A stretch of 64,000 nucleotides of DNA from the IMG/VR virus record IMGVR_UViG_3300047560_000921, positions 167,385 through 231,384 of that record; one strand, given 5' to 3'. A program made the position numbers and the translations under genes. The stretch is from a virus. Under the pieces are notes generated by a model, which did not search any database, was not told where the DNA came from, and saw only the letters and a list, made by a program, of their open reading frames with translations. Below, piece by piece: positions 1-64,000 of this stretch (the first letter of the stretch is position 1; every line of letters starts with the position of its first letter).

Positions 1-941
1 CATTGGCCTCTCCACACTGCATAAAGTCCAGTATCGGAATTATAGTTGCCATATACTTTGCTTAGGTTTGTATCAACATAGGCCTGTAGTTCTTTTTTAG
101 TAGTGTTAGGTTGTACATCAAACGCAAAATATTGGTAGCCTTCGCGACCTTTGCCGAGATATTGACCACCTAGCTTGCCCATAATTGTATCTATTCTATT
201 TTCAGCAGCTTTGTTTTTGCTAGCAATATACCTTTTATCACTTGCTCCTCTTGCATCAGCGGGATCATCAGTCTCTAAGTCCCAGTTATCAACCTTGAAA
301 AACCCTTTCATTTCAACTCCTGGGATTTGACTTAGACTCATCCAGTTACGACGACCACCTGGTGTTTGACTAGCTCCAGCAAGTAATGGACGTTTCATAA
401 TAGTTAAGACAATGCCATATAAGGCTTTAGCTAGACCAACACCGCGATATTGTTCATCTACTGTAATAGTTCCAACTTGTAAGGCGCCACTAAGTGGAAA
501 CCTAAGTGGAAACCCGGGCCCTACGTTATGTAAACTTAATTTACCCACTAGTCTACCTGGCGCCTTGTCAAACTCTTCTTTGCGCCTTTCGTTTCGTTGT
601 TTCCAGTATTCTACTCTGCTAGCATGTTCGCGACTATTATACCATGAAAGTTTCTTTGGTTCGGGTGTAAACTCGTACTCGCCTTTGTTTATTTTGTCCC
701 ATAGCTTAACTTCAATGTCTCCGCTATCATTTGTTATAGAATAAAGTAACCCACTACCACCAGGTAATGGCTTAATTGTTTTAGTAGAACCGTATTCTAC
801 GTCTAAGTATTCCTTGCCGCCTTCGAACCCGCTCTTGCCTAAGCGTTCGATTTCAGTTAAGTTGGCACTTTCTACATTGTATCTAGGATCAGTTTTCTGA
901 CGATCCTCAGTTTGTTTTTTAAATAGTTCTCTTAATCTCAT
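1..941 (-). CDS. GNAT acetyltransferase-domain protein, partial (C-terminus off the window)
   Basis: An open frame runs from an ATG at 941 to the window edge with no stop, so about 313 residues are visible and the C-terminus is missing. Around residues 165-190 there is a GNAT motif A-like stretch, TITVDEQYRGVGLAKALYG, with the RGxGLA acetyl-CoA pyrophosphate loop. The N-terminal half is charged and not recognised. The start lies 1 nt after the stop of the tail-fibre-like gene (TAATATG), so the two are probably translationally coupled. GNAT-like proteins next to structural genes are common in marine T4-like phages, but the substrate is unknown. A 12-bp direct duplication near 491-514 gives the peptide repeat FPLR/FPLS. 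Confidence 0.75.
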   Translation of the reverse strand, partial: MRLRELFKKQTEDRQKTDPRYNVESANLTEIERLGKSGFEGGKEYLDVEYGSTKTIKPLPGGSGLLYSITNDSGDIEVKLWDKINKGEYEFTPEPKKLSWYNSREHASRVEYWKQRNERRKEEFDKAPGRLVGKLSLHNVGPGFPLRFPLSGALQVGTITVDEQYRGVGLAKALYGIVLTIMKRPLLAGASQTPGGRRNWMSLSQIPGVEMKGFFKVDNWDLETDDPADARGASDKRYIASKNKAAENRIDTIMGKLGGQYLGKGREGYQYFAFDVQPNTTKKELQAYVDTNLSKVYGNYNSDTGLYAVWRGQ

Positions 942-942
942 A

Positions 943-2502
943 TTAGAAAGTCACGGTTGTTACGGATGCAAAAGCAGTCCATTTAATTGTGTTGCTGGCC
1001 ATACCAGTTGCTGTAATAGTTAGCACATCGCCAGACACAGATACATCTGCGGCCAGTGTCGAACCAGTACTGGCTAGTATTTCGTTTACTGTTGCACCTA
1101 CTAGTGTAACAACTCCGCCGTTATTAATCAATAAGCCTTTAACTATGCTAGCATAACGCTGTAGTGCATTGGCACCTACAAACTTAACTTCAAAGCTAGC
1201 ACTTGCCCCTACTGGTACATGGATCTTGTTAGTGCCCACAATAGTAAGCTCAGTTGGGATAGAATCAGTTGTTGTGCAAGTAAGAACATAGTTGCTGGTA
1301 TTTACAGTTGGATCAGCATCACTGATTAAGACTTGTTGATTGTTTACTGTTGTCTTGCTATAAGTTGTCAGCCAACGATTTGTAACGCTACCGATATTGT
1401 AAGTGTCGGTACTTAATGGAACAATGTCACTGTTAATTTCTGCGGCAAATGTTACAGTGTCAGTTGCGGCATTACCCAATTGAATGTTACCGTCTGCTGT
1501 AATGCTACCAGTTGCATGAATGTTACCTGCAACGTTTAAGTTGCCGCCACCGATAGTTGTATCACCTTGAATGTTAACACTACCTGCACCTTCAGTAATA
1601 AGGCTAATACTAGTATTGCCTCCGGTAGAGTTAGTACTAATAGGACCACTGCCAGTGCCGTCTTCGATATGTGTTACGCGGCCATAACTATCAACAGTAA
1701 CGTTAGCATAAGCATAAACACCTGCAACAACACCACTAGCAGGAACATCAATTAAACCTGTTTGGTTGTTGTACAGCAATGGACCTTGTACGCTTAGACT
1801 TTCTCTGGCACGAATTTCAGTAAAGTAACGATTAACGCCTTCTGAAATGTCAGTGGTATTTCTAGGAATTGTAATTAAACCAGTACTGGGATTATAGTTT
1901 GCAACACCTGTAGTATAGCTTAAACTGGCTTGTGCTCTAGCTTCTGTAAAGAATCTAGCAGTAGGTACTTCGATTAATCTATCGGTTCTTGGATTGTATC
2001 TAATCAAACCAGCAGTACCGTCGTAGGTCAAGAAAGTTGGTTGAATATCATCGCCGACTACGTTGATACTATCGCGGGCCCTACTTGTTAAGAAGTATAA
2101 GTTGTTAGAGCCTTCTTCGATAAAATCAGTTGTTTGCTCATTTAGCTTGTATTCTACCCACTGTTTAGTTGTCGCCTCTAAGGGTAACAGCGGATCGCGG
2201 GACATAACTAGCGGACCAGTCATAGTGTCCCCGGCCCTACTAACTGCGGAGTTAGCCAAGCTAGTAATATTTGTTATAAAATCGGGGTCATTGCCAATAG
2301 CAGTAGAAATCTCACCCAGGGTGTCTAATACACCTGGAGCACCGTTTATTAACTCGGCAACGGCGGTACGAACCCAACGAGTAGTGGCGACAACATTACT
2401 GTTTTCGCTTTGCGGCGGATCTTGTACTTCTACTGAATGAACAATAAGTTGACCTGTTGGGTCTAACTGTAAATTGCCCCTTGATTTTATAATTGTTGTC
2501 AT
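943..2502 (-). CDS. Tail fibre-like structural protein
   Basis: 519 aa, low in Cys, rich in Thr/Asn/Gly. The N-terminus (about residues 1-120) resembles proteins next to tail genes in marine T4-like phages and contains the fibre-type motif AGDTMTGPL near residue 90. The middle carries imperfect repeats of the form (Y/L)FTxxRAxxSLS at about residues 135, 190 and 215. The C-terminal half is beta-rich (NVAGNIHATGSITADGNIQLG), as expected of a trimeric fibre. Probably a virion surface or receptor-binding component. Its start lies 2 nt after the stop of the upstream 55-aa gene. The role is inferred from composition and repeats; no receptor specificity can be read. Confidence 0.7.
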   Translation of the reverse strand: MTTIIKSRGNLQLDPTGQLIVHSVEVQDPPQSENSNVVATTRWVRTAVAELINGAPGVLDTLGEISTAIGNDPDFITNITSLANSAVSRAGDTMTGPLVMSRDPLLPLEATTKQWVEYKLNEQTTDFIEEGSNNLYFLTSRARDSINVVGDDIQPTFLTYDGTAGLIRYNPRTDRLIEVPTARFFTEARAQASLSYTTGVANYNPSTGLITIPRNTTDISEGVNRYFTEIRARESLSVQGPLLYNNQTGLIDVPASGVVAGVYAYANVTVDSYGRVTHIEDGTGSGPISTNSTGGNTSISLITEGAGSVNIQGDTTIGGGNLNVAGNIHATGSITADGNIQLGNAATDTVTFAAEINSDIVPLSTDTYNIGSVTNRWLTTYSKTTVNNQQVLISDADPTVNTSNYVLTCTTTDSIPTELTIVGTNKIHVPVGASASFEVKFVGANALQRYASIVKGLLINNGGVVTLVGATVNEILASTGSTLAADVSVSGDVLTITATGMASNTIKWTAFASVTTVTF

Positions 2503-2504
2503 TT

Positions 2505-2672
2505 TTATTCTTTGATAATTTCTACAACTACGCCGTTACCAACTAACTCTTGTACAAGCACTTCTAGGTTAGTTACAACATCGTGCCCAGCTAGTGGAAC
2601 TACATCTGCTTCGCTATCCTTAGTTAATCTGCTTAGTTTGATAACAACTAGTTCTTCGTGTATTTTTGCCAT
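2505..2672 (-). CDS. Conserved small phage protein, 55 aa
   Basis: A 55-aa gene starting MAKIHEELVVIKLSRL and ending VVVEIIKE, preceded by a strong Shine-Dalgarno (GGAGAGAG, 5-7 nt before ATG) and by an AATAAATACT late-type promoter motif. Its stop is 2 nt before the fibre gene, so it heads this late operon. Small proteins with this start are found next to fibre genes in T4-like marine phages (recollection, not searched). Function unknown; no membrane segment. Confidence 0.8.
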   Translation of the reverse strand: MAKIHEELVVIKLSRLTKDSEADVVPLAGHDVVTNLEVLVQELVGNGVVVEIIKE

Positions 2673-2687
2673 ATCTCTCTCCAATAT

Positions 2688-2697
2688 AGTATTTATT
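2688..2697 (-). promoter_or_regulatory. Late-type promoter motif (AATAAATACT) for the fibre operon
   Basis: AATAAATACT on the minus strand, 15 nt upstream of the ATG at 2672. It resembles the T4 late promoter TATAAATA read by gp55-type sigma, and the same ATAAATA core recurs before other structural genes in the window. No -35 element is apparent. Confidence 0.55.
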
Positions 2698-2732
2698 TGG
2701 ATTGTATCGTAGTGATACTGTAAATATTTATG

Positions 2733-2742
2733 AATAAATACT
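2733..2742 (+). promoter_or_regulatory. Late-type promoter motif (AATAAATACT) for the methyltransferase operon
   Basis: AATAAATACT on the plus strand, 21 nt upstream of the ATG at 2764, arranged divergently from the motif at 2688-2697. A short inverted repeat GTATC/GATAC lies just upstream around 2703-2717. Confidence 0.5.
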
Positions 2743-2763
2743 CATATAATTTTAGGGACACAC

Positions 2764-4233
2764 ATGAGCTTCTTCAGCCAATATCCAGAATTTGTAGAGC
2801 AAGACTCTCGCAAAGACCGCGGTTTCAGCCAAGTTACAATAGAAACATTAGACAACAGGCATCAAGTATCTGCACCATCGTGGTTAGTAGACGGAATGAC
2901 GGTATTGGATTTGGGAAGTTGCCTTGGAGCAACAGGGCATTGGGTCCTTAGTCACGGCTGTACACATTACACAGGCGTTGAAGTGCAGCCAGAATTGGCT
3001 GCTACAAGCAGAACGTTATTGTCTAAATATTGGAAAGACACGCAATATTCTATTGTAGAACAAGACTTGCGAAGCTTCTTGGATCAAGAAATTGCCGCAG
3101 GTAAGAAGTATGATGTTATTGTTATGGTAGGAGTCATTTATGCTTTCCTTGATACATATAACATCCTGAGTAAGTTGGCAGAAATATGTGACTATTCCAT
3201 GGTCATTGACAGCATTTATCCATGGAACATGACAACGCCCGATGTACCTATCATTGATGTAATACGCTGGCAACATATTAACAGTTCTGATTCCAATACT
3301 GCATTTCAAGGCGCAGGCAGTCGACCAGCACCTAACGCACTACGCATCATGATGGAAACTCTGGGCTATGAAAACAAAGAAGGCCTGTTATATCCAAAAC
3401 CAGTAGAAAATAAAGACGTACATGATAGCTATATTACTCCCATTGAGCGTCCAGGTTCTAAATCTTATAAATTACCTGCACGTTACATGATGCGTTTTTA
3501 CAAAACAGAACAAACATCTATCAAGCAAGTTGGCGATTATGTTGTATCGAACAACAAAGACAAAAAAGTAGAAATGGCCAAGGCGCCGCCTGTAGCAGTT
3601 GCAGATACCTGGGTGTTCGACGAAACGGTTGCTAAACGATTCCAGCAAGAAGCAGAAACACATATTCCCGATTATGCTAGAGTTATTAAAATGTGCATGG
3701 AGTACACTAACCAAGTCTACAACACTAATAAATCAATAAACATAATCGACGTTGGTAGTGCGTTAGGTAACACTATGGATTCTTTTATATCACAAGGATA
3801 TACTAACGTAACAGGGGTAGATAACAGTCAATCGATGATTGCGTCTAGTAAGTATCCTGATCAAGTAACATTGTCTAATACATTCCCGCAAGGACAATAC
3901 GATGTAGTGTTAGCTAACTGGACCTTACACTTTGTCACTGAACGCAAACAGTATATCCAAGACATATATGATTCAATGACACACAATGGTATGCTTATAC
4001 TAAGTGACAAAATGGACCATAGTCTGGAAACAGAAAATTTATACTACGACTTTAAACGTGCAAACGGCGTGCCCGAAGATGTAATTCAAAAGAAGAAGAC
4101 TGCACTAGTAGGCGTATTAGTAACCAAGCCTTTGCAATGGTACTTAGACACGCTAAAGGAAATAGGATTTACTGATATCCAAGTTATAAATTCACGCTTT
4201 ATGTTCTCAACAATCTATGCAAGAAAACTATAA
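2764..4233 (+). CDS. Two-domain SAM-dependent methyltransferase
   Basis: 489 aa with two class-I methyltransferase domains in tandem. The first has the SAM-binding motif VLDLGSCLGATG at about residue 47, an acidic GVEVQPE strand end and YDVIVMVGVI. The second repeats the plan at about residue 322 (IIDVGSALGNTM, GVDNSQSM, YDVVLANWTLHFV). The linker around residues 255-280 is charged. The substrate is not evident; tandem fusions of this kind often modify small molecules or glycans. It is the first gene of a four-gene plus-strand operon, followed by an alpha/beta hydrolase with a 17-nt overlap. RBS AGGGA lies before the ATG. Confidence 0.8.
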   Translation: MSFFSQYPEFVEQDSRKDRGFSQVTIETLDNRHQVSAPSWLVDGMTVLDLGSCLGATGHWVLSHGCTHYTGVEVQPELAATSRTLLSKYWKDTQYSIVEQDLRSFLDQEIAAGKKYDVIVMVGVIYAFLDTYNILSKLAEICDYSMVIDSIYPWNMTTPDVPIIDVIRWQHINSSDSNTAFQGAGSRPAPNALRIMMETLGYENKEGLLYPKPVENKDVHDSYITPIERPGSKSYKLPARYMMRFYKTEQTSIKQVGDYVVSNNKDKKVEMAKAPPVAVADTWVFDETVAKRFQQEAETHIPDYARVIKMCMEYTNQVYNTNKSINIIDVGSALGNTMDSFISQGYTNVTGVDNSQSMIASSKYPDQVTLSNTFPQGQYDVVLANWTLHFVTERKQYIQDIYDSMTHNGMLILSDKMDHSLETENLYYDFKRANGVPEDVIQKKKTALVGVLVTKPLQWYLDTLKEIGFTDIQVINSRFMFSTIYARKL

Positions 4234-5143
4234 TTTTATTCAAGGTAAAGGTGTACAGTTGTATGTTAGGTGCATACCGTCTATAACACCAACGAACAAA
4301 GCAGTACTACTATTCAATAGCCGTAGCCTTTGCGTCGAATCTAGCATGGGCATCTCAATGAGCAGTATCAGTTACGGTGATTACTTAGCCAGTAAAGGTA
4401 TTGAAGTGTTTTTAGTTGATCTACGAGGATACGGACAAAGTACTATCATTCAAGAGCAACTTGCATCCACAAAAGCGCAAGTTACAGACCCAATGTCGTT
4501 ACAAAAGTACTACGATGATTTGTTATCCAGCGTCACCTATGTAAAACAAACCATGGGTGCAGATACGGAAGTGACCTTAATGGGATTTAGTTTCTTGGGT
4601 ACATTAGTTGTCACGTTTGCTCATTTATATCCCGATGCCGTTAAGAATGTTATTAGCTTGAATCCAACCTGGCTTAGGGAGGAGCAAGACCCTACCAACG
4701 ATTCATTTAATTTTACTACAAATGTAGATAACAATGCTCCTTATGTAGAAGTTAATATGGCTAATATTAAGCATAGGTTAGAAGTTGCACAGCCTGAAGG
4801 AAAAAACTTTATTGACCAAACATGGTTTGACCAAGCAAACACGGCATTGGCTATGCACCACAAGACATTTGACAGTAGCACACAGTCGTGGAAAATTCAC
4901 AAAAAGATTAGTTGGATCAAACATCTAACATCGTTGAATAGTATGAAGAATGTAAAGGCAAACGTATTGTTTATTACAGCACAGTATGATACTGAAAATC
5001 CTTTTTATCTTGTTAGGCGTATGTTTAACAGATTAGGAATTCATAATAAGTATCTTAGAATTTTACCTAATGCCACCCATCTTTGTATATGGGAAACGGC
5101 AAGGCACACACTTTACGAATGGACAGCGGAGTTTATATTATGA
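4217..5143 (+). CDS. Alpha/beta-hydrolase fold protein
   Basis: 308 aa. The nucleophile elbow is GFSFLG at about residue 123, a variant of GxSxG in which the last Gly is shifted. A candidate acid is Asp in AQYDTENPF (about residue 256) and a candidate His is in NATHLCIW (about residue 287), giving a plausible Ser-Asp-His triad. VFLVDLRGYGQS near residue 70 is the oxyanion-strand region of this fold. The start overlaps the methyltransferase stop by 17 nt and the stop overlaps the next gene by 4 nt. Substrate unknown; esterase or transacylase activity is possible. Confidence 0.75.
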   Translation: MQENYNFIQGKGVQLYVRCIPSITPTNKAVLLFNSRSLCVESSMGISMSSISYGDYLASKGIEVFLVDLRGYGQSTIIQEQLASTKAQVTDPMSLQKYYDDLLSSVTYVKQTMGADTEVTLMGFSFLGTLVVTFAHLYPDAVKNVISLNPTWLREEQDPTNDSFNFTTNVDNNAPYVEVNMANIKHRLEVAQPEGKNFIDQTWFDQANTALAMHHKTFDSSTQSWKIHKKISWIKHLTSLNSMKNVKANVLFITAQYDTENPFYLVRRMFNRLGIHNKYLRILPNATHLCIWETARHTLYEWTAEFIL

Positions 5144-5778
5144 TGCCCGATATGAAATATTTGATTTTAAGCACTGAGAATTTTTGTGTTTATACTATGA
5201 GTCCCCGACACTTAACTGCAAATGCATTAGTAGCAGGAGAAGGCGACAGCATGATTCGTGGTATTACTTGGAGCAATAGCGTTGAGTACAATCGTGTTAC
5301 TAACCGAGACTTTTTCTACGATAAAATATACACAGTAGACACAGCACGAAATGCTTTTATTGAAGTAGATCCTGCTAATGTGTCCGATACATGGAAGCAA
5401 ACTAGGGAAATTCTTCGATTAAGGCAAGATGCGTTTTTTAATTGGGAAACACATTTATCAAATAGTCTTGCAAGAGTTATGCGACATGGATGGGAACATT
5501 TTGATGTAGTGGCAGAACAAGAAATTGCCAAGTCCGATCCTGCTAATAATAGCTACACATGGGTGTTAGAAGAATATGCTCGTACTATGGAAGTATCAGT
5601 ACAGCAGGCCTACAAAGAATTAAAGTTACGCATCGAATCTGACAACATTACCAAATTTAGAATTCAAGCCCTTGGAGAAAAATGGCGAAATAAAATAAAT
5701 CAATGTAATACATTCAACGACATTGAAGCCGCAAGAAAAGAAATGGTACGAGAGTTTTGGCTTAACAGTTTAATATGA
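5140..5778 (+). CDS. Uncharacterised protein, 212 aa
   Basis: Not recognised. The start is placed at ATG 5140, which overlaps the upstream stop by 4 nt (ATGA) as elsewhere in this operon; an ORF extension to 5083 is frame read-through in the hydrolase gene. The C-terminal half is helical and charged. It sits between an alpha/beta hydrolase and a PP-loop ATPase, so a role in the same modification pathway is likely but unproven. Confidence 0.7.
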   Translation: MMPDMKYLILSTENFCVYTMSPRHLTANALVAGEGDSMIRGITWSNSVEYNRVTNRDFFYDKIYTVDTARNAFIEVDPANVSDTWKQTREILRLRQDAFFNWETHLSNSLARVMRHGWEHFDVVAEQEIAKSDPANNSYTWVLEEYARTMEVSVQQAYKELKLRIESDNITKFRIQALGEKWRNKINQCNTFNDIEAARKEMVREFWLNSLI

Positions 5779-6872
5779 AATCACTTTACTATTTTAATCC
5801 TATGACTGTTACTAACAGCCTTTTTAGGAAGGATGCTATTGCATGGGGCAAGGTATATAATCTAATAGGCCGTGCAGTGGGTATGAATGATAGGTCGGGA
5901 ACGTTAAGCCAGCCCATATCATTGGCCACCTATGATAGATGTAAACTGCCAGTCCTTAGTTCCAACTATGTTTCTTATGATGAAGCCGCAGACCAAAGGG
6001 TAAAAGAAATATATGAATCTAGTGTAAGGCTAGGTAAACCTATAGGCATTATGTGGAGTGGCGGCATTGATAGTACAACCATTGTTGTTGCCTTTCTAAG
6101 AAACTACAGTGTGGCAGAACTTAAACAACGAGTCAAAATTATTCTAAGTACAGAAGCTACGTTAGAAAATCCTACATTTTATTTGAATCACATTTTACCT
6201 AACTTTGAATTTGTTAACAGTGAATACACGCCATGGCTATTTGACGGATCTATGTTAATTGTTACTGGGGAATTTAACGACCAACTGTTTGGTAGTGATT
6301 TAATTAAATTTTACTTAACTACATGCGGAGCAGAAACAGTCAATGCAAAATTTTCACGCGATGATATTTTTAGTTATATCAACAGCAAAATAAAAGATAG
6401 TAAAATATCAAACATTTTAATTGATGCAGTTATTGAGTCTAGTACCAAGTACGGCGTCAGCTTAGAAAAGAATAGTGATTTCTTTTGGTGGTACAATTTC
6501 TGCTTTAAATGGCAGTGCGTACATTTTAGATTTTATGCATTAACGTTTCCTAGATTAATCCCAACAATTAATGAAGAGTGGGACAGAACGTACATGATAC
6601 ATTTTTTCCAAACAGATGCATTTCAGTTATGGAGCATTAATAGTCCGCAAGTAAGGTACATCGATGATTGGAAGAACTATAAATTTAAGGCCAAGGAAAG
6701 TATCTATAGATTTGATAAGAACTATGAGTACTTCAGAAACAAAATCAAACGCCCTAGCTTACAAACAGTATTTTATCAGCGAATACTATCCGAAGCAGTA
6801 ACTAGTGATTTTCAAATATTGCCTACATTTGATCCGCATGAATATTATAACTCAGAAAATTCATTCAAATAA
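5775..6872 (+). CDS. PP-loop ATP pyrophosphatase, asparagine-synthase-like
   Basis: 365 aa. The PP-loop SGGIDSTT at about residues 95-102 binds ATP pyrophosphate, and GEFNDQLFGSD at about residue 165 resembles the GEGADELF segment of asparagine synthetase C domains. No N-terminal glutaminase is present, so it probably adenylates a carboxylate or similar substrate with another nitrogen donor. It has a clear paralogue at 18970-19890 (shared FQLWSxNxP and FxxKxSIYxFxKN-like C-terminal segments). It starts in a 4-nt overlap and ends at a bidirectional terminator. QueC-like activity is less likely because the second motif is asparagine-synthase-like. Confidence 0.75.
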   Translation: MKSLYYFNPMTVTNSLFRKDAIAWGKVYNLIGRAVGMNDRSGTLSQPISLATYDRCKLPVLSSNYVSYDEAADQRVKEIYESSVRLGKPIGIMWSGGIDSTTIVVAFLRNYSVAELKQRVKIILSTEATLENPTFYLNHILPNFEFVNSEYTPWLFDGSMLIVTGEFNDQLFGSDLIKFYLTTCGAETVNAKFSRDDIFSYINSKIKDSKISNILIDAVIESSTKYGVSLEKNSDFFWWYNFCFKWQCVHFRFYALTFPRLIPTINEEWDRTYMIHFFQTDAFQLWSINSPQVRYIDDWKNYKFKAKESIYRFDKNYEYFRNKIKRPSLQTVFYQRILSEAVTSDFQILPTFDPHEYYNSENSFK

Positions 6873-6894
6873 AAAGCCCCGTTAGGGGCTTTTT
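6871..6894. terminator. Bidirectional rho-independent terminator
   Basis: Stem AAAAGCCCC / GGGGCTTTT with loop GTTA, flanked by A-runs and T-runs, between the converging ends of the plus-strand accessory operon and the minus-strand gene at 6908. Nearly the same hairpin occurs at 60723-60746. Confidence 0.95.
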
Positions 6895-6907
6895 AATTAG
6901 CAGTTAG

Positions 6908-7204
6908 TTAAACTGCTGAGTGAGTTGAAACAATGTTATTTGCAATCAAATATGCTTTTCTAGCTTGGAAGTCTGCGTGGTTAGCAAGACTTGCTTGGAA
7001 TGCTTGTTGTGCGGCTTTATTTTCAAAAACCACAGCAGATTCCCACACATTTGCGTCAGTAGAACTTTGCGCTCCAGTTGACGAAACTACGCCCGGGAAC
7101 GAGCTAACATAACTCGACCAGCGTGTAGCTCCGGCGGCATCAACCTGATTCCACCATTGTACATTTGCAGGTTTAACTGTTCTTGTTGTAACTGTATATG
7201 CCAT
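6908..7204 (-). CDS. Uncharacterised late-type phage protein, 98 aa
   Basis: 98 aa, no cysteines, start MAYTVTTRTVKPANVQWWN with RBS TAGGAGATTT and an ATAAATA motif just upstream. The sequence is Ala/Ser-rich with aromatic residues and an AAQQAFQASLANHADFQ helix. The separate late-type motif suggests a virion or late protein. Not recognised. Confidence 0.8.
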   Translation of the reverse strand: MAYTVTTRTVKPANVQWWNQVDAAGATRWSSYVSSFPGVVSSTGAQSSTDANVWESAVVFENKAAQQAFQASLANHADFQARKAYLIANNIVSTHSAV

Positions 7205-7234
7205 ATAAATCTCCTATAGGATAGCTAACTATAG

Positions 7235-7244
7235 TTATTTATCT
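7235..7244 (-). promoter_or_regulatory. Late-type promoter motif (ATAAATAAC)
   Basis: ATAAATAAC on the minus strand overlapping the end of the upstream gene, about 30 nt before the ATG at 7204. Same core as the other late-type motifs in the window. Confidence 0.45.
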
Positions 7245-7969
7245 GTTTCCAAAAGTTCTCTATGTAAGATTACTTTGTAGACATCCATTTCGCTGGCACC
7301 AATCATTAGCTTGAGCATAAGCAAGTCGCTTTCGTCATTAAAGTACATACTTAATGAATTCCACCAACTAAGCATATCTTGCTTCTTAGGATTTTTATGC
7401 AACAAAAGCTCTGCATTTCTGCTTAGTTTATAGTCTTTTGAGTCTAAGTTCGCAAAGAAATTAGCTAGATTATCCCTTAAAGATTTAATCTCTGTCGTAC
7501 CCCTTACTTGTACCTTATAACGATATCCTGCACACATGCCCGATTGTTCGAACAATTTGGCTCTGAACAAGGGCGTAGCCATCATATCGCTATCGGCAAT
7601 TTTAATTTGCTCAATGCTATACGGTACGTGTACTTCAACAATGTTATCTTTGAACTTTTTCAAGACTGCCCTGGCGTGTGATTCTTCTTCTAGGAAGATA
7701 CTGATTTTGGAATTTTCAGTACGGCACCTAATTTTAGTTTCCAATTCCTTTTTACAGAATTTAGAAATGTCGCCGGCCAAATTCCTAGCCTTGTACCAAA
7801 GCGAGCGCCTAGAGCTAGGAGACATTGCCCATACATTCAGCTTTTCATCTTCTTTGGTTTTAACATCATATACTAACTTAAAGCACATGGTTCCAAAGTA
7901 AGGGCGTTGCACATAATTGTGCGGTACGTTTACGCCCAAGTGGATTACTTTATTTTCGTTTTGACTCAT
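7235..7969 (-). CDS. Uncharacterised protein downstream of ClpA-like gene, 244 aa
   Basis: 244 aa, charged, no membrane segment or signal peptide. It begins 20 nt inside the end of the ClpA-like gene, so it is the third gene of a DnaJ-ClpA operon. It has no ClpS-like motif, so an adaptor role would be guesswork. Not recognised. Its position makes it a candidate partner of the phage ClpA. Confidence 0.75.
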   Translation of the reverse strand: MSQNENKVIHLGVNVPHNYVQRPYFGTMCFKLVYDVKTKEDEKLNVWAMSPSSRRSLWYKARNLAGDISKFCKKELETKIRCRTENSKISIFLEEESHARAVLKKFKDNIVEVHVPYSIEQIKIADSDMMATPLFRAKLFEQSGMCAGYRYKVQVRGTTEIKSLRDNLANFFANLDSKDYKLSRNAELLLHKNPKKQDMLSWWNSLSMYFNDESDLLMLKLMIGASEMDVYKVILHRELLETDK

Positions 7970-10202
7970 TGAATTTCCAACCAGTTTTAGTGCGAGATAG
8001 TTTAATGTTTAGATTTTTATAATCTGGACTAAACAGGATCTTCTTACTCAGCGGTTGTTTAATTTCAGAAGAAATCAAACGCTTCATAGGTCTCGCACCC
8101 ATAGCTTCATTATAGCCATTTTCGATCAGCCAGTCAACTGCCGTGTCGTCCAGTGCAATAGACAAGTTACGTTCCGCAAGTTGTGCGTTCATTTCATTAA
8201 TAAATTTGCCGACAATGTTAACGATAATCTTCTTGTCCAGTTTGTTGAACTTGATAATAGCATCCAAGCGGTTACGAAATTCCGGAGTAAAGAACTTCTT
8301 CACAGCGGCATCTTCTGCACCTTGTACCTTACCAGCACCAAAGCCAATTGCGTTCTTTTCAGCATCGGCGGCACCTAAGTTAGATGTCATAATCAATACA
8401 ATGTTACGTCCGTTAACAGTTTTACCGTCACTGCCAGTAACAATACCTGCATCCATTAACTGTAAGAACACGTTGATAACACTAGGGTGAGCTTTTTCAA
8501 TTTCGTCTAGCAACAGAACGCAGTTAGGGTTCTTTTCAATCTCGTTGATAAGTTTACCCGAACCTGCTTGTCCGTCACTATAACCAACATAACCTGGAGG
8601 GCTACCAATCAAGCTAGCTACCTTGTGTTGTTCTTGGTATTCGCTCATGTCAAACCTAATTAGGCTTTGTCCCATTGCTTGTGCCAGTTGTGTTGCCAGT
8701 TCAGTTTTACCTGTACCAGTTGGGCCCAAGAACAAGAAGCTACCTAGTGGCTTGTTAGGATCTTTCAATCCAGCTTGTGCAATGTACAAGGCATTTAACA
8801 GTTCCTCGATAGCATGATCCTGTCCATAAACACCTGACTTGAGTTTACCTTCGTAGTCAATCTTGCCCGCTTCTTTGTCATTAACAGTTGTCAGTCGATC
8901 CAAGGGAATCTTTGTAATACTGCTAATTTCAAATTGAATCTCGGGAACATCAATTACAAGTTTTCTATCTGCTTGAGACTTGATGCGCTGACGTGCGGCA
9001 CTAGCGTCAATAACGTCAATGGCCTTGTCTGGCAGTTGCTTGTCCAGCATGTACTTGCTACTAAGTTCAACCGCGGCATCTAAGGCATCAGCAGTAAACT
9101 TAATGTTGTGGAACTTTTCGTAGCTACCAATCAAGCCACGCAGAATTTCTTTACACTGAGCAACAGTAGGTTCTGTAACGTCTAGCTTATAAAAGCGACG
9201 ATTCATTGCACGATCCTTTTCAAAGATCTTGCGATACTCTTCGTGTGTTGTGCTACCAATACAACGGATCTTGCCACTGTTCAATGCTGGCTTAATCAAG
9301 TTAGCCATATCAGCAGAGTTATTACCGCCTGATCCTGCACCCATAATCATGTGGATCTCGTCGATGAACAAAATGGCATTGTCGCGTGTTTCTAGGATAT
9401 CAAGAATGTTTTTCAAACGTTCTTCAAAGTCGCCGCGGTACTTAGTACCGGCAAGCAATGCTCCAATATCCAAGCTGAACACTTCGTGACCTTTGAGAAG
9501 GTCTGGCACTTGGTCATGTACAATCTTATAAGCCAGACCTTCTGCAATAGCAGTTTTACCTACGCCAGGATCGCCTACTAGGACAACGTTGTTTTTCTTA
9601 CGACGTGCAACAACTTGCACAAGGTTTTCAATTAGTCCATCGCGTCCAATGACAGCGTCGACTTTGTCTTCCATTGCGGCATCGCACAAGTTTTTGCAAT
9701 ACTTGGCAAGGAACTTGTCTTCATCTTTGCGATTGCCTTTAGCGCCTGCTTTAGTGGTAGGTGCAGTTTCTTCCTCGACTTCGTTTTGTGACTTGATATA
9801 GTCAATCAAACTTTCTTTTGTAATACCCTGCATGGCCAAGTAGTAAGCGGCATGGCTTTGCTTTTCGCTAAGGATACTTAACAGCACATCTGTTACAGCA
9901 ATAAAATTGCGGCCATTGAACAGGGCTTGTGTAAATGCACGATTGAAGCTACGTTCCAGTGTACTTGTTTTGCGTGGCTTGGCACCTTCTGCCTGCATCT
10001 TTTCTTGTACAGCTAAAAATGTAACTAGCTCTGAGTGTAGCGCAATGGGGTCGCCGCCTAGCTTAGACAACAAGTCTTTAGCAGTGTCGTCTTCTAAAAT
10101 AGCAAACAGTAAATGTTCCAGAGTCACATACTCGTGCTTGTTATCAGAGGCTAAGTTAAAAGCCTTGCTAATCATTTCGTGGATCTTATCCTGATCGCTC
10201 AT
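7950..10202 (-). CDS. clpA: ClpA-like AAA+ unfoldase
   Basis: 750 aa, the length of bacterial ClpA. The N-terminal Clp-N repeats occupy about residues 1-140 (EHLLFAILEDD). AAA domain 1 has Walker A GDPGVGKTA (about 208) and Walker B ILFIDEIHM. AAA domain 2 has Walker A GPTGTGKTE (about 490), Walker B LLLDEIEKAHP and the pore motif GYVG. An IGF tripeptide loop sits at about residue 616 (ClpA has IGL, ClpX IGF), followed by FFTPEFRNRLD. This loop is the ClpP-docking element, so partnership with the phage ClpP at 53475-54062 is plausible. The start overlaps the DnaJ stop by 4 nt. Expected to be a cytosolic hexamer unfolding substrates for ClpP. Confidence 0.93.
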   Translation of the reverse strand: MSDQDKIHEMISKAFNLASDNKHEYVTLEHLLFAILEDDTAKDLLSKLGGDPIALHSELVTFLAVQEKMQAEGAKPRKTSTLERSFNRAFTQALFNGRNFIAVTDVLLSILSEKQSHAAYYLAMQGITKESLIDYIKSQNEVEEETAPTTKAGAKGNRKDEDKFLAKYCKNLCDAAMEDKVDAVIGRDGLIENLVQVVARRKKNNVVLVGDPGVGKTAIAEGLAYKIVHDQVPDLLKGHEVFSLDIGALLAGTKYRGDFEERLKNILDILETRDNAILFIDEIHMIMGAGSGGNNSADMANLIKPALNSGKIRCIGSTTHEEYRKIFEKDRAMNRRFYKLDVTEPTVAQCKEILRGLIGSYEKFHNIKFTADALDAAVELSSKYMLDKQLPDKAIDVIDASAARQRIKSQADRKLVIDVPEIQFEISSITKIPLDRLTTVNDKEAGKIDYEGKLKSGVYGQDHAIEELLNALYIAQAGLKDPNKPLGSFLFLGPTGTGKTELATQLAQAMGQSLIRFDMSEYQEQHKVASLIGSPPGYVGYSDGQAGSGKLINEIEKNPNCVLLLDEIEKAHPSVINVFLQLMDAGIVTGSDGKTVNGRNIVLIMTSNLGAADAEKNAIGFGAGKVQGAEDAAVKKFFTPEFRNRLDAIIKFNKLDKKIIVNIVGKFINEMNAQLAERNLSIALDDTAVDWLIENGYNEAMGARPMKRLISSEIKQPLSKKILFSPDYKNLNIKLSRTKTGWKFNESKRK

Positions 10203-11023
10203 ACCGTTCCTTTAAGTTGGTTAATTGTTTTGTTGGAATCTTCTTCCGAGACTGCTGGAATTGAAATGTTCAATTTGACCAACATATCGCCTTTTAATCC
10301 ATTTGCACCGTAGGGCATTCCGTAACCTTTAAGGCGCATGAATGTTCCGTGTTGTGTACCTGGGTTAATCTTCACTTCTAGTATTTTATTATCTATTGTA
10401 TTAATTTGCAAGTCTCCGCCTGTCATTGCCGTCCAAACGGAAACTTTTTCAATTATAATCAAATCATTGCCATCACGTTCAAAACGAACATGTGGGCGTT
10501 GTCTAATAGTTACATATAAGTCTCCCGGCGCCGCGGCACCTACTGCCTTGCTACCCAAACCAGTGTATCTAATTTTGGTTCCGTCTTTGTAATCGTGTGA
10601 CAGTTTCAATTCCAAATCCTGCATGGACATTGACGGAAGCCTCAGTCCTACTGACATTGTTTCACTGTTATACAGTTGCTCTAGGTCTACAGTAATGTCT
10701 ACATGATAGTCTTGGTTCCTTGGACGTCCTGGATTTCTGAAGATATGTTCGAATGTGTCAAAGCCCGTGTGAGCTTGTCGTTGTCCAAAAACGCTGGCTA
10801 AGTCTTCCCAATTGAATGGGCTGTCCCCAGGCCAAGATTGTTGTCCGGCAGACTGTTGATGATTTGGATTGGTAAGGGCTTCGTAGGCCGCTTGAATCTC
10901 TTGGAATTTGGCTGTATCGCCGCCCTTGTCGGGATGATGCTTGCTAGCCAATTTACGGTAGGCTTTTTTAATTTCATCATCGCTAGCGCCAGGCTGAATG
11001 CCTAAAACTTTGTAGTAGTCCAT
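10199..11023 (-). CDS. DnaJ/CbpA-like co-chaperone
   Basis: 274 aa. The J domain (residues 1-66) has the HPD tripeptide in KHHPDKGGD, and a C-terminal substrate-binding domain follows (LYVTIRQRPHVRFERDGNDL and two beta repeats). There is no Cys-rich zinc finger, so it is of the CbpA type. It would stimulate host DnaK. It heads an operon with ClpA, and the consensus-like promoter ends 8 nt before the ATG. Confidence 0.93.
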   Translation of the reverse strand: MDYYKVLGIQPGASDDEIKKAYRKLASKHHPDKGGDTAKFQEIQAAYEALTNPNHQQSAGQQSWPGDSPFNWEDLASVFGQRQAHTGFDTFEHIFRNPGRPRNQDYHVDITVDLEQLYNSETMSVGLRLPSMSMQDLELKLSHDYKDGTKIRYTGLGSKAVGAAAPGDLYVTIRQRPHVRFERDGNDLIIIEKVSVWTAMTGGDLQINTIDNKILEVKINPGTQHGTFMRLKGYGMPYGANGLKGDMLVKLNISIPAVSEEDSNKTINQLKGTV

Positions 11024-11031
11024 GTTCTTAT

Positions 11032-11060
11032 ATTCTACTACTTATTGGCATTAATGTCAA
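11032..11060 (-). promoter_or_regulatory. Sigma70-type promoter for dnaJ-clpA
   Basis: TTGACA (11060-11055), 17-nt spacer, TAGAAT (11037-11032) on the minus strand. The -10 ends 8 nt before the DnaJ ATG, so the transcript would have almost no leader. Confidence 0.75.
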
Positions 11061-11072
11061 TTTTCGATGTTG

Positions 11073-11300
11073 TCAAAAATCAAACAGTCCTTTTCGCTTT
11101 TCGGTTTCAATGATGAACTCTTTGGCGATTCGTGATCCTTCAAGACGTACACTTGGATCTGGACTGCCTAGCATTTCGTTTATCAATGCAATTTTGGCCA
11201 TCTTCTCCATAGTGCGGTCTCTGGAAATGGATTTGTCAGTGTCAGTTGTAGAGCAACCAACTAATAAGAGTACAGTTAGTGCAACAATGTAACTTTTCAT
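11073..11300 (-). CDS. Small lipoprotein downstream of the spanin pair
   Basis: 75 aa. The N-terminus MKSYIVALTVLLLVGC ends in a lipobox (LVGC), so the mature protein should be a lipid-anchored ~59-residue peptide. The start at 11300 overlaps the o-spanin stop by 4 nt; a longer in-frame ORF to 11348 lacks a signal peptide at its start. The mature part is helical and charged. Function unknown; it is co-expressed with the lysis spanins and could be an accessory lysis or exclusion lipoprotein. Confidence 0.7.
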   Translation of the reverse strand: MKSYIVALTVLLLVGCSTTDTDKSISRDRTMEKMAKIALINEMLGSPDPSVRLEGSRIAKEFIIETEKRKGLFDF

Positions 11301-11563
11301 TTTACGCTTTCGTAAATCTTTTTCTGTTCGTTGTACCATTCTTGCCAACCATCAACTTTGGTTGAGCATTCGTAATACAATGTATAATTTTGGACAATGA
11401 CTTTGAGCATTTCGGTTATCGCAACACTATCGCCGTCAATCTTTTTTAAACGTTCGCAACGTTCCTTTAGAACTTCAGGAGCATCTGGAAACTTTTGCTT
11501 AATGGGAGCAGTGCCAAAGCACCCGGTTAGTAGTAGTGCTGTGAGTAATACTGCGTATTTCAT
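11297..11563 (-). CDS. o-spanin (Rz1/PseT.2-type outer-membrane lipoprotein)
   Basis: 88 aa with signal MKYAVLLTALLLTGC ending in a lipobox. The mature part contains KFPDAPEVLKERCERL, the FPxxPxxL-Cys pattern typical of o-spanins. It starts in a 4-nt overlap with the end of the i-spanin gene, the arrangement expected for an Rz/Rz1 pair. It should sit in the outer membrane inner leaflet and pair with the i-spanin to fuse membranes during lysis. Confidence 0.85.
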   Translation of the reverse strand: MKYAVLLTALLLTGCFGTAPIKQKFPDAPEVLKERCERLKKIDGDSVAITEMLKVIVQNYTLYYECSTKVDGWQEWYNEQKKIYESVK

Positions 11564-12069
11564 TTCTTACCCTCCGCGGCACGGTTAACTTCGTTTATAA
11601 AATCCGGAGGAGTTGTAGCCTTGTTATGCTCATCAATGATAAGTTTAGGCACTGGACAGTGTTCTACGTATTTGACAATTTCTTTGTCCTGAGTTACAAC
11701 ACGGTCAATGTATTCGATTTGTGTCTTAGCACGTTCTTTAACTACTTTGACTTTTTCGACTACACGCTCTTGTATCTCTACATTCTTCTCGCCAGATTTT
11801 TCTTCTGCTAGTTTTAATTGCTCTTCTAGGTTGCGTACTTTATCACGCCAAGCCATTTCTACATCAATGCCGCCGCGGAACCAAACACCTGCAACTAGTA
11901 AAACAATACCAAGGGGTTTTAGAACTTCGACATATTTGCCGTAGAAAGGAATCCATCGACCTAGCCAGCCTGCAAATAGGCCAGTTAGTCCTGCAATAAT
12001 TGTAACCCAGCAGATAATGCTTAACGCACTATCAGGGATTAAGCTGATCATCCATTGAATCTGCCACAT
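11560..12069 (-). CDS. i-spanin (Rz-like inner-membrane protein)
   Basis: 169 aa. Hydrophobic segments at about residues 15-40 and 50-65 are followed by a long coiled coil (about residues 75-135: LEEQLKLAEEKSGEKNVEIQ) and a periplasmic end. It is paired with the o-spanin gene by a 4-nt overlap. The assignment rests on membrane anchor plus coiled coil plus partner. It starts 1 nt after the IF-1 stop. Confidence 0.75.
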   Translation of the reverse strand: MWQIQWMISLIPDSALSIICWVTIIAGLTGLFAGWLGRWIPFYGKYVEVLKPLGIVLLVAGVWFRGGIDVEMAWRDKVRNLEEQLKLAEEKSGEKNVEIQERVVEKVKVVKERAKTQIEYIDRVVTQDKEIVKYVEHCPVPKLIIDEHNKATTPPDFINEVNRAAEGKK

Positions 12070-12070
12070 G

Positions 12071-12289
12071 TTATCTCCGTCTGTATGTGATGCGCCCTTT
12101 ACTTAAATCGTAAGGACTAATCTCAACAGTAACCTTGTCGTTAAGGCTAACATTGATATTATTTTTACGCATCCTACCATTTATTGTAGCTAGTAGTAAA
12201 TGGCCATTTTCTAATTTTACTCTAAACATTGCGTTTGGTAAAACTTCTACTACTTGTCCGTCTGCCTGTATTAAATCTTCTTTACTCAT
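12071..12289 (-). CDS. infA: Translation initiation factor IF-1
   Basis: 72 aa, the exact length of bacterial IF-1, with an S1/OB fold. [20 protein letters not shown] and [16 protein letters not shown] match the family core almost residue for residue. IF-1 binds the 30S A site and cooperates with IF-2 and IF-3. A phage copy could adjust initiation on phage mRNAs during takeover. The start overlaps the upstream stop by 1 nt (TAATG). Substitutions relative to host versions are mostly in the N-terminal part and the [12 protein letters not shown] loop. Confidence 0.95.
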
Positions 12290-12813
12290 TAGTAGTTAAG
12301 CAAAAACTTAATTCTCTTTCTAAGTTTTTCTCTCTCTGCTTCATCTAAGTTGTGTCCATATAAGTGAGGCATTTGCGGCACCGTTGCTTCAAATTTTTCA
12401 CGTTCCCACTTATACTTTTGGCTATGCGTATACGGTATAAACTCCCAGTCGGTAATGTTCGTAATATTACCGGCGTCACGGAGAATGTTGTCTACAGTAT
12501 CAAACATATTGCGATTACGCTTCAATTCGATGAACACAATAAAGTTACCGGTTTCATCTGGAGCTGGACTGTAATCGCAGTCATGAATACTATAATTGCC
12601 TTTGTCGATAAAGTCAACTAAATCACTGGCTGCACCTTCTTCTTTGGCGGTCAAACTAACAACAACTGTTCGTTTCTCGTCGCCAAATTTTGGTTGGTAA
12701 GCATCTACTAGTAAAGTAGGGAAAATCATTTTGTGTAAATCGCCCTCGAATAAACTTTCGTTTAACTGACGGATTTTATTACGCAATTTATAAAGTAAGC
12801 TGTTATTGTTCAT
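12289..12813 (-). CDS. Conserved phage protein, 174 aa
   Basis: 174 aa, mixed alpha/beta, with a basic N-terminal helix and a basic C-terminal segment [15 protein letters not shown]. It starts 2 nt after the neighbouring 201-aa gene and abuts IF-1. Position between late-type genes suggests a virion or morphogenesis role, but no family is recognised with confidence. Confidence 0.75.
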
Positions 12814-12815
12814 AA

Positions 12816-13421
12816 TTATTGTTGCGGGGCTTGTTCGGGAGCCGGTGCTTGAGCTTGTGTGGCAGCACCTTGACCTTGTTGGCCTGCTTGTTCTGCACCT
12901 TGCTCTTCAGCATTGCCTTTAACGGCTTCTTCTCCGTCCAGGCCTTGATCGTATGCATCGTCTACGGCATCTTCGTCGATTTCATCAGTGTCGACAGCAC
13001 CAGTGTTGAATGTTTCTTCGTCGATAAATCTACGAGGCATTTCAATGGTAATTAACCATACTTTTTGAGTGTCAGTTTTTGGGATTCGCTTGCCTTCACC
13101 ATTTTCTTCCAGGTCCTGGGGGGTTTTGATTTTCCTAGGAACTAGGTATTCTGCTTTTTTATATTCTACATGGCAGTCGTATTTTGTCAGGCGGTCGGCA
13201 CCGCTTGGGTCAGGCATCAATTTGTAAGGGTACATTAGTGTGCAAGTTACCCAATATCTGCTTAGTTTTGGACCTTCGACAATCTCGCCGTATTTCCAGT
13301 TTTTAAACCCATATAGGTTAACAGTGTCTAGCATGTTCTCAAATTCCATAAGAACATCTAGCACCGTTTTGCTACCTAAAATGTAGTCTAAATTTTTATC
13401 AATTTCTTTTTGATGTGGCAT
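12816..13421 (-). CDS. Conserved phage protein with acidic, Gln/Ala-rich tail
   Basis: 201 aa. Residues 1-135 form a compact domain (FKNWKYGEIVEGPKLSRYW, LMYPYKLMPDPSGADRL, IEMPRRFIDEE) resembling a protein of T4-like marine phages with no assigned function (recollection). Residues 140-201 are low complexity, first Asp/Glu-rich and then Gln/Ala/Pro-rich, and probably disordered. A GGATAAATAG late-type motif lies about 25 nt upstream of the ATG. Confidence 0.8.
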   Translation of the reverse strand: MPHQKEIDKNLDYILGSKTVLDVLMEFENMLDTVNLYGFKNWKYGEIVEGPKLSRYWVTCTLMYPYKLMPDPSGADRLTKYDCHVEYKKAEYLVPRKIKTPQDLEENGEGKRIPKTDTQKVWLITIEMPRRFIDEETFNTGAVDTDEIDEDAVDDAYDQGLDGEEAVKGNAEEQGAEQAGQQGQGAATQAQAPAPEQAPQQ

Positions 13422-13445
13422 GTTAATCCGTAATAATATACATTT

Positions 13446-13455
13446 CTATTTATCC
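13446..13455 (-). promoter_or_regulatory. Late-type promoter motif (GGATAAATAG)
   Basis: GGATAAATAG on the minus strand, 24 nt upstream of the ATG at 13421. It is divergent from the plus-strand motif at 13494-13503 that faces phoH. Confidence 0.5.
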
Positions 13456-13493
13456 TACTCGATTACATGCCTAGTTAGATAAACAGAAATCGA

Positions 13494-13503
13494 GTTAAAT
13501 ACT
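13494..13503 (+). promoter_or_regulatory. Late-type promoter motif (GTTAAATACT) upstream of phoH
   Basis: GTTAAATACT on the plus strand, 54 nt upstream of the phoH start. A small inverted repeat TAGTAA/TTACTA (about 13523-13541) lies in the leader before the Shine-Dalgarno. Confidence 0.35.
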
Positions 13504-13557
13504 TTTGGGTGCTTGCATCCTATAGTAAGCATCCTTTACTAAAATTGGAGGTCGACA

Positions 13558-14277
13558 TTGGCTAAACGTAATAGAAAACCTGTTCTCGAACAACAGGGTG
13601 TAATTGAGTTAGACGTTTATCGCAGAGAGCGTAACAGAGAAGTAGAAATCCTCCCAAGAAACTTAAAGCAAGAGCAATACGTAGATCTATTAGAAAATCG
13701 CAAAAAGCCCATTGTAATCGCACTAGGGCCAGCAGGAACGGGCAAAACCTTACTAGCCTGCTTATATGCAATTCAAGAACTAAAAGCAGGACGTTGTAAA
13801 AAACTAGTTATAACTCGTCCAGCAGTTAGCGTTGATGAACAGCACGGTTTTCTCCCAGGCACTTTGGAACAAAAGATGGATCCTTGGACCCGTCCTATAT
13901 TCGACGTCTTCGAAGAATATTGGTCAATCAAAACTATCGCTTACATGTTAGAGGAAAAAACAATAGAAATTTGTCCACTAGCATATATGCGCGGTCGTAC
14001 ATTTAAAGATGCAATCATCATTGCTGACGAAATGCAAAACGCAACACAAAGTCAGATGAAGATGTTACTAACCCGCATTGGTGACAGAAGTAAAATTATC
14101 GCCACAGGAGATTTGGCACAACACGACAGAGGCTACGAAGAAAACGGCCTTTGGGACTTTGTTCAACGAATGGAACAAACTCGTAGTGATATGATTGGCA
14201 GTGTACAGTTCGGACACAAGGAAATCGAACGTCACCCTGCCGTAGCAGAAATTCTAAGGATTTACGACGAAGAATAA
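13558..14277 (+). CDS. phoH: PhoH-like ATPase
   Basis: 239 aa. Walker A GPAGTGKTLLA (about residue 60), Walker B DAIIIADEMQNA, and the PhoH signatures TRPAVSVDEQHGFLPG and PLAYMRGRTF are all present. PhoH-like proteins are common in marine phages; biochemically some are RNA helicase/ribonuclease partners. The start is TTG, 6 nt after GGAGG (13547-13551). No in-frame ATG exists near the N-terminus, so the rare start appears real. The 3' end overlaps the converging oxygenase-like gene by 16 nt. Confidence 0.95.
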   Translation: MAKRNRKPVLEQQGVIELDVYRRERNREVEILPRNLKQEQYVDLLENRKKPIVIALGPAGTGKTLLACLYAIQELKAGRCKKLVITRPAVSVDEQHGFLPGTLEQKMDPWTRPIFDVFEEYWSIKTIAYMLEEKTIEICPLAYMRGRTFKDAIIIADEMQNATQSQMKMLLTRIGDRSKIIATGDLAQHDRGYEENGLWDFVQRMEQTRSDMIGSVQFGHKEIERHPAVAEILRIYDEE

Positions 14278-15053
14278 ATCGCTTTGAGGTTAGTCTTTTC
14301 TAACCACTCATCACTAAAGACGCCATCCACTCTTAAGCTAAAAGCCGCAAGTGGGTGGCTGTCACTTCCATGCCAGTTACTAGTATCAAACATTGCAGTT
14401 TGATTTTTAATGTAATGCTTATCTCCAGTTTGCCCGTCTAATATATAAAACTGTTTGCGTTCAGGAAACAAATTAATCCAAATAAACTGATCTGGCTTAG
14501 CAGGCTTTTTATCTGGACTCCAGTCTCTGTGCAAGCCACATCCTTGTCCTTCATCGTTGTAAAAGATAATAATGCGACCTTGATCTTTAAAGATACCTTG
14601 TGCATTAACCCAATCTAAAATAGGTTGAAAGTCTTTTGCCCACGGAGTAAATGCAGTTGCTTCGCCTTTATCTTTATCAATATATCTGTTACCCACAATG
14701 TATCTCAGCATCATGCAGTTGCCTAGACCCATACTAGGTGTAACTAGTTTCATATAAGCATAGGCCAAGGGATAGTTTTCTTTGGCCAAGGGATTAGCAG
14801 TAGGCCATAATGGGCTTAGTTTGTTAGTAGCATGGTCCTTTAAGGCATCGCTTAACTCTCTATAAGGATGCTTGGGCACATACGGTTCGCTACCATCAGG
14901 CCAGTTAAGTGGATCGCCTGCTGTTGCTGGTAACAGTCTACCATAGTTTCTTGCAAAGGCCAAGCAAGTGGCTTCTTTGAGTTTGTTCAGGCCTGTAATG
15001 TCAACATGCTGATCAAATCCAGCATAGGCGTGTCCGTTAATTGTCTGTATCAT
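14262..15053 (-). CDS. 2OG-Fe(II) oxygenase-superfamily-like protein
   Basis: 263 aa from ATG 15053. The double-stranded beta-helix signature is visible: HxD in GLHRDWSPD, the distal His in NWHGSD and an Arg in FSLRVDG, 10-15 residues on. This fits an iron- and 2-oxoglutarate-binding dioxygenase of unknown substrate. The start overlaps the HAD gene stop by 17 nt; an in-frame extension to 15131 lies inside that gene. Three further proteins in the window show the same HxD...H...R plan. Confidence 0.65.
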   Translation of the reverse strand: MIQTINGHAYAGFDQHVDITGLNKLKEATCLAFARNYGRLLPATAGDPLNWPDGSEPYVPKHPYRELSDALKDHATNKLSPLWPTANPLAKENYPLAYAYMKLVTPSMGLGNCMMLRYIVGNRYIDKDKGEATAFTPWAKDFQPILDWVNAQGIFKDQGRIIIFYNDEGQGCGLHRDWSPDKKPAKPDQFIWINLFPERKQFYILDGQTGDKHYIKNQTAMFDTSNWHGSDSHPLAAFSLRVDGVFSDEWLEKTNLKAIYSSS

Positions 15054-15630
15054 TGGTGATAATTTCGTAAATCTGTTTCCAGTTTTTAACCCTAGGGATA
15101 GCTGGATCTTCGTAGTCCATATTATGGCCATGCTCTACAAGCAAACTATTTAATCCTAAGCTGGTACCTACTTGACAGTTTACAATTTTATCTTCGATCC
15201 ACCACAAGCCGCTACCTCGGTAAGGTTCAAGGGCTTCGTCCTTGTCTGCACCTGTGTCTAAGTATACAAACTTTTCAAAAGCAGTTGGGCCAAATAACTT
15301 TTGCAAGTTCATTTTTCTAAGCTCTTGTGCAGCCGGATCCTTGCTCAAGCTGGTAATGCAATGAAACACATATCCGTGTTCTTCATGCAGTCGTTTAACA
15401 TAGTACATACTGTCTCGCAGTGCTGGCAAGAAGCCAATACTAGCCGACTCATTAAAAATCTTAATTAGTTTCTTGCCTTGGTCTCGGTCAATGCCATATC
15501 GTTTGCCAATGTCGTATTTGAAAGCGCCACCTTCGACTTTGTTAAAGCCATGTGTACGCATCCAAACATCAAATGCGTACTCCCAGTCAAGTAGTACACC
15601 GTCTGCGTCTGTAAGGATAATTTTGTTCAT
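15037..15630 (-). CDS. HAD-superfamily phosphatase-like protein
   Basis: 197 aa. Motif I is ILTDADGVLLDWE (DxDG at residues 6-9), a Ser/Thr (CITSLS) near residue 100 fits motif II, and WWIEDK near residue 150 fits the acidic motif IV. Likely a small-molecule or nucleotide phosphatase. The start at 15630 is preferred because the promoter -10 lies only 5 nt upstream and a divergent gene begins at 15644. Confidence 0.8.
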   Translation of the reverse strand: MNKIILTDADGVLLDWEYAFDVWMRTHGFNKVEGGAFKYDIGKRYGIDRDQGKKLIKIFNESASIGFLPALRDSMYYVKRLHEEHGYVFHCITSLSKDPAAQELRKMNLQKLFGPTAFEKFVYLDTGADKDEALEPYRGSGLWWIEDKIVNCQVGTSLGLNSLLVEHGHNMDYEDPAIPRVKNWKQIYEIITNDTDN

Positions 15631-15635
15631 AAGTA

Positions 15636-15664
15636 ATTGTAACATGAATTCTGAAATATCGCAA
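15636..15664 (-). promoter_or_regulatory. Sigma70-type promoter for the HAD gene
   Basis: TTGCGA (15664-15659), 17-nt spacer, TACAAT (15641-15636). The -10 ends 5 nt before the ATG at 15630, implying a leaderless or nearly leaderless mRNA. The element lies inside the first codons of the divergent plus-strand gene. Confidence 0.5.
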
Positions 15665-16558
15665 CCAGCTTACAATTCAATCTGCTTGTACTATGTAGTT
15701 TACAAATTGGATTGGCCTAATTTGTACATGAGTCTGCGCGGCCTAGCTAAACATTGGCAAGGACCAAAAGCAGTGGCATTTATTGCCGAAGACAATGATT
15801 ATGGATTCATGAAATTTGTTAAAGAGATTTTGTACGATTGGACACTATATCAAGTTCCTCCAGTTGACACCAGCTTAGAAGGTTATTATGATATAGGTTG
15901 GTACCGGCAACAAATTCAAAAACTATACTTGCCCACACAAATAAAACATATCGATTGGTTCATTAGCTTGGACTGCAAAAACATTTTTGTACGCAACGCT
16001 AATCCTAGTAGCTTTTTAAATTTCAATCTAACTACGGGCAAAACAGAAATCAATATAGCTGGTGCATACCTAGAGTCACATATAAAAGAAGGTATAGAAG
16101 CAGATCCATGGCAAAGTCAAATATATAGGGAAGGTAGAGAAGTAGTAGGAGGTTTTGATATTCATGTTGTACCTTATACTATTAGCCCTTGGATCTTTAA
16201 TGGGGGAGTTGTCCGTGGAATGTGGGAAAGACTGCGTCCAGACTTATGGACAGATATGAAGTCTACTGAATATATTTTGTATTGGTATACTGTAAATCAC
16301 ATATACACGTGGCGGCCTGATTTACAAATCATGGGCACTTGGAAGGACGAACAAGGCAAAGGCAGTCAAATAGATCAAATACAAGATAACATAACACTAA
16401 TTTACAATAGTCACATTTATCAGTTAGTCAAATACGCTCAAGAAATTGTCAGCGGTCTAGTACAACGCGGTATACTAGAGTTCGCTGACATTGACCCTAT
16501 TTTTAAACTAATAATAGACTGTGAAGTATATAGAATTACTGTGGAGAAACCTCGGTAA
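15644..16558 (+). CDS. Glycosyltransferase-like protein, 304 aa
   Basis: 304 aa from ATG 15644 (13 bp from the divergent HAD start). The segment IDWFISLDCKNIFVRN at about residue 110 resembles the acidic metal-binding strand of GT-A glycosyltransferases, and PWIFNGGVVRG near residue 190 resembles an acceptor loop. This looks like the DUF6492-type transferase-like group, but the DxD motif is degenerate (LDC). The substrate is unknown. The 3' end overlaps the converging gene by 23 bp. Confidence 0.5.
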   Translation: MNSEISQPAYNSICLYYVVYKLDWPNLYMSLRGLAKHWQGPKAVAFIAEDNDYGFMKFVKEILYDWTLYQVPPVDTSLEGYYDIGWYRQQIQKLYLPTQIKHIDWFISLDCKNIFVRNANPSSFLNFNLTTGKTEINIAGAYLESHIKEGIEADPWQSQIYREGREVVGGFDIHVVPYTISPWIFNGGVVRGMWERLRPDLWTDMKSTEYILYWYTVNHIYTWRPDLQIMGTWKDEQGKGSQIDQIQDNITLIYNSHIYQLVKYAQEIVSGLVQRGILEFADIDPIFKLIIDCEVYRITVEKPR

Positions 16559-16787
16559 CTTCAAAGTCGTCTGCGTCAAAGAATGTTACGTGATATTCTT
16601 TGTCGCCGTACTTAAAGTAATCAGTGATAAATCTTTGGTTGTTAGTTTGCTTATAAGGCTCTAGCAAGCTAAGAATCAAAAACATACTGTGCTTTTCTTC
16701 GCCTTCCAGTGTACGTTCGTTGGGACGAATGATACCAGCCTTGACAAGAAAGTCGTATGCTTCTTCCTTGGTTTTATACACGGGCAA
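16536..16787 (-). CDS. Small protein downstream of the clamp loader, 83 aa
   Basis: 83 aa, acidic, starting inside the last 14 nt of the clamp-loader gene. In T4 this position is held by gp62, the small clamp-loader subunit, but this protein is less than half that length and shows no clear similarity. A degenerate small subunit is possible; otherwise unknown. Confidence 0.7.
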   Translation of the reverse strand: MPVYKTKEEAYDFLVKAGIIRPNERTLEGEEKHSMFLILSLLEPYKQTNNQRFITDYFKYGDKEYHVTFFDADDFEVTEVSPQ

Positions 16788-17715
16788 TTCTTTCTAGTTC
16801 AACCAGTGTGGCACTTAGATTAATCTCAGGATCTGCACACATACTGTGGTTTACAAGACCTTCCCTAATCTTAAGAATACTCATGTCTCTTTGGTCATCG
16901 CTAGCTCCCCAGAAGTCCAAGTTACGATACAAGAAGCGATACATGTCTTCATATTCGTCTAGGCTAATTTGACTGCAAATAAGTGCTCTTGCTTCTTTGA
17001 GTTTACCTTGTCTAAACAGTGCAACCATTTCCAGTCTGTAGTCTTTGCCAGAGTCTTCTTCTACTGCTGGCAGGATCAATGTGCCTGTTGTGCTGTGCTG
17101 TTGAATAGCGTTAATTGTTTTACGCAAGTCTGGATAGTGTGCTTTGATAAATGCACGAATAGTATCTTCTTCTGCAACAACTTGTTCGGCAACTAAAATT
17201 TTAAGCACATAAACAAAGAATTCGTCTTCGTTCAAGCTCTTAAAGTTAAATGTTTGGCAACGACTGTGTAGCGCAGGAATAATTTTTTGCGGATAGTTAC
17301 AAGTGATAATAAAACGCACAACATTAGCATACTGTTCCATAACCCCACGAAGCGCGGCCTGTGCGTTAGGACTCAAGTAATCTGCTTCGTCTAATAGGAT
17401 AATTTTAAAATCACCAAAAGGCATTGTTTGACCAAAGTTGGTAATCTTATTGCGTACTGTGTCGACGTTGTTGTCGCGACTGGCGTTGATAACCATTACG
17501 TCTGCAGGTTCTACATTAAGTGCATTGATTAGGACTTTGGCCAATGTAGTCTTACCAGTACCTGCCGCACCACTGAGCAATAATTGCGGAAGATAGCGTT
17601 CCTTGATCCAAGAATCAATCATCTTCTTTTGATTATTGTCGATCCATACATAATCGTCCATTGTGCTAGGACGATATTTCTCTACCCATAGTTGTTTAAG
17701 TTGTTCAGTTGTCAT
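16774..17715 (-). CDS. 44: Sliding-clamp loader ATPase (gp44-like)
   Basis: 313 aa. LWVEKYRPSTMDDYV at the N-terminus is the RFC box, Walker A is GAAGTGKTT (about residue 45), Walker B is IILLDEADYLS, and the SRC motif is ALHSRCQTF. The C-terminal domain is the collar. It loads the phage clamp onto primer-template for DNA synthesis and late transcription. The start is set at ATG 17715; an in-frame extension to 17763 runs through the promoter. Expression is probably controlled by the palindrome at 17731-17766. Confidence 0.93.
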   Translation of the reverse strand: MTTEQLKQLWVEKYRPSTMDDYVWIDNNQKKMIDSWIKERYLPQLLLSGAAGTGKTTLAKVLINALNVEPADVMVINASRDNNVDTVRNKITNFGQTMPFGDFKIILLDEADYLSPNAQAALRGVMEQYANVVRFIITCNYPQKIIPALHSRCQTFNFKSLNEDEFFVYVLKILVAEQVVAEEDTIRAFIKAHYPDLRKTINAIQQHSTTGTLILPAVEEDSGKDYRLEMVALFRQGKLKEARALICSQISLDEYEDMYRFLYRNLDFWGASDDQRDMSILKIREGLVNHSMCADPEINLSATLVELERIARV

Positions 17716-17730
17716 TGCTGTGCCCGTAAA

Positions 17731-17766
17731 AAAGTGTCTAGTACAATTATACATACTAGACACTTT
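17731..17766. promoter_or_regulatory. Operator-like palindrome over the clamp-loader promoter
   Basis: Perfect 13-bp arms AAAGTGTCTAGTA and TACTAGACACTTT separated by 10 nt (CAATTATACA). The -10 lies in the centre, one arm is in the promoter spacer and the other covers the expected start site. Because transcription would begin within the left arm, the full hairpin is not in the RNA, so a DNA-binding dimer is the simplest reading. Confidence 0.75.
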
Positions 17767-17774
17767 AAAGTCAA
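17746..17774 (-). promoter_or_regulatory. 44: Sigma70-type promoter for the clamp loader
   Basis: TTGACT (17774-17769), 17-nt spacer, TATAAT (17751-17746) on the minus strand; ATG at 17715. Overlaps the palindrome described at 17731-17766. Confidence 0.8.
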
Positions 17775-17782
17775 CGCAAATT

Positions 17783-18970
17783 TTATCGAATGTAATCTAA
17801 ATTGGTGCCGCCGTCAGTACTGTTGCTCAATGTAGCAGTGGATCCAAACGAGTATTTGGTTTCTTGGCTAAATGGATCTTGATAAATTTCTGTGCTAACC
17901 AATTCCTTATTGACAAAACGCATACCGATAACTTTGTTTTGGTGTACACGAGCAGTTGGGCGCCCGTACAAGATAAAGTAAACGTCTTTGCCTTCTGCAA
18001 TCAGTTTGGTAATGCATTTGATTGCGCTGTAAGTAGTATCGATCCAAGTTTTATTGTCGACACTGCTTACAGTACTAGTAGCAAAACCAAAGCTGGTAAT
18101 AAAGTAACTGTCGTACTGATTATTGATACTGCTTAAAAACACATCAAACTGTTCCCATTTTTGCTGATCCAGCAAGTCTAAATACTGAAGTGTGTCAATT
18201 TCAAAATAAGGATCTACGCTGAGAACAACATTGTCAGTTCTGGCAGTCTTAGGATCTAATAAGTCTAAGCTAGTTAGTTTTTTCCTAAACTGCATGGACA
18301 ATGCAGGAGTGCAATAGCCGCCGCCCAAATCATACGCGGCCTCTGCATTGGCAATAACATCAGTTAAAACATTAAAGTCGCCGCTGGTAGTTAGCCAAGT
18401 ATAGATACTGGTATTAGTAGCAGTTTCGCCAGAGATTTTCTTTAGGCCGCCTAGTGTAACACTGGCTTTGACTACGTTGTCGATTAGGTCTGTGCGAGAC
18501 ATTAAATCGCGAAGGTCTTGTTCTGTTTCTAACTTTCTGCTAAACATGTTTTTGAATAATGTCTTCAACAGAATATGAATGTAGGGAACTTTGTCACGAG
18601 ACTGTAGGCCGTTAACATAGTTTACTAGTAGTCTTGTGTTGGCAAAATTTTCTTCGTACAAAGTAATAACCCATTGGTTGATAGGACTTTTATCAATCAT
18701 CTTAACAGTGTTGGCCATAGCACTGGATTTAGTGTCAATGGCATTGCTTTTCATATACTGCATCCATGCTGTTTTGTTACTTAATTTAACTTGGGGAACA
18801 AGGATAGGCTTTTTAGTTGCTAGCAGTGCTAAAAGTCTTGTTAGTAATTCATGATAGTCTTCGCTATCTTTGTCTAAGTTATTAATTTGTTCCAGCAATT
18901 CTGCATTAGAGTACGCTGTACCCTTGCTAACCTGTTTAACAAATTGTTGGTAAGTTTCATTAACTGCCAT
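17783..18970 (-). CDS. Uncharacterised protein, 395 aa
   Basis: 395 aa from ATG 18970 (1-nt overlap with the PP-loop gene stop; GAGGTG upstream serves as RBS). The N-terminal half is helical, the C-terminal half mixed (DVYFILYGRPTARVHQNKVIGMRFV). No motif is recognised. Its coupling to the PP-loop ATPase suggests a shared pathway. Confidence 0.75.
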   Translation of the reverse strand: MAVNETYQQFVKQVSKGTAYSNAELLEQINNLDKDSEDYHELLTRLLALLATKKPILVPQVKLSNKTAWMQYMKSNAIDTKSSAMANTVKMIDKSPINQWVITLYEENFANTRLLVNYVNGLQSRDKVPYIHILLKTLFKNMFSRKLETEQDLRDLMSRTDLIDNVVKASVTLGGLKKISGETATNTSIYTWLTTSGDFNVLTDVIANAEAAYDLGGGYCTPALSMQFRKKLTSLDLLDPKTARTDNVVLSVDPYFEIDTLQYLDLLDQQKWEQFDVFLSSINNQYDSYFITSFGFATSTVSSVDNKTWIDTTYSAIKCITKLIAEGKDVYFILYGRPTARVHQNKVIGMRFVNKELVSTEIYQDPFSQETKYSFGSTATLSNSTDGGTNLDYIR

Positions 18971-19890
18971 CAGCACACCTCATATTTAAAATTCTCGTCG
19001 ATAGAACATTTAACTGGTCCTATCTTTAAACTGCCTACTTTTAGTTTATTATCTCTGTAATTTTCATCTTTGGTATACTCGAAGATATAATCTTTTGCAG
19101 GCCACTTGTAGCTTTCCAATGTGTCTCGTATCTTGTTGTCAGGATTATTCATACTCCACAACTGGAAGTACTCAGTATCAAAGTAATGTGTAATGCCGCC
19201 CCATGGTAACATAACACTAGGATAGATGCGTAACTGTACGTTTTGGTACTTCATGCTAAAGTTAATCCACCACATAACGTCTTTGGTTTGCTTTAGTTCG
19301 TAAGGTGCATGTACCATTTGTGGTTCCAATGCTGTCCATAGTTCAGGACTAAAATAATCTTGCGGATTGCTGAATAACTTGCCCACTTTCCAAGCATCAA
19401 AGAAAGCGGCACTACCAAACAACTGGTCGCCGATTTCACCTGTAATGTTAATATCAGCAAGAGTTAACAGTTTTTTGGCATCTTGCACTAGCTTGCAAGG
19501 AATACCTTCACGTTGTAACAACTCATAAAACGCAGGGTACTCGCCAATGCTTTTGTCTTGTAATAAGATTACTAATCTACTACGTGCTTTATTATTTTTT
19601 AAAAAGCTAACTGCGGCAGTGGTACTATCGATACCACCACTCCACATTAAGTTTATCTTGCAATTACGCTGTTCGGCTAAAGCACCTAATTCTTCTGCAC
19701 GTAAGTCACATAAATCTGCAAAAGACGTATTCATAACAGTCATTGCAGGAATAGGAGTTAGAGTCTTGTAGGCAAAGTCCCCAAATGTTAATGTGTTTGT
19801 ACGGTCAAGTATGTTACCTCCGTATAAGTTACACAGAGATTTCCAAAACGGAGTGTAATCACATCTACAAGGCAAGTAATATGTTTTCAT
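18970..19890 (-). CDS. PP-loop ATP pyrophosphatase, paralogue of 5775-6872
   Basis: 306 aa. PP-loop SGGIDSTT at about residues 84-91, then TGEIGDQLFGSAAF, the asparagine-synthase-like second motif. The C-terminal third matches the plus-strand paralogue (FQLWSMNNP against FQLWSINSP, each followed by a basic KDYIF/KESIY segment). No glutaminase domain. It starts in a 1-nt overlap (TAATG) with the 96-aa gene and is coupled to the 395-aa gene. Confidence 0.75.
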   Translation of the reverse strand: MKTYYLPCRCDYTPFWKSLCNLYGGNILDRTNTLTFGDFAYKTLTPIPAMTVMNTSFADLCDLRAEELGALAEQRNCKINLMWSGGIDSTTAAVSFLKNNKARSRLVILLQDKSIGEYPAFYELLQREGIPCKLVQDAKKLLTLADINITGEIGDQLFGSAAFFDAWKVGKLFSNPQDYFSPELWTALEPQMVHAPYELKQTKDVMWWINFSMKYQNVQLRIYPSVMLPWGGITHYFDTEYFQLWSMNNPDNKIRDTLESYKWPAKDYIFEYTKDENYRDNKLKVGSLKIGPVKCSIDENFKYEVC

Positions 19891-20180
19891 TATTGACCGG
19901 CAGGAATAGGATCTGATTCATTACCAGCCGGGTCAGTTGGTGCGGCCGCAGGTGGTGTATACGGTGCATTTGTCTGCACAACGATTTCGTAACCAATGTC
20001 GCTTAGTTTACCGTAGATTAAGTCTACTAAACTGCTGTCGGAAATATCTAATACTCCGTCTAGCTGAATTACAAATGTATCGCGTAAACGCTGGATACCA
20101 CTCAATACTTCAAAAATGTCAACTGTTGCTACAGTGATTTTATTAATGAAGTCGTTTTCAATTTTTCTAATTTCAATCAT
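19890..20180 (-). CDS. Uncharacterised tail-region protein, 96 aa
   Basis: 96 aa with a helical N-terminus and a Pro/Ala-rich end (TPPAAAPTDPAGNESDP). RBS TAGGAGTATTTC precedes the ATG. It lies between fibre-type genes and the PP-loop gene. Not recognised. Confidence 0.75.
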   Translation of the reverse strand: MIEIRKIENDFINKITVATVDIFEVLSGIQRLRDTFVIQLDGVLDISDSSLVDLIYGKLSDIGYEIVVQTNAPYTPPAAAPTDPAGNESDPIPAGQ

Positions 20181-20193
20181 GAAATACTCCTAA

Positions 20194-20748
20194 TTAGGTT
20201 TCTTTAACTTTGCATACTAACACATTGTACTCAAATGTATATGAATGAACATTACTGGCATCGTCACTGTACTGTGAACGTTGAAAGCGGAAGAACGCTT
20301 GATTGCCTGATGTGTATATAGTTATCTGACTAGCTCTTTCTAGTTTGCCGTTGCTCTGTACGGCTTGATCAACTAGCAAGCTACCATTGGCCGCATACCA
20401 GCGGTTAGTTGGCATTCTCCAATAGTTATATGTATTTGGTGTGCCAGCCGCATTGCTACTAGTTAGTCTAACAGAACTTATGCAAAAGTCAACTGTTACA
20501 CCAGCCGGGGCTGTGTAAATTGTAGTGAGACTGTCGATACCAGATGCGCTGTAACGTGTTTCGCTACCCGATCCTTCTCTACTAGGAATACTAAATGTAT
20601 AACTAGACACAGTGTTAGACACATTAATAGTTCCGTTGACCCTACTGTAAACAATAGGATGCGGCTCGTAAGTGTCATATTTAACTACTGCGTTGGCGCC
20701 AGATCCACTAGAAATATAAATTCTATCAGTTTGTGTAATAAATGTCAT
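20194..20748 (-). CDS. Beta-rich tail-associated protein, 184 aa
   Basis: 184 aa, almost entirely beta-type sequence rich in Ser/Thr/Tyr (SGSGANAVVKYD, SYTFSIPSREGSGSE). It overlaps the 481-aa structural gene by 4 nt. Likely a fibre-tip or adhesin-like virion component; inferred from context and composition. Confidence 0.65.
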   Translation of the reverse strand: MTFITQTDRIYISSGSGANAVVKYDTYEPHPIVYSRVNGTINVSNTVSSYTFSIPSREGSGSETRYSASGIDSLTTIYTAPAGVTVDFCISSVRLTSSNAAGTPNTYNYWRMPTNRWYAANGSLLVDQAVQSNGKLERASQITIYTSGNQAFFRFQRSQYSDDASNVHSYTFEYNVLVCKVKET

Positions 20749-22190
20749 ATCAGTTTGGCTCCAAAAACAGTATTAGTTGGATACCCTACTGTGTCGCCAT
20801 AGTTATTTTTAATACCGTCATAATAAAATGCAACACCGGTACTAACTCCGCCTGGGGTATTGACCAAGTTGATAGTCGGTCCGTTAACAAATGCCGCACC
20901 TGCACGTCCCGTGTTAACTGGAACGCTTCTACTACGGTAAACTGCATATCCTCGAGTCATGGTACCCAAGTCGGTAATAGATTTTAGTCTATAAGCAAAT
21001 GCGCGGCCTGCGTTAACACCGCTTACTGCAATACACTGGAATGGTCTTCCATTGGCAAGTCTAAAATCTGTACCGTTTGTTTGTCCGTATGTAGCACTCG
21101 CCGCGGCACATACACTAGGTGGACCATAGGCTACAGCATTAGTACCAACTTTCCAGTCTATGTCTTCGATGCCTAGCTTGCTACTACGAGTATATGTTTT
21201 AGAAAATACCCAGTTGCCTTCTACTGCGGGGTCAAAATACACACCAGTGGTGGTATTTCTTTTTAAATACCACATGTCATATGTGTAATCAAAGTCGTGT
21301 ACATCTTCCTGTTGTGTGCCTCTATAATAGGTCCAACCGTCATCTGGGTTATACCACGATGTTTGATTTTCTAGCGTAGCGGCCGCAGTAGTTATATCCT
21401 TGTACCACAAACCCTCTTTAACTCCGTCGTAACGTTCGAAAGCGTCCCAGCCGATATTAAGTTCGTTTTGTTTTTTGTTGTACTTCCATACTCGGCGCAG
21501 TGACCCTACTTCTTCGTAATAACTGTTACTGGTTTCTGTATAACTTGTAGTAGTACCTCCTAGGCTATATCCTGATTTAACTTTTACATAGCCTAAGTCG
21601 CTGTTGAATACACCGTTGTTAACTTTAACCACACTGGGCTCAATGCGTACAGCACGGCCTGGGTCTGTTTGTGCTACTGGGTTTGTAATAACATAAACTT
21701 TAAGGGTAATAGTAATAGACGGAAGCGATGCACTATAAGCAAAATATTGCTCGTCTACATAAATGCCAGATGCATCAGCACCAACAGTGATGTAGCGTAT
21801 AGTGTCGCCATTGGGCTGTTGGAGTACAGTTGTTCCGGTGATCGTTCTATTCAAGTTTGTTTCAACGGCAATAATATTAGGAGGAAAACCTCCAGCGGTA
21901 TAATCAGTGGTAGTCAGAGTGTACTGTGCAGAACCATAGCTAGGTCTTGTAACAGTACGTCCTTTTTTCTTACCGCTTACTTGCGTCGATGTTCTAACCG
22001 GCAGTGTAACAGTATATGTACCGCTGGTATTTGATTTTAAGTAACCAAAGCTACTGTGAAAGAAAACTTCGTTGATCCTATTTAAAGGATTGGCAATAAG
22101 GTCCTGTGTACCAGTACCGTTTGTTCCAGAATAGATAACTGTGTAAACATTACCGTCGGTATGCTTACCCATGAAAAGCGTTTTAGCCAT
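20745..22190 (-). CDS. Structural protein of the tail-tip module, 481 aa
   Basis: 481 aa, beta-rich with many Tyr/Thr/Gly and Trp residues, no enzymatic motif. It starts 8 nt inside the end of the NlpC/P60 gene and is followed by another beta-rich protein, so it belongs to the tail-tip/fibre transcription unit. Probably a baseplate or fibre-associated protein. Confidence 0.65.
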   Translation of the reverse strand: MAKTLFMGKHTDGNVYTVIYSGTNGTGTQDLIANPLNRINEVFFHSSFGYLKSNTSGTYTVTLPVRTSTQVSGKKKGRTVTRPSYGSAQYTLTTTDYTAGGFPPNIIAVETNLNRTITGTTVLQQPNGDTIRYITVGADASGIYVDEQYFAYSASLPSITITLKVYVITNPVAQTDPGRAVRIEPSVVKVNNGVFNSDLGYVKVKSGYSLGGTTTSYTETSNSYYEEVGSLRRVWKYNKKQNELNIGWDAFERYDGVKEGLWYKDITTAAATLENQTSWYNPDDGWTYYRGTQQEDVHDFDYTYDMWYLKRNTTTGVYFDPAVEGNWVFSKTYTRSSKLGIEDIDWKVGTNAVAYGPPSVCAAASATYGQTNGTDFRLANGRPFQCIAVSGVNAGRAFAYRLKSITDLGTMTRGYAVYRSRSVPVNTGRAGAAFVNGPTINLVNTPGGVSTGVAFYYDGIKNNYGDTVGYPTNTVFGAKLI

Positions 22191-22851
22191 TTTGTACTGC
22201 TAAGTCCCTATGTCTAAAGTAACCAAACATCATTCTCATATATGCTGGGCGAATTTCTTCTATGCAACTAAACTTTCCGCCTAAGTGATGTAAAATCTTA
22301 TTGTCGCCTAAGTAAATTGCGCTGTGGTTGAATACATGACTGCCTACACGCATAGCAATAACATCATACTTTTGTAGTGTAGTAACCGGATAAAAGCCTG
22401 CAACGCCACTGGTATTCAAATAAAAGTTTTCGCCTTTGTTCCACCATTCGTCAAAGTACTCAACTGGAGGCATTTCAATGTTTAGTTCCCGTTTATAGAA
22501 ATCGCGCAACAATGTAAAACAGTCCCATTTACGATGTATGAACGGACGCCCGGTATACGGAGCTTCCAACTGGTATTCGATAGGAATACTAAAATCATAC
22601 ATTGTGGTACCTTTACAGTAAATCACAATTGGTTTGTTTTCGATGTAATTTGTTTCGTCGCCGGTTACATTGGTAATAGACCCAGGATGCAGTGCATCGA
22701 CTGGGTATACAGTAGCAATCAAGTCATCTGCGGCTGGTTGCTGTTCTACTACTTCAGCATCGCCGTTGACGTTTTTTAAGTAGACCTTGTCTCTAGCAGA
22801 GTACTTGGTTGCTACTTCGTTAATTAAGTCATTTACTAATTCAATATTCAT
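22183..22851 (-). CDS. NlpC/P60-family peptidase, tail-tip type
   Basis: 222 aa. The C-terminal domain has WDCFTLLRDFYKRELNIEMP (catalytic Cys at about residue 113) and NHSAIYLGDNKILHHLGGKF (catalytic His near residue 180), the Cys-His pair of NlpC/P60 papain-like peptidases. Lambda gpK-type tail proteins share this domain and open peptidoglycan during DNA entry. It follows the giant fibre gene directly. Confidence 0.85.
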   Translation of the reverse strand: MNIELVNDLINEVATKYSARDKVYLKNVNGDAEVVEQQPAADDLIATVYPVDALHPGSITNVTGDETNYIENKPIVIYCKGTTMYDFSIPIEYQLEAPYTGRPFIHRKWDCFTLLRDFYKRELNIEMPPVEYFDEWWNKGENFYLNTSGVAGFYPVTTLQKYDVIAMRVGSHVFNHSAIYLGDNKILHHLGGKFSCIEEIRPAYMRMMFGYFRHRDLAVQNG

Positions 22852-22859
22852 TGGTTACC

Positions 22860-25800
22860 TTAAACTGTAATGTTAATGTACTTATTAGTAAAATCAATTA
22901 CAAAACTGCCGTCTGGGCTTTGAATTTTACCAGAAGTTAGTGTACCCATTGCGGCGCTTACTGCGCTTAGGTTTGTAACACTCATCTTATCTGCGGTAAT
23001 TGCACCGGCAGTAATTTTGGCCGCTGTAATAGCACCTGCACTAATCTTATCGGCAGTGATAGCATCTGTGGCAATCTTTTCTGCTGTAATAGCGTTAGCA
23101 CTAATTTTGGCTGCACCAATCGTACCTGTTACTAATAAGTTACCGTCAATAACTTGGCCTGGTGCTACCCATGCACTACCGTTCCAGAATCTGTTTTCAC
23201 TCCAACCGCCGTTGCTGTTATATTGTGTAACAGTATCGTTTACTTTGTTTCCACCATAAGCAGTAGTAGCGTTGTTCGCTTGTGTATCACTCCAGCTACT
23301 TGCACCCGCAATAGGAATGTAGAACTGCATAGTACCACGAGCACCTGCCGCGCCAGATGTACCAGTAGCACCCTGAGCACCCTGAACACCTTGAGCACCT
23401 TGTTTGCTCTTGCTTAGTGTAAACAACTTGCTTAGTGTAGGATAACCGCTACGAGTAGCAGTAATAGTAACACCGTGTGTATCGACTGTGTTACTAAAGC
23501 TGTTAATAGTCAATTGATTGCCACTTAGCGTCCATTGTGCAGAGCTTGCACTACTTGCAGGACTTGCACTAAACGTCCAGTTTGCAGTATCATCAGTCGT
23601 GCCGTTGATAACTTTCATTGTTGTTACTGCATTGGCCAATGCACCGCTTAGTGTATTACCGCTAGCATCACAACTTACAGTTACGCTTTCGTTAGTCAAA
23701 TAACTTGTAACTGCTGGAGCACCGCTGGCACCTGTTGCACCAGTGGCACCTGCCGCGCCTGCAGATCCTGCGGCACCTGTCTTAGATTTGGACAGTGTAA
23801 ATCTCTTCGTTACCGTGGTTGTGCTCTTTGTAGCAGTAATATCTACATAGCCGCTGTCTACGGACATAGCTGTGATTGCAACGTTAGCACCAGATAATGT
23901 ACTTGTAACGCCTGTACTGTTTGTTCTAGAAACAGTCCAGTTCGAAGTATCATCAGTTAAACCAACATAGACTTTAATATCAGTAGCAATACCACTGAAC
24001 GATCCAACTGTTCCGTCAGCTGATGCAGAGATCGTTGCGGCTTCGTTTGTTAGGAAAGCAGTAACACCTGCTTGGCCAGCGGCACCGTTTGCACCATCAC
24101 TACCTTCGCGAACTTTAACAATGGTAATAGTGTCAGTATAAGTTCCGCTGCCATCAGTGATGCTTGCTTGAAGTGTTACGGCATCAGTACTCATGTTAGC
24201 ATAAGTTAATGTGCGAGTATTACCTACACCTGTTAATGTAGCTGTACCACTAGTTACGGTCCATGTTGCAGTACCAGTTAATGCACCAGCTGGGCTAGCA
24301 GTAAATGTTACACTAGATGGACTGTTTGCACCTGCTTTGGTTACTTGGAATACTTGGCTTGTGCTAGTTACAAACAATGCTTTGGCGTTTGTACCTGCTG
24401 TACCAGCTGGACCTTGAGCACCAGTGGCACCTGTCGCACCTGTCGCACCTGTCGCACCTGTGGCACCGTCACTGCCCTTAGTTAAGTATACAGTCCAGCT
24501 GAATACACCACTGTTGCTTACTAGGATGTAGCTGTTGCCGTCTGTTGTATTCTTATAAACGCTGTTAACACTATATTGGTTAACGTTTGGAGCACTACTA
24601 AATGCGCCAATGTAGTTAATAGCTGGAACTGCCGCGTTAGTTGCTAACGTACCCAATGGTACACTGCTACCCTGAACAGTAATGTCAGAGCCTAGTTGGC
24701 CACCACTGGTAATAATTGTCTTACCAGTGTTGTCTTTAATTTGAATACCGTATACGTTGGCGCTGATTTGACCAATAACAACACGGTCGTATGTTCCATC
24801 GTTAACAACAATCTTTCTATTAGGACCATCAAGCTGAACGTTGTTGCTACCTAGGCCAATAACGTCTCCTAAGTTACCTGCAATAATCTTATCGGCAGTT
24901 AATACGCCGTTGAACTTCATACGTGCAGGGGTTGTTGTTAAGTCAATTGTAAATGGAGCAATTGGACTTGACGCACCAGCTTTGTATAAACTAAATGTAT
25001 CAGCTTGAATAACAAACGCACTAGTCGGTACACCGTTAGCACTTGTGCTGGCCAAGCCAAAGCCGCTGATGTAACCGTTGTTATCAACTTTAATAGCGTA
25101 CTGTGCGCTTAGGCCGTCTGTGGTGCTGGCCAATGTTTGAATACTTGTGCTATGTCCGTTAACAGTGCTAGTCAATGTTGTAATTTGACTGCTTAATGCG
25201 CTGTCAGCAGTTGTACGAGCTGTTTGTTCTGTTACTAAACCTGCGGCAGTTGCAGAAATACGTGTATCGTCAGTTACCACCCATTGGTTAGTACCACTGT
25301 TAAAGTAGTATGCCTTATTGCCGTTGGAAGTATCAAACCACAAGTCACCCTCTTTGGCAATGCCTGTATTAGGACTCGAACTTTGACGATAAATCTTGCT
25401 ACCTGAACTAGCAACCAGGCTACTCACGCTAGTAGCCAAACTACTAATAGCATCTGTACGAGCAGTTTGTTCAGCTTGGATAGCTGCCGTGTTACTATCT
25501 ACTACACTGCCTAACAAGTTAATGCTTTGTGTTAGAGCGGTGTCAGCAGTTGTACGAGCAGTTACTTCATTCTGAATGGCAGTTTGTGCATCGCCTAGAC
25601 TTGCACTTAATGTAGTTACTTGACTAGCTAATGCCAAACGGTCATTAGTTTCGGTTTGAAGGTTAGTATTAACTTGCGCCAAGCTAGTGTTTGTACTAGA
25701 TGTTAGCGTTGTAATTTGTTGTGTCAAACTACTGTCAGCATCGGCTCTGGCAGTTGCCTCAGTCTGGATTGCCGCAAATGCGTCATCTACACTGGCACTC

Positions 25801-27926
25801 AGTGTTGTAATTTGTGTGCTTAACGCATTGTCTGCTCCGGCACGAGTCGCCGCTTCTGTAGTAATACCAGCTAACGCATTATCTGCTTTGGCTACTACAC
25901 TATCAATCCTTGTACTTAACGAGCTATCAGCTGTAGCACGAGTTGTAGACTCCGTGGTAATTGCCGCAGTGTTACCTGCAACAGTCGACTGCAACGTACT
26001 AATTTGTGTACCCAATGCGCTGTCTGCGTTTGCTCTAGCAGTTGCTTCGGTTGTGATAGCAGTGGCATTGTCATTCACGCCAGCAGTTAATGTATTAAGT
26101 TGTGACACTAAGCTAGTATCGCTACCAGTCATAGTGTTAATTTGTGTTTGTAGTTCAGCAATACTATCACCAAAGCTAGAACTAATTGTAGTAATCTGGT
26201 TAGCTAAACTTGTGTCAGCACTGGCGCGAGTTGTTGCTTCAGTTTGAATTGCCGCATTAGCAGTTCCTACGCTGGCAGTTAATGTTTGTATGTCACTGGC
26301 CAATGCGTTCATGTCACTAGCTTGGCTAGTTTGTGTGCTTTGAATGCCAGCTAGACTTGTATTAAATGTAGCTGCTTGGTTGTTAATTTGTGTTGTTAGT
26401 GTTTGCACCGCATTGCTACGAGCAGTTGCTTCAGTTTGAATAGCCGCAGTGTTACCAGCTGTAGTGGCACTTAGCGTATTGATTTGGTTAGTTAAGCTAC
26501 TGTCGGCATTTGTTCTTGCACTTTGTTCGTTGGTAATAGCACTAGTATTGGCCGCAGTTTGTGCAACTAGTGTTTGAACAGTTTGTACTAAGCTACTATC
26601 GCCGCCAGTTACGGCAGTGATTTGATCCTGTAGTTGTGCAATACTACCGTCGGTACTAGCACTTAATGTAGTAATCTGTTCAGCTAGACTTTCGACAGCA
26701 CTGGCTCTTGCGCTTTGTTCGGTTTGAATTGCAGCCGCATTGGAACCTACGCTAGCTGTTAAGGTAGTAATTTGCTCACTTAAACTTTCTACGTCACTGG
26801 TTCTAGCTGTTTGTTCGGCTATAATGTTAGCTTCTGCGGCGCCAGTTCTAGCAGTTAATTGTGTAATCTGCTGGGCTTGTGCGCTGATTGCAGTGGCTTG
26901 TGTATTTTGTGTAGTTTGTAAACCAGCAACACTATTGTTAACACTGGCGGTTAATGTAGTAATCTGTTGGCTTAGGCTGCTATCGCCTGCTTGGCGAGTT
27001 TGTTGTTCAGTGGTAATGGCCGCACCACGTGCTTGAGCTTCTGCGGCCAAAGCCGCATTAAAAGTACTTGCTTGTTGGGTAATGGCAGTATTACGTGCTT
27101 GAGCTTCTGCGGCTAAATCTGCCGCACGGTTTGCCGATTCTTGTGTTAGACCCGCAATACGTGCGTTGGCTTCTGTTGTAATTGCTTGGTTACGTGCTTG
27201 TGCTTCAGTGACTAAACCTTGTGCTCTTGCTTGAGCTTCTGCGGCAATAGCGTTATTACGAGCTGTAGTTTCAGCTTGTAGCGCAGAGTTACGAGCAGCC
27301 GCTTCTGCGTTAATGTCAGCAACACGAGCAGCCGCTTCAGCAGCCAGTTGTGCAACTCTGTTGTTAGCTTCGTCGGCAAACTTTTGATTTAATTCCTGGA
27401 TAAAGCTGTCGGCAAGTTGGTTCTCAGAAATAGCACCGTCTAACAATGTTAGTAGTGTAGGAAGGTCAACACCGCCGCCTCCGCCACCGCCACCTCCGCC
27501 TCCGGCGCCACCTACTAAGTGATAGTTAGTAACACCGTCCTGGGTAAAGTATGCATATAAGTTACCTGTGTTTGGACTGAACCACATGTCGCCTTCAACT
27601 GGAACATATCCTGGTTCGTCTGTAGGCAAACTGTTGCTAACTGTAATTTTACCAAACGTTCTCCAAGATCCTCTATCATAGACTTTAAGTCCGTTTAATT
27701 TAGGATCGTTGACGTCCTTTCTGAACCATAGTTGTCCTACTAGTGGATTAGACGGGGCAACATCGCTAGCGAAATTCTCCAACATGTGAACGGTATTTTC
27801 CATTACCTTTTCACCATAGTTAGGAGCATTTCTACCAACAATCGCAATACTTGTAGATTCGTCGATTGCTGTGTCAGCTACTGTTGCTAGGATACTTCCG
27901 TCTGTTAAGTTAATAATATATGCCAT
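22860..27926 (-). CDS. Giant tail fibre with coiled-coil repeats and collagen-like segments
   Basis: 1688 aa, the longest gene in the window. Residues 1-135 are a T4-like virion-attachment type domain; a Gly-rich hinge (about residues 139-150) follows. Residues about 160-320 are Ala/Glu/Arg heptad-like repeats (AEAxARNxAI), and about 313-836 contain some 13 imperfect ~30-residue repeats with TExxARxxADSSLxxQITTL. A segment near 970-1016 (AFVIQADTFSLYKAG) resembles the DUF1983 domain of J-like tip proteins. Collagen-like Gly-x-y runs lie near 1151-1180, 1383-1403 and 1508-1530, with Ig-like beta domains between. The end carries AITADKISAGAIT-type repeats. Probable host-receptor fibre. Confidence 0.85.
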   Translation of the reverse strand: MAYIINLTDGSILATVADTAIDESTSIAIVGRNAPNYGEKVMENTVHMLENFASDVAPSNPLVGQLWFRKDVNDPKLNGLKVYDRGSWRTFGKITVSNSLPTDEPGYVPVEGDMWFSPNTGNLYAYFTQDGVTNYHLVGGAGGGGGGGGGGGVDLPTLLTLLDGAISENQLADSFIQELNQKFADEANNRVAQLAAEAAARVADINAEAAARNSALQAETTARNNAIAAEAQARAQGLVTEAQARNQAITTEANARIAGLTQESANRAADLAAEAQARNTAITQQASTFNAALAAEAQARGAAITTEQQTRQAGDSSLSQQITTLTASVNNSVAGLQTTQNTQATAISAQAQQITQLTARTGAAEANIIAEQTARTSDVESLSEQITTLTASVGSNAAAIQTEQSARASAVESLAEQITTLSASTDGSIAQLQDQITAVTGGDSSLVQTVQTLVAQTAANTSAITNEQSARTNADSSLTNQINTLSATTAGNTAAIQTEATARSNAVQTLTTQINNQAATFNTSLAGIQSTQTSQASDMNALASDIQTLTASVGTANAAIQTEATTRASADTSLANQITTISSSFGDSIAELQTQINTMTGSDTSLVSQLNTLTAGVNDNATAITTEATARANADSALGTQISTLQSTVAGNTAAITTESTTRATADSSLSTRIDSVVAKADNALAGITTEAATRAGADNALSTQITTLSASVDDAFAAIQTEATARADADSSLTQQITTLTSSTNTSLAQVNTNLQTETNDRLALASQVTTLSASLGDAQTAIQNEVTARTTADTALTQSINLLGSVVDSNTAAIQAEQTARTDAISSLATSVSSLVASSGSKIYRQSSSPNTGIAKEGDLWFDTSNGNKAYYFNSGTNQWVVTDDTRISATAAGLVTEQTARTTADSALSSQITTLTSTVNGHSTSIQTLASTTDGLSAQYAIKVDNNGYISGFGLASTSANGVPTSAFVIQADTFSLYKAGASSPIAPFTIDLTTTPARMKFNGVLTADKIIAGNLGDVIGLGSNNVQLDGPNRKIVVNDGTYDRVVIGQISANVYGIQIKDNTGKTIITSGGQLGSDITVQGSSVPLGTLATNAAVPAINYIGAFSSAPNVNQYSVNSVYKNTTDGNSYILVSNSGVFSWTVYLTKGSDGATGATGATGATGATGAQGPAGTAGTNAKALFVTSTSQVFQVTKAGANSPSSVTFTASPAGALTGTATWTVTSGTATLTGVGNTRTLTYANMSTDAVTLQASITDGSGTYTDTITIVKVREGSDGANGAAGQAGVTAFLTNEAATISASADGTVGSFSGIATDIKVYVGLTDDTSNWTVSRTNSTGVTSTLSGANVAITAMSVDSGYVDITATKSTTTVTKRFTLSKSKTGAAGSAGAAGATGATGASGAPAVTSYLTNESVTVSCDASGNTLSGALANAVTTMKVINGTTDDTANWTFSASPASSASSAQWTLSGNQLTINSFSNTVDTHGVTITATRSGYPTLSKLFTLSKSKQGAQGVQGAQGATGTSGAAGARGTMQFYIPIAGASSWSDTQANNATTAYGGNKVNDTVTQYNSNGGWSENRFWNGSAWVAPGQVIDGNLLVTGTIGAAKISANAITAEKIATDAITADKISAGAITAAKITAGAITADKMSVTNLSAVSAAMGTLTSGKIQSPDGSFVIDFTNKYINITV
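25420..26990 (-). repeat. Imperfect tandem coding repeats in the fibre gene
   Basis: About 13 degenerate units of roughly 90-110 nt, each encoding a variant of AIxTExxARxxADSSLxxQITTLxASV. These are likely to form a long trimeric coiled coil or beta-spiral shaft, and they can change fibre length by slippage or recombination. Confidence 0.75.
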
Positions 27927-27952
27927 ATGCGTTTGAACCCAATCAATATCTT

Positions 27953-27961
27953 GTATTTATT
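27953..27961 (-). promoter_or_regulatory. Late-type promoter motif (AATAAATAC) for the giant fibre
   Basis: AATAAATAC on the minus strand, 26 nt upstream of the ATG at 27926; divergent from the motif at 28000-28009. Confidence 0.55.
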
Positions 27962-27999
27962 CGAAGTTTGGATACAGGTATCTAACCAAAATGCAAAGA

Positions 28000-28009
28000 A
28001 ATAAATACT
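28000..28009 (+). promoter_or_regulatory. Late-type promoter motif (AATAAATACT) for the oxygenase-like pair
   Basis: AATAAATACT on the plus strand, 15 nt upstream of the ATG at 28025. The placement relative to the start matches the motif before the 55-aa gene at 2672. Confidence 0.55.
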
Positions 28010-28024
28010 GTTTTTAAACACACT

Positions 28025-28621
28025 ATGGAAAATCAAATATCAAACGAATTTGTCCATGAGCTAGACATTGGCTTAGACACAGAGCGCATACTTCAACTTT
28101 ATTTTAGGAAAAGAACTCCTGGCCAGCCTTTTCTTAGCTTGCCCTATATAGCGGATCCTTATTTGATTTACCTACACGAACGGCTTCCTGGCCTGGCCAA
28201 GTATGTAAGTTTCTTTTGGACTACCACCAGTAAGTATTGGCCTATCCATTGGGACACACCCAGTAAGACAAACTTTGACAGGAAATGTGCTTTAAACATT
28301 CCCTTGCAAAATTGCACATCTAACACTGATACTATCTTTTATGCTGACCCCGATGATGATGTTAACGAGTACACACATATTCCGCAAAACAACATTGTTG
28401 TTATAACTGGACCACTAGAGGAAAAGTTCAGGTTTCAGTTTACCCGTCCTTGTATTCTAAACGTGCTCAAACCCCACGCTGTATTAAACAAGGGTAGTAC
28501 AAACAGACTGTTAATGAGTTGGAGCATTGAAACCGATTATGAACAAACAGTTAAAACTTATAAGAGCTTGACTAAGTTAGATTACCGTGAACAAGAACCA
28601 ACCAATCAATCCGCACATTGA
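28025..28621 (+). CDS. 2OG-Fe(II)-oxygenase-like protein A
   Basis: 198 aa. A candidate metal triad is HxD in PIHWDTPS (about residue 76) and His in KPHAVLN (about residue 158), with Arg in NRLLMSWS 10 residues later as the possible 2-oxoglutarate anchor. It is paralogous to the next gene (shared KCALNIPLQNC/CTFNFPIHNC and LMSWSI/IVTWSV strands). The pair is expressed in the late pattern next to a collagen-like fibre. Substrate unknown; the family call rests on motif spacing. Confidence 0.55.
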   Translation: MENQISNEFVHELDIGLDTERILQLYFRKRTPGQPFLSLPYIADPYLIYLHERLPGLAKYVSFFWTTTSKYWPIHWDTPSKTNFDRKCALNIPLQNCTSNTDTIFYADPDDDVNEYTHIPQNNIVVITGPLEEKFRFQFTRPCILNVLKPHAVLNKGSTNRLLMSWSIETDYEQTVKTYKSLTKLDYREQEPTNQSAH

Positions 28622-29186
28622 TACTAAGAACATCCAGTGCCAATACGATGTTTATTATCACGAAGTCCCGGACTTTTACATAAGTCCTAGCGAGCAGGAT
28701 CGCATATACAATAAATTCTTCAATAACATAACGCACTATGTGGGCAACAATGTTGATTACACAGAAGACGAATTCTTTATTAAAACCAGGGAAAAATACC
28801 CCTTTTTAAGCGAACGAGTTACGTTTTCTGTCACTAAAGCAGGCACTATTCCGCTGACGCATATAGATGCACCACGCAACTGTACATTCAATTTTCCTAT
28901 ACATAATTGCGGAGAAGGTGCGCCAACTGTTTGGTTTGACTTGCCCGGCTCATACTATGTTAATTTTATGGGAGAAGGAATCTACGGATATTACACAATC
29001 ATGGGCAAGAAAGTGCCTATAGATTCTTATACATTGGACAGCGAAAAAGGCAAGGCCTGTTTGTTTAGAACGACCTTGCCTCATTGTGTGGTTAATAAAA
29101 CCAGGGACCGCAGAGTTATAGTAACTTGGAGTGTTGACGACTATAAATTACTAGACGATGTTATTGCTGAAATTAAAAATCAGTAA
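28587..29186 (+). CDS. 2OG-Fe(II)-oxygenase-like protein B
   Basis: 199 aa, paralogue of the preceding gene with a 35-nt overlap. HxD in LTHIDAPRNC (about residue 92), His in LPHCVVN (about residue 171) and Arg in RDRRVIVTWS form the expected facial triad and co-substrate site. The 3' end overlaps the converging GroES-like gene by 14 nt. Confidence 0.6.
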   Translation: MNKNQPINPHIDTKNIQCQYDVYYHEVPDFYISPSEQDRIYNKFFNNITHYVGNNVDYTEDEFFIKTREKYPFLSERVTFSVTKAGTIPLTHIDAPRNCTFNFPIHNCGEGAPTVWFDLPGSYYVNFMGEGIYGYYTIMGKKVPIDSYTLDSEKGKACLFRTTLPHCVVNKTRDRRVIVTWSVDDYKLLDDVIAEIKNQ

Positions 29187-29517
29187 TATCTTCCATGATG
29201 TCTTCGGGCTTGCCGTCCTCTGATACCATCATAATGCATTTTGGATCAATGCGGTGAAATTCGAATTCCTTGCCAACTCCAGCAAGGTCAATCTTGCTAA
29301 CAAAACTCCAACGTCCGTGTTCAACTAAGACCCAGTCACCTGGCTTAACGTCTGTTACGTTTGTGCCAACTTTCCAAATCTTTGCCCAACGTGGACGGAT
29401 ACCGTGATCCTTGCCGTTGTCGTCTCGTAGTACAATACCACCAGCAGTAGTTTGTTCACCGAACAATACTCTACCTAGGATAGTATCTGGTAACGGATGT
29501 AAATCTTTAATTGTCAT
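29173..29517 (-). CDS. GroES-like co-chaperonin (gp31-type)
   Basis: 114 aa. LHPLPDTILGRVLFGEQTTAGGIVLRD followed by VGTNVTDVKPGDWVLVEHGRW matches the GroES barrel (first strand, mobile loop with GGI(V/L)L, then VKVGD). T4 gp31 plays the same role, capping host GroEL to fold the large capsid protein. The C-terminal 25 residues are an extra acidic tail. The mobile-loop hydrophobic tripeptide is retained as IVL. Confidence 0.85.
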   Translation of the reverse strand: MTIKDLHPLPDTILGRVLFGEQTTAGGIVLRDDNGKDHGIRPRWAKIWKVGTNVTDVKPGDWVLVEHGRWSFVSKIDLAGVGKEFEFHRIDPKCIMMVSEDGKPEDIMEDITDF

Positions 29518-29535
29518 GTCTGTCTCTCTTGTGTG

Positions 29536-29916
29536 TTATTTCTTTTTAGCTTTAATTGGCTTTTCTTCAACTTCAACGCTACCGTCTGCAAAAGTTCTTT
29601 CAACAACTTCTACACCAGCTTCGTTGACGTATTCTTTAATTTCCGCTACAGAGTCTTGTGGGACTACTTCTTCTACGACATCAACTGAAGGCAATGTGCC
29701 ATCTTCTTTGATGCTGACTTTCTTAACTGCATTAGGGTTTCTGTTGTAGTATGCTTCCTGGATTTCTTTTGCAGATTTTACAACCTTGCCATACTTGTCA
29801 ACTACGTCGCCCCTTGCATTACGTAGAGTGTTGCCCACAGCAATCGTATCTCCCTGTTGTGCAGAAAACGCGGCCATGTTAAATTCACGACCTCTTGCTG
29901 TTTTGTGTCTATTCAT
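29536..29916 (-). CDS. Conserved phage protein, 126 aa
   Basis: 126 aa beginning MNRHKTARGREFNMAAFSAQQ. Proteins with this N-terminus are common in T4-like marine phages (recollection). The C-terminal half is acidic and repetitive (VVEEVVPQDSVAEIKEYV) and ends in Lys. No known function; a small virion or internal head protein is possible. Confidence 0.8.
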   Translation of the reverse strand: MNRHKTARGREFNMAAFSAQQGDTIAVGNTLRNARGDVVDKYGKVVKSAKEIQEAYYNRNPNAVKKVSIKEDGTLPSVDVVEEVVPQDSVAEIKEYVNEAGVEVVERTFADGSVEVEEKPIKAKKK

Positions 29917-30440
29917 TTCAAAAACTCCTTAATATCTAGTTGGTATTTAATACTGTCTATTTTGTGTAAGCCTGTCAGGTACAAACAATAGCTAGCAATA
30001 CTACTTCCACGGCCTACACCCCAAACAATATTATGTTTTCGCATAGTATCAACTAGATAAACTATAAAACGTAGAACAATCAATAGTCCACGTTCTTCAT
30101 ACATTGCTAGCTCTTGGCTTACTCGTTCAGCTTGTTCTACAGTTGTAATCTTGCTGGCAAAATACTTATCCAAGTCTAACGTGGTATAACTTTCGGGCAT
30201 AGCCCAATTAGACACACAGTAATCAACGTATTCGTCGTTGGTCATGTCTGTGGTGTCTTTAATTGTGTAGTTGAAAGTTACACCGTAATCTTTACACAAT
30301 TGGCCAAACTTTACAATTTCGGCGTCCGGCTTAACAGTCAAGTGGTGACTGTTACCTTGATAAATGAGCTCGAAGAGTTCGTTGTTGCCGATGCTTACAC
30401 GGCCTACGCTGTCGCGTTTAACCGATGCTAAGGCTGTCAT
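29913..30440 (-). CDS. Free-standing fragment resembling DNA polymerase III alpha (DnaE)
   Basis: 175 aa from ATG 30440 with RBS AAAGGACGAC. The C-terminal 35 residues, GVGRGSSIASYCLYLTGL...KIDSIKYQL, match the start of the C-family polymerase palm (G-x-GRGSxxGSxVxYxLxIxxxDPxxYxLLFERFL). The protein ends at the position just before the PDxDxD catalytic aspartates, so it cannot be a polymerase itself. The N-terminal 100 residues fit the linker between PHP and palm (CxxYGVTFNY, ERGLLIVLRFIVYLVDTMRKHNI). It overlaps both neighbours. Confidence 0.7.
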   Translation of the reverse strand: MTALASVKRDSVGRVSIGNNELFELIYQGNSHHLTVKPDAEIVKFGQLCKDYGVTFNYTIKDTTDMTNDEYVDYCVSNWAMPESYTTLDLDKYFASKITTVEQAERVSQELAMYEERGLLIVLRFIVYLVDTMRKHNIVWGVGRGSSIASYCLYLTGLHKIDSIKYQLDIKEFLK

Positions 30441-30666
30441 CAAAGTCGTCCTTTTTTCCAGATTCTTCTCTCTGGAACTTTTCCAGCATCATTTTCTCGC
30501 TCATTGCTAATCTAATGTCTTCTAGGATCATTTCAAACTGTCCCAGGATATGTGGATTAGCTCCAGCGTTTTGTGCAGTCATTAGTTTCTTTCTAAACTC
30601 AACTTCTTTTTGCATGAGTTCTTCTATAGACATGTTACCTGCACTGAAATGCATTCCGTAGCTCAT
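30418..30666 (-). CDS. Small helical phage protein, 82 aa
   Basis: 82 aa, Met-rich and helical (IEELMQKEVEFRKKLMTAQNAG) with an acidic end. It overlaps the upstream gene by 4 nt and the DnaE-like fragment by 23 nt. Function unknown; proteins like this are frequent in T4-like genomes. Confidence 0.75.
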   Translation of the reverse strand: MSYGMHFSAGNMSIEELMQKEVEFRKKLMTAQNAGANPHILGQFEMILEDIRLAMSEKMMLEKFQREESGKKDDFDDSLSIG

Positions 30667-30863
30667 TGGCTTTCTCCTGTGTGTAAAACTATGCCTTGCG
30701 CCGTGAGCTCAATACCGGTAACTGCTTCAAGCCCGCGGGCTGTCTTAACATATACAGGTTCTACTTTATTAATTTTAGCAATGGAGGCGGCATTGTTATT
30801 ACCTAATGCAACTTCTCTCCATAGTGCAATTAATTCGTAGCTGAGGTCACGGGCATCAATCAT
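30663..30863 (-). CDS. Small phage protein, 66 aa
   Basis: 66 aa with a short helix followed by beta strands (VEPVYVKTARGLEAVTGIELTAQGIVL). Coupled by 4-nt overlaps to mazG upstream and the 82-aa gene downstream. Not recognised. Confidence 0.75.
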   Translation of the reverse strand: MIDARDLSYELIALWREVALGNNNAASIAKINKVEPVYVKTARGLEAVTGIELTAQGIVLHTGESQ

Positions 30864-31291
30864 AGGTCGCCTTCTTTACGATTTTCGCTGTAGAAAGCAT
30901 CAAAGCTACCACCAGGGTAACGTGCTTCTAACTTGCGAACGTTTTCGGCAATGACGTCATTGGGGTCTAAGTGCAATGCTCTGCAAGCATTAATCCAGTA
31001 CCACATGACATCACCTAGTTCACGCTTCATGTGAAATACGTTTTCTTCGTTAAGTGGTTTACCTTGGAAGAACATCTTTTTAGGGATTTCACAGAACTCG
31101 CCTGTTTCAGCGGCAAGGCCCAGCGCGGCGGTTAGTAACAATGGAACGTTGATATCCGGTCCATGTGCTCCGTCTGTGTAGTTTGCATCAAGCTCATCAC
31201 AACGATTCATAAACGTTGTGAGGTCATTGCTTGGTTGACTAGTTACTGCTTCAACGAAGTCTTGATATTTGTTAAGATCGATTTGTTTCAT
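30860..31291 (-). CDS. mazG: MazG-like nucleotide pyrophosphohydrolase
   Basis: 143 aa. The all-alpha NTP-pyrophosphohydrolase motif is visible as GLAAETGEFCEIPKKMFF (ExxE) and KRELGDVMWYW (ExxD-type), followed by NVRKLEARYPGGSFD. Hydrolyses non-canonical or specific NTPs; in marine phages it is linked to nucleotide supply or ppGpp levels. The start is placed at 31291, directly after a promoter -10; a frame extension to 31330 crosses the promoter. Confidence 0.85.
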   Translation of the reverse strand: MKQIDLNKYQDFVEAVTSQPSNDLTTFMNRCDELDANYTDGAHGPDINVPLLLTAALGLAAETGEFCEIPKKMFFQGKPLNEENVFHMKRELGDVMWYWINACRALHLDPNDVIAENVRKLEARYPGGSFDAFYSENRKEGDL

Positions 31292-31297
31292 TGTTAA

Positions 31298-31326
31298 ATT
31301 ATACTGTGTTTGTGTGTTAATGTCAA
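31298..31326 (-). promoter_or_regulatory. Sigma70-type promoter for mazG, start-proximal
   Basis: TTGACA (31326-31321), 17-nt spacer, TATAAT (31303-31298). The -10 ends 6 nt before the ATG at 31291 and no Shine-Dalgarno fits between, so the message should be leaderless. Confidence 0.75.
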
Positions 31327-31328
31327 AC

Positions 31329-31347
31329 AATTAGGCAAGACCTAATT
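31329..31347 (-). terminator. Hairpin after the SAP/H1-like gene
   Basis: AATTAGG / CCTAATT with a 5-nt loop, 3 nt after the stop of the gene at 31351 and just before the mazG promoter. It lacks a good T-run, so it may be a weak terminator or an mRNA 3' stabiliser. Confidence 0.4.
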
Positions 31348-31350
31348 GAG

Positions 31351-31767
31351 TTATTGTCCAACTATACGCTTTACCAATGCAGCCTTACCCATCCTAGGGC
31401 TTACTTTAATGCCTTTTGATTTAGCAACAGTTAGCAATTCTGCTTTAGTCTTGCCTTCTAAGCTAGCAGGATCAACCTTAGCTTTTATTACTATTGGTGT
31501 TACCTTTACTGCTTCTGCCTTTTTTTTTGGAGCAGGAGTTTTTGCCGCAGTTTTAGCAGGAGCCTTTTTAGCTGGCGCTTTCATAGCCGCTGGCTTTTTC
31601 TTGGCAGGTGCTTTAACTTCTTCGGTTACAGCAGGTGCTGGTCCAGGTACAATAATGCCTGTCATAGGATCTTGTTGAACTGGTGCTGGCTTAACAACTG
31701 GTTGTTCTACAACTTCAGTTTTGCCGCTGATAATGCCTTTAAGAAAGGCGGAGATTTTTGATAGCAT
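31351..31767 (-). CDS. Histone H1-like, Lys/Ala-rich protein with C-terminal SAP-like domain
   Basis: 138 aa. Residues 50-88 are a Lys/Ala/Pro-rich tail like eukaryotic H1 or bacterial H1-like proteins (KKPAAMKAPAKKAPAKTAAK). The last 35 residues (LEGKTKAELLTVAKSKGIK and GKAALVKRI) resemble a SAP or Rho-N helix-extended-helix nucleic-acid-binding module. Probably a DNA-binding or packaging-associated protein. RBS CGGAGGC and an AATAAATA late-type motif lie upstream. Confidence 0.7.
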   Translation of the reverse strand: MLSKISAFLKGIISGKTEVVEQPVVKPAPVQQDPMTGIIVPGPAPAVTEEVKAPAKKKPAAMKAPAKKAPAKTAAKTPAPKKKAEAVKVTPIVIKAKVDPASLEGKTKAELLTVAKSKGIKVSPRMGKAALVKRIVGQ

Positions 31768-31793
31768 TGTGTGCCTCCGTTATGTATGTATTT

Positions 31794-31801
31794 TATTTAT
31801 T
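31794..31801 (-). promoter_or_regulatory. Late-type promoter motif (AATAAATA) for the H1/SAP-like gene
   Basis: AATAAATA on the minus strand, 26 nt before the ATG at 31767, the same spacing as at the giant fibre. Confidence 0.5.
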
Positions 31802-31807
31802 AATCAA

Positions 31808-31948
31808 TCACTTAGTGCTTTTTGCACTGGTATTTTTTGTTTCAACTACTTTGAGTTTTCGCTGACGCAATCGATTATTAATATCCAATACGTTCGACCT
31901 TTTAGTGCTCTGGTCTTGAGTTTTTGAACCCTGTATTACTCTCAACAT
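31808..31948 (-). CDS. Small basic protein, 46 aa
   Basis: A 46-codon frame beginning MLRVIQGSKTQDQSTKRSN and ending KNTSAKSTK, rich in Lys/Arg/Ser. There is no Shine-Dalgarno; an AATAAATA late-type motif ends 5 nt before the ATG, so it would be leaderless. Its end contains a self-complementary AGTGC/GCACT. Coding status is uncertain. Confidence 0.45.
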   Translation of the reverse strand: MLRVIQGSKTQDQSTKRSNVLDINNRLRQRKLKVVETKNTSAKSTK

Positions 31949-31959
31949 GAAAATATTTA

Positions 31960-32235
31960 TTAAGTGTAGTCAGAGTCCCCACCTATGCCTACACCGCATA
32001 GTATGTGGTTAGGGTATTTGAGTTTGTAAATTAACTCATCATTTGGACTGTCAAAGTCTGCAAATATTTCCAGTTTGATGCCATAATGTTGTGGTACTGT
32101 TTTTACGTTATAGCTTAGTTTGCTATTGGCCAAGTCATCTAGACGTTCCCTGGTAACAAACTTTTCCAGTAACAAATGGATGAGTATATCAAACTCATCG
32201 GGTATGTCACTCATATAATGTTCGGCTATTAACAT
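31960..32235 (-). CDS. Small protein, possible LRW-family relative, 91 aa
   Basis: 91 aa. The segment FADFDSPNDELIYKLKYP at about residues 56-73 resembles the terminal signature of the small-gene family at 37.5-42.8 kb (compare DSNELMMHKLKYGY), but here it is followed by an extra 16 residues. It starts 1 nt after the previous stop. Function unknown. Confidence 0.7.
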   Translation of the reverse strand: MLIAEHYMSDIPDEFDILIHLLLEKFVTRERLDDLANSKLSYNVKTVPQHYGIKLEIFADFDSPNDELIYKLKYPNHILCGVGIGGDSDYT

Positions 32236-32236
32236 G

Positions 32237-32539
32237 TCAAAACTCTGTACGGCTCATGGCGCTTAAATCTGTAATTTTAGTAACAGTATCCGGACAACTC
32301 ATTCTAAATAGAAATAAGTCTATGCTATTGGAAAATCCAACATAAGCTACCTGCTTAGTTAAATCGGCGTACTCGCAGGCAGCTCTGTCAAACCAATAAC
32401 CCCAGTAGCCAAGAACATGTTTATTGCACCAGTCTATAGTAGCGGCATTAATGGCATTGCCTTGTAAACAATGCCAAAATGGTAGCTGGGTAGGATACAC
32501 TATAGTATCGCAAGCACTATAAACCTTGTCAACTTTCAA
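32237..32539 (-). CDS. Small protein, possible LRW-family relative, 100 aa
   Basis: 100 aa, rich in Trp and Cys. IDWCNKHVLGYWGYW and AYVGFSNSIDLFLFRM follow the WC...helix...F-x-x-D-x-x-L-F-x-M plan of the family described at 37.5-42.8 kb, with an additional tail. It overlaps the cupin gene by 4 nt. Confidence 0.7.
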   Translation of the reverse strand: MKVDKVYSACDTIVYPTQLPFWHCLQGNAINAATIDWCNKHVLGYWGYWFDRAACEYADLTKQVAYVGFSNSIDLFLFRMSCPDTVTKITDLSAMSRTEF

Positions 32540-32865
32540 TGTTCTCGTGTACCTTGGAACACGCAGACAAAATACAATTCGTCTTCGCTGTCATTGCGTA
32601 CTCTATGGAATACGCCATCTTCAACTAAAACAATGTCGCCTGGATAAACATTGAATACATCTTTGCCTAATTCCATAACTCCATGACCATGTACAAACTG
32701 ATATACTTCTTCTTGTCCTGGGTGACTGTGTCCAGTCGTACTTTTACCCGGATGCAATCTAGTAGAGCTAACTACTAGATTTTTCAAAGTAGTATTGTCT
32801 TTGACTTCATAGCGGTCATCGCGTTTAACGACTTTGCCGCCGACATCATAATTTCCGTATTTCAT
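32536..32865 (-). CDS. Single-domain cupin protein
   Basis: 109 aa. Cupin motif 1 is GHSHPGQEEVYQFVHGHG (His, His, Glu metal ligands) and motif 2 is YPGDIVLVEDGVFHRVRN (His). The length suits a small monocupin such as a sugar-phosphate isomerase-like or metal-binding regulator. It lies between a QueD-like gene and an unknown gene, with tight spacing. The specific reaction cannot be told. Confidence 0.85.
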   Translation of the reverse strand: MKYGNYDVGGKVVKRDDRYEVKDNTTLKNLVVSSTRLHPGKSTTGHSHPGQEEVYQFVHGHGVMELGKDVFNVYPGDIVLVEDGVFHRVRNDSEDELYFVCVFQGTREH

Positions 32866-32866
32866 T

Positions 32867-33370
32867 TTAGTCTAGTAAGTTTTCGTTCCACTCACGGTGC
32901 CCTTCACGGAAAGCCATATTGCTTTGCGTTTCTCGAACTTCAACACGATAGCACCATAGGCGTTCTGCTTCTGCAGGACCCCACATTTCAGGAATGTAAA
33001 CACCGTTAACATACTTGTAAAGCATATCGCTGAGACCTTCGCAACCTAGTTTAGGTAGCACAACAATCTTGGCCATTTTCTTTTCTTGTAGTAGTTTGAA
33101 TGTTTCCATTTGTGGATCATCTGCCGCTACAATAAGCGTATGGTCAAATTGGTCTTCTAGTGTTTTCTTAAGTTCTTTAAGTCCGCCATAGTCAGCGGCC
33201 CAGTTACGAACATCTAAGTCGTTTGTGCCAAAGTAGAACTTCATTGAAAAACTGTAACCGTGAATTAGGTTACAATGACTGTCAGCACGCCATTGACGAT
33301 AAGCGCAAGGGAAAGCGTCGTGATATTCTTTTGTACTAGTGTACTTGTATGTGATAGGTTGATTTGCCAT
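32867..33370 (-). CDS. QueD/6-pyruvoyl-tetrahydropterin-synthase-like protein
   Basis: 167 aa. FPCAYRQWRADSHCNLIHGYSF aligns with the QueD zinc and catalytic region, DYGGLKELK with the family DFxxLK, EDQFDHTLIV with LDH..L, and EVRETQSN with the substrate-binding ET. Relative to bacterial QueD, two of the three zinc-ligand His are Tyr (AYR for AHR, HGY for HGH); the Cys is kept. No other queuosine or archaeosine gene is visible here. Strong RBS AAGGAG. Confidence 0.75.
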   Translation of the reverse strand: MANQPITYKYTSTKEYHDAFPCAYRQWRADSHCNLIHGYSFSMKFYFGTNDLDVRNWAADYGGLKELKKTLEDQFDHTLIVAADDPQMETFKLLQEKKMAKIVVLPKLGCEGLSDMLYKYVNGVYIPEMWGPAEAERLWCYRVEVRETQSNMAFREGHREWNENLLD

Positions 33371-33445
33371 TGTTTTATCTCCTTAGATTAGCAATGACAT
33401 GCAGAATTTTTAAAGAGGGATGAATGCCTAAGTCCTCTGACATAT

Positions 33446-34018
33446 TTACTCGGGTCTCGGAATATTTAGACTACGAATAATGTTTTGTACAGTTACAAGC
33501 TGTACCCAACAGTCCCAAAGCGCATGGTGCTTCATGCTCAATGCTTGTTCGGGCATAAATTGTTTATGGTCTTTAACTAAACCAAATATTGTTCTAGTGT
33601 CTTTGGCTTGCCAGTATTTCCATGGAATGCCTTTTTCTTGTGCTCTATATGCCCACTCTAACATAACAATGTCAAAGGTGGCGCCGTTGCTCCATACACT
33701 ATCAAACTTACCTAGCCATTTATAAAATTCAGTTAGTGTAGTTCTAATAGGGATTCGGTTTTCTTCAGCAAAAGCTTCGTGTCGCACATCTTCATTTTGT
33801 GAGGCCCACCAAGCCAACGTTCCGTTATCAATTTTAGCATCAGGTCCAAAACTCTCAGGATCGATGCGATGATAAAAACATTCCATGTTGATGTTTTCTT
33901 TTGCAGTCAATGTGCTAGAATCATCCCATGGGTCAAACTTAATTGCGCCAATAGTTAGAATCACTGAGTCCGGTGTCACACCCAATGTTTCTAAGTCAAT
34001 CATTACATGGTTCTTCAT
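33446..34018 (-). CDS. DEDDh 3'-5' exonuclease (T4 DexA / Rv2179c-like)
   Basis: 190 aa. Exo I is MIDLETLG (D, E), Exo II is WSNGATFDIVMLE (D) and Exo III is KHHALWDCWVQL (H...D), a complete DEDDh set. These small enzymes degrade RNA or DNA from the 3' end. The start overlaps the AbrB-like gene stop by 4 nt. Confidence 0.85.
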   Translation of the reverse strand: MKNHVMIDLETLGVTPDSVILTIGAIKFDPWDDSSTLTAKENINMECFYHRIDPESFGPDAKIDNGTLAWWASQNEDVRHEAFAEENRIPIRTTLTEFYKWLGKFDSVWSNGATFDIVMLEWAYRAQEKGIPWKYWQAKDTRTIFGLVKDHKQFMPEQALSMKHHALWDCWVQLVTVQNIIRSLNIPRPE

Positions 34019-34191
34019 GGGCTAGTCTTTACAATGCTAATAGTGTTATCTGGATTGATTGTCCACTTTAATGTGTCGCCTTCTTTCCATCCTGCTTGGT
34101 CTAACAAGTCATCTGGAAAAGGCAACATCAAGTCTCCTGATTCAGGATCTTCTTCTACAATAACTGTCCAGTGTGTTGTGGGTGTATTCAT
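34015..34191 (-). CDS. AbrB/MazE-like swapped-hairpin protein, 58 aa
   Basis: 58 aa starting MNTPTTHWTVIVEEDPE. LMLPFPDDLLDQAGWKEGDTLKWTINPDNTISIVK matches the AbrB-like fold (lP..ll...gw.eGD.l.......i.i). These domains bind DNA as dimers, or act as antitoxins; no toxin gene is adjacent. It precedes the exonuclease with an ATGA overlap. The promoter -10 ends 8 nt before the ATG and no Shine-Dalgarno is visible. Confidence 0.75.
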   Translation of the reverse strand: MNTPTTHWTVIVEEDPESGDLMLPFPDDLLDQAGWKEGDTLKWTINPDNTISIVKTSP

Positions 34192-34199
34192 ATGTAACT

Positions 34200-34228
34200 A
34201 GTATACGCAATGTAGCAGGTAAAGTCAA
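34200..34228 (-). promoter_or_regulatory. Sigma70-type promoter, start-proximal
   Basis: TTGACT (34228-34223), 17-nt spacer, TATACT (34205-34200), 8 nt before the ATG at 34191. The -35 overlaps the stop codon of the deaminase gene. Confidence 0.6.
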
Positions 34229-34746
34229 TCACTTAATTCTTCAACATGGATACCTGACTTTCGCAAGAAGTCTACTCCCGCCACGTCCCTATAACTATTG
34301 CGATAGTAGACACTAGATATACCGCTTTGGTAAATGAGTTTGGCACAATCCATACAAGGAGCATGAGTAACAAATAAACTAGCATCAAGACCACTTTCGC
34401 TTGATTTGGCCAACTTCGCAATCGCATTGGATTCAGCATGTAATACCTCTGGTTTAGTTTTTAAACGATAACGTCTTGTGTATTCGTAGTAAGGACCTTG
34501 TTCCTCATCAGTAAACGGCCACTTCTCTTCGATTTCATCTGGGTTGAGCCAGCCACCTGCGTCCCTGCTCATATAATCTTTGTCTTCGCAGTTATTGTCC
34601 CAGCCGGCCGGCATACCATTGTAGCCCATGCTAATAACCCTGTCGTCTTTGACAATTACTGCACCTACTTGCAATCTCTTGGCATGACTCATCTTTGACA
34701 CTTCGTGGGCAATGTTGTTGTATAGTGTTTTAAACTTTGGTTTCAT
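34225..34746 (-). CDS. Deoxycytidylate deaminase (dCMP deaminase)
   Basis: 173 aa. The zinc site is HAESNAIAKL (HAE) and HAPCMDCAKLIYQSGI (PCxxC). KRLQVGAVIVKDDRVISMGYNGMPAG is the family N-terminal signature. Converts dCMP to dUMP for thymidylate synthesis. It overlaps the DUF3050-like gene stop by 4 nt. Confidence 0.92.
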   Translation of the reverse strand: MKPKFKTLYNNIAHEVSKMSHAKRLQVGAVIVKDDRVISMGYNGMPAGWDNNCEDKDYMSRDAGGWLNPDEIEEKWPFTDEEQGPYYEYTRRYRLKTKPEVLHAESNAIAKLAKSSESGLDASLFVTHAPCMDCAKLIYQSGISSVYYRNSYRDVAGVDFLRKSGIHVEELSD

Positions 34747-35510
34747 CTGTATATAATTTCGTTCCGAACTTCATCCCAGAATCTGATACGTGCTTGAATA
34801 GCATCTAATGCCGCTTGTTCAGCTTCTGCAAGTTTAACTGGATCGTTGTCGCATAGTGTTTCAATTAACTTAACACTTGCAGGGCCGTGCTCGCCGCCGT
34901 CTACTTCAATGTGCCTACGCAAGTAGTAAAAGAATCCCGGAGCTTGTTCATCAGTAATACCCAAGTGGTCCAGGATGCCAGTAAACATGTCGGGTATAAC
35001 TGTTTCCCTGCCAAAGCAAAATGCCGCGGCAACAACGTGTGGTTTGTCAGTGTTGATAAAGTCAAAGGTACTGCGAACAAAGTTAAAACAACTTTCAGGA
35101 ATGTCACCTTTGTCTAGACTCCATTCAATACCAAACTCTCTGACAAGTTCTTCAAAGCCAATAATGACATCAGGGTCTGCACCTACTTCGCGCATGGCTT
35201 GTATGTACAAGTCATAGTGACTAATGTACTCTCCCTCTACTAAGCTGATGTCGCTTTCTTCGCCTAGGATAATTTCATTGACGAATCTACTAGCTTTGCG
35301 TTGCATAGGACTAGGAAGCCATACATTGGTGCTAGGACAAATTTGGTGTTGTAGAGTTTTAATCAAACTCATAAAGTCAAACACTGCAAAGATATGACAC
35401 TCCATAAAGTGATGCAGGTCGTCTTTATTGTTAATAAGTTTTTCAGTCAGCAAGGGATGACTGTTAAGTTTATTTCTTAGTTCGTTGATTTTTTCAAGTG
35501 GGAAAGTCAT
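34743..35510 (-). CDS. DUF3050-like haem-oxygenase-fold protein
   Basis: 255 aa, close to full length for DUF3050. HHFMECHIFAVFDFMSLIKTLQ at about residues 32-53, FVNEIILGEESD, CFGRETVIPDMF and YYLRRHIEVDGGEHGP follow the family consensus as remembered. The invariant His/Glu set (ECH, EES, HIE, EHG) could coordinate a di-iron site in a haem-oxygenase-like helical fold. The reaction is not established. The promoter at 35524-35552 drives it. Confidence 0.75.
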   Translation of the reverse strand: MTFPLEKINELRNKLNSHPLLTEKLINNKDDLHHFMECHIFAVFDFMSLIKTLQHQICPSTNVWLPSPMQRKASRFVNEIILGEESDISLVEGEYISHYDLYIQAMREVGADPDVIIGFEELVREFGIEWSLDKGDIPESCFNFVRSTFDFINTDKPHVVAAAFCFGRETVIPDMFTGILDHLGITDEQAPGFFYYLRRHIEVDGGEHGPASVKLIETLCDNDPVKLAEAEQAALDAIQARIRFWDEVRNEIIYR

Positions 35511-35523
35511 AATGTTAAATAGT

Positions 35524-35552
35524 ATTATATTATCTACTTATAGAATTGTCAA
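35524..35552 (-). promoter_or_regulatory. Consensus sigma70 promoter for DUF3050-dCMP deaminase
   Basis: TTGACA (35552-35547), 17-nt spacer, TATAAT (35529-35524), 13 nt before the ATG at 35510. It lies in the 43-bp gap of a divergent pair. Confidence 0.8.
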
Positions 35553-35553
35553 T

Positions 35554-36141
35554 ATGCAAAAAATTATATTCATCCACGGCGCCAACTGTAGTCCAGTTAT
35601 TTGGAATTATCTCGCTCCAAAAATTAAAGGTAAGCGAGACTTTGTTGCCTACGATACGGCCATTCCATTTGAGAAGAATTTGGAAGAGATGAAACAGGAC
35701 TTGGCTAAGTTCAAAGATGCGGTTATTGTTGCACATAGTATGGGTGGATTATATGCCGCGCACCTAGTTCATGCAGTAGGACAGTATGGAGTAAGAGCAG
35801 TAGTAACAATCAGTACTCCATTCAATGGAAGTGAGAAAGCCAACCAATTGGCACTGATGTTCCCGGACTATCAAATGCTACACGACATTGCTAGTAACTC
35901 CAAACCTGTAAGAAAGAGCCAAGAAGTATTAGCAAACATTTACATTCCATGGCTACAAGTTGTTTCTACTAAAGGACATGTTCCATTAATATCTCGTCCC
36001 AATGACGGCGTAGTCAGTATTGACAGTCAAAAGTACATTAAGAATATGAACTGTGTTGAGTTACCGTTTAACCACTTTGAAATTTTACTAAACGAGGACA
36101 CTGCTTCTGTTGTTAATGAATTTATTTCTGGACTCAAGTAA
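35554..36141 (+). CDS. Small alpha/beta hydrolase, lipase/esterase-like
   Basis: 195 aa from ATG 35554. IIFIHGANCS at the N-terminus is the oxyanion strand, VAHSMGGLYAAHL is the GxSxG elbow (Ser about residue 66), NDGVVS carries the acid and FNHFEIL the His. It resembles small triacylglycerol lipases or PGAP1-like esterases, without signal peptide. The start has no clear RBS; a TATAGA box ends 8 nt upstream. The end overlaps the converging HExxH gene by 54 bp. Confidence 0.8.
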   Translation: MQKIIFIHGANCSPVIWNYLAPKIKGKRDFVAYDTAIPFEKNLEEMKQDLAKFKDAVIVAHSMGGLYAAHLVHAVGQYGVRAVVTISTPFNGSEKANQLALMFPDYQMLHDIASNSKPVRKSQEVLANIYIPWLQVVSTKGHVPLISRPNDGVVSIDSQKYIKNMNCVELPFNHFEILLNEDTASVVNEFISGLK

Positions 36142-36780
36142 CCAGCAATAGTGCAAGTACACTTTCTTAAAGAACTTTTTCCATGTCTTGCTAGTAACTG
36201 GGAAATGCTTTGCGTAGTCCCATAATGTCATACTACAGTCTTGTATGGGCACTGGCTGTGATCGGTATACTTGCACCAGTGCATCAAAGTTTATCCTGGT
36301 AGCACCGTAGCAGTCGATTAACTCGTATGCGGCATTTACTGCATGAGCATCCAATTCATGACTGTCCATGTAATATTCTATATCGTCGCCTAGTGGTGCA
36401 GTAAAATCAGCACCACTAAGGTGCTGTAAATGATGAACGTATTCGTGCGTCAAGCTGTCTGCGATTTCATTCTTGATATAGCGCCACGTTTTTGTATATT
36501 TGCGTACTGTGTTCTTTTTGTAAAATATCAAGTATAGTTCGTAGGGCTTGTCTTCATCGTCGGGGTCGTAGAACGAACTAGTAATAAATCTGTCGGGCTC
36601 TGCGCTGTTGCTGTAATGACGCTTTACAGTTATCTGTGGATCTTTAAGAACACGCCTGATTATTTTGGCAGCTTCTACATCATCTACAAAGCCTCCAAAG
36701 TAAAAGTCAGCAAGATTGAGTTTGTTAATTAACTGCTTACGATATGCATCAATTTGCAGATAACGAACAGATTCAACCAT
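36088..36780 (-). CDS. Zinc metalloprotease-like protein (HExxH)
   Basis: 230 aa. The zinc site is SLTHEYVHHLQHL at about residues 113-125, with a candidate third ligand Glu in SHELDAHAVNAAYE about 28 residues later, a gluzincin-like arrangement. No signal peptide. The substrate is unknown; phage proteins like this may act in capsid processing or on host proteins. It starts 1 nt after the dehydrogenase stop. Confidence 0.65.
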   Translation of the reverse strand: MVESVRYLQIDAYRKQLINKLNLADFYFGGFVDDVEAAKIIRRVLKDPQITVKRHYSNSAEPDRFITSSFYDPDDEDKPYELYLIFYKKNTVRKYTKTWRYIKNEIADSLTHEYVHHLQHLSGADFTAPLGDDIEYYMDSHELDAHAVNAAYELIDCYGATRINFDALVQVYRSQPVPIQDCSMTLWDYAKHFPVTSKTWKKFFKKVYLHYCWLLESRNKFINNRSSVLV

Positions 36781-36781
36781 A

Positions 36782-37543
36782 CTACTCCCTTAACATATTA
36801 TTGGTATTTACTGCCTGCGTCAATAAATCCATATTAGCAGATACTTGTTGTGCTAGCTTTAATATGGCACTGACATCTTTAGGGAAACACATTCCACCGT
36901 AGCCGAACTCACCGTCGGGTCCTGGAACTTGTAAGTGACTAGCGCCTATCCTACTATCAGAAGCTAACATAAATGCAATTTGATCCCAGTCAACACCTAA
37001 TGCTTGTGCAAGTCCATGATACTGATTCATAGCTACAACTTTAAGAGCTAGGTAACTATTAACCACGTACTTAAACAAACTAGCCGTGGCAATGTCAGTT
37101 TTGAACACACTTGAATGCTGTACTGCTTTTTTGATAACTGCATGAGCTTTAGTGCAATACCATGCATCGCCGCCGAGCACTAATAGTTTGCCGTTAATAA
37201 AGTCTTCACTGGCATTGTTCTGTGTTAGAAACTCTGGGCTGTGTACTAGGTTAGGATACTGTTTTTGCAATCTAACATAAATGTCAGGCGTAGCTGTTGT
37301 CTTACTGATAATTACACCCGGATACTCTGCGAGCATTTCTAATGCTGATTCTAGCACAGTACTGTCACAGCTACCATCCGCCAGACTAGGACTAGGAACG
37401 CAGACAAATACTGCGTCACATCCTCTAACTTCGTTTTCATAGCCTAGCATAGGATCATAAATTTCTAAATCACAATCCGCTTGTTCAAAAGCATTAGCCA
37501 CTGCTGAACCTACTATCCCATATCCTACAATACCAATTTTCAT
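36782..37543 (-). CDS. UDP-glucose/GDP-mannose dehydrogenase-like protein, short form
   Basis: 253 aa from ATG 37543. MKIGIVGYGIVGSAVA is the NAD-binding Rossmann GxGxxG, LVHSPEFLTQ is the substrate-contacting stretch and GYGGMCFPKDV contains the catalytic Cys. Bacterial enzymes are about 390-430 aa; the C-terminal UDP-binding domain is absent here, so the protein may be non-canonical or need a partner. It overlaps the preceding LRW-family gene by 4 nt. Confidence 0.8.
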   Translation of the reverse strand: MKIGIVGYGIVGSAVANAFEQADCDLEIYDPMLGYENEVRGCDAVFVCVPSPSLADGSCDSTVLESALEMLAEYPGVIISKTTATPDIYVRLQKQYPNLVHSPEFLTQNNASEDFINGKLLVLGGDAWYCTKAHAVIKKAVQHSSVFKTDIATASLFKYVVNSYLALKVVAMNQYHGLAQALGVDWDQIAFMLASDSRIGASHLQVPGPDGEFGYGGMCFPKDVSAILKLAQQVSANMDLLTQAVNTNNMLRE

Positions 37544-38004
37544 TGTCCCCACCTTAAAGCAAATTTAAAAGCATCTTCTTCGTGCATGAATGCAAAGAAT
37601 ATATAGTCTCCAGTGCCGCCCAAATCACATATATGCCAGTTAGTGTCTTCCTCGCCATTTAAGCCTAAGCCTGTTTGTTGATACACACGCAACCAATCAT
37701 GGCGCCATTTATGTTCTAAGTTAGTTTCGCACCATTCTTGCATTTCGTGCCAGCCATATCTATATCCAGCTGGGCCATAATCGTAGAGTAGCTTATAGGC
37801 ATAGTGAGTGGGATTAGACGTAATCTGATGTACGTATTTGTATTTCCAGTAATAGTCTTTAACTATGCTTGCCCTGGGATTGTGATCCGGATCACGCTGT
37901 CTATAGTATTGCTTCCATGACTCACAGCCGTTGGCTTTTAGAAAACGTTGATCCTGCCACGTCTTGTACTTGTTTTTAATTTTTTCTATTAGACTTATTA
38001 TCAT
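37540..38004 (-). CDS. LRW-tail family protein, 154 aa
   Basis: 154 aa, the longest array member. The last residues HEEDAFKFALRWGQ carry the family signature, and MQEWCETNLEHKW near residue 88 is the WC helix. The N-terminus is a basic helix. It overlaps the next upstream gene by 29 nt and the dehydrogenase by 4 nt. Function unknown. Confidence 0.75.
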   Translation of the reverse strand: MIISLIEKIKNKYKTWQDQRFLKANGCESWKQYYRQRDPDHNPRASIVKDYYWKYKYVHQITSNPTHYAYKLLYDYGPAGYRYGWHEMQEWCETNLEHKWRHDWLRVYQQTGLGLNGEEDTNWHICDLGGTGDYIFFAFMHEEDAFKFALRWGQ

Positions 38005-38269
38005 AGGCTAGTAATTCAAATAAGGTTGCATATTGCGTTTCGGGTTCCATATGAAATCCCGTGCCCCACACTACCCATACTTTGCGTTTAAAGAGTTTCT
38101 CTCTCCAAACAATTTTACCTGTTACAGTTTTAACTGGTAGCCAAGCATAGACTTCGTGCCATGGGTAGCAGCCGGCTCCGTCTTCGACGATATGGTAGTC
38201 CATTCCTTCTTTCTTCAGTGATAGGAAATCAAGGTTCCAACCTATACTTCTGCTCCATACTAACTTCAT
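37976..38269 (-). CDS. Small array protein, 97 aa
   Basis: 97 aa, Trp-rich (WGTGFHMEPETQYATLFELLAYD). The final helix with ETQYATLFELL faintly resembles the LRW-family end, but the conserved terminal Trp is absent. Starts in a 4-nt overlap. Function unknown. Confidence 0.65.
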   Translation of the reverse strand: MKLVWSRSIGWNLDFLSLKKEGMDYHIVEDGAGCYPWHEVYAWLPVKTVTGKIVWREKLFKRKVWVVWGTGFHMEPETQYATLFELLAYDNKSNRKN

Positions 38270-38499
38270 TCCCCGCCCCAGGTCAGCTTAAACATAACTG
38301 CTGGTTCATATCTTTCAAACTGAATTTCTCTACAACCATCTTCCCTAGTTGATAGCCAGTTAATATAAAATCTATCAAAGTATTCCAGTCCCGGGTATTC
38401 TTGTAGCCATTGATATGCCTCTGAACTAGGACCTTTGATCCATACTGTGTATCTAAAACGCGGATTCTGTGCGCCGCCACCGCCATAATATAATTCCAT
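38266..38499 (-). CDS. LRW-tail family protein, 77 aa
   Basis: 77 aa ending ERYEPAVMFKLTWGGE. The segment AYQWLQEYPGLEYFDRFY is the W-(C/L) helix region. The N-terminus is a Gly-rich GGGGAQNPRFRY. Starts in a 1-nt overlap (TAATG) and ends in a 4-nt overlap. Confidence 0.75.
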   Translation of the reverse strand: MELYYGGGGAQNPRFRYTVWIKGPSSEAYQWLQEYPGLEYFDRFYINWLSTREDGCREIQFERYEPAVMFKLTWGGE

Positions 38500-38726
38500 T
38501 AGTATCCGTATTTTAGTTTATGCATCATAAGCTCATTGCTATCAACCCAATAGATTTCGCGTATTGGTCTGGCCGGGCCAATAATAGTACGAACACCCCG
38601 CATAGCAGGGCGCAACCATATTATCTTTTGTGATAGCCAGCACCGCCTGGGCAGTAGTGGCCTTGTTAATCGCCACTGTGCCATCTTAAAGTAAATTACA
38701 TTGTGTTCTTGCCAATATTCGTCCAT
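38499..38726 (-). CDS. LRW-tail family protein, 75 aa
   Basis: 75 aa ending WVDSNELMMHKLKYGY, the signature with Tyr in place of Trp. The central part is Arg/Trp/Pro-rich (LLPRRCWLSQKIIWLRPAMRG), unlike its neighbours. The start at ATG 38726 overlaps the upstream stop by 1 nt. Confidence 0.65.
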   Translation of the reverse strand: MDEYWQEHNVIYFKMAQWRLTRPLLPRRCWLSQKIIWLRPAMRGVRTIIGPARPIREIYWVDSNELMMHKLKYGY

Positions 38727-39079
38727 CACATGCCTTTTTTCAGTATTGCAACAAAATACAACTTATGAAGCATGTCCTTGAATTGTTCAGCAAGTTCTTC
38801 AGTGTCAAAGAATATTCCACCTAGCACAAAATTAGATAGTACACTGCGTGGGCTAGACTCTTCAGTTCTACTCCACCATTCAATGGAATACACTGTATAC
38901 GGATCTATGTCCCCGCTGTTCAACAGTACACCAAACGTTGCCCTGTCAAGTTTCATCTCATCAAATAGCAAGTACATAAGCCCTAGTCGTGTTTGGTCGT
39001 CCTGTACGTAGTTGTCTTCTGTCCACGTTACAGAACAACGGCCGTCCGCTAAGTGATTTATTTTAAGACCTAATTCCAT
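38726..39079 (-). CDS. Small array protein, 117 aa
   Basis: 117 aa from ATG 39079, which is 17 nt inside the end of the preceding gene. It begins MELGLKINHLADGRCSVTW. The end DTEELAEQFKDMLHKLYFVAIL has the acidic-then-hydrophobic helix but not the LRW ending, so family membership is doubtful. An in-frame extension to 39217 is unsupported. Confidence 0.65.
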   Translation of the reverse strand: MELGLKINHLADGRCSVTWTEDNYVQDDQTRLGLMYLLFDEMKLDRATFGVLLNSGDIDPYTVYSIEWWSRTEESSPRSVLSNFVLGGIFFDTEELAEQFKDMLHKLYFVAILKKGM

Positions 39080-39494
39080 GGTGCAACTTGTCCCACATAT
39101 CCCATTTGTTCTCTGCTTCTTTTCTAAGTTCGCGCTCACGGTCAGCAACCTTACGTGCTTCGTTGAGTCCCCACTTAGCAGTATGCAACTCTTGCTTAAC
39201 TTGTGCAATAAAGTCAATTAGCGTTGTAGCTTTAAGCTCATGCAGTTCGTCTTGCAGTTGGTTTCGTTCGTTGGCTAGATAGTCAATTTCTTCTTCTAAG
39301 TACCTAATGTATTGCCCTGGGCTACGATTACCTTCAAACGTGCAAGTGTCAGGGCACATGCCTGCATCTTCTAAGTCGTCTAAGATACAGCCTGGCATTT
39401 CGTCCATAATCCTGGCTAGTCGAAGCCGAATAGGATCAGTCTCAAACTTAAGAGTGTAGTTAATTAGTTCAGTGTCAGTTAAATGTCTGTTCAT
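39063..39494 (-). CDS. Coiled-coil protein within the array, 143 aa
   Basis: 143 aa, mostly helical. A long coiled coil spans about residues 62-135 (YLEEEIDYLANERNQLQDELHEL). It has two Cys in GMCPDTCTFEG. It does not carry the LRW ending. Starts with a 4-nt overlap. Function unknown. Confidence 0.75.
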   Translation of the reverse strand: MNRHLTDTELINYTLKFETDPIRLRLARIMDEMPGCILDDLEDAGMCPDTCTFEGNRSPGQYIRYLEEEIDYLANERNQLQDELHELKATTLIDFIAQVKQELHTAKWGLNEARKVADRERELRKEAENKWDMWDKLHHGIRS

Positions 39495-39772
39495 GCTTTA
39501 CCCCATCGTAGTACAAATATCATATAATCCTCTCGGTCCCTGATAAAAATTTGGTGCTCATATCTATGTTGCCAACGACTCCAAGCATTGGGAAACTTAT
39601 CCTCTGGACCGAAGTGCTCGGTACACCATTCGCGGACAGCATAGTAGTCTTCATCTCTAATGTCGGCAACATACCAGTTTCTACTGAACTTATACTTGGA
39701 TTCGTCTTCTTTTACTTTAAAGAACCCTTGCTTCATTTCGTTGATCATTCGAACAACATCATCTGTTTTCAT
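39491..39772 (-). CDS. LRW-tail family protein, 93 aa
   Basis: 93 aa from ATG 39772. YYAVREWCTEHFGPEDKF is the WC helix and the end is RDREDYMIFVLRWGKA. The start is fixed by an ATGA overlap with the upstream stop (GCATGA). Confidence 0.8.
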   Translation of the reverse strand: MKTDDVVRMINEMKQGFFKVKEDESKYKFSRNWYVADIRDEDYYAVREWCTEHFGPEDKFPNAWSRWQHRYEHQIFIRDREDYMIFVLRWGKA

Positions 39773-39969
39773 GCATATCTCAATACGAAAATTGTATATA
39801 GTTCGTGGTCGTGCCACTTTACGTTCATTAGGTAATGTTTGTTTTTGCTTTTTGCTATAGTGGCCTTGTACAATTTCAATTCTTTTTCTATCGTATTTTC
39901 GGGATCATGTGCCATGATAAAATTATCAAAGTAGCCCGCTTGTCCTCTGCGATATTGTCTTCTAATCAT
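39769..39969 (-). CDS. LRW-tail family protein, 66 aa
   Basis: 66 aa from ATG 39969, strongly basic (RRQYRRGQAGYF), ending WHDHELYTIFVLRYA with Tyr in place of the terminal Trp. Coupled on both sides by 4-nt overlaps. Confidence 0.75.
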   Translation of the reverse strand: MIRRQYRRGQAGYFDNFIMAHDPENTIEKELKLYKATIAKSKNKHYLMNVKWHDHELYTIFVLRYA

Positions 39970-40217
39970 GACCACTTTAGCATCCATAACATAAATGCTT
40001 CCTCGTCTACAATCTCTACGCTGTTAATTTTGTAGCCTGCTCGATTAAAGCGAACTTCTGTTTCAAAATCTAATTTAACCCCAGCAGTATATTCTAAGTA
40101 ATACTTAAAGCCGTTACGCTGACGTGCGGATCCTACATCATCTTGCCAATGTGGCTCATATGATTCGAAACAGTTGTTAAGCTGATTTTTAATTTCTTTA
40201 GGATTAATTGTTCTCAT
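39966..40217 (-). CDS. LRW-tail family protein, 83 aa
   Basis: 83 aa from ATG 40217, ending VDEEAFMLWMLKWS. TGGTCATGA encodes the last W-S-stop and the next start together. A beta strand GYKINSVEI leads into the terminal helix. Confidence 0.8.
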   Translation of the reverse strand: MRTINPKEIKNQLNNCFESYEPHWQDDVGSARQRNGFKYYLEYTAGVKLDFETEVRFNRAGYKINSVEIVDEEAFMLWMLKWS

Positions 40218-40465
40218 GACCATTTCAATACAAATATAGCGTAGTCGTGCTCGTCGTTGAAAAATACTCTAAACTTATATCCGCGTTCAGTGTTAACGAA
40301 TGTTGCACCAACTTGTTCAAGTTCTTCGTCAAGGATTGTTTCTAGGAAACCCGGTGGGGCAGTGGACGTACCAATGCGCCTGCGCCAAACATCTGCATAC
40401 CACTTTTCAAAGTAGTTTTTGGGTATGTTGCAGTTAATGTTTGCATAATATTCTTTTACAATCAT
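40214..40465 (-). CDS. LRW-tail family protein, 83 aa
   Basis: 83 aa from ATG 40465, ending NDEHDYAIFVLKWS. Preceded by NYFEKWYADVWRRRIG in the helix position. Coupled by a 4-nt overlap (TGGTCATGA) to the following gene. Confidence 0.8.
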   Translation of the reverse strand: MIVKEYYANINCNIPKNYFEKWYADVWRRRIGTSTAPPGFLETILDEELEQVGATFVNTERGYKFRVFFNDEHDYAIFVLKWS

Positions 40466-40674
40466 GACCACCTCAATACAAACAATACCATATCCTTTTT
40501 ATCTGTAAACAACACTTCGCCGTATATGATTTGATCCAACCAACGCTCTCCGGGTTCTCCGAATGCCTCGCGACACCACGCTTTCATTTCACGAACTTGT
40601 TCGATTCTTGGCGTCGGAAATGCAGCCACAGCATGACCTTCGTTCCAATATTCATCATAGGTGTGAATAAACAT
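40462..40674 (-). CDS. LRW-tail family protein, 70 aa
   Basis: 70 aa from ATG 40674, with REMKAWCREAFGEPGERW in the WC position and TDKKDMVLFVLRWS at the end. Starts in a 1-nt overlap (TAATG) with the upstream LRWT-encoding gene. Confidence 0.8.
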   Translation of the reverse strand: MFIHTYDEYWNEGHAVAAFPTPRIEQVREMKAWCREAFGEPGERWLDQIIYGEVLFTDKKDMVLFVLRWS

Positions 40675-40988
40675 TACGTCCACCTCAATGCAAACAACAT
40701 AGCATCTTCTTTTCGTTTGAATACAAACTGATTGCGATAACTATTCCAATTGCGGCTTTTAAAGTTACTGTAGCACCAACGCTCGGTATCCCAACGATCC
40801 TCACGGCCGACATTGTATTGATAAGGCCAATACTTTTTGTTAAATTGTTTATCAAAGAACTGGTTAAAGATGCCAGGGTACATTGAGTTTACATCTGAGT
40901 CCATTGGTTGTACTCCCACAATGTGGTTCGCCATAACCGTTGGCATTACGTTCCTAATCATAGGAATTATAACCTTGGGATCAATCAT
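40674..40988 (-). CDS. LRW-tail family protein, 104 aa
   Basis: 104 aa from ATG 40988. TERWCYSNFKSRNWN is the WC helix and KRKEDAMLFALRWT the end. The N-terminal third is Met/Ile/Val-rich (VIIPMIRNVMPTVMANHIV), a feature not shared by its neighbours. Confidence 0.8.
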   Translation of the reverse strand: MIDPKVIIPMIRNVMPTVMANHIVGVQPMDSDVNSMYPGIFNQFFDKQFNKKYWPYQYNVGREDRWDTERWCYSNFKSRNWNSYRNQFVFKRKEDAMLFALRWT

Positions 40989-41212
40989 GACCATTTCAAT
41001 GCACAAATAAGCGCATGCCTTTCGTCAGCTAACCATGCAACACATTGACTTCCGGAACTGTGAAACCTCAATTCGTACATATCTTCTTGCCACTCTGTAA
41101 TTTCATCCAACCAAGCACGAAGCTGATTAATTTCCTTCAGTCGGCTTTCTACGTCCCAAATGTCATTGGTTTGTAATCGTATCTTAACCGGATGATTACA
41201 GTTGTCTGTCAT
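40985..41212 (-). CDS. LRW-tail family protein, 75 aa
   Basis: 75 aa ending ADERHALICALKWS. INQLRAWLDEITEWQ is the W-(C/L) helix. Begins in a 4-nt overlap with the upstream gene. Function unknown. Confidence 0.8.
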   Translation of the reverse strand: MTDNCNHPVKIRLQTNDIWDVESRLKEINQLRAWLDEITEWQEDMYELRFHSSGSQCVAWLADERHALICALKWS

Positions 41213-41442
41213 GCAAATCTCAGCTTAAACATTAGGGCATCTTCTGCTTGTTCAAATGCAAACTTTGTGGGCATAAACGAACTAACATAACGTCCAGTTT
41301 TATTTCTGTCTGCCCATATTTGCAAACCTAGATAGCTAGTATTTGCTCGCTGTGCATAGTTAGCTTCAGACAAGTCAACCAAATGCCAGCCTCTGCGTAT
41401 TGCTGACCTAATGTTTCTGGGTTTGGTTTTAATTGTTTTCAC
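41209..41442 (-). CDS. LRW-tail family protein, 77 aa
   Basis: 77 aa, basic N-terminus (MKTIKTKPRNIRSAIRRGW), ending EQAEDALMFKLRFA, with Phe for the terminal Trp. 4-nt overlaps at both ends. Confidence 0.8.
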   Translation of the reverse strand: MKTIKTKPRNIRSAIRRGWHLVDLSEANYAQRANTSYLGLQIWADRNKTGRYVSSFMPTKFAFEQAEDALMFKLRFA

Positions 41443-41693
41443 AGTAATCCCGTTAGCTTTGCCAAAAAGTATTTTTCTTTATCTTCGACGATGTAACCAT
41501 CAGTGAAGTTTCCGCTAGCGTCCATTATACATTTAATTCCATATTGTGTCAATATGTATTCAGTAATTGTAACTATAGTATACAATTCTGGATTCCGTTC
41601 AAACTCGCCTTTTACCCTGCGTAAAAAAGCCCAAAAGGCATTTCGCTTCTTTCGGGCTTCGGTACTATCAAACGCTGTAACTTGCATTTTCAT
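41439..41693 (-). CDS. Small array protein, possible degenerate LRW member, 84 aa
   Basis: 84 aa from ATG 41693 (1-nt overlap). The end VEDKEKYFLAKLTGLL keeps the acidic turn and the L-x-x-L-T position but has lost the Trp. The middle has a TDGYIVEDKEKYF strand-turn like the other members. Confidence 0.65.
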   Translation of the reverse strand: MKMQVTAFDSTEARKKRNAFWAFLRRVKGEFERNPELYTIVTITEYILTQYGIKCIMDASGNFTDGYIVEDKEKYFLAKLTGLL

Positions 41694-41950
41694 TATCCGC
41701 TCCACTTTAATACAAACATCATTAGGTCATCTTGTTCCCTAAACCAAAACTTAGCATTGTTAGCATACCAACGTTGATTGGGAGTCATTACACCGTCCTT
41801 GGCACTTGCTCCATACGTTTCAACACACCATTCTATCATGTCTCGCCAAGTGTTGTTTTGTAGCCCACCTGGAAGCCACCAATCAAATTCAGGGTGTACT
41901 GTGTAGTATCTAGCACCGTATACGCGGCCTTCGCCTAACTTTAACTCCAT
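41693..41950 (-). CDS. LRW-tail family protein, 85 aa
   Basis: 85 aa. RDMIEWCVETYGASAK is the WC helix, FWFREQDDLMMFVLKWSG the end. It begins 10 nt inside the end of the upstream family gene; the shared DNA encodes both the W-S ending and the next MEL start. Confidence 0.8.
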   Translation of the reverse strand: MELKLGEGRVYGARYYTVHPEFDWWLPGGLQNNTWRDMIEWCVETYGASAKDGVMTPNQRWYANNAKFWFREQDDLMMFVLKWSG

Positions 41951-42192
41951 TGCAGTGCAAACATAAATGCTTCTTCGTCACATTCAAACTGAATGAACTT
42001 TTCTTTCATGTAACCAGGACTGTGATAGTATGCATGTTTACAGTTCGCTTTAAGCCATTCGTCTACTAGGTAATCTTTATAACTGCGCTGGTGCCTGGCC
42101 ATTACGTCGTCTACAGTTTTAGCATAAACAACTTTATGTAAAATAGGAATTTGGATGTTGGGAAACATCGTCATTGGTTTATACGTTATCAT
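41941..42192 (-). CDS. LRW-tail family protein, 83 aa
   Basis: 83 aa ending FECDEEAFMFALQWS, with DEWLKANCKHAYYH in the helix position. It begins 14 nt inside the preceding gene. Confidence 0.8.
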   Translation of the reverse strand: MITYKPMTMFPNIQIPILHKVVYAKTVDDVMARHQRSYKDYLVDEWLKANCKHAYYHSPGYMKEKFIQFECDEEAFMFALQWS

Positions 42193-42475
42193 GTGCCCAA
42201 GTTAGTTCAAACATTAGTGCCTCTTCGGCACTTTCAAATGCCCATGTGTGTCCACGGCTTTTAACATTATGTGTACATCTAGTTTTAAGCCATAGTTTAA
42301 CACGCTCGGCATCTCCGTTATTAAACCATGGACTGCGTTTAACAATAGTCCAACCACATTCTTTGAGCATGTCACACATTATGCTCCAGTCGATTTCTTC
42401 CTGGATTTCTTTGGCTAAGTGTTCATGAACTTCCGTTTCGATTGGATGCTCGTTTCTGAATAAAGTGTCTTTCAT
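42179..42475 (-). CDS. LRW-tail family protein, 98 aa
   Basis: 98 aa from ATG 42475. KLWLKTRCTHNVKSRGHTW and ESAEEALMFELTWAHDNV show the family plan with four extra residues at the end. The N-terminal half is acidic and helical. ATGA overlap with the upstream gene. Confidence 0.8.
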   Translation of the reverse strand: MKDTLFRNEHPIETEVHEHLAKEIQEEIDWSIMCDMLKECGWTIVKRSPWFNNGDAERVKLWLKTRCTHNVKSRGHTWAFESAEEALMFELTWAHDNV

Positions 42476-42705
42476 TCGCCCCATGTTAGTTTCACCATTA
42501 GTAAAAGTTCTTCAGTAATGTCAAATAAGCCGCCGCCAATGTAGCCGCGGCTATCGATGTGTTCATACCATTCTTTGTCTTCGTTAGGTTGTTCACGCAT
42601 CCATGCACTTGCTGGTTTGCTAAGTTTAACTGTATACCACATGCCTTCGTCGCAAGGATATCTATCAACAATTTTGTATGGTGTCATATTTTTAAGCATC
42701 TCCAT
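42472..42705 (-). CDS. LRW-tail family protein, 77 aa (start uncertain)
   Basis: Ends FDITEELLLMVKLTWGE. The frame is open to 42843, but only the part after the stop of the serine-peptidase gene (42782) is likely coding. ATG 42705, 42699 and 42687 are all possible starts. A peptide SGRRTGKS just upstream in the frame looks like a P-loop but precedes any good start and is treated as chance. Confidence 0.55.
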   Translation of the reverse strand: MEMLKNMTPYKIVDRYPCDEGMWYTVKLSKPASAWMREQPNEDKEWYEHIDSRGYIGGGLFDITEELLLMVKLTWGE

Positions 42706-42781
42706 GTATTGGACATACTCGCTTACAATAGATTTACCTGTGCGTCTACCACTGTATATAAGATTCAATGCTACTTTTGTA

Positions 42782-43597
42782 TCAAAAATAGTTGAATTCG
42801 ACAATGGTTTCAATAACGGGTGTTGGTTCTGGTCTCGCTTCAATTGGTATATCCAGTAATCCTGTAGCTAACTTGCTACGTTCGTTTATGTTCTTTGTTC
42901 CCAGGACTGCTACTGCAAACAGTGTGCCTTTCTTTTCAACTAACATGATAACACAACGGCCCGCGGCGTTAGTTGTACCTGTTTTGCTGATAAGAATGTT
43001 ATCGTAGGTAAACAGTTGTGGATTAGTGTTTTTAAAGTTAATTGTTATCTGTCTCTTACCACGTGGCATTGTAATTAAGGCATTACGTTCTGCGGCAATG
43101 CCACGAATAACAGGCTCGTTTCTGATATCATACAAAAAGTCAATTAGGTCATTGACATTACTAACATTACCAGGCAACAATCCGCTAGCATCAACAATAG
43201 CTGTTTCTCTTAGTTTAAGAACGTTAGTGATATAATTGTTAGCATCAATGATGAATTGCTTGAATCCACCAGGATGTGCATTTGCTAAACTTTCAGCCGC
43301 TAAGTTATCGCTACTAATCAACATAGCACGAAGTAAATCACGGCGGCTTATCTTAGTACTACGTGGGAAATGTCCACGGCTAGAGCCCACGACTTTTACT
43401 TTTTCATCTAAGTCTGCGCCACTGCGTATAACAGTCATTGCAGTAAACAGTTTTGTAATGCTGGCAATACTGCGTACTTGGTCCACGTTTTCTTTTGCAA
43501 TAAACTCATGTGCATCGTAATCATAGAGCGCATAAGCGGCGGCAAACACACTTGACGAAAATGCCATTGATATGACTAAAATTAACTTACGTAGCAT
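42782..43597 (-). CDS. D-Ala-D-Ala carboxypeptidase/endopeptidase (serine peptidase S11)
   Basis: 271 aa. Signal peptide MLRKLILVISMAFSSSVFA, then SxxK as SIASITK (nucleophile about residue 46), SxN as ISSDN, and KTG as SKTGTT. FANAHP and DASGL are typical of PbpG/DacA enzymes. It should be exported and cut cross-links or trim peptides in the murein. A C-terminal domain is missing compared with DacA, so PbpG-like endopeptidase is the better call. Phage carriage is unusual; a cell-wall remodelling or lysis-timing role is possible. Confidence 0.88.
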   Translation of the reverse strand: MLRKLILVISMAFSSSVFAAAYALYDYDAHEFIAKENVDQVRSIASITKLFTAMTVIRSGADLDEKVKVVGSSRGHFPRSTKISRRDLLRAMLISSDNLAAESLANAHPGGFKQFIIDANNYITNVLKLRETAIVDASGLLPGNVSNVNDLIDFLYDIRNEPVIRGIAAERNALITMPRGKRQITINFKNTNPQLFTYDNILISKTGTTNAAGRCVIMLVEKKGTLFAVAVLGTKNINERSKLATGLLDIPIEARPEPTPVIETIVEFNYF

Positions 43598-43818
43598 TAA
43601 ATTACCTTTCCCAATGCAACATAGATAAGTTCGTCAAGTTCTGCTTGATAGTCTCGACCAGTCCTGCGCTTTTCCCATATCTTAGTAACAAGCTCTGTGG
43701 GCGTTTTGCTGTTAACTTCGAAGCCTTTACCACGACGTACAAGTTCGTCAACTAACTCGTAGTCGTCAAAGTCATCTAAGTCAACGTCTACTTCGACTTC
43801 TGTGTATATTTTTGGCAT
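43597..43818 (-). CDS. Small acidic phage protein, 73 aa
   Basis: 73 aa from ATG 43818, with VEVDVDLDDFDDYELVDELVRRG, a stretch seen in many phage small proteins (recollection). It overlaps both neighbours by 1 nt. No known function. Confidence 0.8.
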   Translation of the reverse strand: MPKIYTEVEVDVDLDDFDDYELVDELVRRGKGFEVNSKTPTELVTKIWEKRRTGRDYQAELDELIYVALGKVI

Positions 43819-44114
43819 TAGTGATATCCGTCCTCTTCGGTGTAAATCTTCCAGCGACCTTCTTCTTCGTTCCAATGACGATTATCGTAGACAGTAAAGT
43901 GTACACAATAACCTAGCAAGCCTAGCTCAATGTTAAAACCAGCATGGTCCTGCCGAGTTGTTACTTCAAACTCAATGCGAAACAGTTCAGGTCCTTTAGT
44001 AATCTGAGCTTCCCAGAACTTATTCTTAAATGGTGTATCGCCCATCCACACTTTAATGTTCTTAAAGCGATCCCACCAGTATGGGTTACGGAGATTGATG
44101 TTAAAGTAAATCAT
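43818..44114 (-). CDS. Conserved phage protein, 98 aa
   Basis: 98 aa, beta-rich: MIYFNINLRNPYWWDRF and FEVTTRQDHAGFNIELGLLGYCVHF resemble a family frequently found in T4-like phages. No known function. Overlaps the upstream gene by 4 nt. Confidence 0.8.
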   Translation of the reverse strand: MIYFNINLRNPYWWDRFKNIKVWMGDTPFKNKFWEAQITKGPELFRIEFEVTTRQDHAGFNIELGLLGYCVHFTVYDNRHWNEEEGRWKIYTEEDGYH

Positions 44115-44677
44115 AAGTTATTCTTTTCAATGCAGTGTTTTACATATTCATAGCTAGGATTGCCCAAGAAGCGCATGGATAAGATCCACCGATCCTCTTC
44201 GTCATTGGCCACTGCCATGTGCGGTACATCCACTCTAACTAGGTGTGCAGAAGTTAGCTCTAGGCTTTCTTTTAGTACGGGTTCTCCATACCACTCGGGT
44301 TCAAACCACTTTAGTCCTTTTGCTAATTTAGGCACAATAGCATAGTCACCGCCGTAGTATTCGAACCTACTGTTAGTTGTGCCTTTGAGTGGAATGTTAA
44401 TAGCACAAAACAAAGGAAAGTCGTGCCCATCTACATGCAGATATTGTTTAGAAGCTCTACGACGAACATAACTGTCTGCGTACATAACGCCTGGGATACC
44501 ATAGCTGTTAAGTTCTGCGTTTACTACAGATAACAATTCTTCGGGAAACTCATGCGATGCCCGGTACTGAGTTTTAATTATAAGTTGAGTCGTGGCTTTC
44601 TTGGCCTCTAAATCTTTTAGTGCCCAGTCGCGGATTAACTGCTCGCACTGTAGTTTAATAGGCGTAGAAAATTCCAT
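44111..44677 (-). CDS. 2OG-Fe(II)-oxygenase-like protein C
   Basis: 188 aa. The candidate facial triad is HVD in QYLHVDGHDFP (about residue 77), His in VRVDVPHMAV (about residue 150) and Arg in RWILSMRF. Around it, INIPLKGTTNSRFEYY follows the same strand order as the oxygenase-like pair at 28.0-29.2 kb. Substrate unknown. Confidence 0.55.
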   Translation of the reverse strand: MEFSTPIKLQCEQLIRDWALKDLEAKKATTQLIIKTQYRASHEFPEELLSVVNAELNSYGIPGVMYADSYVRRRASKQYLHVDGHDFPLFCAINIPLKGTTNSRFEYYGGDYAIVPKLAKGLKWFEPEWYGEPVLKESLELTSAHLVRVDVPHMAVANDEEDRWILSMRFLGNPSYEYVKHCIEKNNL

Positions 44678-44949
44678 TACTCTTCGTCGGTGATTTGAGA
44701 CTTAAAGAACTCTAGCTGGTCGATGAGATTTTGCACGCCAGCCTTGTTCATAGTAATCTCGCCATAGTACATACTAAAGGCAAGACGATTGTTGTCAGTG
44801 ACACCAAACCTATAAAAGATCTTTGCAGGTTCTTCTTTGGGCGGAATAGTTTCTGGCACTGGCGGAATGGGTTGTGTTAGTTTGGGAAACTTAACTACAT
44901 TAGAGTCGTCCACTTTAGGTTTCCTTGTAAAAAAGTCAAATAGTTTCAT
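44677..44949 (-). CDS. Small phage protein, 90 aa
   Basis: 90 aa with a Pro-rich middle (PIPPVPETIPPKEEP) and a C-terminal helix MNKAGVQNLIDQLEFFKSQI. The helix matches the end of the 77-aa gene at 61378 (MNKRDLHNIKKEILEFIKFY), so the two are related. 1-nt and 4-nt overlaps. Confidence 0.75.
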   Translation of the reverse strand: MKLFDFFTRKPKVDDSNVVKFPKLTQPIPPVPETIPPKEEPAKIFYRFGVTDNNRLAFSMYYGEITMNKAGVQNLIDQLEFFKSQITDEE

Positions 44950-45197
44950 TTCTGCACCTCATCGACTACAGTTACACTATTGCGTTTTTTTGTTTTACCA
45001 CTCTGAACGTCATAGTTAGTAGTAGTAGAACTATTAGGGCAACGTATAATTCTTATATCATCAATTTTGATATAAGAGCAATCAGATAGTTCTGGAATCC
45101 CAGTCAGTGACCTAATAGAATATTCTCGTTGGTCAATGGGACGATTGTCACAGCCAGCAAGTGCAACTAAAATTGAAAGTAGTAAGATTTTCTTCAT
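44946..45197 (-). CDS. Small lipoprotein, 83 aa
   Basis: 83 aa. MKKILLLSILVALAGC gives a lipobox after a short signal, so a lipid-anchored outer- or inner-membrane protein is expected. Two further Cys (SDCSYIK, IIRCPN) may form a disulphide. It has its own start-proximal promoter. Phage lipoproteins of this size often act in superinfection exclusion, but nothing specific is seen. Confidence 0.75.
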   Translation of the reverse strand: MKKILLLSILVALAGCDNRPIDQREYSIRSLTGIPELSDCSYIKIDDIRIIRCPNSSTTTNYDVQSGKTKKRNSVTVVDEVQK

Positions 45198-45202
45198 AGT
45201 AT

Positions 45203-45231
45203 ATTATAGCATTATTGGGATTTTTTGTCAG
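45203..45231 (-). promoter_or_regulatory. Sigma70-type promoter, start-proximal
   Basis: CTGACA (45231-45226), 17-nt spacer with ATCCCAATAATG, TATAAT (45208-45203), 5 nt before the lipoprotein ATG. The spacer partly resembles the repeated early-promoter spacer at 51-60 kb. Confidence 0.65.
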
Positions 45232-45697
45232 CAGAGTCTTTAACCAATTCAGACACAAACAAGAAATGTTCGTAGGCTTCTTTGACACTGGGATGACTCA
45301 TTAAGAAATTGGCTTCTTCAATGATCGCTTTTACTGCGGCTTCTGCGGCTTCCCTGGCACTGGGCCATTCCAATTGTTTGGCATCGTCTCCAAATTCTTT
45401 TACCAAATTCTCCCATGCGGCTTTTTGGCTAGGTGTTAGCGGACGTTCGGTGCCTCTTGTGTTACGACGAATCTCAGTAGCATCCATAATCTTTTTGCTA
45501 ATTACATCTTCTGCTACACGCCCTGCGGCAATTAGTGCGGCATAGTTAGGGTCGACGCAGTAGCGACGACTTGAACCGCCCGGATAGCAAATAACCAAAT
45601 GCGATCCTTTTGGAAATGCATCCATTAGTTCTTGGTCGTATTCATAGACAGGCTCATACTTGCGGCCAACCTTTTTATAAAAAATTGTCTTCTTCAT
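45212..45697 (-). CDS. Conserved phage protein, 161 aa
   Basis: 161 aa from ATG 45697 (1-nt overlap). The N-terminus KKVGRKYEPVYEYDQELMDAFP and VICYPGGSSRRYCVDP may form a small beta domain; the C-terminal half is helical. Not recognised beyond similarity to hypothetical phage proteins. Confidence 0.75.
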   Translation of the reverse strand: MKKTIFYKKVGRKYEPVYEYDQELMDAFPKGSHLVICYPGGSSRRYCVDPNYAALIAAGRVAEDVISKKIMDATEIRRNTRGTERPLTPSQKAAWENLVKEFGDDAKQLEWPSAREAAEAAVKAIIEEANFLMSHPSVKEAYEHFLFVSELVKDSADKKSQ

Positions 45698-45918
45698 TAA
45701 ATTCCCCATGTCATTCTAAATAACAATGCTGTTTCATGATCCGGAAAGTCTAGTATCATGCCTACTAATGCTACGTTGTTTGCCTCGCACCACTCTTCTA
45801 ATCCTTCTGCTACCATATCAAAGTAAACATCTGGATGGGTCATTATCCCGTGTATAGTTCCGTCTAGTTCTGTTATTATAACACGCTCTTTGTCCTTAGA
45901 CGGAAACACTTCAGCCAT
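45697..45918 (-). CDS. LRW-tail family protein, 73 aa
   Basis: 73 aa. EEWCEANNVALVG is the WC helix and DFPDHETALLFRMTWGI the end. It lies apart from the main array, with 1- and 8-nt overlaps to its neighbours. Confidence 0.8.
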   Translation of the reverse strand: MAEVFPSKDKERVIITELDGTIHGIMTHPDVYFDMVAEGLEEWCEANNVALVGMILDFPDHETALLFRMTWGI

Positions 45919-46216
45919 TTGATGGAACGGCCTCTGGTTTGGATAGCTCTAGGACCATGCGTTGATAGTTGTCGTATATTTTTGAATACACTGCCACTTC
46001 GTAGTTATTTGATTTGTAGTCGTATTGAAATGCAATTTCGATCTTTAACTTGTTTTCCAGTGCCCATTCAATAACATTAGGTGCTTCCTTGTAAAGAATC
46101 TCTCGTACATAAGAGTACCCGGGATTAGTGGACCATGGAGGTTTAGGATTGCCACCATCAGGCAGTGGCACATCTTCGGGTGCGATGTATGTTCTATAAA
46201 GGATCAGTAATGCCAT
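45911..46216 (-). CDS. Small array protein, 101 aa
   Basis: 101 aa with a Pro-rich N-terminus (PEDVPLPDGGNPKPPWSTNP) and KIYDNYQRMVLELSK near the end, a weak echo of the LRW signature with a 9-residue tail. Function unknown. Confidence 0.65.
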   Translation of the reverse strand: MALLILYRTYIAPEDVPLPDGGNPKPPWSTNPGYSYVREILYKEAPNVIEWALENKLKIEIAFQYDYKSNNYEVAVYSKIYDNYQRMVLELSKPEAVPSNG

Positions 46217-46479
46217 TAACTAGTCCAAGTAATTTTAAAAATCATGCTTTCGCTGTCGTCACTGATGTATACTGTATACATAGGATCACCGCTGTTAAAT
46301 CTATGTGTAACATCGGCGGTAGGGCAGTTAACTTCCATCCATGCTTCAAACTCGCGGTCATTGGATGGATAGCACCAGCAGTACCAACCACGTGGCGGCG
46401 GATCCATCGGATATGGAGTACCAGGATTCGGACATGTTTTGCCGTCCTCAAATCGCCAGTGATGCACGTTTACGTTCAT
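46216..46479 (-). CDS. LRW-tail family protein, 87 aa
   Basis: 87 aa. EFEAWMEVNCPTAD is in the helix position and YISDDSESMIFKITWTS is the family end. The N-terminal half is Trp/Cys/Pro-rich (PPPRGWYCWCYPSN). Starts 4 nt inside the upstream gene's end. Confidence 0.75.
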   Translation of the reverse strand: MNVNVHHWRFEDGKTCPNPGTPYPMDPPPRGWYCWCYPSNDREFEAWMEVNCPTADVTHRFNSGDPMYTVYISDDSESMIFKITWTS

Positions 46480-46646
46480 ATCGCCGACACTCTACCAATC
46501 AATGAAACAAACGTATACAGGCCCAAACCTGTAAGTGCCACACTCCAAAAGAAAGCATTTTTAATTCTGGTCCTATGAAACTCTGCAAAGTGCATACCTG
46601 CCACAAACATAATGGTCATGCCCACAATTAAATGAATTAGGATCAT
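46476..46646 (-). CDS. Small two-helix membrane protein, 56 aa
   Basis: 56 aa from ATG 46646. Two hydrophobic segments, MILIHLIVGMTIMFVAGM and NAFFWSVALTGLGLYTFV, flank a basic loop. A holin-like or membrane-modifying role is conceivable. Starts 1 nt after the previous stop. Confidence 0.7.
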   Translation of the reverse strand: MILIHLIVGMTIMFVAGMHFAEFHRTRIKNAFFWSVALTGLGLYTFVSLIGRVSAI

Positions 46647-46647
46647 G

Positions 46648-46851
46648 TTATCTCCCAATGGTTTCAATTCGTACACGCTGAGCATGTAACTGTGTTTGCA
46701 CACTGATAAGTTCTGTCAGTGCTTTAGTAAAATGTCCGTTAGGATGTTTGTCATGTCCTAGCTTACGGTCAACACCCATGGCCATTTTAACATTTGCAAT
46801 CGCTGTATCTACTGCTTCAATCCTAGCTAGGATTTTTTCTAAATCAGTCAC
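46648..46851 (-). CDS. Small helical protein, 67 aa, paralogue of 49326-49529
   Basis: 67 aa, same length and pattern as the gene at 49326 (IANVKMAM..DRKLGHDKH and RVRIETIGR against IFNVKFAA..ERKITHNKH and LGRIEVVGR). Helical, basic, no known domain. Couples to neighbours by 4 nt upstream. Confidence 0.8.
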   Translation of the reverse strand: MTDLEKILARIEAVDTAIANVKMAMGVDRKLGHDKHPNGHFTKALTELISVQTQLHAQRVRIETIGR

Positions 46852-47081
46852 CAGTATCTCCGTTCATATTCTGTAAGGTTATCTTCTTGCACTGCGGCTT
46901 TCATTAAACGTTGAAAGTCCATGCGCCAGCGGCGTTCGGATTCAATGCAAGACTCTAGATGTTTCTTTTCTTCTTCTAGCTCTTTAATAGTGTTTTTATA
47001 TTTCTCAACATCGCGTTCCAGCTTGGTAATACGTTTAGCTTCCGGCGACTTTTCGAGAATACTTTTTATTTTATCATTCAC
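46848..47081 (-). CDS. Coiled-coil protein, 77 aa (GTG start proposed)
   Basis: Residues 20-60 form a coiled coil (ITKLERDVEKYKNTIKELEE). An ATG at 47120 would overlap the upstream gene by 47 nt without a good RBS; GTG at 47081 has GAAAGG 6 nt before it and an 8-nt overlap, so that start is preferred. Function unknown. Confidence 0.65.
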   Translation of the reverse strand: MNDKIKSILEKSPEAKRITKLERDVEKYKNTIKELEEEKKHLESCIESERRWRMDFQRLMKAAVQEDNLTEYERRYW

Positions 47082-47523
47082 GATTGGCCTTTCTTTGTTC
47101 GCGTTCTTCGTAGTGTACATCGCATACTGTTTTAATCCAACCCTTAGTCTGTTTAGTAGCTACTGCACCACAGTCTTCACAAGTACGACTTGCCCAAAGT
47201 TCTGCCATGGTAACTAGACCACGAACATAGTCATCACCGCCATCGTAGTAAAAACGTAGTCCGCCGAACTTTTCTTTAATCTGTGCGATAACTACCTGTG
47301 GAACTTCTTCGGGGATTTCCTCTTTATATGGGTTTGGCTTTTCCATATAGTGCTTGCGAGTGTTATTCTTCCACTCAACGTATGCATGAATCTGTCCGCA
47401 TAGTGCTTCTAGAATAGGCCACCATCCTTCACCTACGCAAATGCCGCCGTAAGGTTGTGAGAACATCACAGGATACTTTTCCTTGAGACGCTGTTCAAAC
47501 TTGTCGTATTTTTCCATGTCCAT
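47074..47523 (-). CDS. Zinc-finger-like phage protein, 149 aa, paralogue of 60745-61158
   Basis: 149 aa from ATG 47523. IKEKFGGLRFYYDGGDDYVRGLV is a signature found in many phage proteins and in the gene at 60745. A Cys/His set follows (TCEDCGAVATKQTKGWIKTVCDVHY), probably zinc-binding. The role is unknown. Confidence 0.8.
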   Translation of the reverse strand: MDMEKYDKFEQRLKEKYPVMFSQPYGGICVGEGWWPILEALCGQIHAYVEWKNNTRKHYMEKPNPYKEEIPEEVPQVVIAQIKEKFGGLRFYYDGGDDYVRGLVTMAELWASRTCEDCGAVATKQTKGWIKTVCDVHYEEREQRKANRE

Positions 47524-47525
47524 GA

Positions 47526-47630
47526 TTACATGACTGCCAGTAAAAAGATTAAAAATGCCCAACCAGGATATCCCATTAGCAAGGCCATCAAGGCTAGGAT
47601 AGTTCCAAAAAATGCTTTATCGTCATTCAT
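47526..47630 (-). CDS. Micro-gene: 34-aa membrane protein
   Basis: MNDDKAFFGTILALMALLMG followed by YPGWAFLIFLLAVM: an acidic N-terminus and one or two hydrophobic segments, with AGGGACGAC as RBS. It overlaps the 36-aa upstream micro-gene by 4 nt (ATGA). Likely a membrane peptide. Confidence 0.7.
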   Translation of the reverse strand: MNDDKAFFGTILALMALLMGYPGWAFLIFLLAVM

Positions 47631-47737
47631 TTGTCGTCCCTAATTATACAATATTTGTGAATAAACCACAAGACATATCCAAAGCCTGCGGCAACAATGC
47701 CTGCACAAATATAATTCAAAACTGGATCATTAGTCAT
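47627..47737 (-). CDS. Micro-gene: 36-aa membrane protein
   Basis: MTNDPVLNYICAGIVAAGFG then YVLWFIHKYCIIRDDK: one transmembrane helix with a basic/acidic C-terminus. It overlaps the upstream gene by 8 nt and the next micro-gene by 4 nt, which supports real translation. Confidence 0.7.
   Translation of the reverse strand: MTNDPVLNYICAGIVAAGFGYVLWFIHKYCIIRDDK
47643..47671 (-). promoter_or_regulatory. Possible internal sigma70-type promoter
   Basis: TTGTGG (47671-47666), 17-nt spacer, TATAAT (47648-47643) inside the 36-aa gene, 13 nt before the 34-aa gene ATG. The -35 is poor. Confidence 0.45.
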
Positions 47738-48074
47738 CTTCGTCCTCTCTGTAATATACTTTTGTATGGTCAGTTACAGTGTAATCTTTAAGACTTAGTC
47801 TGCTACGCACAGGTAAGTCGCCGCGAACATATTCGTATTTTACATACCTACCCAGGCCCGCGTCAATTTCTTTGACCGTACATCCATGCCATGGCTTGCC
47901 AAGAATGTATTTTACTTTGACCCACTTAACATTGTTTTCAGGTGCACCAGTGTACTGACTTTGAAAACTGTAATAGTCACTGTGCCCACCTGACATAGAT
48001 GTAATGCTCAACGGACGACACCAATCTTCCGGATGTACTGCATCGTCTGCTTCTAGTAATTGTAGCGTAATCAT
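47730..48074 (-). CDS. Uncharacterised phage protein, 114 aa
   Basis: 114 aa, beta-rich, one Trp/Cys motif EDWCRPLSITSMSGGHSDYYSF, ending in an acidic tail REDEDD. Starts in a 4-nt overlap with a 41-aa gene. Not recognised. Confidence 0.75.
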   Translation of the reverse strand: MITLQLLEADDAVHPEDWCRPLSITSMSGGHSDYYSFQSQYTGAPENNVKWVKVKYILGKPWHGCTVKEIDAGLGRYVKYEYVRGDLPVRSRLSLKDYTVTDHTKVYYREDEDD

Positions 48075-48196
48075 CGTGTAATCCTAAATCCCACACACCA
48101 CAAATCTAGGCGTAGGAACCAACGACCTTCATTCTTACCAAACCCTATGCGTAGCATACGGTTCTGCTTGTCTAAGTTGATTTTAGTTAAAGTCAT
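48071..48196 (-). CDS. Micro-gene: 41-aa basic protein
   Basis: MTLTKINLDKQNRMLRIGFG and KNEGRWFLRLDLWCVGFRITR. It overlaps both neighbours by 4 nt (ATGA at each end), good support for a real gene in this packed train. Basic beta-type sequence; function unknown. Confidence 0.75.
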   Translation of the reverse strand: MTLTKINLDKQNRMLRIGFGKNEGRWFLRLDLWCVGFRITR

Positions 48197-48372
48197 ACAT
48201 ACCATCCTCTTGGGTGATTCTTTGTATCATGTTCCCATTGCTTTCGTACCATATCGTTCCATTCGTTAACACTCTTGCCCTGCAACTCACGAATGACGTG
48301 CCCGCCACCTGCCTTAACCAGGATAGGATACCACAAATGATCTTCATAGCGTGGAACGATTCGATATGTCAC
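48193..48372 (-). CDS. Small protein, 59 aa (GTG start)
   Basis: 59 aa, beginning with GTG in a GTGA overlap with the upstream stop: MTYRIVPRYEDHLWYPILVK. It contains GKSVNEWNDMVRKQWEHDT. No domain is recognised. Confidence 0.75.
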   Translation of the reverse strand: MTYRIVPRYEDHLWYPILVKAGGGHVIRELQGKSVNEWNDMVRKQWEHDTKNHPRGWYV

Positions 48373-48596
48373 TTAAACAATCCTTTACGGTCAACACCGG
48401 TTTCATAATATTCACGGGCCGCACCACTGTAATACATAACTAGGCCGCATTGTGTACACTTATAACGATGAAGGTCGATATCAACAGTAGTAGAAACAGT
48501 GTTGTATTCCCAATGTCCAGTTGACCCGCCGTCTTGCGGCGACCAATCATCTTCTTCAACCCAATGTGATGTGCGACGTTCGTGATTGCAAGCCAT
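48369..48596 (-). CDS. Zinc-ribbon-like phage protein, 75 aa
   Basis: 75 aa from ATG 48596. CNHERRTSHW at the N-terminus and YKCTQCGLVMYY give a Cys-His-Cys-Cys set suited to zinc. Similar small proteins are common in T4-like phages. Starts 1 nt after the previous stop. Confidence 0.8.
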   Translation of the reverse strand: MACNHERRTSHWVEEDDWSPQDGGSTGHWEYNTVSTTVDIDLHRYKCTQCGLVMYYSGAAREYYETGVDRKGLFK

Positions 48597-48597
48597 A

Positions 48598-48789
48598 TTA
48601 GTATCCTTGGGTGTTGTCAATTTCCTGGCGCACGATACCAAACCGTTGCGCTTGTTTTGCTACCCACGGAACATCTTCCCAGCCCTTGTTAATTTTACGC
48701 TGGATCTCTGCTCGTTGTTCTTCTTCAGTTTGTCGATAGAATCCTTTACGTGGATATTCTGGATCTGAGTCAAAAAAGCAATCACTCAT
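48598..48789 (-). CDS. Small helical protein, 63 aa
   Basis: 63 aa, highly charged (YRQTEEEQRAEIQRKINKGW). 4-nt overlap with the upstream gene. Function unknown. Confidence 0.7.
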   Translation of the reverse strand: MSDCFFDSDPEYPRKGFYRQTEEEQRAEIQRKINKGWEDVPWVAKQAQRFGIVRQEIDNTQGY

Positions 48790-49031
48790 TGTTCAATTCT
48801 CCCCCATACAATTAATAGTTTCCACAATGTGAATTCGTAACAAGTTAAGCCATCCATTGAACGACAACGCCCAATACGAAAGTAATGCGTAAGTTCTTTT
48901 TCCTTGTCTGTGATATTAGTCCAGCACTCAGTAGCCCAATTGAAACTAAACAAGTAACCAAACAAAGTCAGGTACTTTGGCTCACGCTTGCATTTAAAAG
49001 TACCAAAGTATTCGCGGGCACGTTCACTCAT
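48786..49031 (-). CDS. Uncharacterised small protein, 81 aa
   Basis: 81 aa with several aromatic strands (YLTLFGYLFSFNWATECW) and an end ..LLIVWGRIEQ. It begins 8 nt inside the upstream gene. Not recognised. Confidence 0.7.
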   Translation of the reverse strand: MSERAREYFGTFKCKREPKYLTLFGYLFSFNWATECWTNITDKEKELTHYFRIGRCRSMDGLTCYEFTLWKLLIVWGRIEQ

Positions 49032-49323
49032 GTTCTACTCCAAAATGTTCTTGTACTGCATCTACGGCATCTTCTTTTAAACGAAATGCGGCAAACAACG
49101 CGGCACTGGTTACGTTACCTTGCCCTTCGGGCGGATTCTTTGCAAACTCGTGCCACTTGTTGCCTTCTTGGATTAATACATTGCAACATTCCTTGACAAT
49201 CAACTCGGCGAACTTTTCCAAATCAACACCGTCTTCATTGTGCTTGTCTTTGGCAAAGAACATACCAAACTTATCGTCAGTCATACCAGCCTGTTCAGCA
49301 AGTTGTTTAATTCGTTCGTTCAT
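49024..49323 (-). CDS. MNER-type small phage protein, 99 aa
   Basis: 99 aa: MNERIKQLAEQAGMTDDKF, then a helix LEKFAELIVKECCNVL and an end AVDAVQEHFGVEHE. It is a paralogue of 49526-49795 (MNERIKELAIKAG...EKFAELIVAEC...EHFWVEL). This type is widespread in phages with no assigned function. Confidence 0.85.
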   Translation of the reverse strand: MNERIKQLAEQAGMTDDKFGMFFAKDKHNEDGVDLEKFAELIVKECCNVLIQEGNKWHEFAKNPPEGQGNVTSAALFAAFRLKEDAVDAVQEHFGVEHE

Positions 49324-49325
49324 TC

Positions 49326-49529
49326 TTATCTCCCAACAACCTCGATACGCCCAAGATAGGCTCGGGCACCTGTAAGTTTCACATCTAACCGATCCAATGC
49401 TTCCACATAGTATTGGTCAATGTGTTTGTTGTGTGTAATCTTTCGTTCTTCTTCGGCGGCAAACTTCACATTGAAAATAGCATGTTCCACCAACAGAACT
49501 TGCTTCTGGGCTTTTTCTAGTTCGTTCAT
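49326..49529 (-). CDS. Small helical protein, 67 aa, paralogue of 46648-46851
   Basis: 67 aa with ERKITHNKHIDQYYVEAL and an ARAYLGRIEVVGR end, matching the 46648 gene in length and spacing. It lies between two MNER-type paralogues, so the triplet looks like a segmental duplication. Confidence 0.8.
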   Translation of the reverse strand: MNELEKAQKQVLLVEHAIFNVKFAAEEERKITHNKHIDQYYVEALDRLDVKLTGARAYLGRIEVVGR

Positions 49530-49795
49530 AGTTCAACCCAAAAATGTTCTGCCAATTTATTGCGAAGGGTAGCATTATACAGATTCCAATTGATTTTGGA
49601 GCCAGGTGTTTGAATGCTTTCGTCCGCCTTTAACTCATTACAAGTTTCTTTGTTTATTTTATTACATTCTGCAACAATCAACTCGGCGAACTTTTCAGCA
49701 TCCATGTTTTTTGTATCAAGCACATCGTCCGATGCCCATTCCCAGACATTGACTGCACCAGCCTTGATAGCAAGTTCTTTAATTCGTTCGTTCAT
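49526..49795 (-). CDS. MNER-type small phage protein, 89 aa
   Basis: 89 aa from ATG 49795, which overlaps the upstream stop by 4 nt. An in-frame extension to 49864 lies inside the neighbouring gene. Paralogue of 49024-49323. Confidence 0.8.
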   Translation of the reverse strand: MNERIKELAIKAGAVNVWEWASDDVLDTKNMDAEKFAELIVAECNKINKETCNELKADESIQTPGSKINWNLYNATLRNKLAEHFWVEL

Positions 49796-49965
49796 TCTTT
49801 GGTCCTTAACAACGCAATCAGTTCTCGCCCAAGTTTCGCTTCGAACTCTTCCTCTGTGCGACACAATGCATCCATTGCAAATTCCATCGGCAATGCCAAT
49901 ACAATTTCCATTTCCGGAGCAAAGGTATCGGGATTCATCTTTATATGTCTACTGATTAATTTCAT
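49792..49965 (-). CDS. Small protein, 57 aa
   Basis: 57 aa from ATG 49965, 1 nt after the phosphoesterase stop (TAATATG). MKLISRHIKMNPDTFAPEME then LALPMEFAMDALCRTEEEFE. No family recognised; an extension to 50043 is the phosphoesterase frame shadow. Confidence 0.7.
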   Translation of the reverse strand: MKLISRHIKMNPDTFAPEMEIVLALPMEFAMDALCRTEEEFEAKLGRELIALLRTKE

Positions 49966-49966
49966 A

Positions 49967-50791
49967 TTAAACCTCAAATGTAAAGTTAACGTCAAAGCCA
50001 CTTTCTTCGTAGCCAGCATATCCACGAGCATTACATAGCACACGAGTATCGCCCATCATGTAATCGCAACGTTGATGAGTATGTCCATGCGTCCACACTT
50101 TAATCTGCGGATGCTCGATGATGAAGTCGCTCAGGTTACTAAAGTAACCGCCGTTCATGTGATATTCGTCTTTGTAAAACTCGTCACAACTCAAAGGAGT
50201 AGGTGCATGGTGCGTTAGCACAACAACCTTGGCATCTTCTTTGTCCTTGAGATATTGCTTAAGAGTTTCTACAGTCTTGTGATAGATACCTTTAGTATAG
50301 CTGGGCGTGAACTTACTAGTCCAGTAATGGTCGCCGTAAGGCAAAGGAATCTTTACACTGTCCTTAAAACGAATAACTCTATAGTCAGCCATGTTCTGTG
50401 CTAACGTATGCAACGTGATGGGGTCACCTTTGTTGCAGTCAGTCCACAATGTACTGCCAAAGAAATGTACACCTTCGTATTCAACACCTTCGGCTTCCAG
50501 CATACTTACGTTGGCAGGAAGTTCGCGTCGGATACGCTCATGGGTATCATCGTAGCTGTTATGATAGTGCTCGTGATTACCGGCAACGTAAAATACCTTG
50601 CGATACTTTACTAGTTCTTCGTTGACAAACCTGCGGTAACGATCCGCAATAAACGTGTCTTTCTTTGCATTATCTGCTAGGCGCAGATGCCCGGCCTCCA
50701 TGATGTCCCCTGACAAAATAAGAACATCTCCGCCAGGCAGAGTTAAGTCTGCAAAATTCAAATGCAAGTCACTGACTAAATTAATCTTCAT
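49967..50791 (-). CDS. Metallophosphoesterase
   Basis: 274 aa with all calcineurin-like motifs: SDLHLN (DxH), SGDIME (GD), AGNHEHYHN (GNHE), LTHHAP (H) and THGHTH (GHxH). A di-metal phosphoesterase, cytosolic, substrate unknown. It begins 11 nt inside the upstream gene. Confidence 0.92.
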   Translation of the reverse strand: MKINLVSDLHLNFADLTLPGGDVLILSGDIMEAGHLRLADNAKKDTFIADRYRRFVNEELVKYRKVFYVAGNHEHYHNSYDDTHERIRRELPANVSMLEAEGVEYEGVHFFGSTLWTDCNKGDPITLHTLAQNMADYRVIRFKDSVKIPLPYGDHYWTSKFTPSYTKGIYHKTVETLKQYLKDKEDAKVVVLTHHAPTPLSCDEFYKDEYHMNGGYFSNLSDFIIEHPQIKVWTHGHTHQRCDYMMGDTRVLCNARGYAGYEESGFDVNFTFEV

Positions 50792-50996
50792 AATCTTCTA
50801 CAATATGTTCGTGGGCTACAAACCCTTTACCGCCTAGAGCTTTCATCAGCTCATACTTGTTCATTTCATCTTTGCAGTGTTGTGACTGTCCAATGCTACC
50901 TACCACTGCCATGCATGTCCAACAACGATAGCTAAAGTCTCCGTCGAATACTGCAATACCGCCACAGGGTAGTTTGATGTCGGGTAACTTGTGCAT
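50781..50996 (-). CDS. Small Cys-containing protein, 71 aa
   Basis: 71 aa: LPDIKLPCGGIAVFDGDFSY, RCWTCMAVVGSIGQSQHC and KALGGKGFVAHEH. The C-x-x-C and further Cys/His could bind zinc. 1-nt overlap with the upstream gene. Confidence 0.7.
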   Translation of the reverse strand: MHKLPDIKLPCGGIAVFDGDFSYRCWTCMAVVGSIGQSQHCKDEMNKYELMKALGGKGFVAHEHIVEDYED

Positions 50997-51346
50997 TATG
51001 TTATTTTAACATGATTAGGTTGTACACGGTCACTGTGCAAGCTAATACCACGTTCCCTTACTAAGTCAGCAGAGCCCTGCGGATCGGTGTCAAACATGCT
51101 ACGCCAATCTTCTTCAGTTATGCTAGTGTCACAATCAATGGCATAAACTTCGTAATGACGTTGGCTGTTGAATCGAGCCCGCATTAGGATAGCTGTTAGG
51201 ATATGCCCCAAGGGATTAGTTTTGATACTGAGCCCTGCTAACACATCAAGCATGGATTGGTGTTCCCAATCTTCATACTTAGAAATAGGAACGACAGCTT
51301 CTAAACCTGTCATATCCCAACTAAGAATGTATGCGTTGATTGTCAT
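50996..51346 (-). CDS. Uncharacterised protein heading the 37-51 kb train, 116 aa
   Basis: 116 aa. RBS AAGGAG and promoter 51367-51395 precede it, so it is the first gene of the long leftward transcription unit. Alpha/beta type, no known motif. Confidence 0.75.
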   Translation of the reverse strand: MTINAYILSWDMTGLEAVVPISKYEDWEHQSMLDVLAGLSIKTNPLGHILTAILMRARFNSQRHYEVYAIDCDTSITEEDWRSMFDTDPQGSADLVRERGISLHSDRVQPNHVKIT

Positions 51347-51366
51347 ATGTGCTCCTTATTAATGCT

Positions 51367-51395
51367 ATTATACATTTAATTGGATTTATTGTCAA
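51367..51395 (-). promoter_or_regulatory. Consensus early promoter, dyad-spacer family
   Basis: TTGACA (51395-51390), 17-nt spacer ATAAATCCAATTAAATG, TATAAT (51372-51367). Same spacer family as the seven promoters at 56.9-59.7 kb; the dyad arms here have mismatches. It is positioned right after the terminator at 51402-51428. Confidence 0.92.
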
Positions 51396-51401
51396 GCAAA
51401 A

Positions 51402-51428
51402 AATAACCCTACACGAAGTAGGGTTATT
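51402..51428 (-). terminator. Strong rho-independent terminator (leftward)
   Basis: 11-bp stem AATAACCCTAC / GTAGGGTTATT with a 5-nt loop and a T-run on the minus strand. It ends leftward transcription from the AcpS-ClpP side and separates it from the next promoter. Confidence 0.92.
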
Positions 51429-51713
51429 GGGAATAAAAACACGGAAAAAAGGTAAGTGGCAAACTGGACAAATGACAATGGTCTAGACCAACGACAATGT
51501 ACAACATGCAACCAACAGGGGCCTAAATATCTCTTACTACAAATGACAAAGTTTTAATCAGTAAGAACACTTTGGCGCGGACAGTTTTCAAGGCTGTTTG
51601 GATTAGTAGATTTCAGCATCTTTATAGGACGTTGAAAGATCCAATTTGGATCGTGTTTACCCTAATCTCCTGATCCCCGTGGGTAACTTTTTACGAAAAG
51701 CTACCAGAAAAAA
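51429..51713. other. Non-coding region between the terminator and the 51714 gene
   Basis: About 285 bp without a supported gene. It holds the palindromes TGGTCTAGACCA (near 51479-51490) and GATCCAA-N-TTGGATC (near 51638-51652) and two copies of GACAATG flanking the first palindrome. No tRNA-like or riboswitch-like fold was recognised. It would be part of the 3' region of the transcript ending at the terminator. Confidence 0.6.
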
Positions 51714-52283
51714 TTAAGCTAGGCCTTCGGCAACAAGAACCTTTTCAGCGTCGCCGCCTACTTCGATTTCTGTGCGAACGTTAAGCTCAAGGATCTCGTC
51801 CTGTAGCTTTTGCTTGGCCTTTTTAAGTTGCAACAATGCGCCTTTGAAGCCTGTAATGTCCTCTTGTTTGAGAACACTGGTAGCTACATTAGATTCGTAG
51901 CCGTAGATGGTTCGTGCATCTTCTTTGCGGTTCTTGATTTTATCAAGTTTGCCTTTGATGACATCCATGCTTTCCTGGGCCTTCTTGCCACCCAAGGTGT
52001 TAAATTGTCCGATACGCTTATCGAACATCGCCACTTCGCCCAACTTCAAGTTGATGCCGGATGTAGCGTTGGCGGTTGCGACCGCATTTCGTACAGTGTA
52101 CAACACTGTGTTCAAGTTTTGAACACGAGCCATGTTGTTCAACAGTGTTTGGCGAGTTTCAGCCAAGACCGTTTCTGGATCTTGGAACTCGTTAAGGGAA
52201 ACTTCAGTTTCCAGTTCGATGCCTTTGATTGCATCGTTAATTGCTGTTTGAAGCTGGCTAGCTTTACGTAGACTGATTTTCAT
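51714..52283 (-). CDS. Coiled-coil protein, 189 aa
   Basis: 189 aa from ATG 52283 (RBS AAAGGAC). Mostly helical with KGKLDKIKNRKEDARTIY and QLKKAKQKLQDEILEL segments. It is coupled to AcpS by a 4-nt overlap. Its first residues MKISLRKASQLQ are typical of a phage protein family of unknown function. No membrane segment. Confidence 0.8.
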   Translation of the reverse strand: MKISLRKASQLQTAINDAIKGIELETEVSLNEFQDPETVLAETRQTLLNNMARVQNLNTVLYTVRNAVATANATSGINLKLGEVAMFDKRIGQFNTLGGKKAQESMDVIKGKLDKIKNRKEDARTIYGYESNVATSVLKQEDITGFKGALLQLKKAKQKLQDEILELNVRTEIEVGGDAEKVLVAEGLA

Positions 52284-52645
52284 TGTGTGTCCTTTTCTAA
52301 AATGACTACTGCACATGCCGTAGTCTTAGTATCTGTAATTGAAATTAAACCTTTGCGGTTATGCGTATTTTTAAGTACAGGGGCTCCTAGTGCGTCATGC
52401 TCGACCCACACCTTTTGCCAATCTCTTAAACTTTGGATGCCCGTTCCCAGTGCTTTGAAATACGCTTCTTTAACTGCAATGCGTTTTGTTAAGTATGTTA
52501 TTATAGCAGATCCTTGCAATTTGTCTAGCTCTAATTTCTCCAAATCGCTACAAACAAACTCAACTAGTCTCTTTGGGTTTCGGGAGAACATGCGTTCAAC
52601 ACGTTCTCTTTCCACCATATCAACTGCAAAGCCAGCAATTTGCAT
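52280..52645 (-). CDS. acpS: Holo-[acyl-carrier-protein] synthase (AcpS-like)
   Basis: 121 aa, the family length. FAVDMVERERVERMF carries the conserved Asp (D9) and RIAVKEAYFKALGTGI the conserved Glu and Lys of the CoA/Mg site; DWQKVWVEHDALGAPVL is the family ACP/substrate strand. The enzyme transfers 4'-phosphopantetheine from CoA to a Ser of carrier proteins. No carrier protein is visible in the window, so host ACP or a phage gene elsewhere would be the target. 1-nt overlap with the BI-1 gene. Confidence 0.88.
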   Translation of the reverse strand: MQIAGFAVDMVERERVERMFSRNPKRLVEFVCSDLEKLELDKLQGSAIITYLTKRIAVKEAYFKALGTGIQSLRDWQKVWVEHDALGAPVLKNTHNRKGLISITDTKTTACAVVILEKDTQ

Positions 52646-53346
52646 TAGTCGTCTTTGCTAGGTGCTACACCAAAGAGCTGTAGCAAGTTAACAAACAAGT
52701 TGATAAAGTCCAAGTACAAAGTCAACGCACCGCAAACTTCAATGGCCACACTGGTATCATTACTGACCATCTCACGGATTTGCTGTGTATCGTAAGCAGT
52801 GAATGCCAAGAAGATTACAATAGCAATCGCTGAAATTACCATTTGTAGCACACTTGAGCCAATAAAGATATTGATAACACTGGCAATGATAATTGCAATC
52901 AGTGCAACCAGCAAGTAAGCGCCCAAGTTATCTAGACTGCGTTTGGTAAAGTATCCGTAGAAACTCATTACGCCAAACAACACTGCGGCACCCATGAAGG
53001 CTGTAAAAATACTGCCCATGCTGTAAACTACAAAGATAGCACTTAGGCTTAGACCCATTAAAGCCGCAAAACCATGCAGTAGACCAACTGCAACAGGAGC
53101 AGGAGGATTAGCGTTAAGTGCCGGCATCATAATGAAAACTGCAACCAAAGGTGCAAACAATACGACCCACTTCATCACACCAGTGAAGAAGAATGCCATT
53201 GCGGCTGGACTAGTGCCAACTACAAAACTAACCAACATGCTTGTTACTACGGCAAGCATCATGTGCATGTACACACGACCCATTGCAGAGTTAACTTCAC
53301 CTGCTGTACGATAGGGCTGGTTGCCCGAATAAACTGTTCCAAACAT
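52645..53346 (-). CDS. Bax-inhibitor-1 family (YccA/YbhL-like) membrane protein
   Basis: 233 aa from ATG 53346 with RBS AAGGAG. Seven hydrophobic segments and the family end ..ALTLYLDFINLFVNLLQLFG plus FTAYDTQQI (conserved Asp pair) identify BI-1. E. coli YccA of this family is an FtsH substrate and modulator. Placed between ClpP and AcpS, it suggests control of host membrane proteolysis. Confidence 0.92.
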   Translation of the reverse strand: MFGTVYSGNQPYRTAGEVNSAMGRVYMHMMLAVVTSMLVSFVVGTSPAAMAFFFTGVMKWVVLFAPLVAVFIMMPALNANPPAPVAVGLLHGFAALMGLSLSAIFVVYSMGSIFTAFMGAAVLFGVMSFYGYFTKRSLDNLGAYLLVALIAIIIASVINIFIGSSVLQMVISAIAIVIFLAFTAYDTQQIREMVSNDTSVAIEVCGALTLYLDFINLFVNLLQLFGVAPSKDD

Positions 53347-53359
53347 AAAGTTCTCCTTG

Positions 53360-53509
53360 TTACCAATTACCTTTGTCATTGTCGGATAGTCCGTCAATGG
53401 CTTTTACTACACACACTACCACAACTGCGGCGATAATAATAAACAACAATCCTTCTACTAGAATCGATAGTCCCTTATCGCTTGTCAACAACTTGATCAG
53501 CCAATCCAT
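53360..53509 (-). CDS. Small membrane protein, 49 aa, overlapping the clpP end
   Basis: A 49-aa frame in the +1 register across the clpP stop: [20 protein letters not shown] then a strongly hydrophobic [16 protein letters not shown] and an acidic end. AGGAGG lies 9 nt before the ATG. It fills the 128-bp gap before BI-1, which itself starts 13 nt after this stop. One transmembrane helix; a possible partner of BI-1. Confidence 0.7.
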
Positions 53510-54062
53510 AGTCCACTGCCTCCTGAGCACTCATAAAGTAGTCACGTTCCATGTCAGCGGATAGCTGTTTAAAGCTCTTGCGTTTGCTATTGTGCTTGAC
53601 GTAGATTTCCGTCAAATTTTGTTTCATAGCCAAAATCTCTTTGACTTGAATTTCCATGTCCGTTGCTTGGCCACGGGCACCACCGCTGGGTTGGTGAATC
53701 ATGTGTCGTGCGTTGGGTAAGATACTGCGTTTACCTTTGGCGCCTGCTTGTGCCAATAAACTACCCATAGAACATGCTTGTCCCATTACAATCGTCGCAA
53801 CATCACACTTGATAAACTGCATGGTATCGTAAATTGCAAGCCCTGCGGTAACTACCCCGCCTGGACTATTTATAAACAGTGTAATGTCCTTGCCAGGATC
53901 TTCGCTTTCCAGGAAAAGCAATTGGGCAACAATCAAATTGGCCATTTGATCATGCACTTCGCCTTCTAGCAAGACGATTCGATCCTTGAGCAAACGGCTA
54001 TAAATGTCATAGCTACGTTCGCCGCGGCTGGTTTGTTCAACAACAATAGGTACTAAACTCAT
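53475..54062 (-). CDS. clpP: ClpP serine protease
   Basis: 195 aa, close to bacterial ClpP. Catalytic Ser in QACSMGSLL, His in [10 protein letters not shown] and Asp in DMERDYFMS. The N-terminal [22 protein letters not shown] matches the axial and hydrophobic-cleft region. Forms the 14-mer protease barrel and could be fed by the phage ClpA or host Clp ATPases. RBS GAGGAAAT. Heads the operon ending with the AcpS and coiled-coil genes. Confidence 0.95.
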
Positions 54063-54078
54063 ATTTCCTCTTTGGTTT

Positions 54079-54086
54079 TATAAATA
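54079..54086 (+). promoter_or_regulatory. T4-type late promoter TATAAATA for two micro-genes
   Basis: A perfect TATAAATA on the plus strand, about 43 nt upstream of the ATG at 54129, followed by a 9-bp stem-loop leader. Confidence 0.65.
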
Positions 54087-54088
54087 TC

Positions 54089-54115
54089 AGTAGAAACACT
54101 AATATGGTTTCTACT
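54089..54115 (+). other. Leader stem-loop before the 53-aa gene
   Basis: AGTAGAAAC / GTTTCTACT, 9-bp arms with a 9-nt loop, just before the Shine-Dalgarno of the 54129 gene. In RNA it would form a hairpin at the 5' end of the late transcript. Confidence 0.75.
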
Positions 54116-54128
54116 AATGGAGTTAAAA

Positions 54129-54290
54129 ATGCTAGACACAATCAAAACATTTCTAAAAACTCTTTTCACTACGTCTAATTATAGCACAGAGCTAGAAAAA
54201 TTCATAGTTTCAAAAAGTCCAAAAGACACATACGATGTGGAATATTGGACAAAAGAGTTTGATAAAAGGAGCACATCATGCTTTCAATAA
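54129..54290 (+). CDS. Small protein, 53 aa
   Basis: 53 aa: MLDTIKTFLKTLFTTSNYST, then ELEKFIVSKSPKDTYDVEYW and TKEFDKR. The DVExWxKEFD pattern recalls a class of small phage/proteobacterial proteins with DLExRxRxLDR (DUF3563-like; low confidence). RBS GGAG. Two gene-sized frames follow in sequence on the plus strand against the local direction. Confidence 0.75.
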   Translation: MLDTIKTFLKTLFTTSNYSTELEKFIVSKSPKDTYDVEYWTKEFDKRSTSCFQ

Positions 54291-54376
54291 TTAAAAAAAT
54301 CGGTAACTTTATCTTTACAGTTGCACAAGCAATTCACGATGCAAAGAAAACCAAAGGTTACGTTGCACTTTATTAA
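54278..54376 (+). CDS. Micro-gene: 32-aa amphipathic protein
   Basis: 32 aa: MLSIIKKIGNFIFTVAQAIH then DAKKTKGYVALY. Strong RBS AAAAGGAG. It begins 13 nt before the stop of the preceding gene and ends in a 4-nt overlap with the converging hydrolase gene. Amphipathic helix; membrane-binding possible. Confidence 0.75.
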   Translation: MLSIIKKIGNFIFTVAQAIHDAKKTKGYVALY

Positions 54377-55128
54377 TTCAAGTGCCTACTGAAAAACTCG
54401 CGAGTACGTTGTTCTGCTAATTTAGTAGCAGTGGGATTGTACCCCAAGCGGTGAAGTTTTTCAGTATGCCCTTTTGCTACCCTGTCAGGGGCAGGTCTAT
54501 CAAAACTGTGATAGGCATTATCGTAAAAATACATGTCATAATTAGCAATGTCCTTCATGGGCTCACATTGTTCTGCCGGAGTCCAATCATCTTCTTTACC
54601 AATATGAACCTGCGTGGGCACTAAGGGCTTACTTTGAAAACGAGCATCGCACCATGGATAGTATGCAACCATTGCCGCAATCTTATTTGTCAACGGACGA
54701 TTGCTAGCTTCCATAACCAACCAGCCGCCATTGCTGAAACCGATTAGGCCAATTTTACCCTTGTGCCAGTCCTGCTTTTCAATCCACTCGACTACAGCCG
54801 CAATGTCTTCGTTACGTTGTCGCATACTTACGGCCCTGGGCTGTGTACACGTTTGTTGATAACCACGCGGCTTAAAGCTGTCTGGAATAACAACATTGTA
54901 ACCCCAGCCACGCATTGTCATTGCCCAGTTGGTATCCATTGGACGTAACACGCCAGCGCAGGTGTGCGCCAAAATGATTGTAGGGCTAGGGGTAAACTTT
55001 GTGTACTTGTCAATGGTAATGCTTACTCGTCCCAACTTAGTGTCATTGACTTCGACTGAATCCCCAAACAAAAATGCATGGGCATTTAGGCTAGCTGTTG
55101 CCGCCAGGACCAGTAATAGTTTACGCAT
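54373..55128 (-). CDS. Secreted dienelactone-hydrolase-like alpha/beta hydrolase
   Basis: 251 aa from ATG 55128 with a signal peptide MRKLLLVLAATASLNAHA. IILAHTCAGV is the oxyanion strand, IGFSNGGWLVM the nucleophile elbow (Ser), GKEDDWTPAEQC carries the acid and DNAYHSFD the His. Family members cleave lactones or esters; here it should act in the periplasm. A phage-encoded exported hydrolase could modify envelope lipids or capsules. Confidence 0.85.
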   Translation of the reverse strand: MRKLLLVLAATASLNAHAFLFGDSVEVNDTKLGRVSITIDKYTKFTPSPTIILAHTCAGVLRPMDTNWAMTMRGWGYNVVIPDSFKPRGYQQTCTQPRAVSMRQRNEDIAAVVEWIEKQDWHKGKIGLIGFSNGGWLVMEASNRPLTNKIAAMVAYYPWCDARFQSKPLVPTQVHIGKEDDWTPAEQCEPMKDIANYDMYFYDNAYHSFDRPAPDRVAKGHTEKLHRLGYNPTATKLAEQRTREFFSRHLN

Positions 55129-55571
55129 TACCATGAGCTGTTATAAAAGACTTGTAGGCCATTGGTAATAGCAATACGTGCCCGACCAATGAATTGCAAA
55201 TCTTGTTCCTTATAATGTTCGTCGCTGTCATCACCAAAGAAGAATCCACTAGTAGAAGGAAGCTCTTTGTTATTAACTGCATCTTCAAGTAGGTCCAAGT
55301 CGTCCCATGTTAGCTCTAGCTCGACACCATTAAAGCTACTGCCCCAGCCATCGCTTGCTGGAACTGGATGCTCACTGGCCTTTAGTTTCCGTTCCCACAG
55401 ATGTTCCATCCATCCTTGCAGGTTAGGATGCTTGCGCCAGTACATAATTTCTTCGGGCTTGGTTATCCTGGGATTAACGTACTCGCCCCGGTCTTGGTCA
55501 TAGACGGCTTCTTCGTAAAACTCTTCTCGTTGGCCTTTGCGGCCGATGTATGCGTATTGATCTAGTCCCAT
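55128..55571 (-). CDS. Conserved phage protein MGLDQYAY-type, 147 aa
   Basis: 147 aa: MGLDQYAYIGRKG, WRKHPNLQGWMEHLW, VELELTWDDLDLLEDAV, STSGFFFGD. This is a widespread phage family of unknown function; some database entries carry unrelated enzyme names, which I would not use. Starts 2 nt after the upstream stop. Confidence 0.85.
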   Translation of the reverse strand: MGLDQYAYIGRKGQREEFYEEAVYDQDRGEYVNPRITKPEEIMYWRKHPNLQGWMEHLWERKLKASEHPVPASDGWGSSFNGVELELTWDDLDLLEDAVNNKELPSTSGFFFGDDSDEHYKEQDLQFIGRARIAITNGLQVFYNSSW

Positions 55572-55573
55572 AA

Positions 55574-55690
55574 TTAACTCGCAAATTCCACGTTAACTTT
55601 TACTTTAAAGCCAGCTTCGATATGCTCTGCGGCTTCATGCTCAGTGTCAACATAATACAAAAACAAATCACCATCCCACACTTGATACAT
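55574..55690 (-). CDS. Micro-gene: 38-aa protein
   Basis: MYQVWDGDLFLYYVDTEHEA followed by AEHIEAGFKVKVNVEFAS. It starts 1 nt after the stop of the 81-aa gene (TAATATG) and ends 2 nt before the next ATG. A small beta-alpha-beta type; the same length and feel as many phage micro-proteins. Confidence 0.75.
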   Translation of the reverse strand: MYQVWDGDLFLYYVDTEHEAAEHIEAGFKVKVNVEFAS

Positions 55691-55691
55691 A

Positions 55692-55937
55692 TTAGTCCTT
55701 ATTCAAACGAAACTTGCTGAGCACTGCATTGGCTTCGGAGAAGTCTTCACCTTGCTCTGCACGTTCCTCTTCTTCCAACTGCATGACTTGCACAATGAGT
55801 TCTGCTTGGGCAGTACGAACGATTTCGATAGCATACAAGAAGTCATCGTCCTCGCAGTACTTGGCCCACTCTTCCCAATCCTCTTTTGTTTTGAGACTTA
55901 GTAGGAATTCCAAATTGCTTTTATCCCAGTCATTCAT
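55692..55937 (-). CDS. Acidic helical protein, 81 aa
   Basis: 81 aa rich in Glu/Asp (QLEEEERAEQGEDFSE), helical. RBS AAGGATAC. Function unknown. Confidence 0.75.
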   Translation of the reverse strand: MNDWDKSNLEFLLSLKTKEDWEEWAKYCEDDDFLYAIEIVRTAQAELIVQVMQLEEEERAEQGEDFSEANAVLSKFRLNKD

Positions 55938-55946
55938 ACTGTATCC

Positions 55947-56105
55947 TTACATCAATACAATCGCCAGCTCGGCCGCGGCCAGTACAACACTGATAAAACC
56001 AAACACACGGCTTTGGACGTTGCTACCAAACAAGGTAAAGGCCAAACCTACAACCATGAACCAAATAGGTGCAACGATGTGAACGAAACGAGCAAAATCA
56101 GACAT
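55947..56105 (-). CDS. Small membrane protein, 52 aa
   Basis: 52 aa: FVHIVAPIWFMVVGLAF and VFGFISVVLAAAELAIVLM form two transmembrane helices joined by a short polar loop. The start is in a 1-nt overlap (TAATG) with the upstream gene. No lysis or other role assigned. Confidence 0.8.
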   Translation of the reverse strand: MSDFARFVHIVAPIWFMVVGLAFTLFGSNVQSRVFGFISVVLAAAELAIVLM

Positions 56106-56296
56106 TATACAGCCTCCACTTCAGGTTCAACCAAAGAATGTTCTTCAAAAATAATGTTGTCAAAAATGTTTTGAGCACGAACTCGTTCGCGTTCTGGGAT
56201 TACCAACTCGGGGTCAGTGGTCACCAAAAGAGTTTCAAAAGCGTCACGACCTTGTTCGTCGTAAAACACACCAATCAAAACATAAACAGTCTTCAT
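56105..56296 (-). CDS. Small protein, 63 aa
   Basis: 63 aa: MKTVYVLIGVFYDEQGRDAF then an acidic helical end. Coupled to its neighbours by 1- and 4-nt overlaps. Function unknown. Confidence 0.8.
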   Translation of the reverse strand: MKTVYVLIGVFYDEQGRDAFETLLVTTDPELVIPERERVRAQNIFDNIIFEEHSLVEPEVEAV

Positions 56297-56568
56297 ACAG
56301 CCTCCAACATGTTAGCGGGCACGTTCCAGTTGGTGTTGCCTTCGCGAACAGTAACGTTCTTAATTTTAACTTTGGCAACAACACCAATGTGAGTGCGGCC
56401 AGTCTTGGGATGAACGAACTTAACTTGGTCGCCATTCCAGAAACTACGAACATTGGTTTTAGTGATTTGTGCGCGGCGATACTTAACCGCCATAATCACG
56501 CTGTCCAGTTGTTCGTTAGTAAGGCCACCGAACATAATACCAGAATTAATTTCTTGAATCGTTACCAT
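56293..56568 (-). CDS. Small KOW-like phage protein, 91 aa
   Basis: 91 aa. The C-terminal half FWNGDQVKFVHPKTGRTHIGVVAKVKIKNVTV has the strand-turn-strand pattern of a KOW/SH3-like barrel. RBS AGGAG is typical of this region. Role unknown. Confidence 0.75.
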   Translation of the reverse strand: MVTIQEINSGIMFGGLTNEQLDSVIMAVKYRRAQITKTNVRSFWNGDQVKFVHPKTGRTHIGVVAKVKIKNVTVREGNTNWNVPANMLEAV

Positions 56569-56580
56569 TGCAGTTACTCC

Positions 56581-56919
56581 TTAAACGTATTGCAAGTCAG
56601 ACAAAATATCGGCACATGCGGCCAGTTCGTATTGCTCAATCAAGTTGCTGGTTGGGCTAGTGCTTTGGGCAGGGTACTTGCTTTTGTGCAACACACGGTC
56701 CATCATAGTAGAACGAATGTTTTCCAAGTTGCCAGTACCTTCTTCCAGTGCCGCAACAATTTGCTTGAGCACTCGCAAACGAGCAGCCTTAGCAAACGTA
56801 TCGTTGCCCCAGCTCAGAGCGTAAGCAGGATCTTTTGCAAAGTCCACAGCAAACTTATCCAGGCTAGCTTGGCAAGATTCTGCTTGGCTTTGGAAACGCT
56901 TGAGTAGTTTGTCGGACAT
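56581..56919 (-). CDS. Uncharacterised early-type protein, 112 aa
   Basis: 112 aa, helical, begins MSDKLLKRFQSQAESCQASL. RBS AGGAG. Driven by its own dyad-spacer promoter at 56953-56981. Not recognised. Confidence 0.8.
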   Translation of the reverse strand: MSDKLLKRFQSQAESCQASLDKFAVDFAKDPAYALSWGNDTFAKAARLRVLKQIVAALEEGTGNLENIRSTMMDRVLHKSKYPAQSTSPTSNLIEQYELAACADILSDLQYV

Positions 56920-56952
56920 TTTTGAACTCCTGTTTTGTTACGCTATGATGTT

Positions 56953-56981
56953 ATTATACAATAAATTGGATTTATTGTCAA
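56953..56981 (-). promoter_or_regulatory. Consensus early promoter with perfect spacer dyad
   Basis: TTGACA (56981-56976), spacer ATAAATCCAATTTATTG, TATAAT (56958-56953). CAATAAAT-CCA-ATTTATTG is a perfect 8-bp-arm dyad running from the -35 into the -10. The -35 overlaps the stop of the next upstream gene. Confidence 0.95.
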
Positions 56982-57292
56982 GCACCAGTCCAACGAACTT
57001 TCACAGTGTCCAGGGCAAACAGGTTACCACGTGCAAAGTTAGTAGCAGGGGTAGACCACGTTGCGGCTTTAAGGATATCGCCCTTTTTAAAGCCAAATTT
57101 GGGGTTATCTTCGATAACGATGAAGCTGTGTACGCTGGAGCCAGCAATCACTTTGATGTATTTGCGGCCAGCTTCGGCACGCACACTGGCTTGGAACTCT
57201 TTAGTCATTTCCTCGCGGACCTTGGCTTCGCCGCCCCACTGGGCATAGTCGTTTTTGATAGCGTCCAAGTATTGTTCCATTTGCTCTTGCAT
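56978..57292 (-). CDS. Conserved phage protein, 104 aa
   Basis: 104 aa from ATG 57292 (RBS AAAGGAAG). KYIKVIAGSSVHSFIVIED and KKGDILKAATWSTPATNFARGNLF are widely conserved in phages of this type. An in-frame extension to 57331 would start inside the promoter -10 and is rejected. Role unknown. Confidence 0.85.
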   Translation of the reverse strand: MQEQMEQYLDAIKNDYAQWGGEAKVREEMTKEFQASVRAEAGRKYIKVIAGSSVHSFIVIEDNPKFGFKKGDILKAATWSTPATNFARGNLFALDTVKVRWTGA

Positions 57293-57322
57293 TTTGGCTT
57301 CCTTTTGCGTTACAGTACAAGT

Positions 57323-57351
57323 ATTATACATTTAATTGGATTTAATGTCAA
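57323..57351 (-). promoter_or_regulatory. Consensus early promoter, dyad-spacer family
   Basis: TTGACA (57351-57346), spacer TTAAATCCAATTAAATG, TATAAT (57328-57323). The dyad has one mismatched pair (CATTAAAT against ATTAAATG). Confidence 0.93.
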
Positions 57352-57725
57352 CCATTGGATTTGTGGTATGCGCTAGCATACAGTTCGGGCGCAATTTCCT
57401 TGAAACTGTCCAGAAATTCTTTTCCCACATCCAAGCTCACATAGTCTTCACCTTGCATACCTTGCTCACTGTAGCTGACATCGGCACCAGCAAGACCTGC
57501 TTCGTTGAGTGCTTGACGAAGCTCTTTGATGAATTGGGGGTCGGTGTAAATCAGTCCGTCTTTGTTAACGTCCCAAGTAGACAAATCAAAGCCCACAGTG
57601 AGTTCGCCGAAGTCTTTGTCTTCGCTGATATAGTTAACATTGATGCCCACACACTTGACAGCTTTGGCCTTGTTGCTCCAATAACCAACACCGCTGGTAT
57701 TAAGGGTAGTACCAAATTTAATCAT
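57348..57725 (-). CDS. Uncharacterised early-type protein, 125 aa
   Basis: 125 aa from ATG 57725 (RBS GGAGCAAAAG). It begins MIKFGTTLNTSGVGYWSN and has VGFDLSTWDVNKDGLIYTDPQF. A longer frame to 57908 passes through the promoter and is not used. The gene end overlaps the neighbouring promoter. Confidence 0.8.
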   Translation of the reverse strand: MIKFGTTLNTSGVGYWSNKAKAVKCVGINVNYISEDKDFGELTVGFDLSTWDVNKDGLIYTDPQFIKELRQALNEAGLAGADVSYSEQGMQGEDYVSLDVGKEFLDSFKEIAPELYASAYHKSNG

Positions 57726-57755
57726 CTTTTGCTCCGTTTGCGTTACAATACAAGT

Positions 57756-57784
57756 ATTATACATTAAATTGGATTTAATGTCAA
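57756..57784 (-). promoter_or_regulatory. Consensus early promoter with perfect alternative dyad
   Basis: TTGACA (57784-57779), spacer TTAAATCCAATTTAATG, TATAAT (57761-57756). CATTAAAT-CCA-ATTTAATG is a perfect dyad that differs from that at 56953 by a compensating change in both arms. Confidence 0.95.
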
Positions 57785-58059
57785 GCCAAATCAACTTGCA
57801 CAGGAACAACAAACTTTTCGTTGCCGTCTGGGGTATAGTTGTAGTTGAAGCCAAATCCAACAGGAATATCGCGGTGCATGGATGTGGCCATTGAGCGATT
57901 GTATGCAAGATTCATTAGGGCAGTTTGAACGGCAACACGATGACGATGTGTTACAATTTCCGAAGTACCTGCGACTGTAGTGTTAAAACCTACGCCGTCG
58001 ACGATAACACGGATTTTTTGGCTGTTTTTGAACCCGTCGATAAAAGTTGGTGTACGCAT
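57781..58059 (-). CDS. Uncharacterised early-type protein, 92 aa
   Basis: 92 aa beginning MRTPTFIDGFKNSQKIRVI, with a His/Arg-rich stretch THRHRVAVQTALMN. RBS AAGGAG. Its stop overlaps the next promoter. No family recognised. Confidence 0.8.
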   Translation of the reverse strand: MRTPTFIDGFKNSQKIRVIVDGVGFNTTVAGTSEIVTHRHRVAVQTALMNLAYNRSMATSMHRDIPVGFGFNYNYTPDGNEKFVVPVQVDLA

Positions 58060-58088
58060 ACAAACTCCTTTTTGCTTACTATGCCATT

Positions 58089-58117
58089 ATTATACAATAA
58101 ATTGGATTTAATGTCAA
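58089..58117 (-). promoter_or_regulatory. Consensus early promoter, dyad-spacer family
   Basis: TTGACA (58117-58112), spacer TTAAATCCAATTTATTG, TATAAT (58094-58089). One dyad mismatch. The leader TAATGGCATAGTAAGC is nearly identical to those at 58785 and 59148. Confidence 0.95.
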
Positions 58118-58314
58118 CCAACTGTAACCACCCAAAGCCCACTAAACCATGTCATGGGGTTGTACCAACGAAAGGGTTTAAGCCCAAATTTGACAGCCAT
58201 GTCGTATGCATCCGCAAGGGTACGATCCTTGAGCATTAGCTCAGTTTCATTGCGGTAGCCCCAACCAATGTAAATCTTCGGGTAAACCTTAGTATTATCT
58301 TTAAAGACGTTCAT
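58114..58314 (-). CDS. Small early-type protein, 66 aa
   Basis: 66 aa: MNVFKDNTKVYPKIYIGWGY, TLADAYDMAVKFGLKPFRW, NPMTWFSGLWVVTVG. RBS GAGGAG. Function unknown. Confidence 0.8.
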   Translation of the reverse strand: MNVFKDNTKVYPKIYIGWGYRNETELMLKDRTLADAYDMAVKFGLKPFRWYNPMTWFSGLWVVTVG

Positions 58315-58317
58315 TGT

Positions 58318-58554
58318 TTACTCCTCTTCATAGTTGTAGCTCTTGATACCGTAGTGCCCACGGCAGGATTCATCGTAGGGCTGGATGATGGTGTATGCTT
58401 TAGTATTATCTTTTTGATACGCTTCGTAGGCAAAGCCGTGTGCATGGCCCAGGTTATCGTGCTCAAACAGGCACTCGTCAGTATCGTAGTCAAACATGCC
58501 GCCGCGGCACTCATAAACACGATACAGGCTCTTGGGGAATTGGGTATTGGCCAT
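58318..58554 (-). CDS. Small acidic protein, 78 aa
   Basis: 78 aa with several Cys and Tyr (YRVYECRGGMFDYDTDECLF) and KDNTKAYTIIQPYD, a short stretch shared with the preceding 66-aa product. Starts in a 1-nt overlap (TAATG) with the upstream gene. Not recognised. Confidence 0.8.
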   Translation of the reverse strand: MANTQFPKSLYRVYECRGGMFDYDTDECLFEHDNLGHAHGFAYEAYQKDNTKAYTIIQPYDESCRGHYGIKSYNYEEE

Positions 58555-58754
58555 TACAGTTCCTTACGCAGGTTAGTCACGTTGCCAAAGTCTGCAATGT
58601 ATTGCTTCAGACCCTTGCTGGCGTTTTCGATTGTTTCTTGGCTGTGGAACATGCAACGAACAAAACCATAAGCATAGTGAACGGGATTGTACTTACGTTC
58701 CCAAAATGTTTCACGGAGTGCAATGTGCTCTTTGATTGCTTCAACTTTGGTCAT
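58554..58754 (-). CDS. Small early-type protein, 66 aa
   Basis: 66 aa from ATG 58754 (RBS AAGGAAC). MTKVEAIKEHIALRETFWER then HYAYGFVRCMFHSQETIENA. The frame extension to 58793 begins in the -10 of its promoter and is rejected. Confidence 0.8.
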   Translation of the reverse strand: MTKVEAIKEHIALRETFWERKYNPVHYAYGFVRCMFHSQETIENASKGLKQYIADFGNVTNLRKEL

Positions 58755-58784
58755 TGTCTGTTCCTTTTTGCTTACTATGTCATT

Positions 58785-58813
58785 ATTATACAATAAATTG
58801 GATTTATTGTCAA
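58785..58813 (-). promoter_or_regulatory. Consensus early promoter with perfect spacer dyad
   Basis: TTGACA (58813-58808), spacer ATAAATCCAATTTATTG, TATAAT (58790-58785). Perfect dyad, the same sequence as at 56953 and 59148. Confidence 0.95.
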
Positions 58814-58832
58814 TCCAAAAAAGGTAGTACTT

Positions 58833-59120
58833 TTAGTTACATTCTGTATGCACGAAAGCATCAAAGATAGGACCAGCTGTTTCAGTTTTCTTACAAGTGG
58901 CAGGGACGCTAGCATAAGCCTTACAAACTGTATGTTTAACACTATAGTTGTACTCATGACGAGTGCAAACGGACTTGGTTCCAGGGAAAGTGTCTAGCAC
59001 CGTTTTGGTAGCCATTGCATCGTTGACAGCACACAGAAACAATGTGCCCGCAACCAGCAGAGCAAGTCCACCAAACAAGTAGATAATGAACGCTGGTGTA
59101 AAACTGTACATTTTTCGCAT
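58833..59120 (-). CDS. Small membrane protein with Cys-rich tail, 95 aa
   Basis: 95 aa from ATG 59120 (an ATG 9 nt downstream is the alternative). A single hydrophobic helix FIIYLFGGLALLVAGTLFLCA is followed by a region with four Cys (TKSVCTRHEY, KHTVCKAY, PATCKKTE, HTEC). Disulphide-bonded periplasmic domain likely. Function unknown. Confidence 0.8.
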   Translation of the reverse strand: MRKMYSFTPAFIIYLFGGLALLVAGTLFLCAVNDAMATKTVLDTFPGTKSVCTRHEYNYSVKHTVCKAYASVPATCKKTETAGPIFDAFVHTECN

Positions 59121-59147
59121 ACTGCCCTTTCTGCTTACTATGCCATT

Positions 59148-59176
59148 ATTATACAATAAATTGGATTTATTGTCAA
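59148..59176 (-). promoter_or_regulatory. Consensus early promoter with perfect spacer dyad
   Basis: TTGACA (59176-59171), spacer ATAAATCCAATTTATTG, TATAAT (59153-59148). Identical to the copy at 58785-58813 across the whole element. Confidence 0.95.
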
Positions 59177-59183
59177 TATTGGA

Positions 59184-59435
59184 TTAGGTGCTTAAGGTGT
59201 GGATAAATGCAATCTGCTCGTCAACTTTCATAACGTCTTTGGGGTAGACGCTAGTGGTATCCCAATTTACCCATTGTCCGTCAACATAGCTACGCACCCA
59301 ACTTGCAGTATATTTGACCCTAATCATTTTAGGGCTAAAGCTAACAACCTGTCCGGTGACTAAGCCCTTGTATCGCGGAGGGTTAAAGACAACCATGTTG
59401 CCAACGGCCAATTCCTGATTGAGAATATCCTTCAT
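59184..59435 (-). CDS. Small early-type protein, 83 aa
   Basis: 83 aa with beta strands VGNMVVFNPPRYKGLVTGQVVSF and MIRVKYTASWVRSYVDGQW, an SH3-like barrel possibility. RBS AAGGAAAC. Its start overlaps the upstream gene by 4 nt. Function unknown. Confidence 0.8.
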   Translation of the reverse strand: MKDILNQELAVGNMVVFNPPRYKGLVTGQVVSFSPKMIRVKYTASWVRSYVDGQWVNWDTTSVYPKDVMKVDEQIAFIHTLST

Positions 59436-59638
59436 GCTGTTTCCTTAAGAGCAGTAAACACCATGGCCATAAGGTCCAGGACATCGTCGTGCTCAACATA
59501 AAAGTCCGTAGTAGGATCCCAGTACTTGCCTTCTTTGGGGTCATAGTACAAGACCTGCCCGTTAGGATAAGTGAACGGACCTTCAAGTCCTTTGCGGGGC
59601 TGAAACTTGTCGTTTTTGGAAAATGTCCTGTAACCCAT
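59432..59638 (-). CDS. Small early-type protein, 68 aa
   Basis: 68 aa: MGYRTFSKNDKFQPRKGLEG, PNGQVLYYDPKEGKYWDPTT. RBS CGGAG. The promoter is at 59668-59696. Not recognised. Confidence 0.8.
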   Translation of the reverse strand: MGYRTFSKNDKFQPRKGLEGPFTYPNGQVLYYDPKEGKYWDPTTDFYVEHDDVLDLMAMVFTALKETA

Positions 59639-59667
59639 TTCGGCTCCGTTTTGTTGCAGTAGCCATA

Positions 59668-59696
59668 ATTGTACAATAAATTGGTTTTATTGTCAA
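59668..59696 (-). promoter_or_regulatory. Early promoter, degenerate member of the dyad-spacer family
   Basis: TTGACA (59696-59691), spacer ATAAAACCAATTTATTG, TACAAT (59673-59668). One changed base in the dyad centre. Confidence 0.9.
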
Positions 59697-59944
59697 GCGC
59701 CTTTTTTCCAGCGTCTTTTTCTAGTAATAACTTGATGCAAGTGTTCTGTTTCAAACCTTGCCAGAATGTCACGTTGCACGTACACAGGTAGCTCGTAGAT
59801 AGCATCAACTAAAACGCCCTGCAAGTAGCCCAAGGAATAAATCAATCCCTGTGACTTTCTATCTGAGTATGTGCCAGCTTGTAGGCGTAGGACTTCATCG
59901 ATGAACTCGTCTATTTTTTCTTGTATCTGCTTCTTAGTAGGCAT
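59693..59944 (-). CDS. Uncharacterised early-type protein, 83 aa
   Basis: 83 aa, helical: MPTKKQIQEKIDEFIDEVLR then ILARFETEHLHQVITRKRRW. The end is very basic. It begins 11 nt inside the upstream gene. Function unknown. Confidence 0.75.
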   Translation of the reverse strand: MPTKKQIQEKIDEFIDEVLRLQAGTYSDRKSQGLIYSLGYLQGVLVDAIYELPVYVQRDILARFETEHLHQVITRKRRWKKGA

Positions 59945-60092
59945 CGTCAGCTCGTTTAGGGTGCTTTTCCCTGCGGCTGTACTGTAGTTTGCTCTGTACT
60001 ACTTTGGGTTTAAACGGGCTATTTTCGTCAAACAGAACCCTGTGAGCGCGGGTACGCTGACGTGGTAATTTGATTTGAATAGTGTTTTTCAT
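59934..60092 (-). CDS. Small basic protein, 52 aa (leaderless)
   Basis: 52 aa: MKNTIQIKLPRQRTRAHRVL, FDENSPFKPKVVQSKLQYSR and REKHPKRADDAY. Very basic. The promoter -10 ends 8 nt before the ATG and no RBS fits. Its stop lies 11 nt inside the next gene. Confidence 0.6.
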   Translation of the reverse strand: MKNTIQIKLPRQRTRAHRVLFDENSPFKPKVVQSKLQYSRREKHPKRADDAY

Positions 60093-60100
60093 AACTCGTA

Positions 60101-60129
60101 ATTATACTGCCGTATTATTTAACTGTCAA
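60101..60129 (-). promoter_or_regulatory. Consensus sigma70 promoter, start-proximal, without the dyad
   Basis: TTGACA (60129-60124), 17-nt spacer, TATAAT (60106-60101), 8 nt before the ATG at 60092. The spacer is unrelated to the dyad family. Confidence 0.8.
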
Positions 60130-60189
60130 CCGAAATTTTGGATACTTTTTGGTAAATATTGGATAATAACAATTATAAGGAGACCAGAG

Positions 60190-60720
60190 ATGGCAGACGA
60201 AAACAAAGACAAAGAAGTCGAAACAGTATCAGGGAAACCTGCTGAAGACTGGATGGCCCGCAAGTGGCGTCCAATGATGGGATGGACATACATGCTAATA
60301 TGTTTCTTAGACATGGCAATCTTCCCAGTACTATGGTCATTACTGCAAGCAGTTCTACACCAACCCGTAACACAATGGAACCCGCTAACGCTACAAGGCG
60401 CAGGCTTGTTCCACATTAGTATGGGTGCTGTTCTTGGTATTGCCGCATATGGTCGTACACAAGAAAAACTAGGCGGTGCAAGTACCGCAACAACTACAGT
60501 GGCAGCTCCTGCTCCGGCATTTGGCGCACCAGCTAGCCCAGCACCAAGTTTCGGTGCACCAGCTACACCAGTATTTGGTGGTTCAACAGGCACTGTTGCT
60601 CCAGGCTTTGGCGCTGTTCCTCCAGCACCAGCACAACCAGATCCTGCTTATGCACAAAGTCCGTTCGGTGGTCCTAGCAAGATGCGAGCACCTAAGTCGC
60701 AAGACAATCCAGACGCATAA
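60190..60720 (+). CDS. Putative holin with Ala/Pro-rich tail
   Basis: 176 aa from ATG 60190 (RBS AAGGAG). RKWRPMMGWTYMLICFLDMAIFPVLWSLLQAVL and a second hydrophobic stretch around GAGLFHISMGAVLGIAAYG give two to three membrane segments like the holins of marine T4-like phages (WRPxMxW... LQGAGLFHxxMGAxLG). The last 70 residues are Ala/Pro/Gly/Phe-rich repeats (FGAPASPAPSFGAPATP). A lysis role fits the SleB-like hydrolase and spanins in the window. It is alone on the plus strand here and ends at a terminator. Confidence 0.7.
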   Translation: MADENKDKEVETVSGKPAEDWMARKWRPMMGWTYMLICFLDMAIFPVLWSLLQAVLHQPVTQWNPLTLQGAGLFHISMGAVLGIAAYGRTQEKLGGASTATTTVAAPAPAFGAPASPAPSFGAPATPVFGGSTGTVAPGFGAVPPAPAQPDPAYAQSPFGGPSKMRAPKSQDNPDA

Positions 60721-60722
60721 TA

Positions 60723-60746
60723 AAAAAGCCCCGCAAGGGGCTTTTT
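60723..60746. terminator. Bidirectional rho-independent terminator
   Basis: Stem AAAAAGCCCC / GGGGCTTTTT with a GCAA tetraloop, between the holin gene and the converging 60745 gene, whose stop codon lies in it. Same stem as the terminator at 6871-6894. Confidence 0.95.
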
Positions 60747-61158
60747 AGTCTTTGGTAAAACCTAACTGCTCATACATATCATGAGCTAGACATTTATACC
60801 AACCGTCCTTGGCATATAAGTCTCCGGGCTTGCCAGACACTTCACAAATCTTAGTTGATACATTACAGGCCATATCAACCACTCCTCGAACGTAGCTGTC
60901 TCCCCCGTCCCAGTAAACACGTAACCCGCCAATCTTTTCCCGTATAAGAGTAAACACTACAGGTTCAACGGGTTCATTTGTATAATTGTTTTTGTAATTG
61001 GTATAGTGCTTGATAGTCCAACACATTTGATTGATAATGTCAAACCAACCATCATCACAAATTACCCTTGCAGGCCTAATAAAACCCTCGTGGTCCTTGC
61101 TGATCCTAAACATGTCAGGATAGTTGTTATAAAGTTGTTTGACTAATTCTTCTTTCAT
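60745..61158 (-). CDS. Phage protein, paralogue of 47074-47523, 137 aa
   Basis: 137 aa. IREKIGGLRVYWDGGDSYVRGVVDMA is the shared signature, followed by a degenerate Cys/His end (KICEVSGKPGDLYAKDGWYKCLAHDM). Overlaps the upstream gene by 4 nt. Role unknown. Confidence 0.8.
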   Translation of the reverse strand: MKEELVKQLYNNYPDMFRISKDHEGFIRPARVICDDGWFDIINQMCWTIKHYTNYKNNYTNEPVEPVVFTLIREKIGGLRVYWDGGDSYVRGVVDMACNVSTKICEVSGKPGDLYAKDGWYKCLAHDMYEQLGFTKD

Positions 61159-61394
61159 TTGTATTTCAAGTACATCATAAATGCATCGTGCTCACATTCA
61201 AATGCAAAGCATTTATATCCGTCGATGGTATATCCTAACATGGCTACAGATTTTTCATAGCCTTTATAATTGTAAAATTCGTCAACTAAAGCAGGGTCTT
61301 TAACTGCTATATACTTAACAGGTTTAAATTGAAAGCCTAGTACGTCGGACAATTCGTGTAAGTTAATCCAATGGATTTCAGTAGTAGTCGTCAA
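61155..61394 (-). CDS. LRW-tail-like protein, 79 aa
   Basis: 79 aa ending FAFECEHDAFMMYLKYK, which matches the LRW-family end with Tyr in place of Trp. The body GYKCFAFECEHDAF shows the strand-turn-helix. It is isolated from the main array. 17-nt overlap with the upstream gene. Confidence 0.7.
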   Translation of the reverse strand: MTTTTEIHWINLHELSDVLGFQFKPVKYIAVKDPALVDEFYNYKGYEKSVAMLGYTIDGYKCFAFECEHDAFMMYLKYK

Positions 61395-61611
61395 TATCGT
61401 CTCGTGTTATGCTCTTATCGATGTTTTCAGGAGTGAACTCATCTTCGTAAAATTTAATAAACTCTAGGATTTCTTTTTTGATATTGTGAAGATCCCGTTT
61501 GTTCATTACAATTCTAATGTCTTTGTCTTGTCCTTTAAATTGTAAAATGGGCAGTGTTCCTGTTGCCCACTTTACTGTACACTCTAACTCAGGAAACTCT
61601 AACTTCTTCAT
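61378..61611 (-). CDS. Small protein, 77 aa, related to 44677-44949
   Basis: 77 aa: MKKLEFPELECTVKWATGT, then IRIVMNKRDLHNIKKEILEF and an acidic tail. The C-terminal helix resembles that of the 90-aa product at 44677. 4-nt overlap with the upstream gene. Confidence 0.75.
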   Translation of the reverse strand: MKKLEFPELECTVKWATGTLPILQFKGQDKDIRIVMNKRDLHNIKKEILEFIKFYEDEFTPENIDKSITRDDIDDYY

Positions 61612-61811
61612 ACTATCTTTGCTCCTGCCCTAAGTTTACGACAACCTTCTTTAACGGCAACAGGATAGTCTGGTGCGAACTCTGCTATGCTACAGTCGTA
61701 GACCCTTTCATGCGGTAACTTATTGATATAGACGATTATAGTCATCATACCCGCTAACGCAAGCAAGGACATTACTATCATTACTGCTCCGTAGATTCGA
61801 TTACTGTTCAT
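61608..61811 (-). CDS. Small membrane protein, 67 aa
   Basis: 67 aa from ATG 61811 (11-nt overlap). A single helix IYGAVMIVMSLLALAGMMTIIVYI, then a soluble part with two Cys (YDCSIAEFAPDYPVAVKEGC). Periplasmic C-terminus plausible. Function unknown. Confidence 0.75.
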   Translation of the reverse strand: MNSNRIYGAVMIVMSLLALAGMMTIIVYINKLPHERVYDCSIAEFAPDYPVAVKEGCRKLRAGAKIV

Positions 61812-61959
61812 TTTTAGGCTTCCCACAATCACATCTACGACCTTGATTGCAATCTTGATTGCAAGCATTAATTTCTTGATTACTGCGTACTGCTTCTTTT
61901 AACAAGAAAAACACTATCCATATAAGTGTAATAGCAATGACAGCTTTGATTATAAACAT
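61801..61959 (-). CDS. Small membrane-anchored Cys-rich protein, 52 aa
   Basis: 52 aa: MFIIKAVIAITLIWIVFFLL (transmembrane), then CNQDCNQGRRCDCG, a dense Cys cluster suited to zinc or disulphides. RBS GAGG. Overlaps the next gene by 11 nt. Function unknown. Confidence 0.7.
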   Translation of the reverse strand: MFIIKAVIAITLIWIVFFLLKEAVRSNQEINACNQDCNQGRRCDCGKPKNEQ

Positions 61960-61962
61960 AGT

Positions 61963-62271
61963 TTACCTCGACAAACATTCCATCATGACCAGTTTTCCTA
62001 GTTCACTTGAAAAGTCGTCCTGGTCATTTATTATATATAAGCCGCCAGTGGTTCTATCAGTTTTTTCGTCGTAGTGCCTAAACTCTACAACATGTCCGCC
62101 ATGTGCTTTTAACACTGTAAAGTGAATAGGCTGGTGCGTAGTTTCCCTACCAATAAGCGAACGCTTGTTTATGTTTAAGCCTCCGCCTATTGTAGCAGGT
62201 GCCGCCACCATTGTACGGTGATCGCTAACTTCATAGCGATCCTTTAGTTTAGCGTACAACCACTTTAACAC
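61963..62271 (-). CDS. Conserved phage protein, 102 aa (GTG start)
   Basis: 102 aa, starting with GTG 7 nt after AGGG. YEVSDHRTMVAAPATIGGGLNINKRSLIG and IHFTVLKAHGGHVVEFRHYDE are beta-rich and typical of a family in T4-like phages. No function known. Confidence 0.75.
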   Translation of the reverse strand: MLKWLYAKLKDRYEVSDHRTMVAAPATIGGGLNINKRSLIGRETTHQPIHFTVLKAHGGHVVEFRHYDEKTDRTTGGLYIINDQDDFSSELGKLVMMECLSR

Positions 62272-62273
62272 AA

Positions 62274-62480
62274 TTAGCCCTGTGTAGGAGTTGCCGCATT
62301 ACCACCATGGTTGGTGTAACTTGTGCCCTGTGCAGGACGATTGTTGTTGCGCTTTTCGCGCTTGTCCTTAGCCAGGTGTGCAGTTGCTTCTGCATAACGA
62401 ATGGCTTCAATCATCATCTTCATGAAGTCACGGCCGCGGCCTTTGTAACGCTTGGGTAGTTTAATGATAGATTTTTTCAT
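62274..62480 (-). CDS. Basic phage protein, 68 aa
   Basis: 68 aa from ATG 62480, basic: IIKLPKRYKGRGRDFMKMM then a disordered Asn/Gly-rich end. 20-nt overlap with the SleB-like gene end. Unknown role; a nucleic-acid-binding protein is possible. Confidence 0.75.
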   Translation of the reverse strand: MKKSIIKLPKRYKGRGRDFMKMMIEAIRYAEATAHLAKDKREKRNNNRPAQGTSYTNHGGNAATPTQG

Positions 62481-62958
62481 GATTAACTTTCTTATAAAAA
62501 ATGTGGCGCCCCACACGGGCAACACGTTTGAAATCTTTATGCTTACTCCAAAATGGTTTCACATAAGTTGCGTGATAAAATGTAGCACCGTTAGTAAAGT
62601 CCTTAACATCACCACGCAGGATCTTCATACTCTTTGCAACAATGTTATTATACGCTTCTTGCTCTTTAATTGCAACCTTTGTACATGTCCAACTAAACTG
62701 GCATCCTGGTTTACGTTCATGTACAATTTCACAAACTGTTTTGCCAGATTGGTTAACACGATTCATTGTAACCAATCCAACTGCCATTTGTCCTTGTTCG
62801 TTTTCACCACGTGCTTCATGGTAAATGTTGTTGGCTAGACAAATGACTTGTTGTCTATTATGACTAAGAAGTTTTGCTTGAACATCGCCTTGATCCTGGG
62901 GATTGATAACTAGTACGCACCCCAGAATCAAAGCAATATAAGCTAATATCCTTTTCAT
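62461..62958 (-). CDS. SleB-type cell wall hydrolase (endolysin candidate)
   Basis: 165 aa from ATG 62958. The N-terminus MKRILAYIALILGCVLVINP is a signal or membrane anchor. CLANNIYHEARGENEQGQMAVGLVTMNRV carries the catalytic Glu of the SleB/Hydrolase-2 lytic fold, and NGATFYHATYVKPFWSK completes it. The export signal suggests a SAR-type or secreted murein hydrolase. It starts 1 nt after the subtilisin-like gene stop. Confidence 0.88.
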   Translation of the reverse strand: MKRILAYIALILGCVLVINPQDQGDVQAKLLSHNRQQVICLANNIYHEARGENEQGQMAVGLVTMNRVNQSGKTVCEIVHERKPGCQFSWTCTKVAIKEQEAYNNIVAKSMKILRGDVKDFTNGATFYHATYVKPFWSKHKDFKRVARVGRHIFYKKVNHEKIYH

Positions 62959-62959
62959 A

Positions 62960-64000
62960 TTAGAAACGAGCTTGATAGCCAGCGAACACAACAGGAGTTA
63001 CGGATGAACTGCCTGCGTTGTCAAACACTGTACTAAAGCTCAGGAAAGCCCTGTCATTGGCAACCAGTTTAACTGGAGCACCATAGCTTACAGTTGCCGC
63101 AAACTGTCTGTAGCTAGTACGCAAGCTAACATTCTGTGTTGAGCTAATTGGGCTTGCAGTAGTGTTACCGTCTGTATCAGTTGCATAGTTGTAGCCAGTA
63201 ACTGCGTTAACAGTTGCAGTACCGCTAGTCACGAAAGGCAGGACAGTAAACTTAACATCCAGCATGTCTTTGTTAACAAAGTTCAAAGGAGTCTTATAAC
63301 CTGCGTGGTAGCTCATTGTTTGAATGTTACTGTATCCAGTAATCATACCGTCAGCAGATGCATTGGCACGAGTATGACCCATTGTTACACCGCCATATAC
63401 TTCGTCATTGTTCTGCAAGGAATAGCCTGCGCTAAGACCTGCAAACGTTGTACTAGCTGTACCTGGGTTAAATGCGCCAGCGCCTTGACTGCCCAGCACA
63501 CCGTTGGCTTCCATAACTTGTCCAGTTTCAATACCTACCCAGCCAAACTTAGTATCAAGTTTTTGACGGCTAGCAAAGCCATCTCTGCTTTGTGAGAACT
63601 CGTAGTATACATTGCCTGCTTTAAAGCCTGCATACTGTGCCGGCGTTTGACTCAGGCCCATGTAAGTAAAGTTTTGGTTAAAGTTAGACAAGTTATTAAC
63701 CATAACCTTAGTCATATCCATTTGATAGTTGCGACCATAGCTGTCAACAAACTGTGCCGAGTTCATAATAGAACTAGTGCTCAATGCGCCCAATGCACCA
63801 CTGACCATACCTGTGGACACTGCTGTAGTGCTTTGTGTCATGCCAGTTTTGCCTGCTAGTGCCAGTGTACCTTGTGGCATAGTTGCTTTATTAAGGTCCA
63901 TCAAGCCAGCGCCGTGTGTGTTGACACTGTAGCCAGGAATGTTCTTGTTTGCTGTAGTTGTAAGCAATTGAACAATTTGCTCTGGCTTCAAAGTAGGCCA
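62960..64000 (-). CDS. Subtilisin-family (S8) / autotransporter-like protein, C-terminal part
   Basis: The frame is open at the right edge, so the N-terminal catalytic part is missing; about 346 residues are visible. LKPEQIVQLLTTTA and GAGLMDLNKATMP are the typical end of an S8 peptidase domain. The rest is amphipathic beta sequence (FAGLSAGYSLQNNDEVYGGVTMGH) ending in Phe (PVVFAGYQARF), the outer-membrane beta-barrel signature. A subtilisin passenger with an autotransporter barrel is the best reading. In a phage this is unusual. Followed by the SleB-like gene 1 nt after the stop. Confidence 0.75.
   Translation of the reverse strand, partial: WPTLKPEQIVQLLTTTANKNIPGYSVNTHGAGLMDLNKATMPQGTLALAGKTGMTQSTTAVSTGMVSGALGALSTSSIMNSAQFVDSYGRNYQMDMTKVMVNNLSNFNQNFTYMGLSQTPAQYAGFKAGNVYYEFSQSRDGFASRQKLDTKFGWVGIETGQVMEANGVLGSQGAGAFNPGTASTTFAGLSAGYSLQNNDEVYGGVTMGHTRANASADGMITGYSNIQTMSYHAGYKTPLNFVNKDMLDVKFTVLPFVTSGTATVNAVTGYNYATDTDGNTTASPISSTQNVSLRTSYRQFAATVSYGAPVKLVANDRAFLSFSTVFDNAGSSSVTPVVFAGYQARF

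Follow-up and report, generated by a model that had tools for sequence, protein, structure and literature searches.

An array of small overlapping genes in a 231 kb phage record (IMG/VR IMGVR_UViG_3300047560_000921, here G000) is one paralogous family, arranged as an operon-like run in which each gene encodes one copy of the same domain, and several of its proteins contain pieces of the same phage's major capsid protein (MCP, gp23-like). These segments, which the earlier note on this DNA had missed, are the strongest clue to function. The window, that is, the whole stretch of 64,000 nt analysed here, covers positions 167,385 to 231,384 of the record; the array lies at 205-214 kb of the record, among auxiliary genes, and the MCP gene at ~44 kb (G000:C1:44271-45440).

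A main-family profile built from 221 members, all from other phages and with the window phage left out, matched 14 window ORFs at E<0.01, all on the minus strand. They encode proteins of 154 aa with a long N-terminal extension (37540..38004; E 4e-7; orthologues in loci L014, L019, L088 and L089), 77 aa (38266..38499; E 7e-8; orthologue L004 7126-7368), 108 aa (39491..39817; E 4e-12), 85 aa (39966..40223, E 0.007, orthologue L004 9700-9960; and 40214..40471, E 1e-4, orthologue L029 11268-11525), 73 aa (40462..40683; E 8e-13), 75 aa (40985..41212; E 2e-5), 77 aa with the ending LRFA (41209..41442; E 3e-6), 85 aa (41693..41950; E 8e-14) and 83 aa (41941..42192; E 3e-6), two outlying members of 73 aa (45697..45918; E 0.001) and 87 aa (46216..46479; E 0.001; orthologue L004 11717-11989), and two hybrids (40674..41006 and 42179..42484) described below. 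ORF 39769..39987 (minus strand; 72 aa, ending LRYA) is a probable member, matching weakly when left out (E 0.15) and having a clear counterpart in L019 (6311-6532). ORF 42472..42843 (minus strand) represents a divergent, type 2 subfamily, which hhalign relates to the main family at E 1.5e-5; its own type-2 profile, trained on this ORF, matches it at E 1e-27. The tandem array of at least 15 genes that the earlier note placed at 37.5-46.5 kb is therefore real, but some genes inside it have no relation to the family, namely those at 38726, 39063, 42782 (a D-Ala-D-Ala carboxypeptidase) and 44111. As to the more distant relatives suggested in that note, those at 31.96-32.54 kb (E 0.01 and 3.9) lack the signature ending and are not upheld, and support for that at 61.16 kb is borderline (E 0.062 left out, 6e-5 when included in training). 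Chance is ruled out for the family as a whole, since a profile made from half of the loci with the last 20 residues cut, when applied at E<0.01 to the 153 members of the remaining loci, recovered 71 of them, compared with 0 of 153 shuffled sequences and 4 of 770 background ORFs.

Searching other phages with an HMM of the members, a check proposed in the earlier note, revealed ~250 relatives in ~24 phage loci, likewise as arrays of overlapping genes. Among the phages concerned are the cultured Sinorhizobium phage Phosso, with 34 family matches (an initial single-protein hit at E=4, then confirmed with the profile), and Agrobacterium phage Atu_ph07, with four. Database phages searched by DNA or single proteins gave no initial match, a profile search of T4, GAP32, 121Q, XaC1, BcepSauron and Vibrio 2.275.O found no relatives, and one scan of bacterial genome contigs found no array relatives. 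Well-covered arrays hold 7 to 33 members, and for most of these the next phage has no obvious orthologue, which bears out the strong turnover of paralogues proposed from the window. Searches of an open-licence literature collection turned up no account of either the arrays or the capsid-segment hybrids, and the array family is a new, widespread and quickly evolving protein family of jumbo phages.

Structure prediction gives the members a common beta-alpha-beta-beta-alpha domain, that is, one fold rather than unrelated ones. In the core model, from the member at 40462 (AF2, pLDDT 83), the elements are E5-8, E18-21, H27-41, E48-51, E56-59 and H62-72; the core domain of hybrid 40674 was predicted at pLDDT 93-97. 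This strand and helix order resembles part of the ferredoxin-like or RRM-like fold, but fold and sequence searches of the PDB gave no usable neighbour (best match E 0.35), and neighbours in a viral structure library were mostly uncharacterised proteins of uncultured phages. PADLOC and NCBIfam returned no family for 59 core members, and Pfam and PHROGs only single, weak and scattered matches, so the statement that no known family name applies holds for all four collections. Derivation of the core domain itself from the capsid protein was rejected, the profile comparison being empty.

Neighbouring array genes usually overlap, by 10 or 4 nt, and the arginine codon of the LRW ending is AGG in 123 of 174 cases (71%, against ~10% elsewhere), a choice that provides the next gene with a Shine-Dalgarno-like AGGTGG. 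Such overlaps, being the rule, could suggest that the members end alike because start and stop signals overlap, without protein homology. We give this very little credence, and reject it as the sole cause, because the tryptophan is kept equally without an overlapping next gene (27/31) and with one (191/222), the bodies are homologous even when end-trimmed, and the predicted fold is common to the members and puts the signature in its last helix. The apparent link between the tryptophan and the 10-nt overlap is mechanical, because TGG after A, G or T makes a start codon. The LRW ending is hence a genuine protein feature, as first supposed, and overlap accounts for codon choice only: the same codons serve both the protein ending and the ribosome-binding site of the next gene.

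Most array members have no recognisable capsid segment. Where present, segment A comprises 22 residues aligned with T4 gp23 95-117 and conserved as R..xP..IA..I.GVQPM, a stretch that we take to be the Lit-triggering Gol peptide of gp23. In the window it forms the N-terminus of the hybrid at 40674..41006 (110 aa as called, although translation probably begins at the internal ATG at 40988, which overlaps the upstream stop), where residues 9-35, DPKVIIPMIRNVMPTVMANHIVGVQPM (40902..40982, minus strand), are 60% identical to the phage's own MCP and align with that same part of T4 gp23; a core domain follows. This hybrid matches Pfam Gp23 at E 6.7e-6 and a profile of its own MCP at E 1e-10. Thirteen phages have segment A on array proteins (profile E 1e-16 to 1e-5; best reversed decoy 0.22), and its carriers are of three types; the type-2 family, represented in the window by ORF 42472 without segment A, bears it in seven other phages. 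Seven phages in which both main carriers are clearly visible have it on exactly one of them, an eighth has it on both with one copy degenerate, and it also occurs on an unrelated Phosso ORF (182175-182855). The peptide shared by the hybrids ends at GVQPM, beyond which they diverge while the MCPs remain conserved. In one close pair, segment A differs by six synonymous and no nonsynonymous changes, compared with eight and eight in the remainder of the hybrid, which suggests purifying selection on segment A in that pair. The second arginine of an RR pair, kept in 11/11 MCPs, is altered in 11/15 hybrids, and the grafts are no nearer to foreign MCPs than to the phage's own. Sequence comparison establishes the capsid origin of segment A, together with its recurrence and single-copy pattern.

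Segments B and C/D, like A, recur across phages, and all three rank with the best conserved parts of the MCP, as judged from invariant alignment columns. The second window hybrid (42179..42484, minus strand; core E 5e-5; group orthologues in eight other loci) has a segment B-like N-terminus, PIETEVHEHLAKEIQEEIDWSIMCDMLKE (42359..42445, minus strand), with an LAxEIxxEID helix. A profile of nine such N-termini placed the MCP top among ~490 proteins (E 5e-4; next 0.086), and hhalign against the MCP gave E 1.5e-4; the window copy by itself falls short of significance (E 0.81). A capsid origin of segment B is probable. Viral contigs scanned with the segment-B protein yielded nothing. For the strong copy of segment C/D, in Phosso gene 170 (113923-114303; XYS97328.1; segment C/D plus core), matches at E 4e-8 and, for Pfam Gp23, 9e-6 demonstrate a capsid origin. 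Above the curated cut-off of Pfam PF07068 are the window hybrid 40674 (26.2 bits), proteins of L045 (53.8) and L054 (40.8), a Phosso ORF of 226 aa (37.1) and Phosso gene 170 (25.8). The hybrids match ~30-65 of ~380 HK97-type capsid domain positions, the rest being another domain, and graft positions vary: A and B are N-terminal, and C is C-terminal in L014 and L012 but N-terminal in Phosso. With 93 donor profiles, of proteins common to two of these phages, only MCP fragments passed the decoy floor, and 14 other proteins conserved about like the MCP (at least 60%, G000 vs G015) gave no fragment matches. Terminase was rejected as a second donor, Walker-A-like N-termini (window ORF 42472, at ~42700-42771; L029 10592; L089 3388) reaching E 0.62 against 0.09 for decoys.

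Capsid protein is a common alarm for bacterial immunity, essential and hard for phages to change. the first quarter of T4 gp23 contains Gol, a region of 29 residues and the most conserved part of the protein, which binds to EF-Tu and so sets off the Lit protease (PMC3014915); SecB-like CmdC senses new gp23, for which escape mutants could not be isolated (PMC11618068); and CapRel senses the MCP of another phage (PMC9712102). The hybrids contain MCP segments and should therefore bind partners of the MCP. We tentatively favour a reading in which the fast duplicating and diverging domain would most likely supply accessory binders that are directed against host proteins or put to use on them. A subset has taken up conserved MCP segments from the same phage and, in this reading, would engage host factors able to recognise capsid protein when it is newly made, as decoys or antagonists. 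Candidate targets would be EF-Tu, at a Gol-type site, or capsid sensors that resemble chaperones, and the real capsid protein would go unsensed, or suicide would not be triggered; the binding of host factors and the protective effect are what we infer. More doubtful is the wider proposition that jumbo phages keep a dedicated mimic of their own capsid protein, moved among an expanding small-protein family, that blinds or jams capsid-detecting immune sensors. A mimic left unaltered should raise the alarm, because capsid protein is the trigger in Lit and CmdTAC; antagonism would need altered residues, with which the changed second arginine is compatible. The MCP as sole detectable donor among the 93 tested, the restriction of segment A to one main carrier in seven phages and the distance of the array from the MCP gene support the decoy reading; against it, the majority of array members lack a recognisable capsid segment, and MCP conservation may make capsid segments easier to recognise than others. 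If true, small capsid mimics would be a different escape route, by which phages evade immunity through mimicry of themselves, and the grafts would show which sites the sensors read. Phosso, with the family and two capsid grafts in a cultured phage, makes these ideas testable at the bench.

The main rival to the decoy reading is capsid docking or assembly control, in which the segments would be tags for the phage's own MCP and the hybrids would act in capsid folding or assembly, as a brake, chaperone adaptor or minor head component, by pairing with the complementary MCP part. A piece of a self-assembling protein often binds the intact protein, the segments are among the most conserved of the MCP, and the hybrids retain the peptide and not the sequence after it; we nevertheless consider docking unlikely, as the hybrids are encoded within an auxiliary run distant from the head genes, other array members give no sign of capsid roles, and the segments come from separate MCP parts rather than one interface.

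Less probable again is that illegitimate recombination makes array genes and that capsid pieces were kept as a by-product, with no capsid-related role. The array clearly shuffles, graft positions vary and segment A sits on an unrelated Phosso ORF, all as gene birth would predict, but this fits poorly with a single detectable donor among 93 tested, with recurrence of the same 22 residues, with the 6:0 synonymous to nonsynonymous ratio of the close pair and with complementary presence on two carriers. Marginally more improbable still would be weapons against co-infecting related phages, with capsid fragments as dominant-negative poisons of the rival shell: segments conserved across T4-like phages could act on rivals, and array turnover is fast, but the phage's own MCP has a near-identical segment, which implies self-harm, and the grafts resemble foreign MCPs no more closely than its own.

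Among known systems, Bacillus phage G, with a lineage-specific zinc-ribbon expansion of ~35 copies, is likewise a jumbo phage with a large expansion of one small family, but of another domain, and the part of that report consulted does not mention capsid segments (PMC7824862). Anti-CRISPR and anti-defence islands resemble the array in their small, diverse, co-directional genes, fast turnover and non-structural location. Such islands usually mix unrelated families, whereas here one family forms nearly the whole array, and searches of the array identified no Aca-type regulator. T4 internal head proteins are also small, variable proteins with one common element; theirs is a capsid targeting sequence at the N-terminus, which the head protease cuts, unlike the predicted folded domain with a C-terminal signature shared by the array. 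CmdTAC and CapRel (PMC11618068, PMC9712102) show capsid protein to be a common alarm and a good target for countermeasures; they are host sensors, and the array encodes none. No phage countermeasure by capsid mimicry is described in the open-licence literature searched. A parallel in sequence is T4 gp23 Gol with Escherichia coli Lit (PMC3014915), segment A aligning inside the Gol-containing first-quarter region; in contrast to gp23, the peptide is here grafted on a separate small protein of an auxiliary array, and the second arginine of the RR pair differs.

The window makes up the final 64 kb of the 231,384-base record G000. In this T4-like phage, which encodes a gp23-type capsid protein and a T4-type large terminase, small genes are densely packed between 37.5 and 46.5 kb on the - strand, with overlaps mostly of 4 or 10 bases. 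Fourteen ORFs of the window matched, at E<0.01, a family profile trained on 221 members, none of them from this phage, bearing out the earlier note's proposal of a small-protein family in a tandem array. The relationship extends beyond the common ending: with the last 20 residues cut off, a profile trained on half of the loci still detected 71 of 153 members in the other half at E<0.01, compared to 0 of 153 shuffled sequences and 4 of 770 background ORFs, and the array is hence one homologous family. The apparent fusion of neighbouring array genes at L014 9904-10317, another array locus, encodes a two-domain protein with a full second copy after a first family ending, FALTW. Adjoining the array in the window is, for a phage, a D-alanyl-D-alanine carboxypeptidase gene (42782-43597; Peptidase_S11, E 2e-30).

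The earlier note had allowed that the shared ending might arise only from overlap of stop and start codons. This is contradicted by the homology of the truncated bodies and by retention of the final W, which was alike in members with (191/222) and without (27/31) an overlapping next gene, indicating that the ending amino acids are under protein constraint. The Arg codon preceding W was AGG in 123 of 174 cases, compared to ~10% of Arg codons elsewhere in array genes, and TTG-AGG-TGG-TCA-TGA contains a Shine-Dalgarno-like AGGTGG immediately 5' of the next gene's ATG. Overlap therefore accounts for the codon choice and not for the protein motif, and the ending is protein motif and ribosome signal at once.

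AlphaFold2 predicted a core domain with the order beta-alpha-beta-beta-alpha, in which 'WC' lies in the first helix, 'FxF' in the strand preceding the last helix and 'EDAMLFALRW' in the last helix. The model for the protein at 40674-41006 had a core pLDDT of 93-97 and an uncertain N-terminus (~50), and that for the simple member at 40462-40683 an overall pLDDT of 83 and an additional N-terminal strand. No convincing match to the core fold was found in the PDB, and the nearest viral structure models were uncharacterised proteins of uncultured phages, several at Foldseek probability 1.0. Searches of Pfam, PHROG, NCBIfam and PADLOC gave no fitting entry, in line with the earlier view that no family name applies. 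Searches with family members revealed related arrays in some two dozen metagenomic phage contigs, and the family numbers 253 at E<1e-3; the 374-kb phage G015 has ~33 members within 10 kb. Among cultured phages, Sinorhizobium phage Phosso gave 34 family matches, spread over several clusters, Agrobacterium phage Atu_ph07 gave four, and T4, GAP32, 121Q, XaC1, BcepSauron and Vibrio phage 2.275.O gave none.

Some array proteins are hybrids bearing pieces of the major capsid protein (MCP). In that at 40674-41006, residues 9-35 are an MCP piece (segment A; MCP about 58-95, T4 gp23 95-117) that passes the Pfam Gp23 cut-off and is 60% identical to the MCP of the same phage. Segment A occurs on array proteins of 13 phages, a count including the close relatives G008 and G017 (G000, G001-G004, G007, G008, G009, G011, G014, G015, G017, G018; two copies in G009), and its array carriers are of at least three types. 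In phages in which the two main types can both be clearly made out (the window, L002, L003, L004, L019, L029 and L089), it is on exactly one type in 7/7; in L020 it is on both, one copy being degenerate, and in L045 one of two adjacent paralogues has it and the other does not. Phosso also carries it on an unrelated 226-aa ORF (E 1e-12); within Phosso 182175-182855 (L127 7676-8356), the gene annotated in GenBank begins at 182439 and omits the capsid-like segment, the open frame running upstream through it. Several features hint that segment A is functional. The 22 residues ending in GVQPM are retained in the hybrids, which diverge directly after; the MCPs remain conserved past it. Between the closely related L019 and L088, segment A shows 6 synonymous and 0 nonsynonymous differences, compared to 8 and 8 in the remainder of the hybrid, and across the five type-1 hybrids it is about as conserved (mean identity 55%) as the core (59%), unlike the linker (28%). 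A frequent change affects the second Arg of RR: all 11 MCPs have it, but 11 of 15 hybrids have Lys, Asn or Thr instead, with the register less certain for Phosso and for the second copy in L020, which aligns poorly.

Other MCP regions recur too. Phosso gene 170 has segment C/D (MCP about 313-375) followed by the core domain (E 4e-8; Pfam Gp23 9e-6); the segment is weaker on L014 and L012, and L006 has a short 'FYSPYIPL' stretch, on its own not significant. Segment B, an 'LAxEIxxEID' helix found N-terminally in window ORF 42179 and in its orthologues at eight further loci, is probably MCP-derived, judging from a profile of the nine N-termini whose top match among ~490 proteins was MCP (E 5e-4; next 0.086, reversed 0.45). 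Walker-A-like N-termini (GRRTGKS / GRQTGKS) were seen on array proteins at 42700-42771 in the window, L029 10592-11029 and L089 3388-3795, preceded in the last by a DYQ motif; the match to terminase as their donor was not significant. When 488 larger proteins of two phages were compared with 573 array-region ORFs, a screen that would overlook ancient grafts from poorly conserved donors, repeated partial matches came from capsid proteins only, and with 93 donor profiles the non-MCP matches were full-length relatives or near decoy level (best reversed 0.0086). Conservation alone is insufficient to explain this, since 14 proteins besides MCP likewise share 60% identity or more between the two phages. 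The literature library searched contained no account of this family, of arrays like these or of hybrids with capsid segments; we regard the array family and its recurrent capsid grafts as well established, and as new.

Elsewhere in the window, eight near-identical 30-nt promoter-like elements on the - strand (51366-51395 and 56952-59696; TTGACA-17-TATAATA with a conserved spacer, TTGACAATAAATCCAATTTATTGTATAATA; chance expectation 0), seven of which fall in a 2.8-kb stretch and lie upstream of small genes, probably serve as successive strong early promoters. A 4'-phosphopantetheinyl transferase-like protein (52280-52645, E 7e-13) adjoins a Bax inhibitor-1 family membrane protein (52645-53397, E 9e-52), again in a phage. 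The possibly paralogous proteins at 5775-6872 and 18970-19890 contain SGGIDSTT and by eye resemble PP-loop ATPases, and 62960-63991, at the contig end, an autotransporter C-terminal part, all without a Pfam match.

We tentatively propose a role for the hybrids in immune evasion, in which they may be decoys or antagonists of host factors recognising the capsid protein; the main alternative, that they dock to the phage's own capsid protein, strikes us as somewhat less likely. Segment A is presumably the Gol stretch of gp23, and agrees with the published description of Gol. T4 Gol comprises 29 residues within the first quarter of gp23, reported as its most conserved part, whose binding to EF-Tu enables Lit protease to cut EF-Tu (PMC3014915). 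As a decoy, a small capsid mimic could, if produced ahead of MCP, compete for capsid-recognising host factors, and would have to bind without activating them, as the changed second Arg of RR might allow, because the capsid protein itself is the trigger: CmdTAC is triggered when newly made gp23 binds the SecB-like CmdC, with escape mutants in gp23 proving impossible to isolate (PMC11618068), and CapRel by the capsid protein of another phage (PMC9712102).

Follow-up and report, generated by a model that had tools for sequence, protein, structure and literature searches.

A phage-encoded AcpS-type phosphopantetheinyl transferase in a 231 kb viral record

The stretch of DNA analysed here (64 kb, called the window) runs from base 167385 to the last base, 231384, of a viral record (G000), and positions refer to the window unless G000 is named with them. 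The gene acpS lies on the minus strand at 52280..52645 and was assigned a 121-aa product, an AcpS-type (group I) 4'-phosphopantetheinyl transferase with D9, K59, E60 and K64; an earlier note on this DNA had the coordinates and length right and left the strand unstated. Upstream of it, also on the minus strand, is the gene for a Bax1-I / YccA-like membrane protein (52645..53397), which was matched by Pfam Bax1-I at 8.6e-52 and weakly, at 8.1e-08 and far under the cut-off, by NF007765 (YccA). A ClpP-like protease gene (53475..54062, minus strand; Pfam CLP_protease, 1e-80) stands upstream of the Bax1-I gene. Downstream of acpS is an unnamed phage gene of about 189 aa (51714..52283, minus strand), for which no Pfam family was found; taking its first ATG as the start (52316) gives a longer ORF. 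The stop of the Bax1-I gene and the start of acpS overlap by 1 base (TAATG), and the stop of acpS and the ATG of the downstream gene by 4 bases (ATGA), overlaps of the kind that typify translational coupling.

The protein was matched by the Pfam ACPS family (6.9e-13, 49 bits against a cut-off of 25) and by TIGR00516, the NCBIfam acpS equivalog (4.4e-16), at 59.3 bits, just below the cut-off of 59.8. Among the sequences of solved structures its best matches were bacterial AcpS (best 8.8e-13), and none of the PHROG families matched at 1e-3 or better, the sole one listed standing at 0.019. A confident AlphaFold model was obtained (pLDDT 94.9, pTM 0.88). The top Foldseek match of this model was S. 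aureus AcpS (E 1.3e-10, TM 0.90), and the best 40 matches were bacterial AcpS without exception, with TM-scores of about 0.9; nothing below 1e-3 was found in the viral structure library BFVD. The TM-score against 4jm7 was 0.90, and the length of 121 aa fits the AcpS fold of ~120 residues. The sequence itself is that of an ordinary AcpS, and its phage home is the uncommon part.

Residues were compared by aligning 68 AcpS proteins, taken from viral as well as bacterial loci. All 11 invariant columns were kept in the phage protein (G5, D9, E36, K59, E60, A61, K64, A65, G67, G69 and P89), and the loss of catalytic residues for which the earlier note had proposed a careful alignment was seen at none of them. 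The Asp, Glu and Lys that it had ascribed to the family are D9, E60 and K64, and these were invariant across the 68 sequences, as were K59, E36, G67, G69 and P89. In AcpS the CoA/metal ligands are Asp8, Glu57/58 and Lys61/62, the ACP contact in the Bacillus enzymes is Arg14, and Asp112 of V. cholerae AcpS contacts the CoA pyrophosphate (PMC3447402). By alignment, D9, E60 and K64 of the phage protein are the equivalents of these ligands, R15 falls in the column of Arg14, and D105 is shared with V. cholerae at the Asp112 position, a column that holds His in the Firmicutes enzymes and Asp in the proteobacterial rows. Compared with bacterial AcpS (TIGR00516; PDB 4jm7, 3hyk, 3qmn and 5vbx), the length, fold, Asp/Glu/Lys ligands and ACP-contact arginine are thus the same. 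The phage copy differs in standing in a phage operon, in being at most ~41% identical to any aligned AcpS and in its long branch. It also differs from V. cholerae AcpS, which has a helix between its last strands, in having a short loop before the final strands, as do the Firmicutes enzymes, which are without helix alpha-6 there. The Bacillus Arg28 position is occupied by F30 and the Lys44/Arg45 positions fall in a QGS stretch; since none of these is basic, the carrier-binding face may differ, and the partial loss of basic positions together with the very long branch means that substrate preference could have shifted. The same features, with the lack of a close relative, would suit an AcpS homologue of lost or changed activity (a decoy, a CoA-binding or a structural protein), whether otherwise retained or decaying, but this is unlikely, as the invariant residues, intact frame, overlapping operon junctions and confident predicted fold have all been retained. 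On sequence and model alike, the product of 52280-52645 is convincingly assigned to the AcpS-type (group I) phosphopantetheinyl transferases.

Of the 123 viral loci recovered with the Bax1-I protein, the best 80 encode relatives ~59-75% identical to it; relatives 45-51% identical to the downstream protein were present in 14 viral contigs. In named phage records the Bax1-I (YccA-like) protein had distant matches only, mostly at 30-38% identity. Because its neighbours are conserved in phages and its start and stop overlap theirs on both sides, acpS is taken to be a resident, probably co-translated, phage gene. It was absent from all of the loci holding relatives of the neighbours, and from the 27 large records behind them, and therefore looks like a gain in the G000 phage's own lineage. 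That the gene should instead come from misassembly or from host DNA in the contig is very improbable. Seven early matches in viral contigs (L014-L020) did prove to be of this kind, lying on contigs from the edges of prophages; where sequence suffices, these show host pdxJ and acpS in that order beside prophage genes, and all seven were set aside. In G000, however, both overlapping neighbours have relatives in large viral contigs, the gene order is unlike that of the bacterial acpS locus, and no AcpS more than ~41% identical was found. The reading as a phage-encoded AcpS, put forward in the earlier note, is well supported by Pfam ACPS, TIGR00516 and solved AcpS matches, the invariant residues, the predicted fold and the flanking phage genes.

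When the protein alone was used as query, no relative was found among viral contigs. With alignments as queries, AcpS was recovered from 25 other viral records (G001-G014 and G043-G053; IMG/VR, environmental), among them large contigs of up to 342 kb; T4-like contigs (L021-L024) carried it with gp32-, UvsW- and capsid-like ORFs, recognised by eye, as neighbours. The 50,697 isolate and other named phage records yielded no trustworthy AcpS. The description of such enzymes as rare in phages stood for isolate genomes, but the 25 records carrying one are environmental; phage AcpS is uncommon, not unique. Matching records named as Listeria, Enterococcus and Staphylococcus phages were unannotated contigs, all three of those inspected being marked 'UNVERIFIED', and were not counted as phage AcpS. 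An acpS annotated in Microcystis phage MaAM05 was not used as precedent, since its neighbours glyS, secDF, smc and scpAB look bacterial; the whole stretch (MW495066.1 118861-143064; L263) has this look, and the record may be mislabelled. No paper on a phage AcpS was found in the open-access library searched.

A maximum-likelihood tree, from which the short AcpS type of 102-104 aa (L238-L246) was left out, required at least 5 changes between viral and bacterial AcpS, which suggests several separate captures, and single placements in it are unsafe because of long branches. The G000 protein was placed beside a proteobacterial MAG (support 98/27) on a branch of 3.49 changes per column, a place that is itself unsure. 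Ranked by E-value, its top bacterial match was in a betaproteobacterial MAG contig (38% identical). The other viral AcpS belong to the same family and likewise occur in large phages, some T4-like, but they stand on separate branches of the tree.

G000 is cut inside a gene at its left end and inside another at its right end, and the two truncated genes do not appear to be parts of a single one. As the ends lie within different genes and share no words of 15 bases or more, the genome is probably incomplete. A single ACPS match was found in the whole record. The earlier note had reported no carrier-protein gene in the window, which is correct, and the same was found for all 231 kb: Pfam PP-binding up to E 10 gave no carrier in the window or the record, nor did a custom profile built from phage ACPs and run against all six frames of the record, and phmmer, scans for the DSL motif with acidity and charge, and inspection of gaps in G000 gave no credible one. 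Ketoacyl synthase was absent from the record. Two fatty-acid desaturases were present; desaturases also occurred in 9 of the 27 large phages without AcpS, and the association of AcpS with desaturases across phages, when tested, was weak.

Several other genes of the record were noted in passing. G000 99759-110313 (L007) holds an unexplained enzyme cluster of radical-SAM/B12, desaturase, TauD-like, aspartyl-hydroxylase-like and SDR genes with ATP-pyrophosphatase-like ORFs. The SGGIDST motif, as in ATP-pyrophosphatases of the asparagine-synthase or NAD-synthase type, was seen in two ORFs of the window (5775-6872 and 18970-19890). A QueD-like 6-pyruvoyl-tetrahydropterin synthase (window 32867-33370) is 50% identical to its counterpart in Acidovorax phage ACP17 and, with QueE-like and tRNA-guanine transglycosylase-like ORFs recognised by eye elsewhere in G000, would fit a 7-deazaguanine pathway.

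The best explanation, to which we give a probability of roughly 0.55, is that acpS encodes a functional AcpS captured from a bacterium, with host ACP as the likeliest target. The gene would have been taken from a bacterial host, probably a proteobacterium, and its product would be made from the tight operon with the Bax1-I/YccA-like membrane protein. The enzyme is expected to form a trimer, as bacterial AcpS does, to bind CoA and Mg2+ through D9, E60 and K64 and to transfer 4'-phosphopantetheine to the serine of the DSL motif on an apo carrier, giving a holo-carrier during infection. Host ACP so modified might keep fatty-acid and envelope lipid synthesis supplied while the infection lasts. YccA modulates FtsH, and FtsH controls LpxC turnover in E. 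coli. The two phage desaturases fit a lipid role, and together with the YccA-like neighbour they suggest, by inference, a role in envelope lipids. The earlier note had offered two targets, host ACP or a carrier encoded elsewhere in the phage, and the choice was narrowed only slightly. Host ACP was put first because 231 kb of sequence contain no carrier, which favours it a little; a phage carrier was put second because the AcpS-bearing relatives often have one, the two genes frequently travelling together, and because the record is incomplete.

That second reading, of a true AcpS serving a phage-encoded carrier in a joint phage biosynthetic step, is tentative. The carrier would be too diverged for recognition or would lie in sequence that the record lacks, as it may, both ends being cut inside genes. 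Whereas none was detected in G000, a PP-binding match was present in 12 of the 25 other viral records with AcpS; the carriers of G013 and G043 scored just below the Pfam cut-off, the former having an LDSLE motif and an adjacent ketoacyl synthase and the latter matching the phage-ACP profile at 1.2e-08. Among records of at least ~60 kb, a carrier was found in 5 of 9 with AcpS against 1 of the 27 large phage records without it (Fisher p 0.002; 4/8 and p 0.006 with one near-identical pair merged), p values that are rough because the comparison sets came from different queries and contain related phages. Per base, there were 14 carriers in 1.53 Mb of AcpS-positive sequence against 1 in 4.14 Mb of AcpS-negative sequence. 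Several of the positives are near-copies, so that the association represents fewer independent events than records, which tells against this reading.

Gene order in the other records speaks for a phage carrier too. In G004 the ACP directly follows two desaturase-like genes, and in G043 acpS, a radical-SAM gene, the carrier and a gene of unknown type stand in a row. A repeated phage module of radical-SAM, carrier and a protein of 340-358 aa without family assignment was seen at L259 7286-9945 and L260 4062-6296, and acpS belongs to it in L259. In G047 and its relatives acpS is inserted between two genes that have homologues in G000, with an ACP 7 kb downstream: the product on one side is 59-61% identical to that of G000 94637-95620, and the radical-SAM product on the other is 42% identical to that of G000 95613-97025. 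G000 thus has a region syntenic with these phages. The two G000 genes, however, overlap directly with no acpS between them, the downstream genes beside the G047-type ACP have no homologue in G000, and the G000 acpS lies ~124 kb from this region.

In the 342 kb record G007, AcpS is accompanied by three carriers and by desaturases, and also by an AMP-binding enzyme (7.5e-49), a homologue of tryptophan halogenase (4.3e-88) and a ketoacyl synthase (1.1e-26). At ORFs 2104-8551 of L261 (G007:C1:80000-95000), AMP-binding, tryptophan-halogenase, desaturase-like and ketoacyl synthase genes follow one another, and this row, with the three carriers and AcpS elsewhere in G007, looks like a phage-borne biosynthetic cluster. 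It is possible, though less likely than not, that large phages run carrier-dependent chemistry of their own and that G000 is among them, its carrier being outside the sequenced part or unrecognised. The enzymes brought in would then be AcpS, carriers, ketoacyl synthase, AMP-ligase, desaturases, and halogenase or radical-SAM.

Phage ACPs have been described in Alteromonas phage R22Y, in Rhodobacteraceae prophages and in Erwinia Eneladusvirus virions (PMC11705849, PMC8224337, PMC7760394). The G000 AcpS touches the same carrier-protein metabolism from the opposite side, as those papers report a carrier and mention no phosphopantetheinyl transferase, whereas G000 has the transferase and no detected carrier. 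Pelagimyophages encode fabF and a stearoyl-CoA desaturase (PMC7029224), likewise phage genes of lipid synthesis, with AcpS and ACP unmentioned in that work. Phage ACPs, phage fabF and desaturases have thus been published already, and the phages that combine AcpS with carriers are potentially the larger story.

Host ACP is still taken here as the likeliest substrate in G000. With a phosphopantetheinyl transferase of its own, whichever carrier it serves, a virus would be able to choose the carrier proteins to be activated, and activation is a point at which the synthesis of fatty acids, lipid A and natural products is controlled. The combination of AcpS with carriers, and in G007 with its further enzymes, would imply that carrier-based biosynthesis is, in some phages, a pathway encoded by the virus itself.
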